Assembly: GCA_003024785.1 (NCBI GenBank)
Contig: PUQB01000367.1
Coordinates: 186,001-250,000, forward strand
DNA length: 64,000 bases
Direction of reading: 5' to 3'
Origin: Selaginella tamariscina
Lineage: Eukaryota > Streptophyta > Lycopodiopsida > Selaginellales > Selaginellaceae
The position numbers were made by a program, and so were the translations under genes. The notes below the pieces were generated by a model. That model was not told where the DNA came from. It ran no database searches and was given only the letters and a program-made list of their open reading frames with translations. Positions 1-64,000 of this stretch are shown here, piece by piece. The stretch's first letter is position 1. Every line of letters begins with the position of its first letter.

Positions 1-59
1 CACCTACGTCAAAACATGAAGTTGATGAAACTGGACCGTTAAATACAGGTCAAACATAA
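1..59 (+). mobile_element. 3' end of a second Rep-like gene copy (inverted)
   Basis: The plus strand reads the same C-terminal residues (TPTSKHEVDET) as the minus-strand Rep-like gene that ends near 410, then a short different tail and a stop at 57-59. It is the end of a second copy whose body lies left of the window. Both copies point at each other across the palindrome centre. Confidence 0.6.
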
Positions 60-450
60 AGTAAGTAAAAACATTTATATTTAATTTCATAATTTTCTAA
101 AACTCAAATCAAACTAATCCATAAAATTTTTTTTTAGTTCAACCGGTTGGATGACACGTTATTAATTTTTAAAGTCTGAAGAGGCCAAATATTGTTTATA
201 AGATGTAAAACATATAAATAAATAAATAGTATATAAACAATATTTAGGTTTATAAACAATATTTGGCCTCTTCAGACTTTAAAAATTAATAACGTGTCAT
301 CCAACCGGTTGAACTAAAAAAAAAATTTTATGGATTAGTTTGATTTGAGTTTTAGAAAATTATGAAATTAAATATAAATGTTTTTACTTACTTTATGTTT
401 GACCTGTATTTAACGGTCAGTTTCATCAACTTCATGTTTTGACGTAGGTG
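1..450. repeat. Large inverted repeat, ~200-bp arms, 50-bp spacer
   Basis: Bases 1-200 and 251-450 are reverse complements, with only about two single-base length differences seen (a G run near 33 and the T/A run near 127-135 and 316-325). The symmetry centre is near 225 and the left arm is cut by the window edge, so the repeat may be longer. The arms include the 3' end of the Rep-like gene on each side, so this is the tail-to-tail junction of an inverted duplication rather than a terminal inverted repeat of a small element. The 201-250 spacer is AT-rich and holds an extra partial copy of the arm tip. Confidence 0.9.
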
Positions 451-1478
451 TTGAATTGGTTGACGTAGAAGAGCTATAAAGTGAAATAAACTCTTTTCCA
501 AGCTTCGGCTTCTTGTTAGACACTCGTATCTTTTCTCTCTCAAACCCTTGATTTTCTATCTCTTTAAAATCAAAGTACCTCTTTGTAGAAGTACTAGTAA
601 AGAAGATCTTTCTCACATCAGCTTCAGTCGTGCTTAAAGGATCATCCATTATTCTCCAGACTGCTTCTGCTCTATCTAAATCCATTCCTCTTCCTTGATA
701 AGGTGTAACCCAACTTGCTGCAGGATAAAAACTGCCACTCCTCAACATACAAGTAAGAGCTAAACAAAAGTCCACACCAATCTGTTTTTTCATGTGTCTA
801 CGTTTGAAATGTCTCACCCGATCAAAGATGTTGTTTGTAGATACACAAACGCGATTCTTTAAATCTGATGCACCGAACTTGATATACTCAACGTTTCCTA
901 GGTCAAAATCTTCGTCGGTAATGTTTTTCTGCAAAATTTTCAATGTTAACACAATACATGAAGGAAACAAAATACCTGAACAAACTTGAAGTGTGGTTCA
1001 TTGCAGTCTTTCATGCAATATCCAATCATTCCATGCCATGAATGAATGCCTTTATTCTTCAACTTTTTAAACATTGTAGTTTTCTTGGTATTTGCTCCAT
1101 CTGTCCATTGTAAATATTGCCTTAAGACTTTTCTAGCTGACTGAACACTTGAAGTTTCTATCTTACAAAGCATTTGAAAGTGTAAATTCCCAACTGAACC
1201 ACCTTTCTCTATTGCACATAAACCAGCTTTGCATTGCTCTCTAATAAACCTTTCTACATTTTCTAACAATGCTATATCTATATCCTCACCGGGAATACAA
1301 ATGGTAACACTAAAATCTATTTCTTCAATTTTAATTTTTTATTTAGAGAATTTCCATTTACATTTGACATGTTACCTACATTGTTATTTTTCCTTGGCCT
1401 ACCTGGTTTTCTTTTTGGAGGAACCACTTCTTCAAAATTGGCTTCCATATTCAAAGCGACGGTTGCCATACCTAACAT
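410..1478 (-). mobile_element. Rep-like HUH endonuclease element gene (replitron-like)
   Basis: I see a Rep-type HUH endonuclease signature. A beta-strand segment DFSVTICI (about 1299-1322) could be motif I. GNLHFQM (about 1172-1192) fits the H-hydrophobic-Q motif II. GYCMKD (about 1003-1020) fits the YxxK motif III that carries the nicking tyrosine. An AT-hook-like stretch KRKPGRPRK lies near 1392-1418 at the N-terminal side, probably for DNA binding. A 47-bp GT-AG intron is predicted at 929-975. No P-loop helicase is visible, which argues against a Helitron or a complete CRESS-DNA virus Rep and favours a helicase-less HUH transposon such as the replitrons of green plants. The coding copy looks broken at least once between the AT-hook part and the Rep domain. 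An endogenous single-stranded DNA virus relic remains possible. Confidence 0.5.
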
Positions 1479-1983
1479 TTCATAACCCTAATTTTATTTT
1501 TTATTATTTAATTTAATTTAGGTTAGGGCTTGGTTGACCTAATAATTATTTATTTTTTCACCAGATTTAGTGACTATTTAGGGTATATGTAAATTTAAAA
1601 TTTTGAAGAGAGTATATATAAAAATTTCACTATATTATATTAAAACCCTTTATTCAGTAAGTTAAATACTTAGGAAACTATAATTATAATTATAGTGTAG
1701 TAATGGTTCTTTCAATCATACATATCAAAATAATTAATCTACATGCATTCCTTCATTTATAATTGTTAAAAAATAATAATTATGAACACAAAATTTCTCT
1801 TATATAATTATTATTTTTCTCTTTTCTCGGACATATTATTTGCTCATTAAATTAAAAGTGCATTATATTTTTATTACTCATTAAAACAATATTATCTTAT
1901 TATTTACAGAATTATTCAAAACAAAATATTCCCGAATCTTCCATGCATTTTGAATATAAGGGGTCAGGGTGTATTAATAAAGA
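1479..1983. other. AT-rich spacer, upstream flank of first duplicated gene
   Basis: There is no gene here. From about 1690 the sequence matches the flank upstream of the second gene copy (from about 3437), including a stretch near 1710 that reads ctttcaatcatacat, so the duplication unit starts in this spacer. Confidence 0.6.
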
Positions 1984-3156
1984 ATGGATTCCAAGCGGCC
2001 TTGGGTATTCTACTCGTGCTGGGCCGCAGGGGAGGACGGCGAGTGTGGATTGTGGGTGTGGCAGCCGTCCGATGAAACCCCCTCAGACCTCAGGTTTGAT
2101 AAATCTGAGTGCGATGACTATTTCTTTGAGCCTCATGTTCACTCAGATCCGAATGAACACAGGCTGCCATATATCAAGCACACAAACTTTGATTTCTATC
2201 CGATTAGCGTCGGATCTGGTCTCATGGTGTTCCATTTCCCAATGATGGAGAAGTTAGTGTTGTCAGATCCAACAAAGGATGGTTCATACAGAGTGCTTCC
2301 CAGCCCAGAGCACATTGATTTATCCTTAATTATGCTGAGGGCTGATGATGATGGTCTTAGACTTAGTCAGAATGTATCACTGAAGGAGCACGAGGATGGA
2401 TTCTCCTTGCTGCTTCCCAAGCGTAAGAAAAAATCCCCTTTTGAGTCTCAGGAAGTGGAGCTGGAAATGGTGGAGATATACGATTCGCGTACAGATTGTT
2501 GGAGGCAGGGTAGTGGTTATCTATTGGGGAGCACACTTGAGAGTGGTGTTACATTCTTTCAGCTTGGTGACCTTGTTCTCGTTAGTGAGGACAGGAAGCG
2601 TGTAGCTACATACGATATAGAGCTTGATACCTGGAAGGAATATGAGTTTTACACCCTCCTGCCTGAGTTAGACCAATTGCAAGAGTTGAGCTACAGAGTT
2701 ATGAACGTTTCCAAGTACACGAGCTCGAGGCTGTTGGTGGTGGCTGTAGCGCGTAAAGGATGGGATGTCAAAGGGGATATCTTGGCATGGAGCGTGGGGC
2801 TGGACTCGCCTCCTGTGCAGTTGTTCAAGCTAGAAACAAATGACCTCACTCTTTCATGGACGGACATTGATGTAGAGGTTGGAGAAGGCTGCATTGCCTT
2901 GTGCTTTGCAGGCCAAACGCATCTCCCTGATGTTGTGTATGACATTGAATCGCGCCAGACGTACTTTGCCCTCAATTCGGAGTGTAGAAGGATGGCGTTG
3001 ATGGCGGTGTTTCGACCCAATACTTGCACATATGGGTTGGACAAGTTTGGTCTTGACAAGCGTGAACAATCTTCTAACACCTGTGCTCCAAGGAAGCGTC
3101 TCAAGGTTGATAATAGCTTTCTAAGCAAAAGTTATTATGCTATTTTCATTTTATGA
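1984..3156 (+). CDS. Unknown protein, beta-propeller/F-box-associated-like, copy 1
   Basis: A 390-residue open frame without introns starts MDSKRPWVFYSCW. I do not recognise the family firmly. Repeated strand-like blocks such as VEIYDSRTDCW, VATYDIELDTWKEYEF and VVYDIESRQTYF resemble the F-box-associated or kelch-type propeller blades of plant F-box proteins, but no F-box is present. A basic patch KRKKKS lies near residue 150 and a second, RKRLK, near 373. The C-terminus differs from copy 2: about 90 bp present there are missing here, so this frame ends in an unrelated tail (SYYAIFIL). It shares a promoter-proximal block with copy 2. Function is unknown; it is probably expressed if intact, but the altered tail is suspicious. 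Confidence 0.6.
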   Translation: MDSKRPWVFYSCWAAGEDGECGLWVWQPSDETPSDLRFDKSECDDYFFEPHVHSDPNEHRLPYIKHTNFDFYPISVGSGLMVFHFPMMEKLVLSDPTKDGSYRVLPSPEHIDLSLIMLRADDDGLRLSQNVSLKEHEDGFSLLLPKRKKKSPFESQEVELEMVEIYDSRTDCWRQGSGYLLGSTLESGVTFFQLGDLVLVSEDRKRVATYDIELDTWKEYEFYTLLPELDQLQELSYRVMNVSKYTSSRLLVVAVARKGWDVKGDILAWSVGLDSPPVQLFKLETNDLTLSWTDIDVEVGEGCIALCFAGQTHLPDVVYDIESRQTYFALNSECRRMALMAVFRPNTCTYGLDKFGLDKREQSSNTCAPRKRLKVDNSFLSKSYYAIFIL

Positions 3157-4192
3157 TAGCTCTTAGTTGTATTGCTTTTTAAAATTATAAAAGTTCTATT
3201 ATAATTTAATTAACTCATAATGGGAGTGGTATTATCATATGTTTGTTTATGCTAAATTTTAATTATAACTTCTAAAAATATTAAATTTATTGTTTATTAT
3301 ATAAAGTTTAAATTAATAGAGAAACGATGTGGAAGAATGATATATGAAACACGTATATTACTTGCTTGACAAAAGTGAGTACCTTACTATTATATGGATC
3401 TTGTTAATAATGTTAAATAAACTTTAATAATAATATAGTGCAATAATAGTTCTTTCAATCATACATATATTTCATCAAAATAATTAGATTACAAGCATTC
3501 CTTTATTTATAATAGTTAGAAAACAACAATTATGAACACAAAATTTTTCTTACATAATCATTATTTTGTTTCTACTAGCTTTACTTGTACATAATTAATT
3601 GTTTCTTTCAAATAATTGTTCTTTATTATTCGTTATATTTAATTACTGATTAAATAATAATAAATTATTATATTATTGTCTTATTATTTAATTACAAAAT
3701 ATAATTTAAGAATTTATTTCCTTGTGATATTAGTATTAAATATATATAATCTACATTGAGTTAAACCTTTTTTATATTTTATACATTTTAAAATTAAAAA
3801 TTAAAATATAATTTTAAAAATTCAATAATAATTTATAATTAATTTGTATTTTATTATATTTAGGTTCATAATGCAACTTATTAAACATATATATCACAAT
3901 ATAATATAATTATTTTAAAAGATATGCCATTTCTTAAATTTGTTACTATACAAAATTTTAACATTTAACATTTTACTAAGCTTTAATTTAAATACTTTTA
4001 ATTAGTATTATTATTTTAAAAGTCAAAATATTATGTTTAAAGTTTTTTAAAATTGGTATATATGTTTAAATATATATAATTTACATTGAGTTCAACCTTT
4101 TTGTATATTCAAAAAAGATATCCAGAATCTTCCAGGGTTGCCCTAACCCCTTGGAGTAATATAAAAAGGGTTAGGGTATATTAATAATAAGG
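3157..4192. other. AT-rich spacer between tandem gene copies
   Basis: No gene is seen. The part from about 3437 to 3570 repeats 1690-1830. The rest is very AT-rich, with runs of TATA and TTAA. Confidence 0.6.
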
Positions 4193-5439
4193 ATGGATTC
4201 CAAGCGGCCTTGGGTATTCTACTCGTGCTGGGTCGCAGGGGATGACGGCGAGTGTGGATCGTGGGTGTGGCAGCCGTCCGATGAAACCCCCTCAAACCTC
4301 AGGTTTGATAAATCTGCCCTATCTGAGTGCCACAAGCGTGTGGCACACGATGATTATTTCAATGAGCATCATGTTCACTCAGATCCGAATGAACACAGGC
4401 TGCCATATATCAAGCACACAAACTATTTTTTCTATCCGGTTAGTGTCGGATCCGGTCTCATGGTGTTCCATTTCCCAACGATGGAGAAGTTAGTGTTGTC
4501 AGATCCAACAAAGGATGGTTCATACAGAGTGCTTCCCAACCCTGATCACATTGATTTATCCTTAATTATGATGAAGGGTCTTGATGATGATGGCCTCAGT
4601 CAGAAAGTATCGATCAAGGAGCACAAGGATGGATTCTCCTTGCTCCTTGCCAAGCGTAAGAAAAAATCCCTTTTTGAGTCTCACCAAGTGGAGCTGGAAA
4701 TGGTGGAGATATACGATTCGCGTACAGATTGTTGGAGGCAAGGTAGTGGTTATCTATTGGGGGGCACACTTGAGAGTGATGTTACATTCTTCCAGCTTGG
4801 TGACCTTCTTCTCGTCAGTGAGGAGAGGAAGCGTGTAGCTACATACGATATAGAGCTTGATACCTGGAAGGAATATGAGTTTTACACCCTCCTGCCTGAG
4901 TTAGACCAAGAGTTGAGCTACAGAGTGCTGAATGTTTCCAAGTACACGAGCTCGAGGCTGTTGGTGGTGGCTGTAGTGTGTAAAGGATGGGATGTCAAAG
5001 GGGATATCTTGGCATGGAGCGTGGGGCTGGACTCGCCTCCTGTGCAGTTTTCAAGCTAGAAACCAACGACCTCACTCTTTCGTCGATGTACATTGATGTA
5101 GAGGTTGGAGAAGGCTGCATTGCCTTGTTCTTTGCAGCCAAAACGCACCTCCCTGATGTTCTGTATGACATTGAATCGCGCCAGACGTACTTTGCCCTCA
5201 ATTCAGAGTGTAGAAAGATGGCGTTGGCGGCGGTGTTTCGACCCAATACGTGCACACATGGGTTAGACAAGTTTGGTCTTGACAAGCGTGAACAGTCTTT
5301 TGACACCGGTCCTGCAAGGAAGCGTCTCAAGGATGATAACGGCAAACCTAAGAAATCGACGTTGTATATCCCTCGTGAACTGGTACCTTTCCCATGGGAT
5401 CCAGCTACCACTACAGTGCTAGAGTTCGACGATTTCTAA
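4193..5439 (+). pseudogene. Unknown propeller-like protein, copy 2 (frameshifted)
   Basis: This is a near-identical tandem duplicate of the gene at 1984. It starts MDSKRPWVFYSCW and has an extra segment LSECHKRVAH near residue 42. One base is missing near 5049: copy 1 reads cagttgttcaag where copy 2 reads cagttttcaag. The frame is therefore split at about residue 285 and resumes in another frame to 5439. The second half keeps the long tail ending LEFDDF, which is probably the ancestral C-terminus that copy 1 lost. So each copy preserves what the other lacks. It could be a real pseudogene or a one-base consensus error, since many genes in this window show similar single-base changes. Confidence 0.65.
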
Positions 5440-5899
5440 GCAACTAGACATCCTAAGTTATTATGCTATCTTTAAATAATTTATTGTGTTGTATTGCATT
5501 TAAAATTATAAATTTATTAGTATAGTTTAATAATAAGAAATTAATTTAAAATAATAATTTTTATATATTAAATTTGAATTTTTAAACATAGAATAGTGTA
5601 CGCATCCAAAATGCACGTTGTAACTAAAGTGGGCATGATACGTGAAAATGGGAATATAAAATAAATTACTAATTAATACTTAAGTTTTAATTATTAATTA
5701 ATCATTTAATTAATATGTAATTAAGCCTTAAATATTAATTAATTAATTAATTAATCCTTCAATAACCTTACTTAGTAAGGAATATTCCTAAAATATCTTA
5801 GAATATTCATATTATTCTAAAAATAGTTTACAATAATGAAGAAATACTATCAAACATAATTACAAATGAAATCATTTTCTTATCAACATGTTAATTTTT
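5440..5899. other. AT-rich spacer
   Basis: I see no gene. There is a TTAA-rich stretch with (ATTA)n near 5730-5755. Confidence 0.5.
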
Positions 5900-7021
5900 T
5901 TATAAATACTTTCTTTCTATCATACAAAGAAATCTTTTCATTTTGTCTAAATCATCACTCTCCGGATTAATCAAATCATTTTGGTCAATATCTTGATGTT
6001 GTTGCCACCACTTAACACTCTCACGAATGCAATTGGGAGTTGCCATCCTTGTTAATACATAAGATGTGATAAGAGAAGGTCTGCATAAAGGCTCATCTAA
6101 AAACTGACGTTCCTTAAGAATAATATTATAAAGCGCCCGGTTGCTATCCTTCATTTTATAAAATTCAATATCACGAGAAAGAAAAGCTTCAGGAAATGTA
6201 TGATACGGTGGATACTGCTCACAAAAATTTTCGAGATTCTTCTTTCTGAGGCACGTATCCAAGTAGTTCACTAGCTCATCCATGATATCATATCAGAATA
6301 TGGATCGAAAGTGATTGGATGAATACAAGCAATGTTTTGGTTGAGCATAGCCTTCTGAGGAGAGTCGTCTACTACTAAGATATGTGCATTCTTCGTTATC
6401 CTTAAGCGACTGATCTCCCCATGAGTCCCAATTATTCTTTCATTCTTGAAGAAGTATGGCTTGCTTTCCTTTCTTATATTGTGAAATTCGAGAGGTTTAT
6501 GACACATTCGCTGGTCAAAAATCCAATCTTTACGAATCACCTCTTCTGCAACACTACAATGTTTCTTAAGTAAACTCAACAGCGGTGTTAAGTTATGAAT
6601 CTGCATGCATGACCAAATCCCCACAAGCGCACCCATCTCCTTAAGCTTTTGAAAGAGACGATCCAACCCTGGACGAAAAATAATATCATATCGAAATTTA
6701 CCATGACAAGGAATGAAATCTCCTTGTTTGATTTCTGTTTTTCTATCCTCGGGCCTTTGTCGATGAAGCAGAACACCATTGACATCCAACAACACAATAT
6801 GGCCATGAGTAACATGAGATAGCGTTGCCTCTTGAATACTTTGCAAATCACTTGTTTGCTCCCTTTCACATTTAATCCGTTGCCACTATTTCGTTGCCTA
6901 TCCCTTCATCATTTAATTGTACATCATCCTTACAAGATTCAGATATTGCATGCGCTGAAGAAATTGATTTCGGAACTGAAGCCAATAAAAATGATGATGC
7001 AAAAACTGAAGTGGCCCCCAT
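5900..7021 (-). pseudogene. FCP1/SCP-type HAD phosphatase, frame-broken
   Basis: The core has NIF/CTD-phosphatase marks: VLLDVNGVLLHR (first catalytic motif, about 6768-6803; the usual DxDG reads DVNG), RPGLDRLFQKLKEMG and GIWSCM in the middle, and ILVVDDSPQKA (about 6350-6385) as the last acidic motif. The family removes phosphate from Ser/Thr, classically on the RNA polymerase II tail. The second Asp of the nucleophile motif is Asn, which would abolish the usual acid/base role. The frame shifts by one base near 6280, where an ~125-residue C-terminal part (DELVNYLDTCLRKK) continues to 5900. It shifts again near 6870, upstream of which a Ser-rich N-terminal piece starts at 7021 (MGATSVFASSF). 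Either a decayed phosphatase or a gene carrying two indel errors; the DVNG change favours decay. Confidence 0.6.
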
Positions 7022-7346
7022 GGTAACGATGTTTTGAGCTGCATATTATCCATTTACTGCATGAACTCTGTCATTCTGACATGTGGCACAAGAAATTGTC
7101 GCCAAACCCCTCTCTTACCTCATGGCAATGCTGAAAATCCATGTTCTCAATTATTTCATTACATCTGCAAAATGATAATTAGCTGACCTTAAAATTATCA
7201 AGGTATATTATTTACCTTGTTAATGTGTGACCCATGTTTGAACTAAAAGCTTCATTAATCCTTGAGAATTTATTTTCTGTACAAATATAAAAGAAATATA
7301 CAAAAATGCCTTATGTTACACTCATTTACAACTATTCATCACTCTA
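7022..7346. other. Spacer
   Basis: No gene is evident. The right end is probably the 3' untranslated region of the ParB-like gene. Confidence 0.4.
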
Positions 7347-10300
7347 TCAATTCATTATCAATTCTTCTTCGCTATTACCTTCTGAGTGAGGCGAAGAAGG
7401 TCTAAGCCGCTTGTGAGATGGTTCAAGATCTTCTGCATCTTCTATTGATGTTTCCATGGGTCCTGGAGTGTGCGAATGTTCTGTACTCCTCGAGATAACT
7501 TCCGGTCTAATATCTGATTGAAGTTCGTTCTCAGACTCCGAGATTGAACCAGATTCACCTTCAGAGCTATCGCACTTATCTGGAGGGAACTTTCTCAAAT
7601 ACGCCTTTATGGATCGTTGGGGTACTCAGTTGAGACCCAATCTATCCACTTGTTCAGGTCCTCAACCATGGTCTTATCCTTCAACGGCAAACATGTATGC
7701 CGAAGGTAACACTCCTTCAAGACGGACCCCCTAGTGCAGTAGTCAAAAACCCACGCATCACTGTGAGGACCCCTGATCAAGTTGACGATGCTCCGTGCCG
7801 CTTGACTTGTAATGTTTGGATAACGTACATTGCCGAATACGTCACTCATACCTATCGGTGTATCGGATGGAGGTTCAGGGCCGTTGGAGTGCAAACAGAT
7901 GCCTGGCCAGTCATTTGGAAGCTTGAAATTGTTTGGCGCATTCCTAACAACCAAGTGAACAACAGTATCAATGCACTTGGGATTAGCATCGTTCATATAA
8001 AATCCTGTCCAACGATGTCTATTCTTCTTGGCGAAGGCGAAGGCAAAAGTATCGGTGACATGAGCAAGAATCAAGAAATAAATACCTGAAAAAGTAGGTA
8101 TCAGTGAAGAGCGCAAGCATGAATTCAATAATAAATACCTTCTATGTATATGCTTGCACGGCTAAGTTTCTCCACCAGATCCTCTAGTGCCCTATCTGTC
8201 GAAAGATTTTTTGACACCCGCCGATCCATCACGAACAATTGAAACGGTTTCCTACAAGCAGTGATGTTACCCCATAAAGTCTCCGAATCTAACAACAAAC
8301 ATCTGTAGGGCTTGTCGTGATTCGTAGCATCCTCCTTTATAAGGTTCAATTCGGTTCTCCGCTGCTGAAGGACTGCCATAAGAGAAGGCGTCATCCCAAT
8401 GTTCTCCTTTTTGGCGTTGGCGTGCAATAGATTCTTGCCTAGATCTTCCGATTGGTTCACCCATTCGACAAGCATATCATCGTTCGTCACATGCAAATAT
8501 TTGCTGACCTCTTCATATGTTGAAGTCGAGGTCCAACCCAGTTTGTGGCAGTGTATTCCCAACCACTCCTTGAAATGCCTGACCGTCTTCAACTCCATTG
8601 CCTTGAGATGAAAAGGAGAGGTTGGGCTGCTGTTATTAATTTGTAGTTTGCCATCGATCACCAAATCAGCCAAGACTTCCATCTCCTCCATCGTTGTTCC
8701 ATTTAAAGGCTTCAACCATGTGAGCTTGAAATCGTTGTCTACATCCTTTGTAGATTGAACAGACTTAGCCTTCGGCGTCTTACTGGGTTTCTTTGCAGAC
8801 TTTTCTGAGGGCTCCCCTTCACTTGTCTGCTTCTTCTTCAGTGTTCCTTTTGAAAAGGATTCCATAATCCCCAACCATTTGGCAAAGATCCTATCTTCGG
8901 GGCAAGAAATCAACATCATCAGAAATGATGTTTCCTTCCCGCCCACCTGGGCAAAATCAACTGCTGCAATTTCTTCAACTCTCTGAGGAAAAAGACAGAT
9001 TAATATACCGGCGAGATAAATCCCGCCCAAACAATTTGCTTACCCGGTATTCCGCAGATTGTGTATTCCCTGCGGTAGCTCTTTGTGGTCGCTGAAGAGA
9101 TTCCCACACGGCTCGCGTGTGTTTAAACTTCTCCCATATTTTGCTGTTGTAGTGGTTGGTGTCGGCAGCGTCCCATTCCGCCGATAACTTATGGTACTGC
9201 TCGATTGTGAGATTCGGCTTAGCTAAAAACGCCGATCTTTTTGTCAGCTTCTCACGGGTATGCTCGGAAAGTTTTGTTGCCATCGTTCCTTTGTTGTGTT
9301 CATCGAGAAGTCGTTGGGCTGCCGTTATTGTGTGCTGGCCACTAATGATGTAGTACTTGATAGATCTTTTATTCTCCGTCTGAATCTTCATGAGTTGTTC
9401 TGGTGTTGTGATCCAGACTTTGTCAGCACCCTTCCTTCTTTCATAGTATGGACACAAAACAGCATTATGTGGAACGGTATAAGAATTGTCGTCCTTCATC
9501 TTCTCTCCATGAGCTCAGCTACACGTTCCTGGTTGAGTGGCCTGTAATTGAAGTTTGGGTTGACGCTGCAATATTTAACCCTACAAGGATAAATCTTATC
9601 ATCCAACATCATTTCCTTGTGACTTATTGCAGCATGAGATGCCACAGGTGCAGCTGACAAAACGATTGATGATTTTCTTTTGCGATCCGAATCAACATGT
9701 GTGATCCCCGACTGCAGCTGTTCTAGTGTTCTCGGCACACTCTTCCAGCTCCCGAAGCTTCCTAAGCAAATTGAACGTGATCTGTAGAGAACCTGAGACC
9801 GAGCCACCTTCTCAATCTCCCTTATGATGTCGCTGTGTTCTTCTTCAATGTGAAGAGGGAAGATTGCTCCACTTGCTGATTTTCTGTATTGTGAAGCAAT
9901 ATCTCCTGACAATACACCTACTCGATGAGTCTGAAGATCTTCGAAGTAGACATCCAGATGGATCCCCTCCATAGATGGGCTTTCGTTGAGTTGAAGAAGA
10001 ACTCCAAGGTCAACATCATTAGTGAACACGTGAACGTCATTATCCACAAGTCGACAAAACCACCCGAGATTAATGTTGTAACTGACGACCTCTGGATCCG
10101 AGAACGTGACATTGGATGGAACAAGGCATATCTGTCGAGCATCGTCCAATCTGGGTTCGCAGCCTGCTTTCGGGTGCTTGACTAGCGAATCTACTTTCCA
10201 TTGTTTTGCTTGTCCATGAGATGTGACAGAGGTTAATTTGACAGCAACCATGGTTGCTCCAATGCGCTTCCCATTTATCTTAAAATATGGCCAAGTTGAT

Positions 10301-10486
10301 TCCAGAATCCCCCTGCCCATCTCTTCTCCTGCTCTTGTCTTTAATGTCACCTCAATTCCACATCTGAATACAAAAATGATTAGTTCAAGTATCCGAGTAT
10401 AACAGATTTTATTTTAATTCTTACCCAGAATTTGACGACGACTCCATACTAATGACTCGATCTCCTTGTTTGATCAAATCGTCCTT
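7347..10486 (-). CDS. ParB-like protein with methyltransferase-like C-terminal part
   Basis: A multi-exon gene reading right to left; predicted exons are 10425-10486 (5' end not settled), 9044-10364, 8142-8982 and about 7608-8087, with GT-AG junctions. Near 9510-9550 NYRPLNQERVAEL, and near 9305-9350 IISGQHTITAAQRLL, match the two halves of the ParB/Srx fold. A Lys-rich linker (KKKQTSEGEPSEKSAKKPSK) follows near 8770-8860. The last large exon has VFDYCTRGS (about 7725-7755) after a GN..YPN...A stretch, in the order of the FxGxG side of beta-class N6/N4 DNA methyltransferases. The catalytic DPPY-type motif is not seen, so activity is doubtful. An acidic Ser/Glu tail (7347-7598) lies in another frame, one base off, and the frame also slips one base near 9497. 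ParB-methyltransferase fusions are known from phages and plasmids; in a plant this is unusual. Confidence 0.55.
8983..9043 (-). repeat. Short intron carrying an array-type palindrome
   Basis: A 61-bp GT-AG intron of the ParB-like gene contains GGCGAGATAAATCCCGCC at about 9010-9028. The identical degenerate form occurs once inside the palindrome array near 12000. This ties the gene body to the arrays by sequence. Confidence 0.7.
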
Positions 10487-10591
10487 CTGCAAAATAATAC
10501 ACTATAAATATAAATTATATAAAAACGCACACACACTTGTATAAACCCGAATATACAAAAATAATACACAGAGAGAAGTAGACGTAATTAA

Positions 10592-10674
10592 CTGTCCGAA
10601 GCTCACATTTGTGTTAGTGCAAAAGAAAGATAACATTTCGTTTTAGAACCACCACAAATGTGAGCTCTGGACAG
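10592..10674. repeat. Hairpin: 22-bp inverted repeat
   Basis: 10592-10613 and 10653-10674 are reverse complements with two adjacent mismatches and a 39-base loop. It sits just upstream of the ParB-like gene's first recognised exon. It could be a small foldback element or a structured leader. Confidence 0.7.
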
Positions 10675-10779
10675 TTTTACATAGATTCCTAGCTTTTACT
10701 CGAAATATTATGATAAGATGATAAAAGTAAATAAAATGAGATATGCAACTTATATATACTAATACACATATATATTCAC

Positions 10780-12190
10780 ATGGAAGGTGCGGCGGGATTA
10801 ATCTCGCCACCCCTTCAATGCCTCCTGAAAGAGTGGGCGGGATTAATCTCGCCACCTTTCTGGAGGCCTTGAACGGGAGTGCGGAATTAATCTTGCCACC
10901 CTTCTCGGTCTCAGAGAGAACTGGGCAGGATTTATTTCTCACACCCCTTCAGTGACTCCAGAAAGGAGGCGGGATTAATCTCGCCCACCATGTAAGGGAT
11001 GGTTAAATGAATTTCCCCACCCTTCCCAGTTCTCTCCATTGGTATGTTGTAAACCTTCTACGTCTCAGACAGAAACGTTTGGGATTGGTCCGACTCACCA
11101 ATGGAGAAAAAAGGAAGGGTGGCGGGATTCATTCCTCCAACAGGCATTGAAGACTCGGCGGGATTAATCCCGCCGCCCAGGGCCTTCACTCGGTCCCTAT
11201 GCGGCGGGATTAATCCCGCCGGACGCCAATTCCCTGCGCGGAATCGGGCGGGATTAATCCCGCCGCCTAGGCACTTCAGGCAGGCCAATGGCGGCGGGAT
11301 AATCCCGCCGATTCGAGGGGCATGCGGGATTAATCCCGCCTCCCAGGCCCTTCACGGCCTCGGCGGGATTAATCCCGCCGAACGCCAAATGCCCTGCGCG
11401 AAGGCATGCGTACGCGGCGGGATTAATCCGCCCACCATGTAAGGGATGGTGAAATTAATCCCACACCCTTCTCGGTTCCCTCCATTGGTATTTTGTAAAC
11501 CTTCTCCGTCTCAGACAGAGTTAGTCGGGATTGATTCAACATACCAATGGGGTAATGAAGGTTCGGAGATTAATCTCGCCACCGGGTAATGAAGGTTCGG
11601 AGGCTAATCCCGCCGCCCTCTCGTAAATCATGCGCTCACACATATATATTGGCTGCGGCATTTTTGAACAGGGATGGGTGGGGGCGGATTAATCCCGCCG
11701 CCCAGGGAATTCACGCAGGACATGAACGGCGGGATTAATCCCGCCGCCCTCCGCGAAGGGCATGAGCGTGGGGCCGGATTAATCCCGGCGTTCATGTCCT
11801 GCGTGAATTCCCTGGGCGGCGGGATTAATCCCGCCGCTCTACGACAAACCGAAGAGCGGCGGGATTAATCCCGCGCCCATGGCCTGCGTGAGGGGCCTCG
11901 GCGGCGGGATTAATCCCGCCGCCCATTCCCTGTAAATGCCCTGCGCGGAATCCGGCGGATTAATCCCGCTTATTAGAACCTTCACACAGGCCATTGCCGG
12001 CGAGATAAATCCCGCCGCATTCCGCGCAGGGCATGGATGAGCGGCGGGATTAATCCCGCCGCCGAGGCCTTCACGCAGGCCATGGGCGGCGGATTAATCC
12101 CGCCGCCATGGCCCCAACCATATAGCGGCGGGATTAATCCCGCCGCCGAGGCTATAAACCTATAGCGGCGGGATTAATCCCGCCGCTCGA
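10780..12190. repeat. Palindrome array 1 (GGCGGGATTAATCCCGCC)
   Basis: About 19 good copies and 5 degraded ones (10789-11000 have TCTCGCC or TTGCC on one side) of an 18-bp perfect palindrome, often extended by GC/GC to longer symmetry. Spacers are 20-40 bp and share words such as ttcacgcagg and ccatgccctgcgcg. A ~110-bp block (from caccatgtaaggga to gtctcagacag) occurs twice, near 10987 and 11442, a higher-order repeat of about 455 bp. Inside, 11702-11727 and 11790-11815 form a perfect inverted repeat of about 26 bp around another palindrome. The left end lies about 300 bp upstream of the ParB-like gene. Confidence 0.9.
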
Positions 12191-12888
12191 GGGGCTTAGC
12201 GAGATAAAAACACACACATATAATATAGTGTGTGTGTATTATATATATATATGTATGTATGTATGTATGTATAGGAGTGTACGTGTGTGTGCAAGAGATA
12301 GATAAATAAATATAAATTATACAGTACTGGTACACCTAATATATGTGTTACATAGGTATATATATGTGTGTATATGTATATCGTGTGTATGCGTGTGAGC
12401 GAAACAAATAAAATCATACAGATAACAAAACACACAACATAATATATACACAGGAGTGTGCGTGTGTGTGCGAAAGATAAAACTAATAAATAAATAAATT
12501 CCGTAGATAAACACACACATATATATGTGTGTAATAGATATATAATCTATAGAGAAAGAGAGAGAGTCTGTGAATATATAAGCATATATATAAACTAGTG
12601 TTGTATGTATGTATATATGTATATAGTATATATATATGTGTATATGTATATTGTGTGTATGCGTGTGTGAGCGAAACAAATAAAATCATACAGATAAACA
12701 AACACACACACACAACATATACATACACAGGAGTGTGCGTGTGTGTGCGAGAGATAAAATAAATAAATAAATAAATTATACAGAAAAACACACACATATA
12801 TATATGTGTGTATATAGATATATAACCCATATGAATTATAAGCATATAATAACACTAGTGTTGTTATACTATTTGTTAATATGCATTG

Positions 12889-12920
<32 letters not shown>

Positions 12921-12933
12921 GTGTGTGTGTGTG

Positions 12934-12964
<31 letters not shown>

Positions 12965-13030
12965 GCAGTGCCGTGTGTGGGAGAGATATCAATCAAAAAA
13001 AAATTTACAGATACTGGTACAACATAATAT

Positions 13031-13080
<50 letters not shown>

Positions 13081-13143
13081 GCAGTGCGCGTGTGTGGGAG
13101 AGATAGATCAATAAAAAAAAATTTACAGATACTAGTACACATA

Positions 13144-13189
<46 letters not shown>

Positions 13190-13480
13190 AAAGCAAGATC
13201 AATAAAAAAAATTTACAGATACTGGTACATAATATATGTATGTTATATGTATATAGGTATATATATATATATGTGTATATGTATATCGTGTGTATGCGTG
13301 TGTGAGCGAAACAAATAAAATCATACAGATAAACAAACACACACCACACACACATATACATACACAAGAGTGTGGGTGTGTGTGCCGAGAGATAAAACTA
13401 ATAAAAAATTATACGCACACTCTATACATATTACATACATACACACACACACAAAAGATCTCACCTGTGTGCACAGCGCG
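12190..13480. repeat. Compound microsatellite/minisatellite block
   Basis: (TG)n, (TA)n and ATGT tracts alternate with short unique words, and whole units of roughly 200-280 bp recur: the words gagtgtgcgtgtgtgtgcgagagata, cgaaacaaataaaatcatacagata and ttacagatactggtac appear several times. Open frames across it only reflect the repeat. I see no gene. Confidence 0.85.
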
Positions 13481-14400
13481 CCGCCGATTTCACAGCCGCC
13501 GCCTCTTGAAACCTAAGAATATACCTAAACCCTAAAGGAATTAAATATATATATCAACCCTAATAGAATATTCTTCTGAGAATATACTAAACCCTAAAAA
13601 GAATAAAAATAGATTTGCCCTAAACGAATATTCTTTCATTAATTATTAGCGCGTGCGTGTGCTGGGTGTATCACATACACCTCAAAAATATAAATCATGC
13701 AGGGATTTAACATGTGTGTGTCCATGAGAGTGTTAAAGTTTCATGTGTATCAATACATACATACACATTGCATATATTAATCACAAAATATATACATACA
13801 CACGTGTATACACACAGACATACACACATATTACATGGGTTTAGGGTTTAGGTTTAGGGTTTTGGATTTAGGATGGATCATGCATGGTGTGTATGTATGA
13901 GAGAAGAGAGAGTGTTGAAAAAATTATTTTTGTACACATTGCATATATTAGTACACATATATACTTACACATTTATACACAGATATACATACATAGTAAT
14001 TATGGATCATGCATGGTGTGTATTATACACACAGACATACATACATATTAGTACATAATATAGAGAGACCGAGTACATATTATAGATCATGCATGGTGTG
14101 TATGTTGAGAGAAGAGAGACAGTACATATTAACATGGATCATGCATGGTGTGTATGTATGAGAGAAGACAGAAGTACACATATTACATACAGAGTACACA
14201 TATATACATGCACACGTGTATACACACAGACATACATATATATACATGAGTAAATTCATTGTGTTTACATATTAGGGTTTAGGTTTGCTCCCAACAAGCT
14301 TAATATAAATATTACACATGTAAATTCAATGTGTTACATACAGTCACACAGATGAGTACATATATCATACATGTGTTGAACATGATGTTTTCAATAAGAA
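13480..14400. repeat. AT/CA-rich block with CATGCATG minisatellite and telomere-like motif
   Basis: A unit around gatcatgcatggtgtgtatg recurs near 13875, 14002, 14085 and 14137. A short TTTAGGG-type run (about 13836-13870) looks like an interstitial plant telomere motif. No gene is seen. Confidence 0.7.
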
Positions 14401-14599
14401 GCAACTTATTTCTTCAGTTTGGTTTAGGGTTGTGCATGTGTGTGCATATGTGTTTTTTGTAAGTTCTTGTAATGCGTGTGTAAATTTATGATTGTGTTAT
14501 ATATGTGTGCAAAACAAACATCGAATAATTAAGAAAATAAAATTAATAAACACACTAGGAACATTTTTAAATTATACATAAATATATATTTTATCTAAT

Positions 14600-15210
14600 A
14601 TATAGCCATATATAGTTTTAATATATATATTAATTTAATATTGATAAAAAGGTTTAACATTGAAATATTCTTGAAATAAAAGAAATTAATTGAAAAATCC
14701 CATTAATATATACAAATGTAAATTAAGTACTCAAATAATTAACTAAAATAATCATCATAATCATGTTTAATATTGGAATATTCTTGAATAATAAGAAAAT
14801 AATAAAGAATATCCCATTAATATAAAGAAGATTAATTACTCAAGTAATTAAGGAAATGATATTAATATATATTATTAAACTATATATGACTATATATTAA
14901 GATAAAATGATGTATTATATGTATAATTTAAAATATGTTCATAGTGTGTATTAATTTAATATTGATAATAAGGTTTAACACATGAATATTTTTGAAATAA
15001 TAACAAATTAATTGAGAAAATCCCATTAATATACAAATGGTAGAATAATTACTGTAATAATTAAGAACAAGACTAATTTAATTATGATAATCAGGTTTAA
15101 TATTAGAATATTCTTCAAATATTAATAAAATATTAAAGAATATCCCATTGATACTAGGAAATGAAAACTAAATACTCGAGTAATTAAGAAAATAATAATA
15201 TAAACAGACT
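14600..15210. repeat. Four diverged AT-rich repeat units
   Basis: The sequence words ggtttaa.attg.aatattcttgaa, then aatcccattaatata, then tactcaagtaattaa occur in this order at about 14650, 14764, 14970 and 15088. Spacing is uneven (about 115-205 bp), so these are old tandem copies. No gene is seen up to 15860 apart from a doubtful 62-codon minus frame at 15442-15630. Confidence 0.6.
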
Positions 15211-15864
15211 ATGAATATATTTTAAATGATACATAATAATATCAATTTATTTATTGTATAAGTATATATTTATATATATATAATATAAATATACTTGAAT
15301 ACTAAGAATGTAGAATATAGTCTAAAATTCGTAATATTAAACAGCTTGAATCACTTGAATAACATTAAATGCAATTTTAAAATACTCATTGGAACTGGAG
15401 AGTATATATGTCAGAGTGTCGGATATTTGTGTCAACTCATCTTAAATTTTATTTTCTGTTCTTTTTAAAAAAATTTGAATTTCGACATATGTATTGTCGG
15501 TCTGACATGTAAAATTTGAAAATGCATTTAATTTCTCACTCAAATTCAGATCTGGTTCTTTCTCCGCAAGGGTTTCTTCATTTCTGTATTTTTCACTCTT
15601 TAGATCTTCTTTTTTCTTCATAGTGATCATCTCAGGAGCGAGATTAAATTGGGTGCTATTCTTTATAGGAAAGCACGGCGCCTTCAGTGCTGTTTACAAG
15701 TAAAGTATTATAAACAAATTTAAAATACTTATTAAGATTCACTCCTTACATTCTCTCTTAAAATTACAATTTAGGGGTTTAGAAATGCATTAGGATTATA
15801 ATATATTCCATTAGGATTTATCATGTTTAAATATCCTTTTAACTTAATATTCTAGGTTAACCGG

Positions 15865-16715
15865 GCCGGCGGGATTAATTCGGCCATTTCTTTTTCGCCT
15901 CTTTGAAAAGTGCGGGATTAATCCCGCCACCATCTCCGGGCAATGCTTCTCCGCCACTGAAAAAGAGTGGCCGGGATTAATCCCGTCGATAACCTTCTCA
16001 ACTGATGAAGAGTTACCAGAATTTATTAGAAAGAGTTGTCGGCGGGATTAATCCCGCCAACCATTTTAGGAGGCAGGGAAGGGGTGGCGGGATTAATCTC
16101 GCCACCACTTCCCTGTTTTAAAGATTTGGGGACAGGATTTATCCCGAGATCTCTTTGAAATCATAGTTTTGGAGAGAGTTATGTGCGGGTTTAATCCCGC
16201 CACCCATTCCCCGTCGTAAGAATTGTGGGCGGGATTAATCCCGCCTTGGACTCCCTCCGACAAGGAAGAGCCGGCGGGATTAATCCCGCCGCCTCTTCCT
16301 CCGACGAGGAGGGAGTCCGGCGGGATTAATCCCGCCGGACTCTCCCGGGAGGAGAGTCGGCGGGATTAATCCCGCCGGACTCCCCCCGAGGAGAGCGGCG
16401 GGATTAATCCCGCCGGCTCTTCCTTGTCGGAGGGAGTCCAAGGCGGGATTAATCCCGCCGACTCTCTCGGGGTTGAGTCGGCGGGATTAATCCCGCCGGA
16501 CTCCCTTCCTCGGGAGAGAGTCGGCGGGATTAATCCCGCCGGACTCCCCCCGAGGAGGAAGAGGCGGCGGGATTAATCCCGCCGGCTCTTCCTTGTCGGA
16601 GGGAGTCCAAGGCGGGATTAATCCCGCCGACTCTCTCCGAAGGGGTTGAGTCGGCGGCGGGATTAATCCCGCCGACCGTTCCTCGTCGGAGGGATTCGTG
16701 GGCGGGATTAATCCC
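15865..16715. repeat. Palindrome array 2, regular ~43-bp spacing
   Basis: About 19 copies of the 18-bp palindrome seen in array 1; the last dozen (from about 16227) are perfect and start at roughly 16227, 16272, 16319, 16362, 16397, 16441, 16480, 16523, 16567, 16610, 16655 and 16700, a period near 43 bp. Many spacers are themselves symmetric (gactctcccgggaggagagtc) or occur in both orientations (ggactccctccgacaaggaa and its complement). The array ends about 160 bp before the DUF7869 coding start, so it occupies that gene's promoter. Confidence 0.93.
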
Positions 16716-16872
16716 GCCCATCAGTTGTATTAATCAAACATGAGATATTATCTCTAAACATAATTATGTATTATTGCATATGCATATTATTAAGTAACCG
16801 TAATTCAGATTTCTTAAAAATATTGCATAAACAGATATCATAAATAATACAATTATTTATGTGCAGGACAAT

Positions 16873-19800
16873 ATGTTTAATACTGGAGATAAAGTATGTC
16901 TTCTTCGGAACAACGAGATAGTTGGCACTGGAACTGTGGAAGTTCGAGATAATAATGCATCATGTCACAATATTTCCCAAGGATCTTGTGTGTACGTATG
17001 GGTGAACACCATTTTCAAGCATGTTGAGGTTCTGGGAATGGAATTTGAGGAGGGTTCTCCTGTATTGTGGAATTTGGATGAAGTCAAGGCTGACACAAAA
17101 TATGCAGAGTCACAAACAAATAGTAGCACGAGTTTACCAGATGATGGCTTGCCTGCTGTAATGGATGAGGTGATTCTCTTTCTTCGTGAGATTGAAGTCG
17201 GAAGAGGCATCATCACAGCTATAAATCCAATGGAAGCAGTGTCAGAAGAGAAACTAGGGTCCGACTTCGTGGGTGTAGTTGTGACAGAGGTTTCACCTAA
17301 TGGCACATTGTATCCTGGATCCCTCGTGAGGTGGCGAACATCTGAATTAAGACGGCAAGATGGTTCAACATATTCTGGGTTGGATTTCAATAATAACAAC
17401 CCGGAAGAACAACTCATATTTGAAGAGGTTCCTTGCATTGGTCCTATTGTAAGAAAAAGGCGATTCATGGGTTGTAGATCTTCCCCTGCAAGTTTCAGCA
17501 AGAGGGTAAAGATGGATCCTACATCTTCCGAAAGTGTTACGAGCATTTCCACGATTGACTGTTGCAAGAAGAAGTGTTGTCAGATGGCAGACCGGAATGA
17601 AATTACCCAATGTAGACATGTCTTTCGTATGCTCACCCAAAAGCAAAGGCATGAGTTTGTATATGCTGCACTAACTGGGTGTATTGATGGAATGGCCTCG
17701 GACACAGGTTATCAGAGTACATCCATGGTATTTAATAAGGTGGCCATCTGCTTCAAAGCTTGGTACAGTATATACGGGATCCCAAAGACCACGTTCTACC
17801 GTCGGAGGGATGAGTGGCTAGATGGAGCGCGAACCTCAGTTCATGGGAACACTGGCTTGGTCAAAACCCGCTCTCACATCATGGCAGCCATAGAGATACT
17901 CAAGGCTTTTGTGGAAGCAAATGCAGACAGGATGCCTCACAAATGCCGAACCACAAATGCAGGGGTCAGGGAAAATCTCAAGGTTTTACCTTCAATCTAC
18001 ACTCAATTGAAACTGTGTGAACATGTGAACAAGTGCCTCAGTTTGATGGGGCTCCAAGCAATCTGCACTGGTACCTTCAACAACATATGGAATACTCATT
18101 TTAAGGATGTGGAGATTGCAAAACACTCTAGCTTTTCTAAGTGTGACACTTGTACATCATTGAAGGCTGCAGAGGCTTGTGCAAAAACCTTGGTGGAGAT
18201 CACTACCATTCAAAGGAAGATGGAGGCCCACATGATTGCACAACAAACTTGTCGGTCTCAGTACTATGCACACCGCATGCTTTCTGTGTCACGCCCATCA
18301 GAGTACCTGTGCTTGATCCATGACAAGATGGATCATTCAAAGACCAGCATTCCAAAGCTCTTTGCAACACCAAAGTGCCTTGGAAATGTCATGAAACTTC
18401 CGATTTCTTTAACAGGTGTGCTAACACATGGACACGGTTGTGAGTCATATGGACACTTTTCACTTCCACATTGGTCTAGCGACTCCAATTTCACTATTGG
18501 GTCGTTAGCCATGTGTTTCAGAAACCTTGAAGCCCACTCACAGACAAGTCCTATCAGTGATCTCAAAGTGAAGAAACAACACCTTCAACCTTTACATAAT
18601 GCTCTCATGAACACGTCTGCACTTGAGGCTACTTGGGAATATGAGAGGCATTGTCAGCAACCTGCACAAAAAACAGATGGCCCTGTTGAGAGTTCAGGTT
18701 CAGTGGAGGGATCTAGCTCAAATAGTGTACATGTGTCCTCAACATCAAATAAGCTTCCTCGTCATTTGCTTTTACAGATGGATAATTGTGCAGGCGAGAA
18801 CAAAAATAGGTAAATCATTTTACTTAAGGGTTTCTCAAGCTCATACTTACTTTTATTTTCTAGATATGTGCTAGCATACTTGTCAATGCTTGTTGCCAAA
18901 GGTGTGTTTGAAACAATCACGCTCAGTTTCCTTATGGTTGGTCACACTCATGAAGATATTGATGCGTTCTTCAGCAAGGTCTCCAACTCTACAAAAAGGA
19001 CAAGTGCACTTACCTTACCGCATATGATGAATCTTTTTGAAAATTGCATCTCCAAAAAAAGTTGTGCTTTGCTTGTGACTGAGGTGCCAGACTTCAAAAA
19101 ATTTCTCAAGGAGTATATAAAAGAAGGGAGTGATTCTTTAGTTGGTCACCTTGTGCCGCTACAATTCTTTTTCTCCATACGAGATGGTATACCTATTATG
19201 CAGTACAAGTTACGGCCATCAGAGCAGGAGTGGTTACCGAAAGAGGGCTTAATGCTCTTCAAAAGTGGAGAGGATGGAAAGCCACTTCTCCCAGAAGGAC
19301 AACCAGACCCTATTCCATTGAGTGCCCAGCTCAAGGAACAAGAGGTTATTATTGATGGCATCAAAAAATATGTGGCATGGGTTCAAAAATCGATGCCAAA
19401 GAATTCTGATAAGGCAACTGGTTACTCAGAACTATATAAGCATGTGGTCAACTATTGGGAGACTGTTGTTCGAGAGTTGGAAGGGCCTACTGTCACAAGT
19501 ACAGAATTGCAACACCCTTTCTGGCCTAAAACAAGGTGGCGAGAGGAGATTGAAATGACATCACTGAGCACAGACGACATAGAAGCCAGTAGTGATGTGG
19601 AAGTGCAAACCCCACACTTTGTTGGACAAAGGAACCAAAAACCTAAAGCATACTTTGATTGCTGCAAGGATCTTCAAAAACTAATGATGGTTCTCATTAC
19701 TCCAGATGCGTCATATAATCAGCCTATTTGGATGGGTCAAATTATCGACACACCTGAAGTAATCACAAAAAATAGTATTGTTAAGGTTGCATGGTTCAAA

Positions 19801-19992
19801 CCACAAAAAAGGCGACACGAGAAGGAGAGCGAAAGATATAATGGATGCCTAGAGAAAACATGGTCTCCCAATCAAAAAGACCCAGCATGTTTTATAAATG
19901 TTAAATCCATTCGATATGGGTGGATGTCAAGAAGCGTTGATAAAGTCACGATTAACAAAACTGCAAGGGAATGTATGTTTTCTGAAGCTTAA
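16873..19992 (+). CDS. DUF7869-type transposase-like protein
   Basis: Two exons, 16873-18809 and 18864-19992, joined over a 54-bp GT-AG intron; about 1,020 residues. The start is the first ATG; a gcag just before 16867 could be an acceptor, so an upstream exon is possible. The N-terminus has two Gly/Val-rich units (GDKVCLL..., DEVILFL...GRGIITAI) like those on other plant transposon proteins. CCKKKCCQ near residue 233 may bind metal. The DUF7869 core carries HDKMDHSKT (D about 484), QMDNCAGENKNR (D about 637) and GHTHEDIDAFF (672-682), an Asp/Asp/Glu-Asp layout suggestive of an RNase H-fold nuclease; that role is inference. A C-terminal region reads like a reader or BAH-type fold. Unlike nearby host genes, no single-base breaks are seen over 3 kb. 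It diverges from the ParB-like gene. Confidence 0.75.
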
Positions 19993-22900
19993 AGCAATTA
20001 CAAAATTATAAAATATCATATATTTAATATTCATAATTATTATAAACTCTTTAATAATAGTACCAAATTGTATACTTAACTATATAAATTTAAAAAATGA
20101 TATGGAAGATTGACTATATTATTATAGGATTTTATATATATTATTACTACTACAAATTTTTAATTAATAATGTTATATTTAAATATTAATATTTTAATAA
20201 CAACATCAATATTTATATAATGTACCTCTTATGCTCTTCCTTAATTGTTATATTAGGCAATATATTATATAATTTAATACATTCTACTTTTATAATGTTA
20301 TTAATTTTTGTTCAATGAATGCTATAATTTATTAAAGGGTAGAATACAAAATAGAATATTCTAAAGAATATTCTCTTTTCAAACATATATTCTAAAGAAT
20401 ATTCCTTTAATATTAGAAAATGCTAATTAAATAGCTAAAATTGCTAATTATTAGGAAATGGGACTATAGCCATGCCCATTTTAGTTACAACTTGCATCAA
20501 ACATAAACATATTCAAATTAGTTGCATACAACAGTATCAGCTTTTAAATTTAATTTCTTAATAAACTTAGTGTACTAATAAATAATTTTCCAACTAACAA
20601 AGAACCACACATACACTCATGATATATTCTTAAGAATATTTGTTTCAACAAATGGTTTAACCCTTGTTTTGACTGCATCGTGTATGCCAAAGTGAAAATA
20701 TTAACTTGTTATCTTATCGATTATTATTCAATATTAATAATGTCACTAAAATAATACTTAAATTCCGAAATAAAAAGTTTTGAAATTGTCTAACAATAAT
20801 AACGAGTCTTTCTCCGTAAAACAATGCTAGTGAGATTCAATTAGACCCACCTTTGAATGATCATAGCATAATGATTATGAACTCATCAACATAACGACTA
20901 TGCAAACTTGGTTTAAGAATCTAATGAACTAAGACCTTACCTCTCTACCTTAAAGTCCCATGGTGTTGTAGAGGAACTTGGGCTTGAATTTGTTTGTAAT
21001 AGTTAGATGTGTTGTGTGAATTTAGTCATTTGCTACACTTGATCTTAACAAGCTTGTGATTTTCCACCATCAATCACTGATTTTCACTATTAACTATTGA
21101 TTTTTTTGTTGCAAATTTTTAAACTCTAAAGGTCTTATTGAATGATTTTTACTATTATTTAAACGAGACTAAAACACGATTAATGAAAAAAGGATTTTGA
21201 TTTAAATTGTCATGGCTGACTCCAATAATAAAATAATATGAATGAATCAAAAGAAAATATATTAATTAAATAGTATTATAAAGATTTGCCAACAACTAAT
21301 GTTAGATCAAACCTTAGCCTTAGCCTCTTATATATATTAGGACCTTCGCATTCTTTGACCACTATTATTTGAATATCAACCATAAAAAACTCCTAATATA
21401 TTTCAAAAGAATATTCTAATGTTAGCATATTCTAAAAATAACATCAGCATTAAATTAATATATTCTGGTTGTTCATGACCCTCACACATGTTTATTACCA
21501 TTTTCCATAGGGTTTTGTAAGGAACTAAGTTGAGAATAACGTTAAACCAAAAGACCTTATGTACTATAAGGAAAACCAATTTTAACTTTAGTTATCCTTA
21601 TTTATATATGTATCCTTATCATGGATTTGATTAATTTTAATGATTTTTATCTGTATCTGTGTGATGCAGTTAGATAATCACATGTTCATAGTAAGGATTC
21701 CCATTTAACAAGTCATGCACATGGCACCATGTAAAAACTTTGACATATGTCAACGTTTTAAGACTAAGAATTTGTAAGGAGCTTGAAAATTTTCTTTTTA
21801 CTATCATAATTTTTACCACAATTGTTCTTTATTTAAAAGGTTGATTGTTATTATATGTTCATTAATACATTTGAGTGTTTAATATCAGTTTAATCGAATA
21901 TCTTTAAGAAATTTTAAGTGAAATTAAAACTTACCTTTAGAAAATTTTCTTCTTGTTTTTGGTGTCCCAATTAAATTTATAATTAGTTTCAGTGAGTTTA
22001 AATGTTAAATATAGTTTAGAAACACTTAATTTCACATTCTAAACCTCTTGAGTTGGGTTTAAGGGTAGATGGATTGTTAAGTTAGACTCACCAACCATTA
22101 GTGCATAAGAATGGCCAACTCACTTAAAAAATAAGAAAACAAAGGGACCTCCATCTTGGCATAAGCAAAGTACACCCTTTGTGCCACCCAACCTTCCGGC
22201 ATGTAGAGGTTTTAGTGTTGGCGAATCCACATTACTTTGCTCATGTACACTATATTTATGGGGGTTAAATAGGTTATTTTGTTTGTAACCCATTCGTACA
22301 CATGTGAAGTATTGTTGAAGTACATGTTCCAGTAGTTTAAAGGTTAAGACATGTCTTTAGTCTCCTTCATGCCAACTTAAGAATAACACTAAAACCTTAA
22401 CATACATGTTTTTTTACTATGTTTTAAGGGTTCGTAAAGAGGAGTTTTAGGATTGGCATTGCAAACCACATTCATGGCATCGTGTTTAACTCTTGTGTAT
22501 AACGGATTATATTGATGACCTATGTCTCAAGAAATGGTGTTACATGTATATGTGATACTAGAATGGATTCCAATCTTTAGGGTCATGCAATAGGTTTAAT
22601 GCCAAAGGGTTAAAGATCTTGACAAGGAGACACGCTTGAATTAAGTTGTTAAGCCTTGGGTATTTATTAGGTCTTATAACTACCCTTGGCTAAGAATGTT
22701 CTTAGTAAGGGTATGTGAACATATTCAAAGGTTAAACAACTTAAGTTCGTTAACAAATTTCTCTTGTAAAACACTATTATGCTTACTAAGTATTAACCTT
22801 AATACTAGGATATAGTTTAGCCTCGGTAAACCCTTAGGGTTTAGTTGTGCCCTATAGGGTTGTACATGTGATTCATGAAGGTGTTAAGATAATGTATTAT

Positions 22901-23688
22901 TTTTATCACATGAACACATTGATTGAGTCCAAGCATATGGTTGGTCAGTGAAGTAAGGGTAAAATCCTTAAGTCTATTCAAGTTATATTATGGGGTTACG
23001 AAGGTAGTCACTTTAAAGACTTTCGGATGATTACTAAGGCATTTGAGCTAGTCGTGTTTGAAGATTTAACGCGGTGAAGACACTGAATCAAATACCCAAT
23101 TGACATTCAAGTGTTGACAATTACAAGTTATAGATTGGCACGGAGTCTCTGTTATTACTTTCGATGTGAACACTTATCTTACTAATCTAAATACTTTATA
23201 TTAATACGTCAAAATAAAGAAACAAAAGACAAATAAAAATTATTCCTCCCCCATCATACTTCATAGAAATACCAAACGTATAACCATAGAAACTCGCACT
23301 CAACCCCCATGAAACATCCATTCCCATCAGAAAGCCAGTGTTCAAGTGCCACCACCGGCTCCTCTCCTTCTTAACCCACCTCGCTACATAGTGTACATAC
23401 ACCGAACATTATATACAAACCATTGCTGTAGTTATTCCTTCGTAGTCTTCACCCAGCAACTAAAGAAAAGCTAAGAATACCTGAAGAGTCGGAGAAGTAA
23501 AAAAACTCTTCTCCGTTGTCCACACCAAAAACCACGGACATCTCCTCAGTAAGTAAAAAGAAACCCTGCTTCACACCATCTACCCCATTGTACACACGCT
23601 TAGTACAGCCCTGTTAACCTGTTAACTATCTGCTAATTAACTTAAAAACTCTTGCGAGTCTAAGTTAAACACCGTCCCTGTTAGACAT
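19993..23688. other. Long non-coding AT-rich stretch with decayed repeat
   Basis: No supported gene. From about 22480 to 23070 the order of words (ttaaacaacttaag, cttactaagtattaacc, aaacccttagggttta, ccttaagtctattc) parallels 51130-51850, so it is a diverged, more AT-rich copy of the same repeat. Frequent AGAATATTC words occur in 20340-20640. Confidence 0.6.
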
Positions 23689-25009
23689 TTAGTAGTCTAA
23701 GTGAAGAATCCGTCTCAAACCCTTCGTAGCAGTGTCCAGAAACTCTACGTGTGTAGAGTCCACCTCGGGCTTGGTCAGTTCAGTCTTCCTTAGTGAGAAA
23801 TTAGGTATCGGAAGTGAGCTTGGCGGAGGAGAGTTTGTAAACGCAGGCCCTGCCCATTTCTCGTCGAAAACGATCGGAGGTAGTAAGAACCCGCTCTCCG
23901 TGAAGCTCCTCGTACAGTGGTTCTCTTGCTTCACCACCTTCATGAACTGCTCCTGTTTTGTATCCTCCTCTTGATCAGCTTCATAAACTGCTCCTGCTTT
24001 GCCTGTTTCTCATCCTTTAGGATCTGCTCCAAGACCTCCTTCTTCACGAATTTCCCCACCTGGTCCTGTTTCTCGTCCTTCAGTATCTGCTCCAAGTCCT
24101 CTTTCTTCACGAATTTCTCCTGTTTTGGCTTTAGAATACGCTCCAGGTCCTCTTTCTTCACAAACTTCTCCGGCTTTGGTTTCACCATGAGCTCCTGCTT
24201 TGGTTTCACTACCTGTTCCCGCTGCCAATGAGTAAAATATACATTTGTATGTGTTTTACATATAAAATCAAAACATATACACATATATGTATGTATAAAT
24301 GCTCAGACATGCACTTGCGTGCATCTCTCTCTATATGTGTACGTATAATTCAAAAGAAAGCTGCACTTGGACAAGCATACACACAGTATGTAAATTCACA
24401 CAAACAACATAACTATGCTGCTTACCAGCTGAAGCTCTTGTTTCTTAACGAATTTCGGCACTGGGTGCTGCTTGGGCTTCACATTCTGCTCGGTATTCAC
24501 GTACTTCTTCTCCTGAACCTCTACCGGAGGGGTGAGACCTTGCTTCATGTACACTTCAGAGAGTGGAAGGCCTGTAATCTTAGCGAGATCAAGCATCGCT
24601 GCCTCCCTAGACTGCGGCCGCTGCAAAATAGTGATCTTTGGAGGGGATATACTCTCTTCCTTCTTCTGCACCGACCCCTTCTTGACATATCCCGGTTTCG
24701 GCTTCCCCTTGGGAACCAATTCCTTGGAATTTCTACAGGGATTTTGTTCCTGTATTTGTTTTGTTTGCCCACTTTGGCGGCGGGCGGCTTCTTCACGGGG
24801 AAGTTCTATCTTTGGGGAAATTGGAGAAATCCGTGGAGAATCCCGATAAAGAACGGGAAAGCGGTGCAGATCTGTACATAGGAGAAGACGGAGCGGAGAT
24901 AAAAGAAGAAGAATCGGGAGTCCTTGGAGAGAACATCAAGAACATTGTGTCTCTTCCAGTACTGGTGCTGGGAGAGCTGATCCTGCGCCGGAAGAACTAG
25001 TGTCTCCAT
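23689..25009 (-). CDS. PNRC-motif protein with FVKKE repeats
   Basis: The minus frame starts METLVLPAQDQ, close to the METLV..AQ start of plant proline-rich nuclear receptor coactivator-like proteins. It ends with WAGPAFTNSPPPSSLPIP (about 23790-23850), the AG-x-F-x-SP-x-PSSLP-x-P motif of that family, which in animals links to decapping and nuclear receptors. Between them lie REAAMLDLAKITGL and KFVKKE/DLEQILK repeats (about 24020-24220, at least four), giving a charged coiled-coil-like middle. An intron at 24222-24425 has clear GT and AG ends. The reading frame is not continuous: near 24830-24960 and near 23945-23960 it must change, through introns I cannot place or one-base errors. Likely nuclear or cytoplasmic mRNA-decay adaptor by family; the repeat expansion is unusual. 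Confidence 0.5.
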
Positions 25010-25719
25010 ATCTAAGGAATTCAATTGTTTATTATCTAATTATTCTACTTACAGACTTCAATCTGATCATCAAATCGCTCACTCCTTGTTCTTAAGCTCT
25101 ACTGTGATCCGCGTGAAACGCCTTTATACAAATGAACATCCCTAGTCCGCCATAGCCACACCAAGAGACGCCATAACCGCGCCGTCAGTCATCTGGTGCC
25201 GTGAACGGGTAAAACGATATTCTTCCAGTCATACCAGTATATTCCGGTATTCTCCGTGTTATTTACAGTCAATGAACAGACGCGGTCCAAAGTTAAACGT
25301 TTGGAATTGTCGGCGGACCGCGGCGCAAAAATATCCGGGTAGGAGAAAACAAGGCCAAATTATAGGCGACCACGTGGCATAAATCCCGTCTACCTACCGA
25401 CTACGCATGTGACGTGTCCAGTATCATTGGACGTATAGTATAATGCATTTAAAGATTATACTTTTCCAAATTGAGTAGCTGAACATCACAATCACGTAAA
25501 CTTTACATGTGCATATATCATTAATTAAGTTAATAAAATATAATTAATTAATTTGTTTAAATCCGTATTACAACATTCTTATGCAAGGTGAAGATTAAAA
25601 AAATTATGATCTGACGGTCAGCAACTAAAAAAAATAGTAATTATTTAAATAGAAAATATTAACGTAAGCTTACTAGTAATAAAATATGAACATATAATAT
25701 ATATATATATATACACGAG
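25010..25719. other. Spacer between PNRC-like and kelch genes
   Basis: Holds the upstream region of the minus-strand PNRC-like gene, with a CACGTGG word near 25370, and the 3' flank of the kelch gene. No other gene is seen. Confidence 0.45.
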
Positions 25720-27141
25720 TCAAATCGCGACGACTTGACAAGTGACAAGCTCAACACGTCCGAAGCTCTTGGCAGCCACGAGAGCCAATCATTCATAAAG
25801 GAACGATTACTGGACGAAGCAGATCCACCGTCAACTGGTGAAGTCCCTCTAATCTGAGCCCTCAGTACAACCACCCTGTTACTAGCATCCTTGCTAACCA
25901 CATGTAGTTGATCACGTACAACACTAACAAGTACGGTGACTCTGAATCCGTCACGAAATTGAGAGAGAGAGGTACCTTCTTAACCACGACCCTCCACACG
26001 TCACGGTCGAAGTCATAAACCTTGATAGTCCCGTCCATAGTACTCGTGGGATCCAACGAATACAAGGAGCCGTTCACTACAACACTGAGCTTCATACCGG
26101 CTTGCCTTGCAGGCCATCCCTCGCCCATCCCTCGGGGCATCTCGCTCCATTCCCTGTCTATCGGGTTGTAAACCTCGCCTCCGATATCCATAAAGAACGG
26201 CCAAGAGTATAAGCTCTGTGGAACCCATAGCTTCCCACGGAACGCAGCCAAGCCGGTTGCAATCGGTTTGAGAATGTCCGTCACAAATGCACCGGGCAGT
26301 ACCTGAGCTCCAATGAACGGCATGCTGGGGATATCCGTCCAGGTACCTGTTACTGGATCGTAAACCTCAGCACTCTGTAACGGGGTTAACCCGTTTCGAC
26401 CCCGGTTAACCCCGCCTACGACGTAGAGCTTCCCGTCTAACAAACCAGTCTTGCAGTATGCCCTCTGTGTACCCATCGGACCTGCTTGACTCCATGAGTT
26501 TTTCCGTGGATCATACTTCCACACAGAGGATGTAGCCGAGGAGTTTAGAAAGCCGCCCAGAACATATAAGCACCCGTCAAGTGCCGCTGCTGTACAGCCG
26601 AAGAAGGGTGTTTGCTCTGTGTTATCTTTTCTTCTAAAGACGGACCTGACAAACCCGAGTAGTCCTGAGCCAGGTCTAGGAGTCCGAGAAGAACACCCGG
26701 CATGGATGGTAACCTAGTCCATTGCGAAGACAGCGGGTCCATTGCAAACCATGTCAACTGATCGTCCTTGTCTTTCAGGAGCACATAAACCACTGCTCAC
26801 AAACACTTAACTCGTGTCGGAGAGTGTAAATCTCATCACCGTTCAGTACTTGGTTCCATAAAGAACATACCATTCTCATGAAGGGATGTGCGGATCGACA
26901 CACTCTAGACAGGATCTGCATCGAGAGCTCATCAGGCAAACCGGGGATTAAAGACTGCCATTGTTGTTCTATCCTCTGTTTCTTGTGCTGGTGTCCCGAA
27001 CAGTCCCCACAACGGGCACAGAGAGGCCGCCATTGTCTCTTGTGTTGGAGCTCCAGGAACCGCCCATCGCATATCTGCCTGAATGCCGATATAATAGGAT
27101 TACCCGATTGCTGGAGGGAGGGGGAATGCAGCGACCTCCAT
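25720..27141 (-). pseudogene. F-box/kelch-repeat protein (At1g22040 type), several one-base shifts
   Basis: The F-box is at about 26880-26970 (SLIPGLPDELSMQILSRV). Kelch blades follow: WTRLPSMPG, FFGCTAAALDGCLYVLGGF, KLYVVGGVNRGRNGL, SAEVYDPVTGTW, LWVPQSLYSWPFF, GGEVYNPIDREW, and the end RVELVTCQVVAI at the stop 25720-25722. The order and wording follow Arabidopsis At1g22040. Such proteins are substrate receptors of SCF ubiquitin ligases. The frame changes by one base about four times (near 26795, 26650, 25930 and 25770), yet the conserved text continues after each. One lies in a G run (cagtggttt where one more G restores the family reading). Either a recent pseudogene or a consensus with length errors. 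The start at 27141 is weak because the frame shifts soon after it. Confidence 0.75.
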
Positions 27142-27155
27142 AGCTTAGGGTTTTA

Positions 27156-27259
27156 CCACGTGGAAATGCCACGTACGTATGTGAAAGTGCCACGTACGTA
27201 TGTGAAAGTGCCACGTACGTATGTGAAAGTGCCACGTACGTATGTGAAAGTGCCACGTA
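27156..27259. repeat. 21-bp tandem repeat with ACGT cores
   Basis: Four exact 21-bp units start at 27168, 27189, 27210 and 27231, plus a partial one at 27252; each contains CCACGTACGTATG and GAAAGT. A CCACGTGG G-box precedes them at 27156. They lie just upstream of the F-box/kelch gene and may act as clustered bZIP/bHLH sites. Confidence 0.85.
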
Positions 27260-27436
27260 TACATACAAGTGTTCGATTCTAGTTCACTGTAGTTTGTAAT
27301 GCAAATTGTGAGTTCGATTCTTCACTTTCTATTTAAATTATACTCAGGGATTCGCTTACTATTTTTAATTATTCTTAAATAAAAACAAAGAGAAGATTAA
27401 AATTTATTTAACCAAAAAGAGCACATAAACAAGATC

Positions 27437-27903
27437 TCAAGACGCCTTGGCAGCAGTATCGTGCATGTACCTGTTCGCCTCAGCACCAGTCGCCTGCGTC
27501 TTCTCGGTCAGGTGATGAGCGGTATCAGCCAGGCGCTTCCGCACAGTATCTACCTTATCAGACCCAGGAGGGTGTTTTCCCTTGACATACTGATACAGCC
27601 ACGACACTGCAGAACAGAAGACGGCAAACAAACCAGTCCCGGTCACAAAGAGGAACGCCAGAGGCACGAGAATGGGACTGAAGAAGAGCAGGAATGGAGA
27701 GGCAATCACAAAACCGATCACTGTGATTGTGATCAGAGTCCCAGCCAGAGCGAGTGCAGCCAGTATCCCCAACGCCTTAGTTGCACGAGGTGCAGTAGAC
27801 TTGGATTTCCCTATCATCTCCTTAGACTTGTCACGGGTTGCTTCCACAGCACGTCCTCCCTTTTCACGGGCTTGATCCGCCACACGTCCCCCTGATCCGC
27901 CAT
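27437..27903 (-). CDS. Oleosin
   Basis: About 155 residues. A short polar N-terminus is followed by a long hydrophobic hairpin, with the proline knot SPFLLFFSPILVPLAF (about 27650-27700) matching PX5SPX3P. An amphipathic C-terminal part follows (RKRLADTAHHLTEKTQ). Oleosins coat oil bodies from the ER and keep them small. The intended start is the ATG at 27901-27903 (MADQG); the frame from that ATG is one base off from the rest. The G/C run at about 27889-27893 appears one base short, since one more G would give the usual GGRVADQAREKGG. This looks like a homopolymer length error or a very recent mutation. The gene is head to head with the VAL-like B3 gene, and its promoter has G-box and RY elements. 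Confidence 0.9.
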
Positions 27904-28277
27904 AGCTATATAAACAAACTCGTGAGATATGGAAATGCAAGGAGAGAGGAGGTGCTTATATGGGTGATTCTTGCATGGCTTTGTCTTGACACTTGTCACT
28001 GTTAACACGTGCGTGACGTTCACCGCCGTTGCCCGCTAAACGACAGAATGGTATCCCAGATATTTGGTAGTGAAAAAATTAGGTTAATTTTTTTAAACGC
28101 GCACACGTGGCAATTATAAAGCCCTAGGTGGGGGCGGAGGAGGAGACAAGATCAGAAATGCAGTTGCTGTACAGGTGATTGAACCATAAAGGCGGGATTT
28201 GGGGTTCGATTCGCGGTTAACGCAGCTTCTTCTGGATTGTTGGGACCCTATCTCTACCTGGTAAGATCTTGACGGAA
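27904..28277. promoter_or_regulatory. Bidirectional oleosin/VAL-like promoter
   Basis: The 374-bp spacer contains TGCATG (RY/Sph core) at 27972-27977, CACGTG at 28006-28011 followed by TGACG at 28014, and ACACGTGGC (ABRE type) with CACGTG at 28104-28109. RY and ABRE pairs are the known code for ABI3/B3 and bZIP control of oil-body genes. VAL proteins bind RY sites to repress them, so the neighbour gene product could act on this spacer (inference). Confidence 0.7.
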
Positions 28278-28816
28278 ATGGATAATCTGAATAATCGCAA
28301 GATTTGTTTCAATACGAAGTGCCCCGGTGCAAACAGTGGTGTCTGGAAATTGGGTTGGCGTCTACAGTCGGGTTTATTCGCGGATTTGTGCGATATCTGT
28401 GGGTAAGCGCTTAATTAGTGCTGTATTTAATAGTGTGTCTGTCATATTGCTTCCTTAATAGTGTTGGTTTTATAAGCTTAACTGTTTATGCATGTGTAAC
28501 CTTGTATATATATAGTGTGGTGTGGTTTACATTTGTTTATAACGATAAAATTATATTGATATTTAGTTCATGTTTGTTTCTATAATTGACACTACATGTT
28601 TTAACGTTTATATGATAATCATGTGCATACGTGTTCAGCGTGTCCGGGCGTGTTACAGATAAAAATCTTCACATGTGCATTATGCGCGAAGTTTAAATAC
28701 ATGGTTACACGCACACACACACACATATAACTTTTATGCTACTAAATCTTTGTCTATACAGTATTGAACATCTACGTGGTACTTAGTTTAGTTACGTAGG
28801 TTTGACGTCACCAAAC

Positions 28817-28883
<67 letters not shown>

Positions 28884-30806
28884 TGTCTCTGCCAGGATGG
28901 TTTTTGAACAGTCGAGATTTTGTGAGGCTTTCCATGCTGACGATGCTGGCTGGAGAACATGCAACACTTGTAACAAGGTAAACTACTTGGTTATAGCATA
29001 AACATGTATCTATTTCTACATTACTGATGTGTTTGTCTGCCAGCGCATTCATTGCGGATGTATAGCCTCGGCTTCTTTGTTTGTCCATTTAGATCAAGGA
29101 GGAGTGGAGTGCATAGAGTGTTCAAAGAGGCAACCATCAGCCAAAGTTAGTATTTAAGCTAATTTGTGTGCACGTGCGTTGTTGTCATTCCGTATATAGA
29201 TATCTAACGACATGCATACACATATGATGTATATATGTGTGTGTATGGATAAAATACGTGGTTTTTCTGCAGACAATGGAACTCTCAAGTGAATCAACAT
29301 CCTTAACAAGATTAAAACACTCTGAATCCTCAGAGGAGGAACAAATAGATAAAAAGCCAAGACTTATGGACTCTTTGGCGAACTTCGATACTCTGGATCC
29401 AATTAATTTAAGGCAATCTCAAGATATGCAAACGAGCGAAGATATGTACAAAGCAGAAGCTTAAACACCATTTTGTACCGCCTCAGTACCAAGTCTTAGA
29501 CAAGGAAGTGCACTTGCCGGACGGAAAGTATCCTTGAACAACGAACTCTCTCTCTCTAACGTTCTAAATGTTGATTAATTAATACTTAATTATTTTTTTC
29601 TTTTACTTGACTTTTAAAAGCTCGGTGATTCCTCTATTTGAGAAGATGCTCACTGCAAGTGATGCTGGACGAATTGGCCGCTTAGTGCTTCCTAAGGCGT
29701 GTGCTGAGGTATATACATTACACATACGCACGATGAGTCAGATAAGCAAGCACACGCACACGCACACATACACATAAGATAAACCATATGCTTTTTTCGG
29801 TTCGGTGTGATATGTGTATGTCCGTGTGTGTGAACAATAGACATGCAATCGCACATATGCATAGAATGTGTGCATATATAAACTAAACATATGTATAACT
29901 AATCAAGCTATTTAGGCATTTTTTCCACCTATATCCGTACCAGAGGGGATTCCTATAAAGATGTATGACATGACAGGGCAAGAATGGCAATTTCAGTTCC
30001 GTTTCTGGCCGAAAACAGCAGCCGAATGTATGTTTTGGAAGGCATAACCCCATGTGTTAAATCTATGCAACTTCAAGCTGGTGATGTCGGTAAGTTTTCA
30101 TACATACATGTATATAATGTACTAGTTTATATAATATAGATTTGTATATTCTATAATGTATACATATTTATAGTTCCAAACTTTTCTAGTTACATTCAGT
30201 CGTATAGAACCTGGAGGGAAAATGGTAATGGGATACCGTAGAAGCTCTCCAACCTCGAAGTCCAAGGTAACATAATACATGTAATTTTAATGCATTATAT
30301 ATAACATATAGTAAATTGTTAAATGATATTACATCTTTTTAGAGCTCGAAAAGCGGTGCAACAGTCTCTAAGAACTCAAGGGACTATTCTGTCACGAATG
30401 AATATTCCGTCTCGAGAACTACATGGGAAGAGGCCCAGGATTTATTGACGCCGCCTCCTGGGGTCACTCCCAGTATTATGACAATCGATGGTCACAGATT
30501 TGAAGAATACGAGGTAAATAAACTACGTTACACACATACATAACATACTCGTGCATGTGTGTGTGTGTGTGTGTGTGTATACAGACTTAACATGTACATA
30601 CACATCTTCCACATTATGCGACACATACACAGACGATGTATATTTTATTACATACATTTTTTGTGTGTTTTGGAGACACACACACACACACACACGTATG
30701 CTAACTTCTATATGTGTGTTTTTTGAAGCAGGAGCCGCCCATTCTTTCGCCTAATAAGAAGCTGCAGCATGCGTCCTCTGTATCATATGCTTCTTCATTA
30801 GCTTAA
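28278..30806 (+). CDS. VAL/HSI2-like B3-domain protein, compact form
   Basis: Exons: 28278-28402, 28896-28977, 29044-29145, 29273-29527, 29621-29708, 29916-30089, 30190-30266, 30343-30513, 30732-30806. The N-terminal PHD-like zinc region reads CFNTKCPG...LCDICG, CNTCNKRIHCGC and CIECSK, as in VAL proteins. The B3 domain (29621-30266) has [30 protein letters not shown] and [17 protein letters not shown]. VALs bind RY elements and silence LEC/ABI3 programmes through histone marks. This form ends soon after the B3 domain (YASSLA) with no CW zinc finger and no EAR motif, so it is about half of VAL1. Two one-base slips: an A run near 30012-30015 appears one short, and another sits near 29450. If these are real, the B3 domain would be cut. 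Confidence 0.85.
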
Positions 30807-31048
30807 AACAATGTATTTGCTATACGTATACATAATACAAAGTATAGCCCGTACAAGACTGGAATGGAACCCTGGTATCTAGAATTTCCGTCCTACGGAA
30901 TATTCACTTTAGTATGTACGGGAAGTGCATCTTGGACATGAATACAAGAAATGCGTGGTACGGACTTTGCCCGCGCAAAAGGGTTTTGGAGGCTATGGCG
31001 AGGAGCAGCTAAGAACCCTAGGGCCTACAAGGGAAGACTTTAGGGTCA
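30807..31048. other. Spacer / SCC3 leader
   Basis: Between the B3 stop and the SCC3 start; contains the probable SCC3 leader. Nothing else is seen. Confidence 0.4.
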
Positions 31049-32698
31049 ATGGCGCCGAGCAGCACGCCGAGGATTAGCAGGGAGGAACTGGAGAAGACGC
31101 GGCTATGGCAAGAGTAAGTGTAGGTTTCTAGGTAGATTTCCAGTATTTTTGAAGATTGTCATGTTCTTTCAATGTTTTTCTGGAGAGATTTTGATGATTT
31201 TGAGGGTTTCTCGAGAGATTTGTTTGATCTAAGGAAATTCTTCTTTCCGTAGAGCAAATGCATCGACAAGCGACGAGGAGTCTCTAGAGGAAGAACACAC
31301 AGCGCCGGAGACTTCAAAGAAGCGCGCTCACACTCCGCAGGTGTGTTTTCTTCAGAAAGATTTCATTTTTATGATTCCCTTAAGATTCTGGAATATCTTA
31401 TTCCTTTTTTACAGAGGCGTCGTAAGCGAAAGACATCCGAGGAATCCGAGAACGGGAAGGACAGTGTGGAGCAAGATAGTAATGCAAATGATAAGGTGGG
31501 GCAGAAGAACAAAAAGAAGAAGATGTCTGAGGAAGACCAGAAAAGCTTGATCGGTAAGAGCTCAACGTAGCGTGCGTGCGCGCGTGTTTGGTGTCAGTTA
31601 AATATTTACTGATGTTCATAAGTGAAATGTTTTCCTTACTTATATATAAGTTTATATAACTTTACAGAGGTTATCAAAGTACCATGGAAAGCTTGTTCCC
31701 CGAGCAATCAAGAACTGGGCGGAACGTTACGATTCAGACGAACGAGCTGCTGTTTGCGAGCTGCTTAAGACGATTTTTGAGGTAGTTTTACATTCTACCT
31801 AAAGTAAACATTTAAACATGAAGTATGCTGTTACATGATATCCACATACACACACACGCGCACACACACACAAGGGAGGAACTCATCTCCTGCATTTTAT
31901 CAGGCATGTGGTGCAAAGTACGTCATCGAGGAAGACTCATTTGATGATATGGACGTGGATGAGGTGGTTTTGGAGCTCGTCAACCAGGCTCAAACGGTGA
32001 GCATACCGTATTTTTTTTTTTTGCTAGTCATATTTCATGCAACACAAATATGTAGCAATTAATTTGTACGTATATTGCCCACATTTATATATTTTTAACA
32101 TACAACAAACAGGGTGAAGTTGAGAATTTCATCAATTCGAAGCAGAAAGAGTTAAAAGGGTTCAAAGAGAATCTCACAATGTTTTGGGATACGTTTGTTG
32201 TTGAGTGTCAAAATGGACCCATTTTTGATGAGAGACTCATGGACATGTGCATCAACTTTGTGACCGCTCTCGCATGGTAAGCTACTCATGCTTATATACA
32301 TATGAATTGTACACACGCAGACACCTAGAGAAATCTTTAACGTGTCCACTAGTAGAGGTTATGTGCTAACCATCTATGTTTAGTACAATATAAATAAATG
32401 TATGCCATAGCGCGCGCACACATACCTTGTATTTGATTCTTTGTATCTTTGAAGCACGCCACCTAGAAACTTTCGACATGTAGCGACTATTATTGGGCTT
32501 CAGCTAGCAACATCATTCGTAAACGTTGCAAAGACACTGTCCGAATCTCGTGAAACAAAACAACGTCAGCTTATGGCCGAAGAGAAGAAGAAGCGTAAAG
32601 CTGGATCTCGCGTGGAGTCCCTGAAGAATGTCCTCTCCGAGACTCACAGTAAAATAACCAAGATAGAGAACATGATACAGGCAATCTTTCGTGGGTAA

Positions 32699-32740
<42 letters not shown>

Positions 32741-35700
32741 GTGCGTGGTATCTTATTTTTTTAGTACTTTAACACAAACACACAAATTAATGTCAGGATA
32801 TATAATTAAATAATTTATACATTGATTGTGTGTGTGTGTGTGTGTATCATCAACTACAAATGAATGAATTGGTTATAGCGGAAGATTTTATGGTATTTAG
32901 CGTGTGAAAGTCATAGTTCGCATGCAGGATGACATTCAATTTAATTGTGTCTTTTGCAGGTTTGTTTATGCATAGATACCGTGACGTGGATATAGACATA
33001 AGAGTAGCATGCGTCAAAGCTATTGGCGGATGGATTGTGTCGTATCCATCTTACTTCCTTACTGATCTTTATTTGAAGTACCTCGGTTGGACACTCAATG
33101 ACAAGGTACATACGTGCGTGTGTGTGTTTTGTGTGCGTTATTGGTCCTAATATGAATGTAAATTTACATTTGGAAACACGCACACACACACACATGTATA
33201 CATGGCGTACGTACTGATTTTCTAATTTTTCCTGAAACGTTGCTGTACGTAAATGCTCGATCGAGGCTCTTCGAGCTATATACGAAGTTGACGACAACGT
33301 GCCTTCGATGACACTGTTTACACAGCGTTTCTCCAACCGAATGGTTGAATTAGCGGACGACGTGGATATAACCGTTGCTGTTAGTGCAATTGGTTTGTTG
33401 AAGCAGCTGTTGAGGTACATGCATCATACATGTATGTAGTCTTATATATGCGTAGCAATGTGTGTCTGTGTTATGCATATGTATAAGTTCATATGGAGTT
33501 TATGCGCTTCCATCATATGTGTATAAACGAATGGCTTGGTTATACATACACATCTGTACATACAAACATACATAAAGACATGCTAATATATGTACACGCG
33601 ATAATATAATGTCATTGGTTTTCCAGGCATCAGCTTATCAAGGATGTGAGCTCGCTTTACGACCTGTTGATAGACGAATCACCTTCGATTCGTCATGCTG
33701 TGGGACAACTAGTGTTCGAACAGATGATATCCATGAATCATTCTGAAGGTACATTTTATTGCCAAGTTCGTAAAAATATATACCACACTACACATGCTAT
33801 GCTCGCATATATCTCTCTCTCTCTCTCTCTCTCTATACACAAATACATTTCAGTTTTTAAAGCTAGTTAATGCTTAACCTTTTACATGCATTTTGTACAG
33901 ACGGGGACAACGATAGATCCGAGGTGCAGTTGAAACGATTATTGACAATCTTAAAAGAGTTTGCCACTGATCCTATATTAAGTGACTACGTTATCGATGC
34001 TATATGGGAAGAAATGAAGGCTATGCAGGTAATTTATTACGTATTGAAACTATGTGCAAAACACAACGAAAGGTACAGTTTTAACTGTAATATAAGAACC
34101 TAGAAGATACATACTTCAATATTTGTTGCTTTCAATTGTACTGCTCCAACACACTATACTTACATATATTTGTGTTAGATCTCTTCTATGGCAAGCTGGT
34201 TACAACTTACTTAGTTTCTAGTTTTATTAACAAAATAATTACACATTTAATATTTATTGTCTTTTTCATAATGGTTTAGGATTGGAAATGCTTGATTTCA
34301 ATGCTTTTGGATGAAAGCCAAAGTCAGGAACTTGATGACGTGGACATTACAAACCTTTGTAGGATACTATGTGGCTCTGTTAAGAAATCAGCTGGTGAGA
34401 AACTCGTCCCTACGCCAGAGAGTCGCAAGACTACATTTACTAAAGCACAGAAGGTAAGGTCCTGTCAATTACTATATAATTTATGTTAACTGACTCCTAT
34501 AATCATTAAAACGTATACATATAGTAATGTAATATTAAAAACGTGTTTGACATTATTATTGTATGTTTCAAGATAATAAATGTCGTAATCAAAGGGTGAG
34601 ATATTAATATATATTGATATCATATTGCACCAGTATTGAGGCTTTTTATTTTGATCGCATCACTGCTTGGGACATTGAGAAAGCTAATTTCAATTGTATG
34701 TGAGAGGGAGGGCATGTGTTAGTGTATTATACGTGGAATCATTGTAGTATTGGGCGTAATAGTGTGTATATTATAGATAGTAGTGTTAATGTTGTTTATG
34801 TTTGAAGGATACATTTGACTCCAACAAGAAAAATCTCACAACGGCAATGATTAAGCCACATTCCAAGCTCCTGAGAAAGTACCTTGCTGATAAATCAAAA
34901 GTACGCTATATTGCGGAAATTGTGCAACATATGAAGCTGGATTTATACTCTTTGAAGCAACAGGAACAGGTAGACTCATAATTTAGCGTCATTTAATATA
35001 TACATTATAGTATCTGGTGTAGATGCAAGTTATCTATACAGAATTTTAGCATCTTCTAGAATGCGTATGATGTTAATGGTTATAGTTTGCGGTAGTACAG
35101 TGTGTTATGCCCATGCCCTTCTTTTTATAGAATCTAGTGGCATACCTTACAGTTATTGTCTTTTAGCGTATGATACGATATTTGCACCTATGTTTTGTAT
35201 ATTCTAGAAAATGCTAGATAATGTCTAGACGCTAGGTTATATCTAAAGCATGCTGTCTAAGTTATCTGTATTTATATTTTGTAGAACTGCATCCTTACAC
35301 TTGAGCTCGTAAAGGATGCCTTCTTCAAACACGGCGACAGGAAGACTCTACAAACTTGCGTTAACACTCTCTCATTCTGTGCTAATGAAACAAAGGCAGA
35401 TTTACAAAATGCCGCTCAACGTGTTCTCAAAGAAACCATCGACCAAGTTATTTCCAAGCTTCGATCTGCAATTGAGCATGCTGAGGTAGTGTGTGTGTTA
35501 GAATCATGTAAACAATGTAGCTAGCTGATACTATTTATATGCTTTTTAAAATGGCAATAGCACCGTTTTATACACGATAGTACACGATTATCACGCTATA
35601 AATCTTAAGCGCTAATGTACTCTAATGCATTATACTTGGTAAACATACTACTCTAACTTTAGTATAAATTAATCCATTTTACTATTTTCATCGGGTTGTA

Positions 35701-36603
35701 AATAATAATTTGTATAGCTGCTTACTGTATAGACATGAAATGTATTAGTTATGCCGGTTATATTATGTTTAAACCATTTTGATCAGGCAACTGACGACGA
35801 GTATTCCCTGACGGTAAACTTGCGAAGGCTGCAACACTTGCAGCTTACGATGCCTATTCTGAATGAATCCGTCTATAAGGATATGTTAACTCTTCTAGAG
35901 GACTTCAACAACCTGGACGACGAGGTATGTTATTTATCTATAACATGCTGTATTACACACACGCACACGACTCGCACAATTCACTAGATGAAGCTGTTTC
36001 ATTCGTTAACGTTATTGTCTTCTTTTGGTTTTAGTATCATGTAAGAACAGTAGTAGTGCTTTCCTGAATGCTATAGTAGTATATGCTAATAATCAAACGT
36101 ACTTGGTTACAATAGTACAATAATATATATTCTTTAATCCTGCATATTCTAGTATTATAGTAGCGTACCATATAGAAATCTTACTCAAAAAACACTTGCT
36201 AGACTAGTTATATATGAGTACTGTAAAGCATCCTCTTATCACCTGTATCATGTGTGTGTATGTGTCTTTGGCTTTTCATCGAGGAATAATACGTAATTGT
36301 TTGTGTATAGGCTGCTAAGTTGGACTTAATAAACATATTTCTGTACGTGGTGTGGTATCTCAAGGGAATCGATCACGAGAATCCAGATGATACGCAGATG
36401 ACCAACTTGCTATCGAAGAGAGCTAGTTTACTCAAGCATCTTGACAATTACATGGAAAGTTTAATCGAGAGTTTCAACGAGGGCACAGACAGGTGCACTC
36501 TTTGCTGCACGGTGAGCTCAAGTTGTTATTAGTTGTTATATTATAATGCTGGTAATCTATGTACGTTTACACACACGCACATCCATATAACTAACTAACT
36601 AAA

Positions 36604-36640
<37 letters not shown>

Positions 36641-39540
36641 CACACACACATACAAAGGGAAAAAAAAGGGAGGGAGGGAGATTAGGTTTTCAATATGTGC
36701 ATCTGAAATTAACTATCGGAGTGTTTTTTGCAGGTATGTACTATCTTTTCAGATCTCTGCTGCTTATTTAGCGAAGATAAGCTTTCTTCTACGAAAATCG
36801 GAAGGCTGGGCTTTAAACCATCTTCAGAGGTATAGAAAAGTTTTGGGAGATATGCCAAAGGAGGTTATCTGTTCCTGGTACGTGTTTGGGTCGTGTCATC
36901 TGACACTGAGCACAATCTGTTCATAAGCTAGCTTACCTGTTTCATCATTTAACAATATATAATACATTTGTTTGTGTGTGTATTTGTGTGTATGTTTGTG
37001 ATATGTATATCAATCACTACATTCATGTTTAATACTTTTAATACTAAGGTAATTTCAACAGAAAACAGTGATGGTATGGAGGTAGATGACGAGGATGAAG
37101 CAGATTATTTTAATCAAAAAGATTTAGTGATCACATCTGCTGCAAAGCTAGTTGCCCATGATATGGTTCCCAAGGTATGTACACTCAATATATATAGAGT
37201 TTGTGTGGGCCTACCTGCAAGTATGCTATGATTCAAAGTACAGTTGAATACCTATAGTTATGCATATAGATTATGCTATTAATAGTATAATTTGTTTGAG
37301 TGCAGGATTTTTTAGCACCGGAAATAATTTCGCACTATACCCTTCATGGGAAGGGGATAGAGGAGATAATAAAGCAGCTCATAGTTGTCTTAAAGAAGAA
37401 CATGAAGTCTCCAGAGCTTTGCACCTTGTACTTATCAGCTATGAAGAGGGTATTTTATTAGATTTTACTGCATATTATATCTGGTGTCATACTACAACTA
37501 TATTTACATATATCACATACTTTTATGTAAATACTAATACATACACAAGCACGCACAGTCACACATGCATACTGATTGGTTTCCAGGCATACGAGAGATA
37601 CCTAGACGCCGAAGAAGACACACAAGAGGGATCGTTCGAGGTATGCAAAGAGCTTGCGAGCCGTCTTGCAGCGACATTCTCGGGATTCGCCAGGAATATC
37701 CACCGGCCCAGCATCTTAAAGATGATAAAGAAAGGCATCGAATATGCTTTCATTGGAGTTCCTGTGCAACTCTCATTTCTCGAGGCATGCGTTTTGCCCT
37801 TTTCACACAGATTACCTGCCTCGGATATTCGCGACATGTAAGTGACCGTAAAATATATAAATATTTCAACTGTACCTTATTACAATGTAGTAATAACGGT
37901 ATATAGATTCAGTGGTAATCATGATGAATTATATGCTAAAAATATTTCTTGATTGGTTTATTTTATTTTAGTTTTAAACATTGTTTAAAAACTATCTTAA
38001 CTAATTAGAATACTGTGTATTACATATTATACAATAGTGTAATTATCTGAGTTGAAACGATACCACTTCCTTATATTGTTTATCATTGATTATCTTAGCT
38101 AGTAATCTTCACCTTTATATAATGTGTATAAAACAAGAGTATACATATATGGTCATAATGTTCCTACACTATGAGTTCGTTAGCAGTTCATAAGTATACG
38201 AGTACTTGTCTATAACTATAAAAGATATAAGTATGAATATAGGTTATGGTGCTAATGATATATTTACAGCATTGGAAGTGTAAAGGACAAGGTGGACGAG
38301 AAGGATGTTGAGCAGGATCCTACGGGTTGGCGACCGTATACAACATTCTTGGAGCAACTTCAGGAGAGAGTAGCAAAATCCGAAGCTCCAGGTTTGTTTA
38401 TAATATTGATATATGTCTAATTGCAGACCCTCATAGTCCTCATTTTATATTATTTTAGTCAGCTAACAACCATACGTCATACACGAAGGATACAAATGTA
38501 GACTCTCTCTACACACACACGCACGCACGCACACTCAATCGTGTTTGTGCATTTTCGTGAATATACCTGGATGTGTGCCCCTCCTCCTGCACATCGATGA
38601 ATGGGGTTCGGCATGCATGGCGGCCATCCCGGAGTGGTCTAGCGAGCACATATTTGTATATCTCTGTATACTTACTAGAGTCTCATATATGGCCTAATCA
38701 TAACCGAATGTCCGTCATTGCTCTGGGATTTACGCAAGGAACACACGTAGGGTAGTTACACATTCTCTTCATACCATCCAGTGCGGTTACTTTCCCTCAA
38801 TTTTAAGCCTATATTAGATTAGACACCCATCCACATCATCTCTCGTACAGACATATGGGTATATGCATCTATAGTGGCATATATGTTCATGTATAGGTAA
38901 TCGCAAGTATAACATGTGTTATTCAGGTGGTAAGCAGCAAGAGCAGGGTAGAGGCGGGAGGAATGCAAAGAAGAACGTGAAGGGAAATCGGCTGTTTGAG
39001 GACAATGATGACGATTCTGAGAGTGAGGAGCAAACGAAATCCGTGGAATCGGAGGATGAGATTGAAGTGGATGATGATGATACTCCTCTCCACGATGTCA
39101 AGTTGAAGATGAAACAACAACAATCTCAAGAGGTATTTGTAAACGTTGTGTGTGCACATGGCCGCCGTAGCTTGTACATGTTTACTAGTTTCGTCGTCGT
39201 CGTCATTCTCTCCCTCTCTCTCTCTCTGGATGTAGGTTTACATATACACGCACAAAGTTAATATACAGTTATGTACTGTATATATGCAGTGCGTGCGTGC
39301 CTCTGTGTGTGTGTGTGTGTTATATTCTATTATAGGGTAGAATATAGTCTATACCTTCAGTCATACATATACATATATACATATTTCTGTGCATTATGTA
39401 TAGTGCCTAGGTACCTATAATTTAAATGCTTGGTGTTTATTCTTCTAAATTAAATGGTCTGATATGTTCAGGAGAGTGGTAAGAGAAACAGAAGAAAAGT
39501 TGGTGTTGACCATGCTACCGAAGAACAGCTTCCCGACTAA
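31049..39540 (+). CDS. SCC3: Cohesin subunit SCC3 (STAG/SA)
   Basis: About 23 exons. Main ones: 31049-31113, 31253-31340, 31415-31553, 31668-31781, 31904-31996, 32113-32276, 32455-~32699, 32960-33105, ~33236-33414, 33627-33748, 33901-34028, 34280-34453, 34808-34969, 35285-35485, 35787-35923, 36311-36511, 36734-36887, 37062-37174, 37306-37449, 37587-37837, 38270-38391, 38927-39132, 39472-39540. Hallmarks in order: basic KKRAHTPQRRRKRK head; FEACGAKYVIEEDSFDDMDV and GFKENLTMFWDTFVVECQNG of the STAG domain; HRYRDVDIDIRVACVKAIG, YLKYLGWTLNDK and RFSNRMVELADDVDITVAV of the SCD region; QDPTGWRPYTTFLEQL; and an acidic tail. SCC3 clamps the kleisin of cohesin and aids loading and sister-chromatid cohesion. 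One-base slips appear near 31680 and 36830, and no AG is visible at the expected acceptor near 33235. Introns are packed with microsatellites. Confidence 0.9.
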
Positions 39541-40105
39541 AAACATGAACAGGTATCTTATTATCATTTTCTTAATGTATTATTCTTAAGTTATGTATGA
39601 TCTCTCTCTCTCTCACACACACACAAAGTATGCGATATTCATGTATACATCTGCGTATGTCGTGTACAATAGAAGCTTGAGTATAATATTTCATTCTCAG
39701 ACACAGACGAGTATTTACATTGTCCACTTGTGTTTATTTTTGTTACAGATTGGATTCGTTTAATTTTTTTCTGAATGCAGAATAGATTTTAAGGTACGGT
39801 CCTTTATTCTCCCTCTCTCCCTCTCTCCCTCTCTCTCCTACAACTTAATATAAACCGGCTCCTTAATTGTCTTAAACTTCTTCTCAGGTGTTCGCAAAGG
39901 TGGTAAAGTCTCTTGTACATCATCCTTTAACACAATCGACTATACTGGTTTTCACATGTGCGTGTGTGCGAGCGCAGAGAGAGAGTATTTATTATAAACA
40001 ATAGCCTACGGCTATTTATATACATACAGTAACTTTTCCTACGTGACGTGGCTGTCCTACGTGGCCATTTATAGCAGTTTTCGAGGACTAACCCTAAAGG
40101 GAAGT
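39541..40105. other. SCC3 3' flank and next promoter
   Basis: No gene. CT-rich tracts are at 39800-39840. The words CTACGTGACGTGG and CTACGTGGCC near 40035-40065 lie just upstream of the next start and look like ACGT-type promoter sites. Confidence 0.45.
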
Positions 40106-40832
40106 ATGTCGCAGGAGCAGGAAGTGGGTGAGGCGAATCTAAGCCCGGCCGATATGTTGAAGTAAGTATGTCCTCTCTGTCTCACGCATAGACATACAGT
40201 TTCCAATAAATTTTTTATTTTGATGTGTGAAGGCTCTTAGAGGACGAAGCGGAGCGGCTGTGTCAAATTGAGCAGAAGATTCTTAATCAGCTACATCATC
40301 TCCAGGTAAGTCTCCGGTACATTAATTTTGTACATTGTTGTGGTTGATCAGCCACACGCCTAGGTGCTCACGGAGTCTGTATATGTAATAACATAATTTA
40401 CTTTGTTGTCAGCTTTAATTTAAGTAAGCATTTCTTTGTTTTCAAATGTAATTGATATACAAACTCTCTCTCTCCCTCTCTCTCTCTACGTGTAGTTCCA
40501 TATATTATCAGGAGAGTTATACATAATGCGCATAGTATATATCCAACTTGAAATATAACAGGTAGAAGAGAGTATTTACACACAGGCTATGAAGCAACTT
40601 GAGTCTGATTCAACCGGGGCTACGAAAGATGCCGCAGAAGAAGAGGTTTGACAACTTGATTAAATAAAATATCGTATTAGAAACTCTATATTGTATTAAT
40701 GTTAATGTGAAACAGGGTGGTGATGATGCAAAGTTTGCTGAGGAGGTTGAACGAGAGCTTGCTGAGGCACTGAAAACTACACTTGACGCGGACGATCTTC
40801 TGAGAAAACAGGGAGATAACACTGATGGGTAA
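40106..40832 (+). CDS. Small acidic coiled-coil protein, unknown
   Basis: Four exons (40106-40161, 40233-40305, 40562-40645, 40716-40832) with clean GT-AG ends and one open frame give about 110 residues. The text MLKLLEDEAERLCQIEQKIL and NQLHHLQ in exons 1-2 is a heptad-like helix, and exons 3-4 are Glu/Asp-rich (FAEEVERELAEALK). No domain is recognised; size and helix pattern resemble small subunits of chromatin or mediator-type complexes, but I cannot name one. Four exons with conserved splice sites and no frame slip suggest a real gene. It is in tandem with SCC3 and RPL4 on the same strand. Confidence 0.6.
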
Positions 40833-40949
40833 TATAGATAGTTAACACTAGACAATGTCATTGATCAACACATTTACAATATCATTTTGCATAAGTGTGC
40901 ATATAGAACCATAATAAATATAAGAACTTAACTTTATTACAAGCTAAAA

Positions 40950-40993
<44 letters not shown>

Positions 40994-41198
40994 ATATATA
41001 TAATATATATATAGACAACACGCGCACGCATGCACCATGCATACACATAATTTTCTTTTTCGACAATACGGAACATATTAACTTCGTGTGGTAGGCGTGA
41101 ATACATTGTTATAATTGAATGCATGACACATGATTAGTATGCATGAACCATACTTAATTCGAAGTATATGCGCTCATCCTGTTGAGATTGAAAATAAG

Positions 41199-41210
41199 TT
41201 TGGCGCCAAA
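41199..41210. promoter_or_regulatory. E2F-type palindrome TTTGGCGCCAAA
   Basis: A perfect 12-bp match to the symmetric E2F/DP site, about 92 bp before the RPL4 start codon. It suggests cell-cycle-linked expression of RPL4; function is inferred from the motif alone. Confidence 0.55.
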
Positions 41211-41301
41211 TTTTGAATCGACGGCATTGATCACATTTACGGATACGGACGGTGGAGATGGATGGAGGCTCTTATCCGGATAAGCCCTAGTTCTTCCGGC
41301 T

Positions 41302-42400
41302 ATGGCAACAGTGGTGCAGTGCTGCACATCGAATCCGAGGTATGTAGTTTACGAAGGCCTGAGAGCTCACAGCAGATGTGCACCAATCCGCATTACTTCG
41401 CACAATGCTAGATCGCCCACATTGCAGTGTGTCCTGGTTAGGGCTTCTGCCGCCAAGCTTCCGCTGCTCTCATTCGAAGGAGACCGCACCGGCTGCGTAG
41501 AGTTGGATCTCAGGGTTGCAAGTGCACACACGGCTAAGGGGCTGGTACACAGAGGAGTGGTCACCGAGCTACAGAATAGACGCAGGGGTACTGCCAGTAC
41601 GAAGACCCGAGCTGAAGTCCGAGGTGGAGGACGGAAGCCGACAAACAGAAGGGAACAGGCCGAGCTCGGAGAGGTTCACAGAGGACTCCGTTAAGACCGG
41701 GCGGTGGTATAATATTTGGTCCTAAGCCAAGAGATTGGAGCATCAAGATGAATAAGAAGGTACTTGCAGACACACACACATACATATGTGTATTACACAC
41801 AGATTTACACACACAAGGCTTTATTTATATGTGTGAGAAAAAATGCATTTCATAGGAGACACGCATACTGATATTTCACAAGCTAAGAACAATATGATAT
41901 ATGTTGTTTGCAGATTAATGTGTGTGTGTGTGAGAGAGAGAAAGAGAGAGAGAGAGAGTTTATACGAATGTTTATCTCATAGTTTGTTACAATTGTAGGA
42001 GAAGAGATTGGCTATAAGCACAGCAATCCAGAGTGCAGCAGTAGACTCTATAGCTGTGGAGGATTTCGAGGAGAAGTTCACAGCCCCAAGGACAAAGGAT
42101 TTCCTGGCTGCATTGGAGCGATGGGGGATAGACAAGAGCAAGCACTCTCTTATCTTTGCAACTAATGTGAGTGACAACCTGACCAGGTCTCACCGAAATG
42201 TGAAGACTGTGAAGATGCTAACACCGAGGAGCTTGAACTTGTATGATGTCCTTCGTGCTGATAAGCTTGTGTTTACAAGCTCGGGAGTTGATTATCTTAA
42301 TGAGACGTATGGAGCATCTAAAGCTGCATGGAGGATGAGGAAGAGGATGAAGATGATGACGTGGATGACCTGGAGGAGGAGGATGATGAAGGTGAAGGTG

Positions 42401-42439
<39 letters not shown>

Positions 42440-42534
42440 AGGTGAGGGTGAGGGTGACGGTGATGGTGATGGTGACGGTGACGGTGACGGTGACGGTGAA
42501 AGGTGAAGGTGAAGGTGAAGAAGAAAGTGTATAG
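41302..42534 (+). CDS. RPL4: Plastid 50S ribosomal protein L4 (nuclear-encoded)
   Basis: Two exons, 41302-41759 and 41999-42534. An N-terminal transit-peptide-like stretch is followed by uL4 text: [41 protein letters not shown], then (another frame) [16 protein letters not shown], and in exon 2 [33 protein letters not shown] and [16 protein letters not shown]4 sits at the exit tunnel of the plastid large subunit. An A run at 41643-41645 seems one base short, moving the frame just before RPGGG. A second slip comes near 42330, after which the other frame gives an acidic [14 protein letters not shown] tail and a Gly-Glu repeat from a GTGAGG hexanucleotide. Acidic tails are typical of plastid L4 in plants. 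Slips look like length errors in an otherwise well-conserved gene. Confidence 0.9.
42395..42516. repeat. GTGAGG/GTGACG hexanucleotide minisatellite in RPL4 tail
   Basis: About 20 units of GTGAGG, then GTGATG/GTGACG and GTGAAG. In the coding frame they give Gly-Glu or Gly-Asp dipeptides, so the length of the acidic tail can change by slippage. Confidence 0.8.
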
Positions 42535-44640
42535 CATCTGCGTTATTCTTCTTGTAAGGTTAGAATACAATGCGGGGCAGATGTTACTTTTAATCTATCA
42601 CCTTTAAAACCCTAAACTGACCTTAATTTGTTAACAAAGTATATACTGCTAAATATACTATTCATTAATACGTTATATTTTTTAAATGTGTAACTTATAA
42701 TACTTAAATATTTTACTATTCACCGGATCGTTAACTTTTAATATATAATAATTTATACTTGGCTGAGGATTTTGTTTTTATTAATAAAAATTATAAAGAG
42801 ACTATAAATTTATTAAAAGTTAAAGTAATTAAAAAATACATTATTAATAGCTCATATATATATTATATATAATATATATAGTTATTTACATATGTACTAT
42901 TTTAAAAAATTTAAATTTACATATATACCTTGAAAAACTTCAATCGTAATATGTTAACTTTTAAAATAATAATATTAATTAAAAAAATATTTTAATTCAT
43001 AATATATTAATTGAAGTTATTAAGTATTAAATGTTAAAAGATTGTCATAGTAAAAAATAAAATTTTATTAAATAATTATATTATATTATGATATATATAT
43101 TAATTAATTATTAATTTTTTTAAAATGTTTTTTAATTTTTAATTTTGAAATTTATAAATTTTTAATTGAAATTTCAAAGGTATATATAAAAATATAAAAC
43201 TTACTAAAGTATATATGTAAATACTATAAATTTGGGGGGTATAAATGCAATTTTCTCAACATTTTAAAGGTTAGTGTCCTAGCATTTAAGGACGGATAAG
43301 TCAAGATTTTAATTTAATTTGGACATAATTAACTAACCTTAGAATTGTGTGAATCTTGTCCGTCCGATCGATCAAGGTATATGCTTAGTAACCCAGTGGT
43401 GTTACCCTGCCACGTGTCTTCAGGACTTGCAGGTGATTAGTAATTTTCAACCTCCTTGTATGTGTATACAATTCACCACACACCACACATTCTCTGACTA
43501 CCTTCTTACATATGTAGCAACGTAACTGGGATAAAATACAGAGTGATTTACACACGCACATTCACACACACACAATACAATTATTACAAAGATAATTATA
43601 ATACAGTCATATCGTTCCCACACACACACACACATACATACACGCACACCATGTGTGCGTTCGTTAACAAAACGTAATTAAGCTCAGGGTTGCTAAACTT
43701 ACGGGATTAAGTATTATAAAATATATACGATAATATATTCTCTCTTTTTGTGTGTGTATATATTAAAAACTAATGCTAAGTTGTAACGTTTCCGACAAAG
43801 TGCATGCCGTTAAAAGTATGTACTGTATGAGGTGTAAATAATATAATATGTGCACTACCCCATAATATCTAAAAGCCAAATCAGAAAAGTCAGGTGACTC
43901 ATTTATTTAAATCTATGCTGACATAGCAGTCCGTACTGTTTCATACACATGGCAAAGTTTTCCTTTCATTAGTAAAAAAATAAAAAAAATTCCGTACTCA
44001 ACATTAGAACACGTTCATGGATTAAAACTATAATATATTATAATGTTTGTAATATGATTTGTAAATGCAGTGTGCACTAAGGATGACATATGCTTAAAAT
44101 ATATATATATGGTATAATTCTTAAATACCAAGGATGACCTATGACTTCAAAATAATAATATATTACAATGTTTGTACATAATTAGTACATGCCATTTGGA
44201 GGAGGATGATTCTTTGAATACGAGACATATGCAGACCCAAAAATGATATAACAAACGCGGGGCAAATAATATAACAATGATAATTAATCTATGAATGTTT
44301 GAAGCCCCAAAATAATATAATAATGACCATTGATTTATGAATGTTTGTGTGAAATATCCAAGTCAGCATATGTATATACTTACATATTTAGAATATTATT
44401 TATATACACTTATACATCAACACAAACTTGAATGGGATGCATCATCCTACCAAGGATGTTTGAGGCCCCAATGAAAATTGAACTTGTAACTTCAGATGGG
44501 GATACACATTCCTTAACCACCTTTAGTAGGGATCACCTTGAAAAGGATGAATTGTACTCAATCGCCTCTAACAAGAATTAGACATGGGCCTCAACAAGAT
44601 GCATTGTCTCAATTACCTTTAGCAAGGATTTAACATAGGC
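42535..44640. other. AT-rich intergenic stretch
   Basis: No gene is seen. There are A/T runs, a (CA)n block near 43610-43650, and from about 44420 a loose repeat around gacatgggcctc.aacaa.gat. Confidence 0.5.
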
Positions 44641-44699
44641 CTCAAACATGATGCATGTAAGGATACCTCGAATAAGGACTAGTTGGACATGGGCCTCGA

Positions 44700-45375
44700 A
44701 CAAGGATCAAACATACATTATATAGACTCTCACACACACACACACATCTTTCTCTCTGTGTGCTTACTTTCAAGCGGGGTCGACGTTCTGCATTGAGTTT
44801 ACGGACTTCGTACTGGATCTTCTTGGAGAAAAGTCGAGTTCTTCTTTTCTCTTTGTACCGCATAACACGTGCTTCTCTACCTCTGCCACGTGCTCGGTCC
44901 TCCCCGAAGTTTACCAAGCAAGTTGTCAAGAGCTCGAGCCCAGCATATTGTGCCGTGTTACTGTCTAAGATAAGAAGCCCGACTAAGGGCTCAATGCAGA
45001 TGGTAGCTGCCAGAGTGGAGCGGACCCTCAAACTAGCAAACAACACTCTACAGAGCTCTACTACTCCTTTGAGCTCCAGGGAGTAGTCCGAAAGGAGTAT
45101 CTGAGACAGAGAGTCGAGGGCATTGGGCTCAGCATCCGCTATAGCAATGCTTTCGGAAGATTGTCCGTGGAAAGCCTCGTTAGAGCACCCACAGAAGCTT
45201 CGAGCTCACGCTCTCCACCAAAGGTTGTATCGCTTGTGAAGCTGTGTCCACTACTTTGATATTCTCCGAGGTGAACAGTCCATGTAAAGCTCGTGCAGCA
45301 ATGAACTGCGTAGTACGTACCTAGACGGAGAACTGCTACTAGTTGGTCCAATGCAGCTGGTGCTTATTCATGCCT
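44700..45375 (-). pseudogene. CSI1-like ARM-repeat fragment joined to a CCT domain
   Basis: Reading minus: ALHGLFTSENIKVVDTASQA, then (other frame) [16 protein letters not shown], then [34 protein letters not shown] and [11 protein letters not shown] follow the ARM repeats of cellulose synthase-interactive proteins (CSI1), which tie cellulose synthase to microtubules. Directly after, in one open frame, comes [20 protein letters not shown] and [15 protein letters not shown] (about 44768-44875), a CCT domain of the CIA2/CMF type used by transcription regulators. No intron separates them. These domains are not known to occur in one protein, so I read it as two captured gene pieces. Frame changes occur in the ARM part, so it is unlikely to make a CSI protein. 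Confidence 0.7.
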
Positions 45376-45670
45376 GCAGAGCTTTGTGCATGTTTTTAAA
45401 TAATAAAATATGATTAAGAAGATTAATTAGAATACTTACTGTTTGAGATATATACAAACACCCATACATATGATTTCATATGATTATCAACGGTGTCTGC
45501 AAAATAAAGTGTGTGTCCAAATACATGCATTATAAAAATAAAATAATTTTATAACTTATCCACAAGCTGCTGCAAAATCCCCTCAAGACGCTCCAGAACA
45601 ACAACTTTACGCTCTTCTCATTGGTTAACTGTGTTTAGAATGGCAGTCCTTGTTTCCTTGAGTTCATTAC
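45376..45670. other. Spacer up to element A
   Basis: A minus-strand stretch (ERLEGILQQLVDKL near 45560-45600) looks like a helical gene fragment of unknown origin. Otherwise nothing is seen. Confidence 0.35.
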
Positions 45671-46372
45671 TGTCACAACCTGATACAGGATACAGGATTC
45701 CGGATACAGGATACAGGATGCAGGATGTAGGATACAGGATACGGGTTACAGGATATGCCTGCAGAATATTCCTATAGGATATACCTATAGGATATTCCTA
45801 TAGGATATGCCTATAGGATATGCTACAGGATATGCCTAGAGGATAAGGGACACTATTCTTAGCTCATGACTAGATTAGACTCATGACTAGATTAGCTTGG
45901 AGTTGTGAGCATAAAAGCTCCGACCTAATTGTTGTACAATCAGTTACTATCAACACCAGTCTTTTTACGATTATTCTTGTTCTTGTTTGTCTTGTTCTTG
46001 TCTTACTCTTTGCCTCCTGCTCCTGTCTTGTTCCCGGATCCTGTCTTGTTCCTGTCTTGTTCCTGGATCCGGTCCTGCGCCTTCCTGTTTTGCTCCCGGA
46101 TCCTATCCTGATCCGGTCCTGTTCTTGTCTCGTTCCTGAATCCTGTCCTACTCCTGATTCCTGAGTTCCTAGTTCCTATTTTGCTATCCAGCTCCTTGTC
46201 TTGCTATCCTGCTCCAGTTCCTATCCTGCTCCTTGTCCTACTCCTAAGTTCCTAGTTCCTATCCTGCTCCATTCCAATCCTTTCCTTGTCCTACTCCTTG
46301 TCCGGCTCTGAGTCAAGCCTTCTTGTTCTCAGAATCCTACTCTCTTCCTTGTTCCTGGATCGTGGCTTGACA
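45671..46372 (+). repeat. 5' LTR of element A
   Basis: Starts with GGATACAGG and CTATAGGATAT short repeats. Then a TATA-like CATAAAAG lies at 45910, AGTTACTATCAA at 45942-45953, and a C/T-rich TTCCTATCCTGCTCC repeat tail. The 12-base word is the exact complement of the sequence just after the LTR (46375-46386). Confidence 0.85.
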
Positions 46373-49300
46373 GTTTGATAGTAACTCTTCATAGTTCTCC
46401 GTTTTCCAGCTACCTTTTTCTTGATTCTTTCCTTCCTTTTTTCTTTCCTAGATCATGGCTGATTTTGAGCAGCTTTCAACGCGAGCACCAAATGTTCATG
46501 AGCTGGCCACTTTGCGCCAAGTGGTCACCGATCTGCAAGGCTCCACCCATGCGGCACATGCAGCTGCTGATGCATCCTCCAAGGCTGCTGCGCAGGCTCT
46601 CTCTCAGGCATCAGTGGTTCCTTCTTCATCGAACTTTTCTTCGGAGCCGAAGATCAGCATGCCAGAAAAGTTCAGTGGCAACCGTGCCGATTTCCAAGGT
46701 TTCCTGAATCAGATCCGGCTCTTGATCCGCATGCAACCACGCCGCTACTCGACTGATGCACAAAAGGTTGGCCTTTTGGCATCCTTACTAAGTGGATCTC
46801 CCGGCTTGGGTTGCCCCTTTGCTGGAACGTGACGATCCATTGATGGAAGATTTTGAAGGATTCGTGGCTGCCTTTGAAGCCTGCTTTGGAGATCCTGATA
46901 AGTACCATTCCGCATGCACGAAGTTACGCAAGCTCACACAAGGATCCCGACCAGTTTCTGTTTATGCATCCGAATTTCAACAACTTTGCACGAACGTTCC
47001 ATGGGACGAGACTGCATTGATCGAACACTTCCGTTTTGGGCTGAGGGATGACGTGAAGGACCTTCTCCTTACGTTACGGATGCCCAAACCTTAGCAGAGA
47101 TCATCCAACAGGCCGTTCGCTTGACAACCGTTTGTTCGAACGTCGTCAGGAAAAATCTCGTCAGCAGTTCCTGCAAGTCAATCCTGCAGCTGTAGCACAT
47201 GTTCCTGTGACACCTTCTGGAGTAGTCCCTATGGAGGTTGAGAAATACAAGCGTGGTCCACTTTCAGCTGCGGAAAAGCAACGCCGTCGTAGTGAGAACT
47301 TATGCTTGTATTGTGGTGAAGTAGGACACAAGGTGGCGGAATGTCCTGCTAAAGCCAAGAAGTTCAAGACGTGCGAAGTTGAAGCCGAAGTTCAATGTCC
47401 ACTCCGTCTAGGAGCCGCGAAGTTGGACGTAAGTGCAGGCTCCATTGGTGTTGCTCATACCATTTCATCACTCAAGTTTCCTGTACACATTCGCCTCAAT
47501 AACCGAGAGCTCAAGGAGTTTGCCCTGTTAGACACTGGTGCAAATGCATGTTTCATGGATGACACTTTTGCAGCTCAGCATGGCATTCCGGTGGTGAAGT
47601 TGAAGCGTGCAGTTCCTGTAGAGGTGGCCGATGGTCGTTTGATTGCTTCTGGCGCAGTTACCCACGCTACCACACCTCTCTCTTGCAGTCATGGCGCATT
47701 CAACTGTTCGATTTCCTTCAACTTGATCAAGACTCGGTCGACTCCCATCATTTTTGGCATGCCATGGTTCGTTGTTGCAAATCCGCAGATCGACTGGAGG
47801 TCTAGGACGCTCACGTTTTCCTCTCCAGCAGCCAAGATCAATCCTGTACCTTCCTGCGTGCAGGATACATCCTTGGTGTCTGAGGCAGTACAAGCTACAG
47901 GATTGACTGTGCCTGTTCCTGTATCAGTGTTGAAGACTCCTCCTCGACAGGATTCACCTCATGTCAGCTCCTCAGCACATCCGCAGGCTCTCTCCACTCC
48001 TGTAAGTTTGCGGATTCCTGTACAGGGTTCTTCCAATCCTGTATCAGTGTCGAAAGTTCCTCCTCAACAGGATCCACCTCCTGTTGGTTCCTCAGCACAT
48101 CCGCAGGCTTTCTCCACTCCTGTAAGTTCGCGGATTCCTGTACAGGGTTCTTCCAATCCTGTATCAGTGTTGAAGACTCTTCCTCGGCAAGATTCACCTC
48201 ATGTCAGTTCCTCAGCACATCCGCAGGCTTTCTCCATTCCTCTAAGGTCGCGGATTCCTGTACAGGGTTCTTCCAATCCTGTATTAGTGTCGAAGGTTCC
48301 TCCTCGACAGGATTCACCTCCTTTCCGTTCATCAGCACTACAGGTTCATCAGGCTCCAGCAGATTCAACACTTCTACAGGACATCCGTTCGCAGTTGGCT
48401 ACAGACGATTTGGCAAGGAATGTGTTCTCACACATTAGTCCTGACATTGCAAGCTCCTCTTCCTCCAGTTCCCGTTCAGACTACACCTGTTGCCATACAG
48501 GACGGACTCCTGTACCGGGAAGGTCTCCTGTACGTTCCTGTTGGTGTTTGCAGGACTCGTGTGGTACAGGATTGTCATGATACCCCGGCTACAGGACATT
48601 TTGGTGTGGCCAAGACAGTTGAGTTGGTGACTCGCAACTATTGGTGGCCTGGGTTGCGAGGTTTTGTGGAAAGGTTTGTACGGAGTTGTGACACCTGCAA
48701 CAGGTCGAAGATGCCTCGTCATGCACCCTCTGGTCTTCTTCGTCCTCTTCCTGTTCCTTCTGCTCCTTGGAGATCCATTTCTATGGATTTCCTCACAGAT
48801 CTTCCTCCTTCTCGCGGATTCGATGCAGTTCTTGTGGTGGTTGACCGTTTCACCAAACAGGCTCATTTCCTACCATGTAACAAGACTGCTACAGGCCAGA
48901 CAACTGCTGAGTTGGTGATCCGCGAAGTGTTCCGACACATGGTCTTCCTGAGAGCATTGTTTCCGATCGAGGTCCACAATTCATGTCCAAGTTTTGGCGA
49001 GAGCTTCTTCGGTCTACAGGTTAAAGCGGATCTTTCTTCAGGATATCACCCACAAACCGATGGGTCCGAACGCACAATTCAGACCTTAGAACAGTATCTT
49101 CGTTGCTTCATCAGTTACCAACAGGACAACTGGTTGGACCTTCTTCCAATGGCGGAGTTTGCCTACAACAACTCCGTTCACGCATCTACAGGCAGACACC
49201 TTTCTTTGCTCTTACAGGCCACCATCCACGTTTTGACTTTGCTCCTCCCTTCTCCTTCTTCCGCTCCTGCAGTACAGGATCGTCTTCAGCATCTTCGGCA

Positions 49301-49859
49301 GGTACAGGATGATCTCCAGGTTCACCTTCAGCAGGCACAGGAACGGTACAAGCATCATGCTGATGCTCACCGTCAGCCGGCACCTGCATACAAGATTGGT
49401 GATCTCGTGTGGCTTCTTCGTCGACACATTCGCACCAACAGGCCTTCTTCTAAGTTGGATTTTCAACGATTGGGCCCTTACAGGATCGTGGCGGAGGTAA
49501 ATCCTGTAGCTTTCCGACTCGAGTTACCATCCACGGTGAAACTTCATCCTGTGTTTCAACACCTCTTTGTTGGAGCCGTATCATCCTTCTTCTCTTCATG
49601 GTCGTGCTTCTTCTCTTCCCCCTCCTGTGGTCATTGCTGGTGAACCTGAGTACGAAGTTGCAGCCATCCTTGATTCTCGTCTTCATCGCCGCCAACTTCA
49701 ATACTTGGTAGATTGGAAAGGTTATTTGCCTACCGATCGCACTTGGGAACCTGCATCCAACTTACTCCATGCTTCTTCCAAAGTTGCTGCCTTCCATCGG
49801 CATTATCCTGCTAAACCAGGTCTTAAGACTCGTGGAACTCGTCCTTAGGGAGAAGGTGC

Positions 49860-50721
49860 TGTCACAACTCGATACAGGATTCCGGATACAGGATACAGGA
49901 TGCAGGATTTCGGATACAGGATACGGGTTATAGGATATGCTTGCAGGATATTCCTACAGGATATACCTATAGGATATTCCTATAGGATATGCCTATAGGA
50001 TATGCTACAGGATATGCCTAGAGGATAAGGGACACTATTCTTAGCTCATGACTAGATTATACTCATGACTAGATTAGCTTGGAGTTGTGAGCATAAAAGC
50101 TCCGACCTAATTGTTATACAATCAGTTACTATCAACACCAGTCATTCTACGATCATTCTTGTTCTTGTCTTGTTTGTATCTTGTTCCTTGCCTCTTATTC
50201 TTGTCTCGCTCCTAGATCCTATCTTGTTCTTGTCTCGCTCCTAGATCCTGTCCTACTCCTGATTCCTGAGTTCCCAGTTCCTATCCTGTTCCCTGTCCTG
50301 CTATCCTGCTCCGGTTCCTATCCAGCTCCTTGTCATGCTATCCTGCTTTGGTTCCTATCTAGCTCCTTGTCCTGCTATCCTGCTCCATTTCATATCCTGT
50401 TCCTTGTCCTGCTATCCTACTCCAGTTCCTATCCAGTTCCTTGTCCTGCTATCCTGCTCCGGTTCCTATCCTGCTCCTTGTCCTGCTATCCTGCTCCAGT
50501 TCCTATCCTACTCCTTGTCCTATTCCTGAGTTCCTAGTTCCTATTTCTGAGTTCCTAGTTCCTATCCTGTTCTGGTTCCTATCCTGCTCCGGTTCCTATC
50601 CTGCTCCTTGTTCTGCTCCTGAGTTCCAAGTTCCTATCTTGCTCCTTGTCCTGCTCCTGAGTCAAGCCTCCTTGTTCTCAGAATCCTGCTCACCTCCTTG
50701 TTCCTGGATCGTGGCTTGACA
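49860..50721 (+). repeat. 3' LTR of element A
   Basis: Same ends and word order as the 5' LTR but about 160 bp longer, mostly through extra units of the C/T-rich repeat. A purine-rich tract (TTAGGGAGAAGG) precedes it. Confidence 0.85.
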
Positions 50722-51131
50722 AGAAGCAGGACAAGGAGCAGGATAGGGAGTAGGACAGGAACTAGGAACTAAGAGAGCAAGAGGGAAGGAGCAAAACAAG
50801 ACAAGACAAGATTGATCGTAGAAAGACTGGGTTGATAGTAACTGATTATACAACAGTTAAGTCGAAGCTTTTATACTCACAACTCCAAGCTAATCTGGTC
50901 ATGAGTCTAATCTGGTCATGAGCTAAAAATAGTGACCCTTATCCTCTAGGCATATCTTGTAATATATCCTATAGGCATATCCTATAGGAATATCCTGTAG
51001 GAATATCCTTTAAGAATATCCTATAGGTATATCCTGTAGGAATATCTTGCAGGCATATCCTGTAAGTATATCCTATATGCATATCCTATAACCCGTATCT
51101 TATATCCTGCATCCTGTATCGGGTCGTGACA
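50722..51131 (-). repeat. Inverted LTR piece abutting element A
   Basis: An incomplete LTR of the same family in opposite orientation (ends ggtcgtgaca at 51131) directly touches the 3' LTR of element A. It points to an insertion or recombination at this spot and explains why element A lacks a matching flank on its right. Confidence 0.75.
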
Positions 51132-52665
51132 GACACTGGGTTAGACGTCACACGATACAACGCCTGAGGCATGCCCTTTGGGATTGTGTCATGGGTTTGT
51201 CACCAAGGGGTTGAATACTCTAGTAAATAGGCATGCTTATGCTCACACTAGGGTGCTAAACCTTAAGCATTCGCTCAAGGGAGATTAGGTCTCGTAACTA
51301 GGTGTGCTTTGGCACACTTAGCTAGGGGGTGTTCTTTTTAGGATCTAAGGGTTGAACAACCTAAGCTCATTAGTAGAAGCCCTATCATGAAACACTTGCA
51401 AAGTCATATACTTAGGGTTATCCAAACCAAGCTTTAGGGAATTTGCTTAACAGAACATTTGTGTCTGCCTACGGTGCACACTTATGTTCTTACTAAGTAC
51501 TAGCCCTAGGTCTAGGGTATCACTTGGCCACTCAAACCCTTAAGGGTTAGTCGTGGTTCAGGGTACCCCTTGTTGCCCTAAAGAGGTTGTACTATCAGAT
51601 GAGGGTGATCCTCAAGGGATAAGTGACAATGTCTTAGCTCTGTCACGGGGGCATGTGTGAGACACATCTCCCCTGTGGGGTTAGGGCATGAGCATGTTTG
51701 GTCTATTGGGATAGGATCCTAAAGTCTACTCGGGATATCCTCTAGGGTTCGGGGGATGGTCATTCTAGGGGACTTAGGGTAAGACTGTAAGATTTCTGTT
51801 TAACTAAGCATCTGAGTTAGACTCTTAGGGTCATCTTGGAAGATTTAGCGTTGCTCACACAGGGAATTATCATCGGAAGGCCACTTGGTGGCCATGTGTT
51901 GCCACGTGTTAGCCCTCCGAGTTAAAACTCTGAGAATCCAAGTCTTTGGGAGTTTTGTAGAATGTGGAGTTTTGTGAAGCAAGAGTATTGCACGCATTGT
52001 GATAGGTTTGGTTGTGCTTCTTAATGTGGCAAGTCAACTTTGATGAAGCATACAAGCCAAAGAAGCAAGTTGTGAGTGTAGGGGTTGTATTAACTAATCT
52101 AGTAGGGAAATGAATGAAATTTTTTGAGCCAACTTCTAGTGTTAGTTCTTGCAATCAAATAGAGTATTCTGCATTAATTTGAGGATTGAAGGAGGCAAGG
52201 AGACAAGGAGTTAAGAACGTGGTTGCATTGGTGACTATAAGTTGGTGGTGAACTAAGTGCAAGGTCAATGGAAGGTGAGAAAGCCTGATTATTGATGCTT
52301 TTTGAGCATGTTCAAGATCTCAAAAGGGGGTTCAACACTTCTGAGATAAAGCATGTTCCTTGAAGAGAGAATTTAGAGGTTGACGAGTTTGCACAAAGGT
52401 GAGGCATTGCTTCATCAAAGTAACATTTCTTTGTCTACTTATAATCATGTGAAACCTTTGCCATTTTTACACTTGTAAAGATGGTGTCTATTCTAGTATA
52501 TTATGGTTTGTAAAATGAGGTTGCAAATCGGTATTTATGTTCATTTAAGTGAGCATGCATTTCAAATGGAGATAAAAGTTCTACCACTTGGGTAGAACTT
52601 CTACCATTATTTTTAGAGGATGGAGTGTTGAAGTGGTTTGAGAATTAGACAAGTGATGTTACAAC
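51132..52665. other. Diverged non-coding repeat
   Basis: No gene. 51300-51850 parallels 22480-23070 in word order but is richer in G+C (cttactaagtactagccctagg against cttactaagtattaacctta). It could be part of an old element without recognisable proteins. Confidence 0.55.
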
Positions 52666-53254
52666 TGTCAAGCCACGATCCAAGAACCAGGAAGCGAGTA
52701 GGATTCCGAGAACAGGAAGGCTTGACTCAGAAACAGGACCGAGAGCAGAACAGGAACTAGGAACAGGAACAGGAACAGGACGGATCCAGGAGTAGGACAG
52801 GAACAGGACGGATCCAGGAGCAAGACAGGATCAGGATAGGATCCGGGAGCAAGACAGGAGCAGGAGGCAAAGAGTAAGACAAGAACAAGACAAGAACAAG
52901 GAACAAGAATAATCGTAGAATGATTGGTGTTGATAGTAACTGATTGTACAACAATTAGGTCGGAGCTTTTATGCTCACAACTCCAAGCTAATCTAGTCAT
53001 GAGTCTAATCTAGTCATGAGCTAAGAATAGTGTCCCTTATCCTCTAGGCATATCCTGTAGCATATCCTATAGGCATATCCTATAGGAATATCCTATAGGT
53101 ATATCCTGTAGGAATATCCTGCAGGCATATCCTGTAACCCGTATCCTGTATCCGAAATCCTACATCCTGTATCCTGTATCCAAAATCCTACATCCTGTAT
53201 CCTGTATTCGGAAACCTATATCCTGCATCCTGTATCCTGTATTGGGTTGTGACA
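52666..53254 (-). repeat. 3' LTR of element B
   Basis: 589 bp from tgtcaagccacg to ggttgtgaca, the reverse complement of the element A LTR with fewer C/T-rich units. Confidence 0.85.
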
Positions 53255-56200
53255 GCACCTCCTCCCTAAGGACGAGTTCCATGAGTCTTAGGACTTGGTT
53301 TAACAAGATAATGCCGATGGAAGGCAGCAACTTTGGAAGAAGCATGGAGTACGTTGGATGCAGGTTCCCAAGTGCGATCGGTAGGCAAATAACCTTTCCA
53401 ATCCACCAAGTATTGAAGTTGGCAGCAATGAAGACGAGAATCAAGGATGGCTGCAACTTCGTACTCAGGTTCACCAGCAATGACCACAGGAGGGGGAAGA
53501 GAAGAAGCACAACCATGAAGAGAAGAAGGATGATACGGCTCCAACAAAGAGGTGTGAAACACAAAATGAAGTTTCACCATGGATGGTAACTTGAGTCGGA
53601 AAGCTATAGGATTTACCTCCGCCACGATCCTGTAAGGGCCCAATCGTTGAAAATCCAACTTAGAAGAAGGCCTGTTGGTGCGAATGTGTCGACGAAGAAG
53701 CCACACGAGATCACCAATCTTGTATGCAGGTGCCGGCTGACGGTGAGCATCAGCATGATGCTTGTACCGTTCCTGTGCCTGCTGAAGGTGAACCTGGAGA
53801 TCATCCTGTACCTGCCGAAGATGCTGAAGACGATCCTGTACTGCAGGAGCGGAAGAAGGAGAAGCGGGAGGAGCGAAGTCAAAATGTGGATGGTGGCCTG
53901 TAAGAGCAAAGAAAGGTGTTTGTCCTGTAGATGCTGCGTGAACGGAGTTGTTGTAGGCAAACTCCGCCATTGGAAGAAGGTCCAACCAGTTGTCTTGCTG
54001 GTAACTGATGAAGCAACGAAGATACTGTTCTAAGGTCTGAATTGTGCGTTCGGACTGCCCATCGGTTTGTGGGTGATATCCTAAAGAAAGATCCGCTTTA
54101 ACCTGTAGACTTCGGAGAAGTTTTCGCCAAAACTTGGACATGAATTGTGGACCTCGATCAGAAACAATGCTCTCAGGAAGACCATGGTGTCGGAACACTT
54201 CGCGGATCACCAACTCAGCAGTTGTCTGGCCTGTAGCAGTCTTGTTACATGGTAGGAAATGAGCTTGTTTGGTGAAACGGTCAATTACCACAAGAACTGC
54301 ATCGAATCCGCGAGAAGGAGGAAGATCTGTGAGGAAATCCATAGAAATGGATCTCCAAGGAGCAGAAGGAACAGGAAGAGGACGAAGAAGACCAGAAGGT
54401 GCATGACGAGGCATCTTTGACATGTTGTAGGTGTCACAACTCCGTACAAACCTTTCCACAAAACCTCGCAACCCAGGCCACCAATAGTTGCGAGTCACCA
54501 ACTCAACTGTCTTGGCCACACCAAAATGTCCTGTAGCCGGGGTATCATGACAATCATGTACCACGTGAGTCCTGCACACACCAACAGGAACGTATAGGAG
54601 ACCTTCCCGGTACAGGAGTCCGTCCTGTATGGCAAACAGCGTGTAGTCTGAACGGGAACTGGAGGAAGAGGAGCTTGCAATTTCAGGACTGATGTGTGAG
54701 AACACATTCCTTGCCAAATCGTCTGTAGCCAACTGTGAATGGATGTCCTGTAGAAGTGTTGAATCTGTTGGAGCCTGATGAACCTGTAGTGCCGCAAGCC
54801 GGAATCGATCAGGACCCAACAACACTTGTCTTTGACAGTCATATGCAGGATTGCCTGGGACCGGTGCAAGGTAAGAGCGCCTAGACAATGCGTCCGCCTT
54901 GCCATTCCAAAAACCGGGCCTATAGACAATGACGAAATCAAAACGTGATAGGAACTCCGCCCACCTAGCCTGTCGTCGACTGAGAACTCGAGCCGTTTGA
55001 AAATACTCCAGGTTCTTGTGATCCGTAAGAACTTGTACAGGATGCACAGCACCTTCCAGGAAATGCCGCCACTCGAACGAATCCACAATGGCCTTGAGTT
55101 CCTTGTCATGAATCTCGTAATTGATCTCCGCCGAAAGGAACTTACGAGAGTGAAAAGCTACAGGATGAAGCAACTTGTCTTCTCCAACTTGTGATAGGAC
55201 GGATCCTACTGCAAAATCCGAGGCGTCTGCTTCAACGAAGAAAGGACGAGAAGGATCAGGATGTGCTAAAATCGGAGCTATTGTGAAGGTGTCCTTGAGT
55301 GTTGTGAATGCATGTTCTGCCTTGTTGGACCAAGAAAAACCTCTGTGCGCTTGGTGAGTTCTGTGAGTGGAAGTACACGCTTGGAGAAGTCCTGTATGAA
55401 CCGCCTGTAGAAGTTTGCAAAGCCAAGGAAACATTGTACATCTCGTACAGACTTGGGCTTCTCCCACTCCACGATGGTCTTCACCTTGTGCATGTCCATG
55501 GAAACGCCAGCAGGAGAGATGATGTAGCCCAAGAACTCCACAGAATCCCTATCGAAAAAACACTTCTCCAACTTCGCATACAGGCCATGCTCGCGAAGCC
55601 GCTGTAGAACCAATCGTACATGCTTGTCATGTGCCGCCTGGTCCTTGGAGAAAATCAAAATATCGTCGAGGTAGATCACCACAAACTGGTCCAAGAAGTC
55701 ACGAAAGATGTCGTTCACTATGTGTTGGAACACGGCTGGGGCATTGGTAAGGCCGAAAGGCATTACCGTGTACTCGAAGTGTCCATACCTTGTACGAAAA
55801 GCAGTCTTCCACTCATCGCCTGAACGAATCCGTACAAGGTTGTAGGCCCCTCGTAAGTCGATCTTCGTGAACACCTTTGCTCCTCGCAGCCGATCGAGAA
55901 GTTCTGGAATCAATGGCAACGGGTACCGATTCCGAATGGTAACTTGATTCAAACCCCTGTAGTCCACAACCAAACGTAAGCTCCCATCCTTCTTCTTGAC
56001 AAAGAAGATAGGCGCTCCTGTAGGGGACTTTGAATGACGAATGAAGCCGGATGTCAAGTTGTCCTCGATGTATTGGCGAAGAACCTCCAACTCTGTGGGT
56101 GACAATGCGTAAATCGGTCCGAACGGTGGAGTCTTTCCTTCTGCAAGATCAATAGGACAGTCGTAAGACCTATGAACAGGAAGAACTGTAGCCTTGTGCT

Positions 56201-58337
56201 TGTCAAAAATGTCCTTAAAGTCGTGGTACTTGGATGGTAGAGAAGAAGGAGGAGAAGGAAAAGGAGTAACCGAAGGAGATTGAAAAATAGGAGAGTCAGA
56301 CACAGGAAAGGTAGAAGAGGACGTAGGAGTTACTTGAAAGGCAAAAAGATGAAAAGGAGCAGGATCAGTGGTAAGTTCATGCATGGTAGTGGTAAGAACT
56401 CGGAGAGGAGAAGGAGGGAGCTGTGACTGAAAAAGAGGAAGGATCTTGGGGGGTGGAACAGAAGCAGAGTAACAAAAGGAGGCAGGATTGGGAGAAACCT
56501 GTGTGGATGTTGACGAGTGTACAGGATTGGAAGAATCCTATACAGAAGTCCGTGGTTGCACATGAGTGAGGGAAGCCTGTGAGTGTGCTGACGAACCAAC
56601 AGGAGGTGGATCCTATTGAGGAGGAACCTTCGACACTGATACAGAATTGGAAGAACCTTGTACAGGAATCCGCAAACTTACAGGAGTGGAGAGAACCTGC
56701 GGATGTGCTGAGGAACTGACATGAGGTGAATCCTGTCGAGGAAGAGTCTTCAACATTGGTACAGGAACAGGCACAGTCAATCCTGTAGCTTGTACTGCCT
56801 CAGACACCAAGGATGTATCCTGCACGCAGGAAGGTACAGGATTGATCCTGGCTGCTGGAGAGGAAAACGTGAGCTTCCTAGACCTCCAGTCAATCTACGG
56901 ATTTGCAACAACGAACCATGGCATGCCAAAAATGATGGGAGTCGACCGAGTCTTGATCAAGTTGAAGGAAATCGAACAGTTGAATGCACCATGATTGCAA
57001 GAAGAGGGTGTGGTAGCGTGGGTAACTACGCTAGAAGCAATCAAACGACCATCGGCCACCTCTATAGGAACTGCACGCTTCAACTTCACCACCGGAATGC
57101 CATGTTGAGCTGCAAAAGTGTCATCCATGAAACATGCATTTGCACCAGTGTCTAACAGGGCAAACTCCTTGAGCTCTCGGTTTTGAGGCGAATGTGTACA
57201 GAAAACTTGAGTGATGGAATGGTATGAGCAGCACCAATGGAGCCTGCACCTACGTCCAACTTCGCGGCTCCTAGACGAAGTGGACATTGAAGTTTTCTGA
57301 ACTTCAGCTTCATGCATCTTGAACTTTCTGGCTTTATTAGGACATTCCGCCACCTTGTGTCCTGCTGCACCACAATACAAGCATAGGTTCTCACCTCGAC
57401 GACGTTGCTTCTCAGCAGTTGAAAGTGGGCCACGCTTGGATTTGTTAACCTCCATAGGAACTGCTCTAGAAGGTGTTGTAGGAACATGTGCTACGGCTAC
57501 AGGATTGGTTGGCAGGAACTGCTGACGGAATTTTTCCTGACAGTGCTCGAACAAACGGTTGTCGCAGCGAACGGCCTGTTGCATGATCTCTGCTAACGTT
57601 TGAGCATCCGATAATGTAAGGAGAAGGTCCTTTACATCATCCCTCAGCCCAAAACGGAAGTGTTCGATCAATGCAGTCTCGTCCCATGGAATGTTCGTGC
57701 ACAATTGTTGAAACTCGGATGCATAAACGGAAGCTGGTCTGGATCCTTGTGTGAGCTTCAGTAACTTCGTGCATGCAGAACGGTACTTATCGAGATCTCC
57801 AAAACAGGCTTCAAAGGCAGCCACGAAACCTTCAAAGTCTTTCATCAATGGGTCGTCACGCTCCAGCAAGGGAGCAACCCAAGCTCGTGGAGATCCACTT
57901 AGTAAGGATGCCAAAAGGCCAACCTTTTGTGCATCCGTCGAGTAGCGGCGTGGTTGCATGCAGATCAAGAGCCGGATCTGATTCAAGAAACCTTAGAAAT
58001 CGGCACGGTTGCCACTGAACTTCTCTGGCATGCTGATCTTCGGCTCCGGAGAAAAGTTCGATGAAGAAGGAATCACTGATGCCTGAGAGAGAGCCTGCGC
58101 AGCAGCCTTGGAGGATGCATCAGCAGCTGCATGTGCCGCATGGGTGGAGCCTTGCAAATCGGTGACCACTTGGCGCAAAGTGGCCAGCTCATGAAGTAAC
58201 ATTTGGTGCTCGCGTTGAAAGTGCTCAAAATCAGCCATGATCTTATGAAAGAAAGAAAGGAGAAAAACGAAGGAAAAGAATCAAGGAAAAAAAAGTAGCT
58301 GGGAAACGAAGAGCTATAAAAGGAGTTACTATCAAAC

Positions 58338-58862
58338 TGTCAAGCCATGATCCAAGAACCAGGAAGCGAGTAGGATTCCGAGAACAGGAAGGCTTGACTC
58401 AGGAACAGGACCGAGAGCAGGACAGGAACTAGGAACAGGAATAGGAACAGGACGGATCCAGGAGTAGGACAGGAACAGGACGGATCCAGGAGCAAGACAG
58501 GATCAGGATAGGATCCGGGAGCAAGACAGGAGCAGGAGGCAAAGAGTAAGACAAGAACAAGACAAGAACAAGGAATAAGAATAATCGTAGAATGATTGGT
58601 GTTGATAGTAACTGATTGTACAACAATTAGGTCGGAGCTTTTATGCTCACAACTCCAAGCTAATCTAGTCATGAGTCTAATCTAGTCATGAGCTAAGAAT
58701 AGTGTCCCTTATCCTCTAGGCATATCCTGTAGCATATCCTATAGGCATATCCTATAGGAATATCCTATAGGCATATCCTATAGGAATATCCTATAGGCAT
58801 ATCCTGTAGGAATATCCTGCAGGCATATCCTGTAACCCGTATCCTGTATCCGAAATCCTACA
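58338..58862 (-). repeat. 5' LTR of element B, interrupted
   Basis: Begins tgtcaagccatg and matches the other LTR up to about 58862, where a new LTR (element C) starts. The missing part should lie beyond element C, outside the window. Confidence 0.8.
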
Positions 58863-58864
58863 TT

Positions 58865-59823
58865 GTCATAGTTTTTACTATGACTCGACCCTTTACTTTG
58901 GGGTTTGACTGTTGTTACTTACCGAGTTGTGTGACGAACCCTAGATGTAGTAGGAAACAGGACTTAGTGCACTTGGGTATCTAGTGATGGTCCGGCCGGG
59001 TGTCATTAGGTATTTGCAGGAAACTCTAGGCGAAGCTAGAACTTACCTTCTAGAAACTCTCCCCCGGTTTGACGTTCTAGGTTTAAAGTATAGCTTGTCA
59101 AAAAGGGTTAGGGACACCCTAGGGTTGACCTAACCCTAGGGTTGCCCTAACCCCACGCCCTAATACCCCCCCTAGGGGTTAGGTTTAGGGTTAGGTTAGG
59201 ACAACCATTTTCTCTAAGGGCTGGCATTTCCGTGCCAGCCCACTTACTCATTTAGGTAAACAGGGGGGGGGGGGTCCGTCACATAAATAAGGTAGAGTAT
59301 ATGTAGTGAGGCTTCCTGGGTTCAAAAGAGAGCTCGTTAACCTCCTACCGGTGCAAGCTAAGCTTGTGTCGTCAAGGTGCAACCCTCGTTGTGCCGCCCA
59401 AACTTCCACACGACAGGGGTACAACCCACCCTAGGGTTAGACTATCCTTATCGTTGGCAGGATCTTGCCTTTGAGATAGGGGCACGTCACTTCCAAGGAG
59501 TTAGTCAGATTCCTTGGTCCGAAAACCTGCCGCAAGCTCAAAACATTGCCCGAGTTCACGTTCCGCAAACTAGTGGTTGAGGCCTTGCTCCGGCCGCCTC
59601 AACCACGCCAAGCTAGGAACGACACCTAAAGCTCGGCTAGTCCGTGTATCCTGATTCACAAGGTGAGTCTCGTTCGTGGACTTAGTCAGTTAGGGTTTGA
59701 GTTCCTAAGGCTTGGGTTCCTAATACGGGTTACTTTACCAGATTCCGTGGGGTTTCCAGAGAGGGGATTCCAGGGTTGGCACCTGGCAAGCCGCCTTTGT
59801 GGCACCAGGTAAAAACTCTGACA
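58865..59823 (+). repeat. 5' LTR of element C
   Basis: 959 bp, from TGTCATAGTTTTTACTATGAC (itself a small hairpin) to the end at CTCTGACA. It contains runs of CCTAGGGTTA-type words near 59110-59200 and a G run at 59263-59272. Confidence 0.8.
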
Positions 59824-62800
59824 ATTGGTATCGGAGCAAGTTCTCTGCGGTCAGTAGGACTGCCTTAAGTCGTAGGGTGTTTCAATGTTTAGATAACTCT
59901 AAATTCTTGTTATACTCTATTGCTTTCGGTTGACATGTCTGTATTCTGCGCAGAGAGTTTGATCCTGTGAGTTGTCAAACTTCGGAGAACACTTGCTCAG
60001 TGAGTCGGCGTGAGATTCTAGGTATGTCCGAAAGTCTTATGCTAGTTTAAGCTGATGTGTGTGGGTGTACAACCTGTGCAGGGTGTTTCCAAGTTTCACA
60101 TTGGGAATATTCCAAGCATATTCTCCGAGTGTTGACACTAGGGTTCAATACGATGAGCAAGAGAAAGCAACCAGAGCCTGAGGCAGAGAGGGCTGTCGCA
60201 GAGGCTCAAAATGAGGAGATGGATGAGGCTGATCCAGGTCGACCCCCTAGGGTTAGACAACGACCTGGTTGGCGAGAAATAATGATGGATGCCCTAAACG
60301 AACTTCGAGGGGATGTTTGGGTTGAACGACCGAATCGATAATGTTGCCGTTCGGATTCCAACGAATACTGCAGTGCCAGATGTTCCGCAACCAGACACAC
60401 GGAAAAAGAAGAAGAAGCATGACTCAGAGTCAGGTTCCTCTGAATCAGATTCTTCGACGGAAGTAGTTGGTGGAGGTCCCAGTAAATTCAAACCGGTAAA
60501 GCCTTCGAATTTCATGGGTTCAAAGGATTACAAGGTTTTGGATGACTGGTTGTATGATATGGAAAGCTATTTCGAGGCTGCTTCCGTGAGAAAGACAGAA
60601 AAGGTTGCATGTGCCAAGCAGTTTCTTAAAGAAGAAGCTAAGACTTGGTGGCGAATTGTTGAAGGTGAACGTGGATACCGAAACAGCTGGAAGCACATGA
60701 AAAAGGAGATCAAAAAGCAGTATATGCCGGATGATCTCGGTTTGCGATTGCGTGCTGACCTGGCACTTTGTCAACAGGGAGTTCGGGGAAGTCCAATGGA
60801 CCACGTTTATCGATTCGAAAGTGTACGGCGATTGGTGCCAAATATGAGCGATGATGAAGCTCGAAGTTGCTTCATGGCTAGCTTGAATGAGAAACGCGAA
60901 GGAATCTTAAGGTACAAGCCACAAGCTATCGGGAATGTCAAGAGGCAGCTCAAAAGGTTGCTTATGGCATGTCGTTAGAAGACTTGTACAAAGGGGAGGA
61001 AGCAAAACCTAAACCAAGGAGGTTTCCTCCAAAGTCTGGGTTCAGAAGGTTTGATAGGCGACCAGATCAATCGCCATCAATTCGAAGTGCAAGTCCCTTT
61101 GTCGGCAGTTCCAAGTTTTCGGACACATCAAGACCCACCGGATTTCGGAAACCATTGGCGTTACCACCTCCTCAGCAGCCAAAGGATCGGCTCCAAAGTC
61201 TGCTCCCCCGCGTTCCGCAGGCGGGGTGTGAAATGTTATAATTGTAACAAGCCTGGTCATTTTGCTAAAGAGTGTCGGCACCCTCACAACAATCAGGACA
61301 TTTCAAGGCGATGGTAGAAGAGGAAGTTGCTGAACCAGAAACGCTTGAAGATCCGGAAGATGAGTCAGAAGAGGTAATGTTGTGCCAGACACAACCTGCC
61401 TTATTCGCTATTCAAGACAAAACTGACCCTTTGCTATATTTGACAGGAAGGATACGAGGGGACCGAGTCCGAATGATGATCGATACTGGAGCAACATACA
61501 ACTTCATATCGACTAGTCTAGCTCGTCGATTGAATTTGGATGTAATAAAGATGTGTGAAATAAAGATCAATTTTGGCAAAGGTTCTCAAAATACTAATAA
61601 TATAGCAAGGGCAGTTCCTGTCCAAATCAAAGATTGGAAGGCTAAGCTAGACTTAGTTGTCTTGAATATGACGGGGTTTGACTTTGTTTTGGGTATGGAA
61701 TGGTTCCATAAACATGTAATCGAAATGAGGGGTTGGAGATAATCGAATCACGCTTGCAGCAGATAAAGAAGACATTAGAAAGACACGCTCAAATGGAAAC
61801 GCTAACTGATAAGGATTGGAATCCTATGTTCCTTACCTTAACTCAGTTGCGTAAGGCAGTTAGACATCGGGAACGTGTGTTTCTTGCAATGGTTTTGGAT
61901 ACTGGTGAAGTCAAAATAGGAGATGGTCAAGAATCTGTTCCGAACCTATTTTGGAAGTCTTGAACATGTTTAAGGATGTGTTGCCAGAAGACTTGCCGCC
62001 GAGTTACCTCCACGTCGAGCTGTGGACCACAGATAGATTTTGCCAGGTTCGTCTCCACCGGCAAGAGCCCCATATCGGTTGAATCCTCAAGAGTTAGTAG
62101 AATTGAAGAGACAGCTGACAGAATTGATGGTCGAGGACACATTCGACCTAGTCGATCCTATGGTGCACCTATCTTGTTTGTAATGAAAAAGGATGGTACG
62201 ATGCGAATGTGTGTGGACTATCGAGCGCTGAACGCGATAACTATCAAAAATAAGTATCCTCTTCCACGAGTGGACGACTTATTTGATAGGCTATCAAAAG
62301 CAAAGTATTTTTCAAGAATAGACTTGAGATCGGGGTACCATCAGATTCGGGTAGCAGAGAATGACATTGAGAAGACCGCTTTTCGAACGCGTTATGGATC
62401 ATTTGAGTTTCTAGTCTTGCCATTCGGGTTGTGCAATGCTCCAGCAACTTTTTGCACAATGATGGATGATGTGTTTAGAGACTATCTAGACGAGTTCGTG
62501 GTGTATATTGATGACATTCTGATTTTCAGTTCGACAATTGAAGAACATGTGGAACACTTAGAAAAAGTGTTTCAGAGGTTGAGAGAGAACCAGTTGTATG
62601 CTAAAGAAAGCAAGTGCGCATTTGGTCAAACCAAGATAGATTTCTTGGGACACTTGATCTCAGGTGGGGAGGTTGCCATGGACCCAAAGAAAATTCAAGC
62701 TATTACGAGTGGATGACTTTAAAAGACGTGCATGAAGTTAGATCATTTCTTGGTCTGACAGGGTATTACCGAAGATTCATAAAGGGTTACTCGGAAATAG

Positions 62801-64000
62801 CGGCCCCATTGACAGATCTTACGAAAACATTCCATGGCATTGGACTCCAGAGTGCCAACGTGCGTTCGTCAAACTCAAAGAGGCTATCTCTTCTGAGCCA
62901 GTTTTGCAGTTGCCCATCTTTGAAGATCCCTTTGAAGTAGAATGTGACGCTTCCGACTTTGCAATTGGTGGTGTATTGCAACAGAAAGGACATCCAGTGT
63001 CCTTTTTCTCGAAGAAGTTAGATGCCGCGCAAACTCGATGGCCTACTCACGAAAAGGAGATGTATGCTATTGTTGCTTCCTTGGAGTATTGGCGTCATTA
63101 TCTTCCAAGTCATGGCACTGTGGTTTGGACAGATAGTGTAACTCTAAGGTATTTTGAAACGCAGCCGAAGCTATCGCCGAAGTATGCTAGATGGCAGCAG
63201 AAGTTGGCACGATTTCAGCCTGAAATCAACATAAGCGGGAAAGGACAATGTGGTAGCTGATGCACTCAGTAGAAAGGGTCATCTTCGATTATGTCAGCAC
63301 CCGTGTCAACTTTGGTGGATGAATTTGTGACGGCGTATCCTCAGGACAAGTTTGCTAAGGAGGCTTTGAGCCTGGTGGCAAAGAGGAAACAAGTTCATCA
63401 TTACGAAGAGATGGTAATATTCCAGCAGGAATAGAAAGTCGAATGGATGCACTCAAACAGGCCATTTTGCGGTACGAGATGGAGTTCTTTATTATAAAGA
63501 AAAGAGACTCTATGTTCCAGAAGGGACATGGAGGGAGAGGCTGTTAAGAGAGCATCACGACGTTCCTTTGGCAGGACATGGTGGAAGGCATAAGACGTTG
63601 GCTTTGTTGAACAGGGATTCTATTGGCCGGGTATGATAGATGATGTTGTCCATGCCCCACATGTCAACAAGTAAAGAGCCGATCGCAAAAACGAGCTGGG
63701 AAGTTGCAGTGTATACCGATTCCAGAGCGGCCATTTCAAAGTGTTACTTTGGACTTTATCATGGGATTGCCAAAATCTTGTGGTTTTAATGCTCATGGTG
63801 GTAGTCGATCGTTTTCAAAGGTTGCTCATTTCATTCCAACTGTAGAGACAGTGAATGCAATTCAAGCAGCAAAGTTGTTCTTCCACGAAGTCATAAGAGT
63901 GCGCGGACTACCGGAAACATGATCTCAGATCGGGATCCTCGTTTAGGGAAGTTTTGGGGAACATTGTTTAAGCAGTTTGGTACGATGCTCAAGTTCAGTA
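58865..64000 (+). mobile_element. Ty3/gypsy fossil C, running off the window
   Basis: A different family inserted in the LTR of element B. The 5' LTR is 58865-59823 and a tRNA-Met type primer site (TGGTATCGGAGC) is at 59826-59837. Gag lies at about 60150-60980, a CCHC knuckle (CYNCNKPGHFAKEC) near 61235-61275, protease (MIDTGATYNFIS) near 61480, reverse transcriptase ([30 protein letters not shown]) 62160-62560, RNase H (ECDASDFAIGGVLQQ) near 62940 and integrase core near 63710-63900. It is broken, with several breaks. It must be younger than B, since it interrupts B. Confidence 0.9.

What the first reader, a model, noticed from the sequence alone, without database searches (positions are those of the whole stretch)
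7347..19992. Divergent ParB-like and DUF7869 genes, each fronted by a dense palindrome array
Seen: two large genes transcribed outward, a 6-kb middle, and an array of the same 18-bp palindrome just upstream of each 5' end (array 1 about 300 bp from the ParB-like gene, array 2 about 160 bp from DUF7869). Known: ParB proteins bind clustered palindromic parS sites, and DUF7869 proteins carry a nuclease-like Asp/Asp/Glu-Asp pattern and are repeat-associated. Inference: one large mobile or selfish unit whose arrays are binding sites for its own protein (self-regulation, pairing, spreading or transposition). I know of no described plant element with this layout.
Basis: partly seen in the sequence, partly recalled or inferred. 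Interest (0 to 1): 0.88.

Follow-up and report, generated by a model that had tools for sequence, protein, structure and literature searches.

The report
Giant plant transposon with palindrome arrays
The two genes and two palindrome arrays are the middle of a jumping gene about 15,000 bases long that has spread to many hundreds of places in this plant-like genome, carrying arrays of one 18-letter palindrome beside the promoters of its transposase and of an unknown partner protein.

Summary
Observation confirmed: 40 near-copies (23 exact) of GGCGGGATTAATCCCGCC, two arrays upstream of the two divergent genes plus one intron site; shuffles give 0. The unit is larger: 5611-20497 (14,887 bp), with 27-bp inverted terminal repeats, a 4-bp CAAA target duplication and a third, NIF/FCP1-like gene. 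The same borders recur at unrelated loci; one copy interrupts an older relative's gene. Genome-wide: 27,128 exact palindromes, 3,129 terminal repeats. All 100 palindromes listed (C1, first 2.08 Mb) lie within 5 kb of a match to one of the two genes. The DUF7869 protein looks like a DDD transposase: five Asp invariant in 57 of 57 aligned homologues, RNase H fold. DDD plus 4-bp duplications fit the Sola superfamily; homology to a reference Sola transposase could not be tested. "ParB" is supported by no search, though the gene shows protein-level constraint. That the arrays bind the element's own protein is the best guess, untested. Verdict: a giant, recently spread, probably Sola-type transposon, unusual for internal promoter-proximal palindrome arrays.

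The parts
5611..5637 (+). left terminal inverted repeat ATGCACGTTGTAACTAAAGTGGGCATG
   Evidence: border shared with unrelated loci
20471..20497 (-). right terminal inverted repeat (reverse complement ATGCAAGTTGTAACTAAAATGGGCATG)
5607..5610 (.). target site duplication CAAA, left copy
20498..20501 (.). target site duplication CAAA, right copy
5900..6846 (-). NIF/FCP1-like HAD phosphatase gene (PF03031), in two frames in this copy
   Evidence: E 2.4e-10; matches in 7 of the other 8 locus groups or copies read that reach this part
7347..10362 (-). ParB-like gene (exons about 10362-9031, 8991-8128, 8089-7610 and an acidic tail ORF to 7347); orphan protein, frame shifts in this copy
   Evidence: exon borders by inspection
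9010..9027 (+). lone inexact palindrome in an intron of the ParB-like gene
   Evidence: 8 of 8 aligned copies
10791..12184 (.). palindrome array 1, 21 sites, 10 exact
12185..15867 (.). AT-rich, microsatellite-bearing middle
15868..16718 (.). palindrome array 2, 18 sites, 13 exact
16873..18809 (+). DUF7869 transposase, first coding exon (preceded by a likely 3' splice site)
   Evidence: borders by inspection
18864..19992 (+). DUF7869 transposase, last exon

Best explanation
This is one copy of a giant, recently spread TIR DNA transposon family (about 13.6-14.9 kb when full length), probably of the Sola superfamily, in a genome that is probably a bryophyte's. The DUF7869 protein is the DDD transposase that cuts at the ATGCA...TGCAT ends and makes 4-bp AT-rich target duplications (shown: ends, duplications, nested insertion, predicted fold, invariant acids; inferred: the reaction itself). 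The element also carries an orphan protein (the 'ParB-like' gene) and a NIF/FCP1-like phosphatase. The two arrays lie beside the two divergent promoters, 3.8 kb or more from the ends. [quoted passage not shown] Because each site is its own reverse complement, recombination between sites could delete or flip segments, which fits the mixture of direct and inverted units seen (inferred).
Confidence: 0.6

Rival explanations
1. The arrays are host transcription-factor sites captured to drive both promoters, for instance in S phase: each site holds two inverted E2F-like CCCGCC half-sites or a palindromic TTAATCC homeodomain-like core.
For: Promoter-proximal place; GGCGGGA/TCCCGCC resembles the E2F consensus and TTAATCC resembles WOX/K50-type sites (motifs recalled, from no call).
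Against: The core GATTAATC is the best-conserved part (1.65-1.97 bits per position; arms 1.17-1.84) and C to T in the middle of the CCC is the commonest single change (48 of 335 sites), unlike E2F expectations. The E2F consensus (recalled) has TTT where this has AAT.
Confidence: 0.2
2. The arrays are passive: a palindromic seed multiplied by unequal exchange and gene conversion inside the element and has no function beyond persistence, or acts only as hairpin DNA.
For: Unit number changes fast: copies W, E, H with exon 1 99.6-99.9% identical have 21/25/22 sites in array 1 and 18/14/15 in array 2. No excess conservation at aligned sites.
Against: Across units the 18-mer stays recognisable while spacers carry little shared information (sites were picked by similarity, which inflates this); an array stands upstream of each gene in 7 of 8 two-ended copies, the eighth being unreadable there.
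Confidence: 0.25
3. A parS-like partition, spreading or pairing system: a ParB-type protein nucleates on the palindromes and clusters the copies or keeps an extrachromosomal form.
For: Motif NPNFNYRPL...ISGQHTITAAQRL and the helix-strand order of the poor model resemble the ParB N-terminal domain (by eye); palindromic sites in arrays.
Against: No ParB match in Pfam, NCBIfam, PHROGs, PDB sequences or the protein search; model pLDDT 36.8; the arginine of the ParB CTP motif (recalled) is not seen by eye; no ParA-type family among the Pfam hits of the eight ORFs scanned.
Confidence: 0.1

Closest known systems
Sola superfamily (DDD transposons, 4-bp TSD)
   Same: DDD acidic triad, 4-bp AT-rich duplications, terminal inverted repeats, size up to over 15 kb, known from Physcomitrella; Sola2 elements can carry extra captured genes (passages of PMC10741241, PMC9033089, PMC3627910).
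   Different: Internal palindrome arrays, an orphan ParB-like protein and a NIF-like phosphatase are not mentioned in the passages read; transposase homology untested.
CACTA (En/Spm, Tgmt*)
   Same: Large plant element with many short repeats that bind an element protein (PMC2613891 passages); weak TNP1-like N-terminal domain.
   Different: CACTA ends, 3-bp duplication, tnp2 transposase and subterminal position of the repeats are not met.
Bacterial ParABS
   Same: Clustered palindromes next to a gene with a ParB-reminiscent motif (by eye).
   Different: No ParB family match, no ParA found, a eukaryotic transposon.

Membership tests
Sola | transposase with DDD acidic triad | tested here: met
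   57 of 57 aligned homologues; predicted RNase H fold
Sola | 4-bp target site duplication | tested here: met
   exact at 4 of 7 independent two-ended loci; E one mismatch, A only if one terminal base was lost, H none
Sola | terminal inverted repeats | tested here: met
   27 bp, 25 of 27 identical between the two ends
Sola | sequence homology to a reference Sola1/2/3 transposase | not testable with these tools
   no reference sequence was at hand; the 2009 paper is not held
CACTA | termini CACTA | tested here: not met
   ends are ATGCA
CACTA | 3-bp target site duplication | tested here: not met
   4 bp
CACTA | tnp2-type transposase | tested here: not met
   only PF25273 DUF7869 found in both exon ORFs at E <= 1
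CACTA | subterminal repeat arrays | tested here: not met
   in the window the arrays lie 5.2-6.6 kb and 3.8-4.6 kb from the ends
CACTA | TNP1 domain | tested here: inconclusive
   PF03017 E 0.023 in P0005 and 0.098 in the window protein, both below cut-off
ParB | ParB N-terminal domain | tested here: inconclusive
   no family or PDB sequence match; model pLDDT 36.8
ParB | binding to the palindrome | not testable with these tools
   needs an experiment

The most novel reading that the evidence does not exclude
A eukaryotic transposon runs a parS-like system: an orphan, ParB-folded accessory protein loads on promoter-proximal arrays of about 25-40 palindromes per copy and spreads or bridges, so that the 27,128 exact sites in the genome form one self-made network controlling expression, copy pairing or mobilisation of the family.
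Probability: 0.08. Interest if true: 0.93.

Novelty: new variant of a known kind. Interest (0 to 1): 0.62.

Why it matters
One 18-bp perfect palindrome is present 27,128 times in a 301-Mb genome, and in the part read every listed site belongs to one transposon family or its relatives. If a protein binds it, the family has given the host genome tens of thousands of identical binding sites, and the system offers a clear test of how large transposons regulate themselves. It also suggests a function for DUF7869, a domain of unknown function found from bryophytes to sea urchins: a DDD transposase.

Tried and rejected
ParB identity: Pfam, NCBIfam, PHROGs, PDB sequences, tblastn in phages, the 5.8-billion-protein search and a structure prediction all failed to support it. 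I did not run a fold search on that model because its confidence is too low. NIF-like homologues: none at E <= 0.001. DUF7869 in phages: none; in PDB sequences (last exon): none.

Copy D first looked like an internal-deletion copy without array 1; a recheck showed 2,500 unread bases (N) exactly there, so D is not counted for or against the layout.

E2F reading of the palindrome: considered, weakened by the pattern of tolerated changes. Stronger conservation of palindromes than spacers at aligned positions: tested, not found. Helical phasing: spacings peak at 44-45 bp, but 36, 40-41, 43 and 46 are also common, so not claimed. Two exact palindromes 10-40 bp apart in viral or prokaryotic contigs: 0.

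Literature: DUF7869 is in 0 papers of the library. Searches for ParB with transposon and bryophyte terms, for moss or liverwort transposons with palindromes, and for Sola with ParB, NIF or palindromic terms listed no paper whose title or shown abstract describes such an element (listings only, capped at 8-10 rows each).

All copies read in full come from contig C1 and the window.

Full report
Observation. The window holds 40 matches (<=3 mismatches) to GGCGGGATTAATCCCGCC and shuffles give none. They form array 1 (10791-12184, 21 sites, 10 exact), array 2 (15868-16718, 18 sites, 13 exact) and one inexact site at 9010-9027. The outward genes are there: DUF7869 (PF25273) over two exons with a short intron at 18810-18863 and a multi-exon gene on the minus strand. 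Exon borders are by inspection.

The unit is larger than reported. Copies elsewhere in the same genome share homology that stops sharply at 5608-5615 and 20496-20497. The ends are inverted repeats, ATGCACGTTGTAACTAAAGTGGGCATG and (reverse complement) ATGCAAGTTGTAACTAAAATGGGCATG, flanked by CAAA on both sides. The element is thus 5611-20497, 14,887 bp. Inside the left end is a third gene, NIF/FCP1-like.

Mobility. Eight two-ended copies at seven independent loci were read (W, A, D, E, F1, F2, G, H; F1 and F2 share both flanks and are a duplicated segment). Seven of eight have the order NIF, ParB-like, array 1, array 2, DUF7869; in D 2,500 bases are unread (N) where the rest of the ParB-like gene and array 1 would be, so D cannot be judged. 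Target duplications are exact at W, D, F and G (CAAA, ATGT, TTAT, ATAA), fit at A if one terminal base was lost, are one mismatch off at E (AAAT/TAAT), and are not seen at H, whose left end is mutated. Two further loci hold one half only in the fetched 10 kb (B: ParB-like, array 1, NIF; C: array 2, DUF7869). Copy G lies inside an exon of an older, divergent ParB-like gene: taking out the element and one ATAA gives a sequence that a local alignment carries across the junction on the window's gene, with gaps, one of 22 bases three bases past the junction. This is an empty site read against a relative, not an empty allele.

Abundance. The genome (300.7 Mb, 1,391 contigs) has 27,128 exact palindromes; the reversed control has 0. 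The left terminal repeat at <=2 mismatches occurs 3,129 times, control 0; an unmutated right end differs from it at two positions and is counted too, so this is on the order of 1,500 two-ended copies, short or broken ones included. The 100 listed exact sites reach to C1:2,083,358, and the stretches fetched there hold exactly 100; all 100 are within 5 kb, 97 within 2 kb and 72 within 1 kb of a ParB-like or DUF7869 match. DUF7869 exon 1 gave 7,343 first-look candidates, of which only the best 68 were scored; all 68 are full length, 99-100% identical, without stops. That is no estimate of the intact fraction, and the many other candidates may include relatives without arrays: one divergent DUF7869 fragment (C1:325664-326169, 53% identical at best) has no palindrome near it. 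Of the seven scored copies on contigs up to C213, the reach of the listed terminal repeats, five have an exact left repeat 11.1-11.4 kb away in the right orientation; for C85 and C91 none was listed, and only exact ones were listed.

Which family. A review describes Sola transposons as DDD-transposase elements with 4-bp duplications, inverted repeats of 11-1124 bp and sizes to over 15 kb, found in Physcomitrella (PMC10741241, passages; PMC9033089, passages); Sola2 elements have AT-rich 4-bp duplications and captured extra genes (PMC3627910, passages). The three features tested here fit. The decisive homology test was not possible, so I call it Sola-like. CACTA membership is excluded by ends, duplication length and transposase, although the array principle is similar (PMC2613891 passages).

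The ParB-like gene. No relative was recognised, and the structure model is unusable. It is nevertheless a real gene: variants shared by two or more copies fall 28/27/66 on codon positions 1/2/3 (p 5e-6), against 31/40/26 in the noncoding middle (p 0.21). Its copy-specific variants also lean to position 3 (13/13/26, p 0.04). DUF7869 gives 17/10/30 for shared and 38/42/31 for copy-specific variants. NIF has too few (2/3/3). Shared variants are inherited, and F1 and F2 count as two rows, so the p-values are rough. Many frame shifts in this gene, even in a copy whose transposase exon 1 is perfect, look like small indels; decay after insertion and assembly error cannot be told apart here.

The arrays. 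Over 335 sites (<=4 mismatches, window and L031-L050) GATTAATC is best conserved, spacers share little, and spacing peaks at 44-45 bp; picking sites by similarity inflates this contrast. Copies with nearly identical genes differ in site number (W, E, H: 21/25/22 and 18/14/15), and spacers match each other in both orientations. Between young copies palindromes are not significantly more conserved than spacers at aligned positions. So rapid turnover is shown, and function is not.

Mechanism. Shown: a mobile, recently spread element with a predicted DDD transposase. Inferred: the transposase acts on the ends; an element protein, perhaps through the weak TNP1-like N-terminal domain, binds the arrays as a dimer and regulates both divergent genes. 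Rivals (host factor, passive repeat, parS-like system) are listed with their probabilities. The host is inferred to be a bryophyte from the named homologues only.

Noticed in passing
45682-53242 and 58400-58834: Arrays of 13/26-bp near-palindromic units (such as TATCCTATAGGCATATCCTGTAGGAA) and 17- to 37-bp repeats beside Ty3/gypsy-type gag, RT, integrase and chromodomain ORFs: retrotransposons with their own repeat arrays.
   Followed up: partly
1981-3153 and 4175-5436: Two ORFs just left of the element look like tandem paralogues (near-identical stretches at about 3000 and 5220); no Pfam match at E <= 0.01 for the two ORFs scanned.
   Followed up: partly
25865-26713: Kelch-repeat ORF on the minus strand.
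   Followed up: no
13837-13872: Plant-telomere-like GGGTTTA repeats in the middle of the element.
   Followed up: no
10600-10666: Inverted repeat AGCTCACATTTGTG...CACAAATGTGAGCT between array 1 and the ParB-like gene, seen in the 8 aligned copies with small changes.
   Followed up: no
L038-L041 (C1:897001-937000): Two copies of the element with the same flanks on both sides, about 18.7 kb apart: a duplicated segment with single-base indels between the halves that may be assembly error.
   Followed up: partly
C1:2054336-2059136 and C1:2070676-2072485: Divergent relatives with differently spaced palindromes and, in the first, broken gene pieces; the arrays may be older than the present expansion.
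   Followed up: partly
C1:315001-317500: 2,500 unread bases (N) inside copy D, an assembly gap or a withheld stretch.
   Followed up: no
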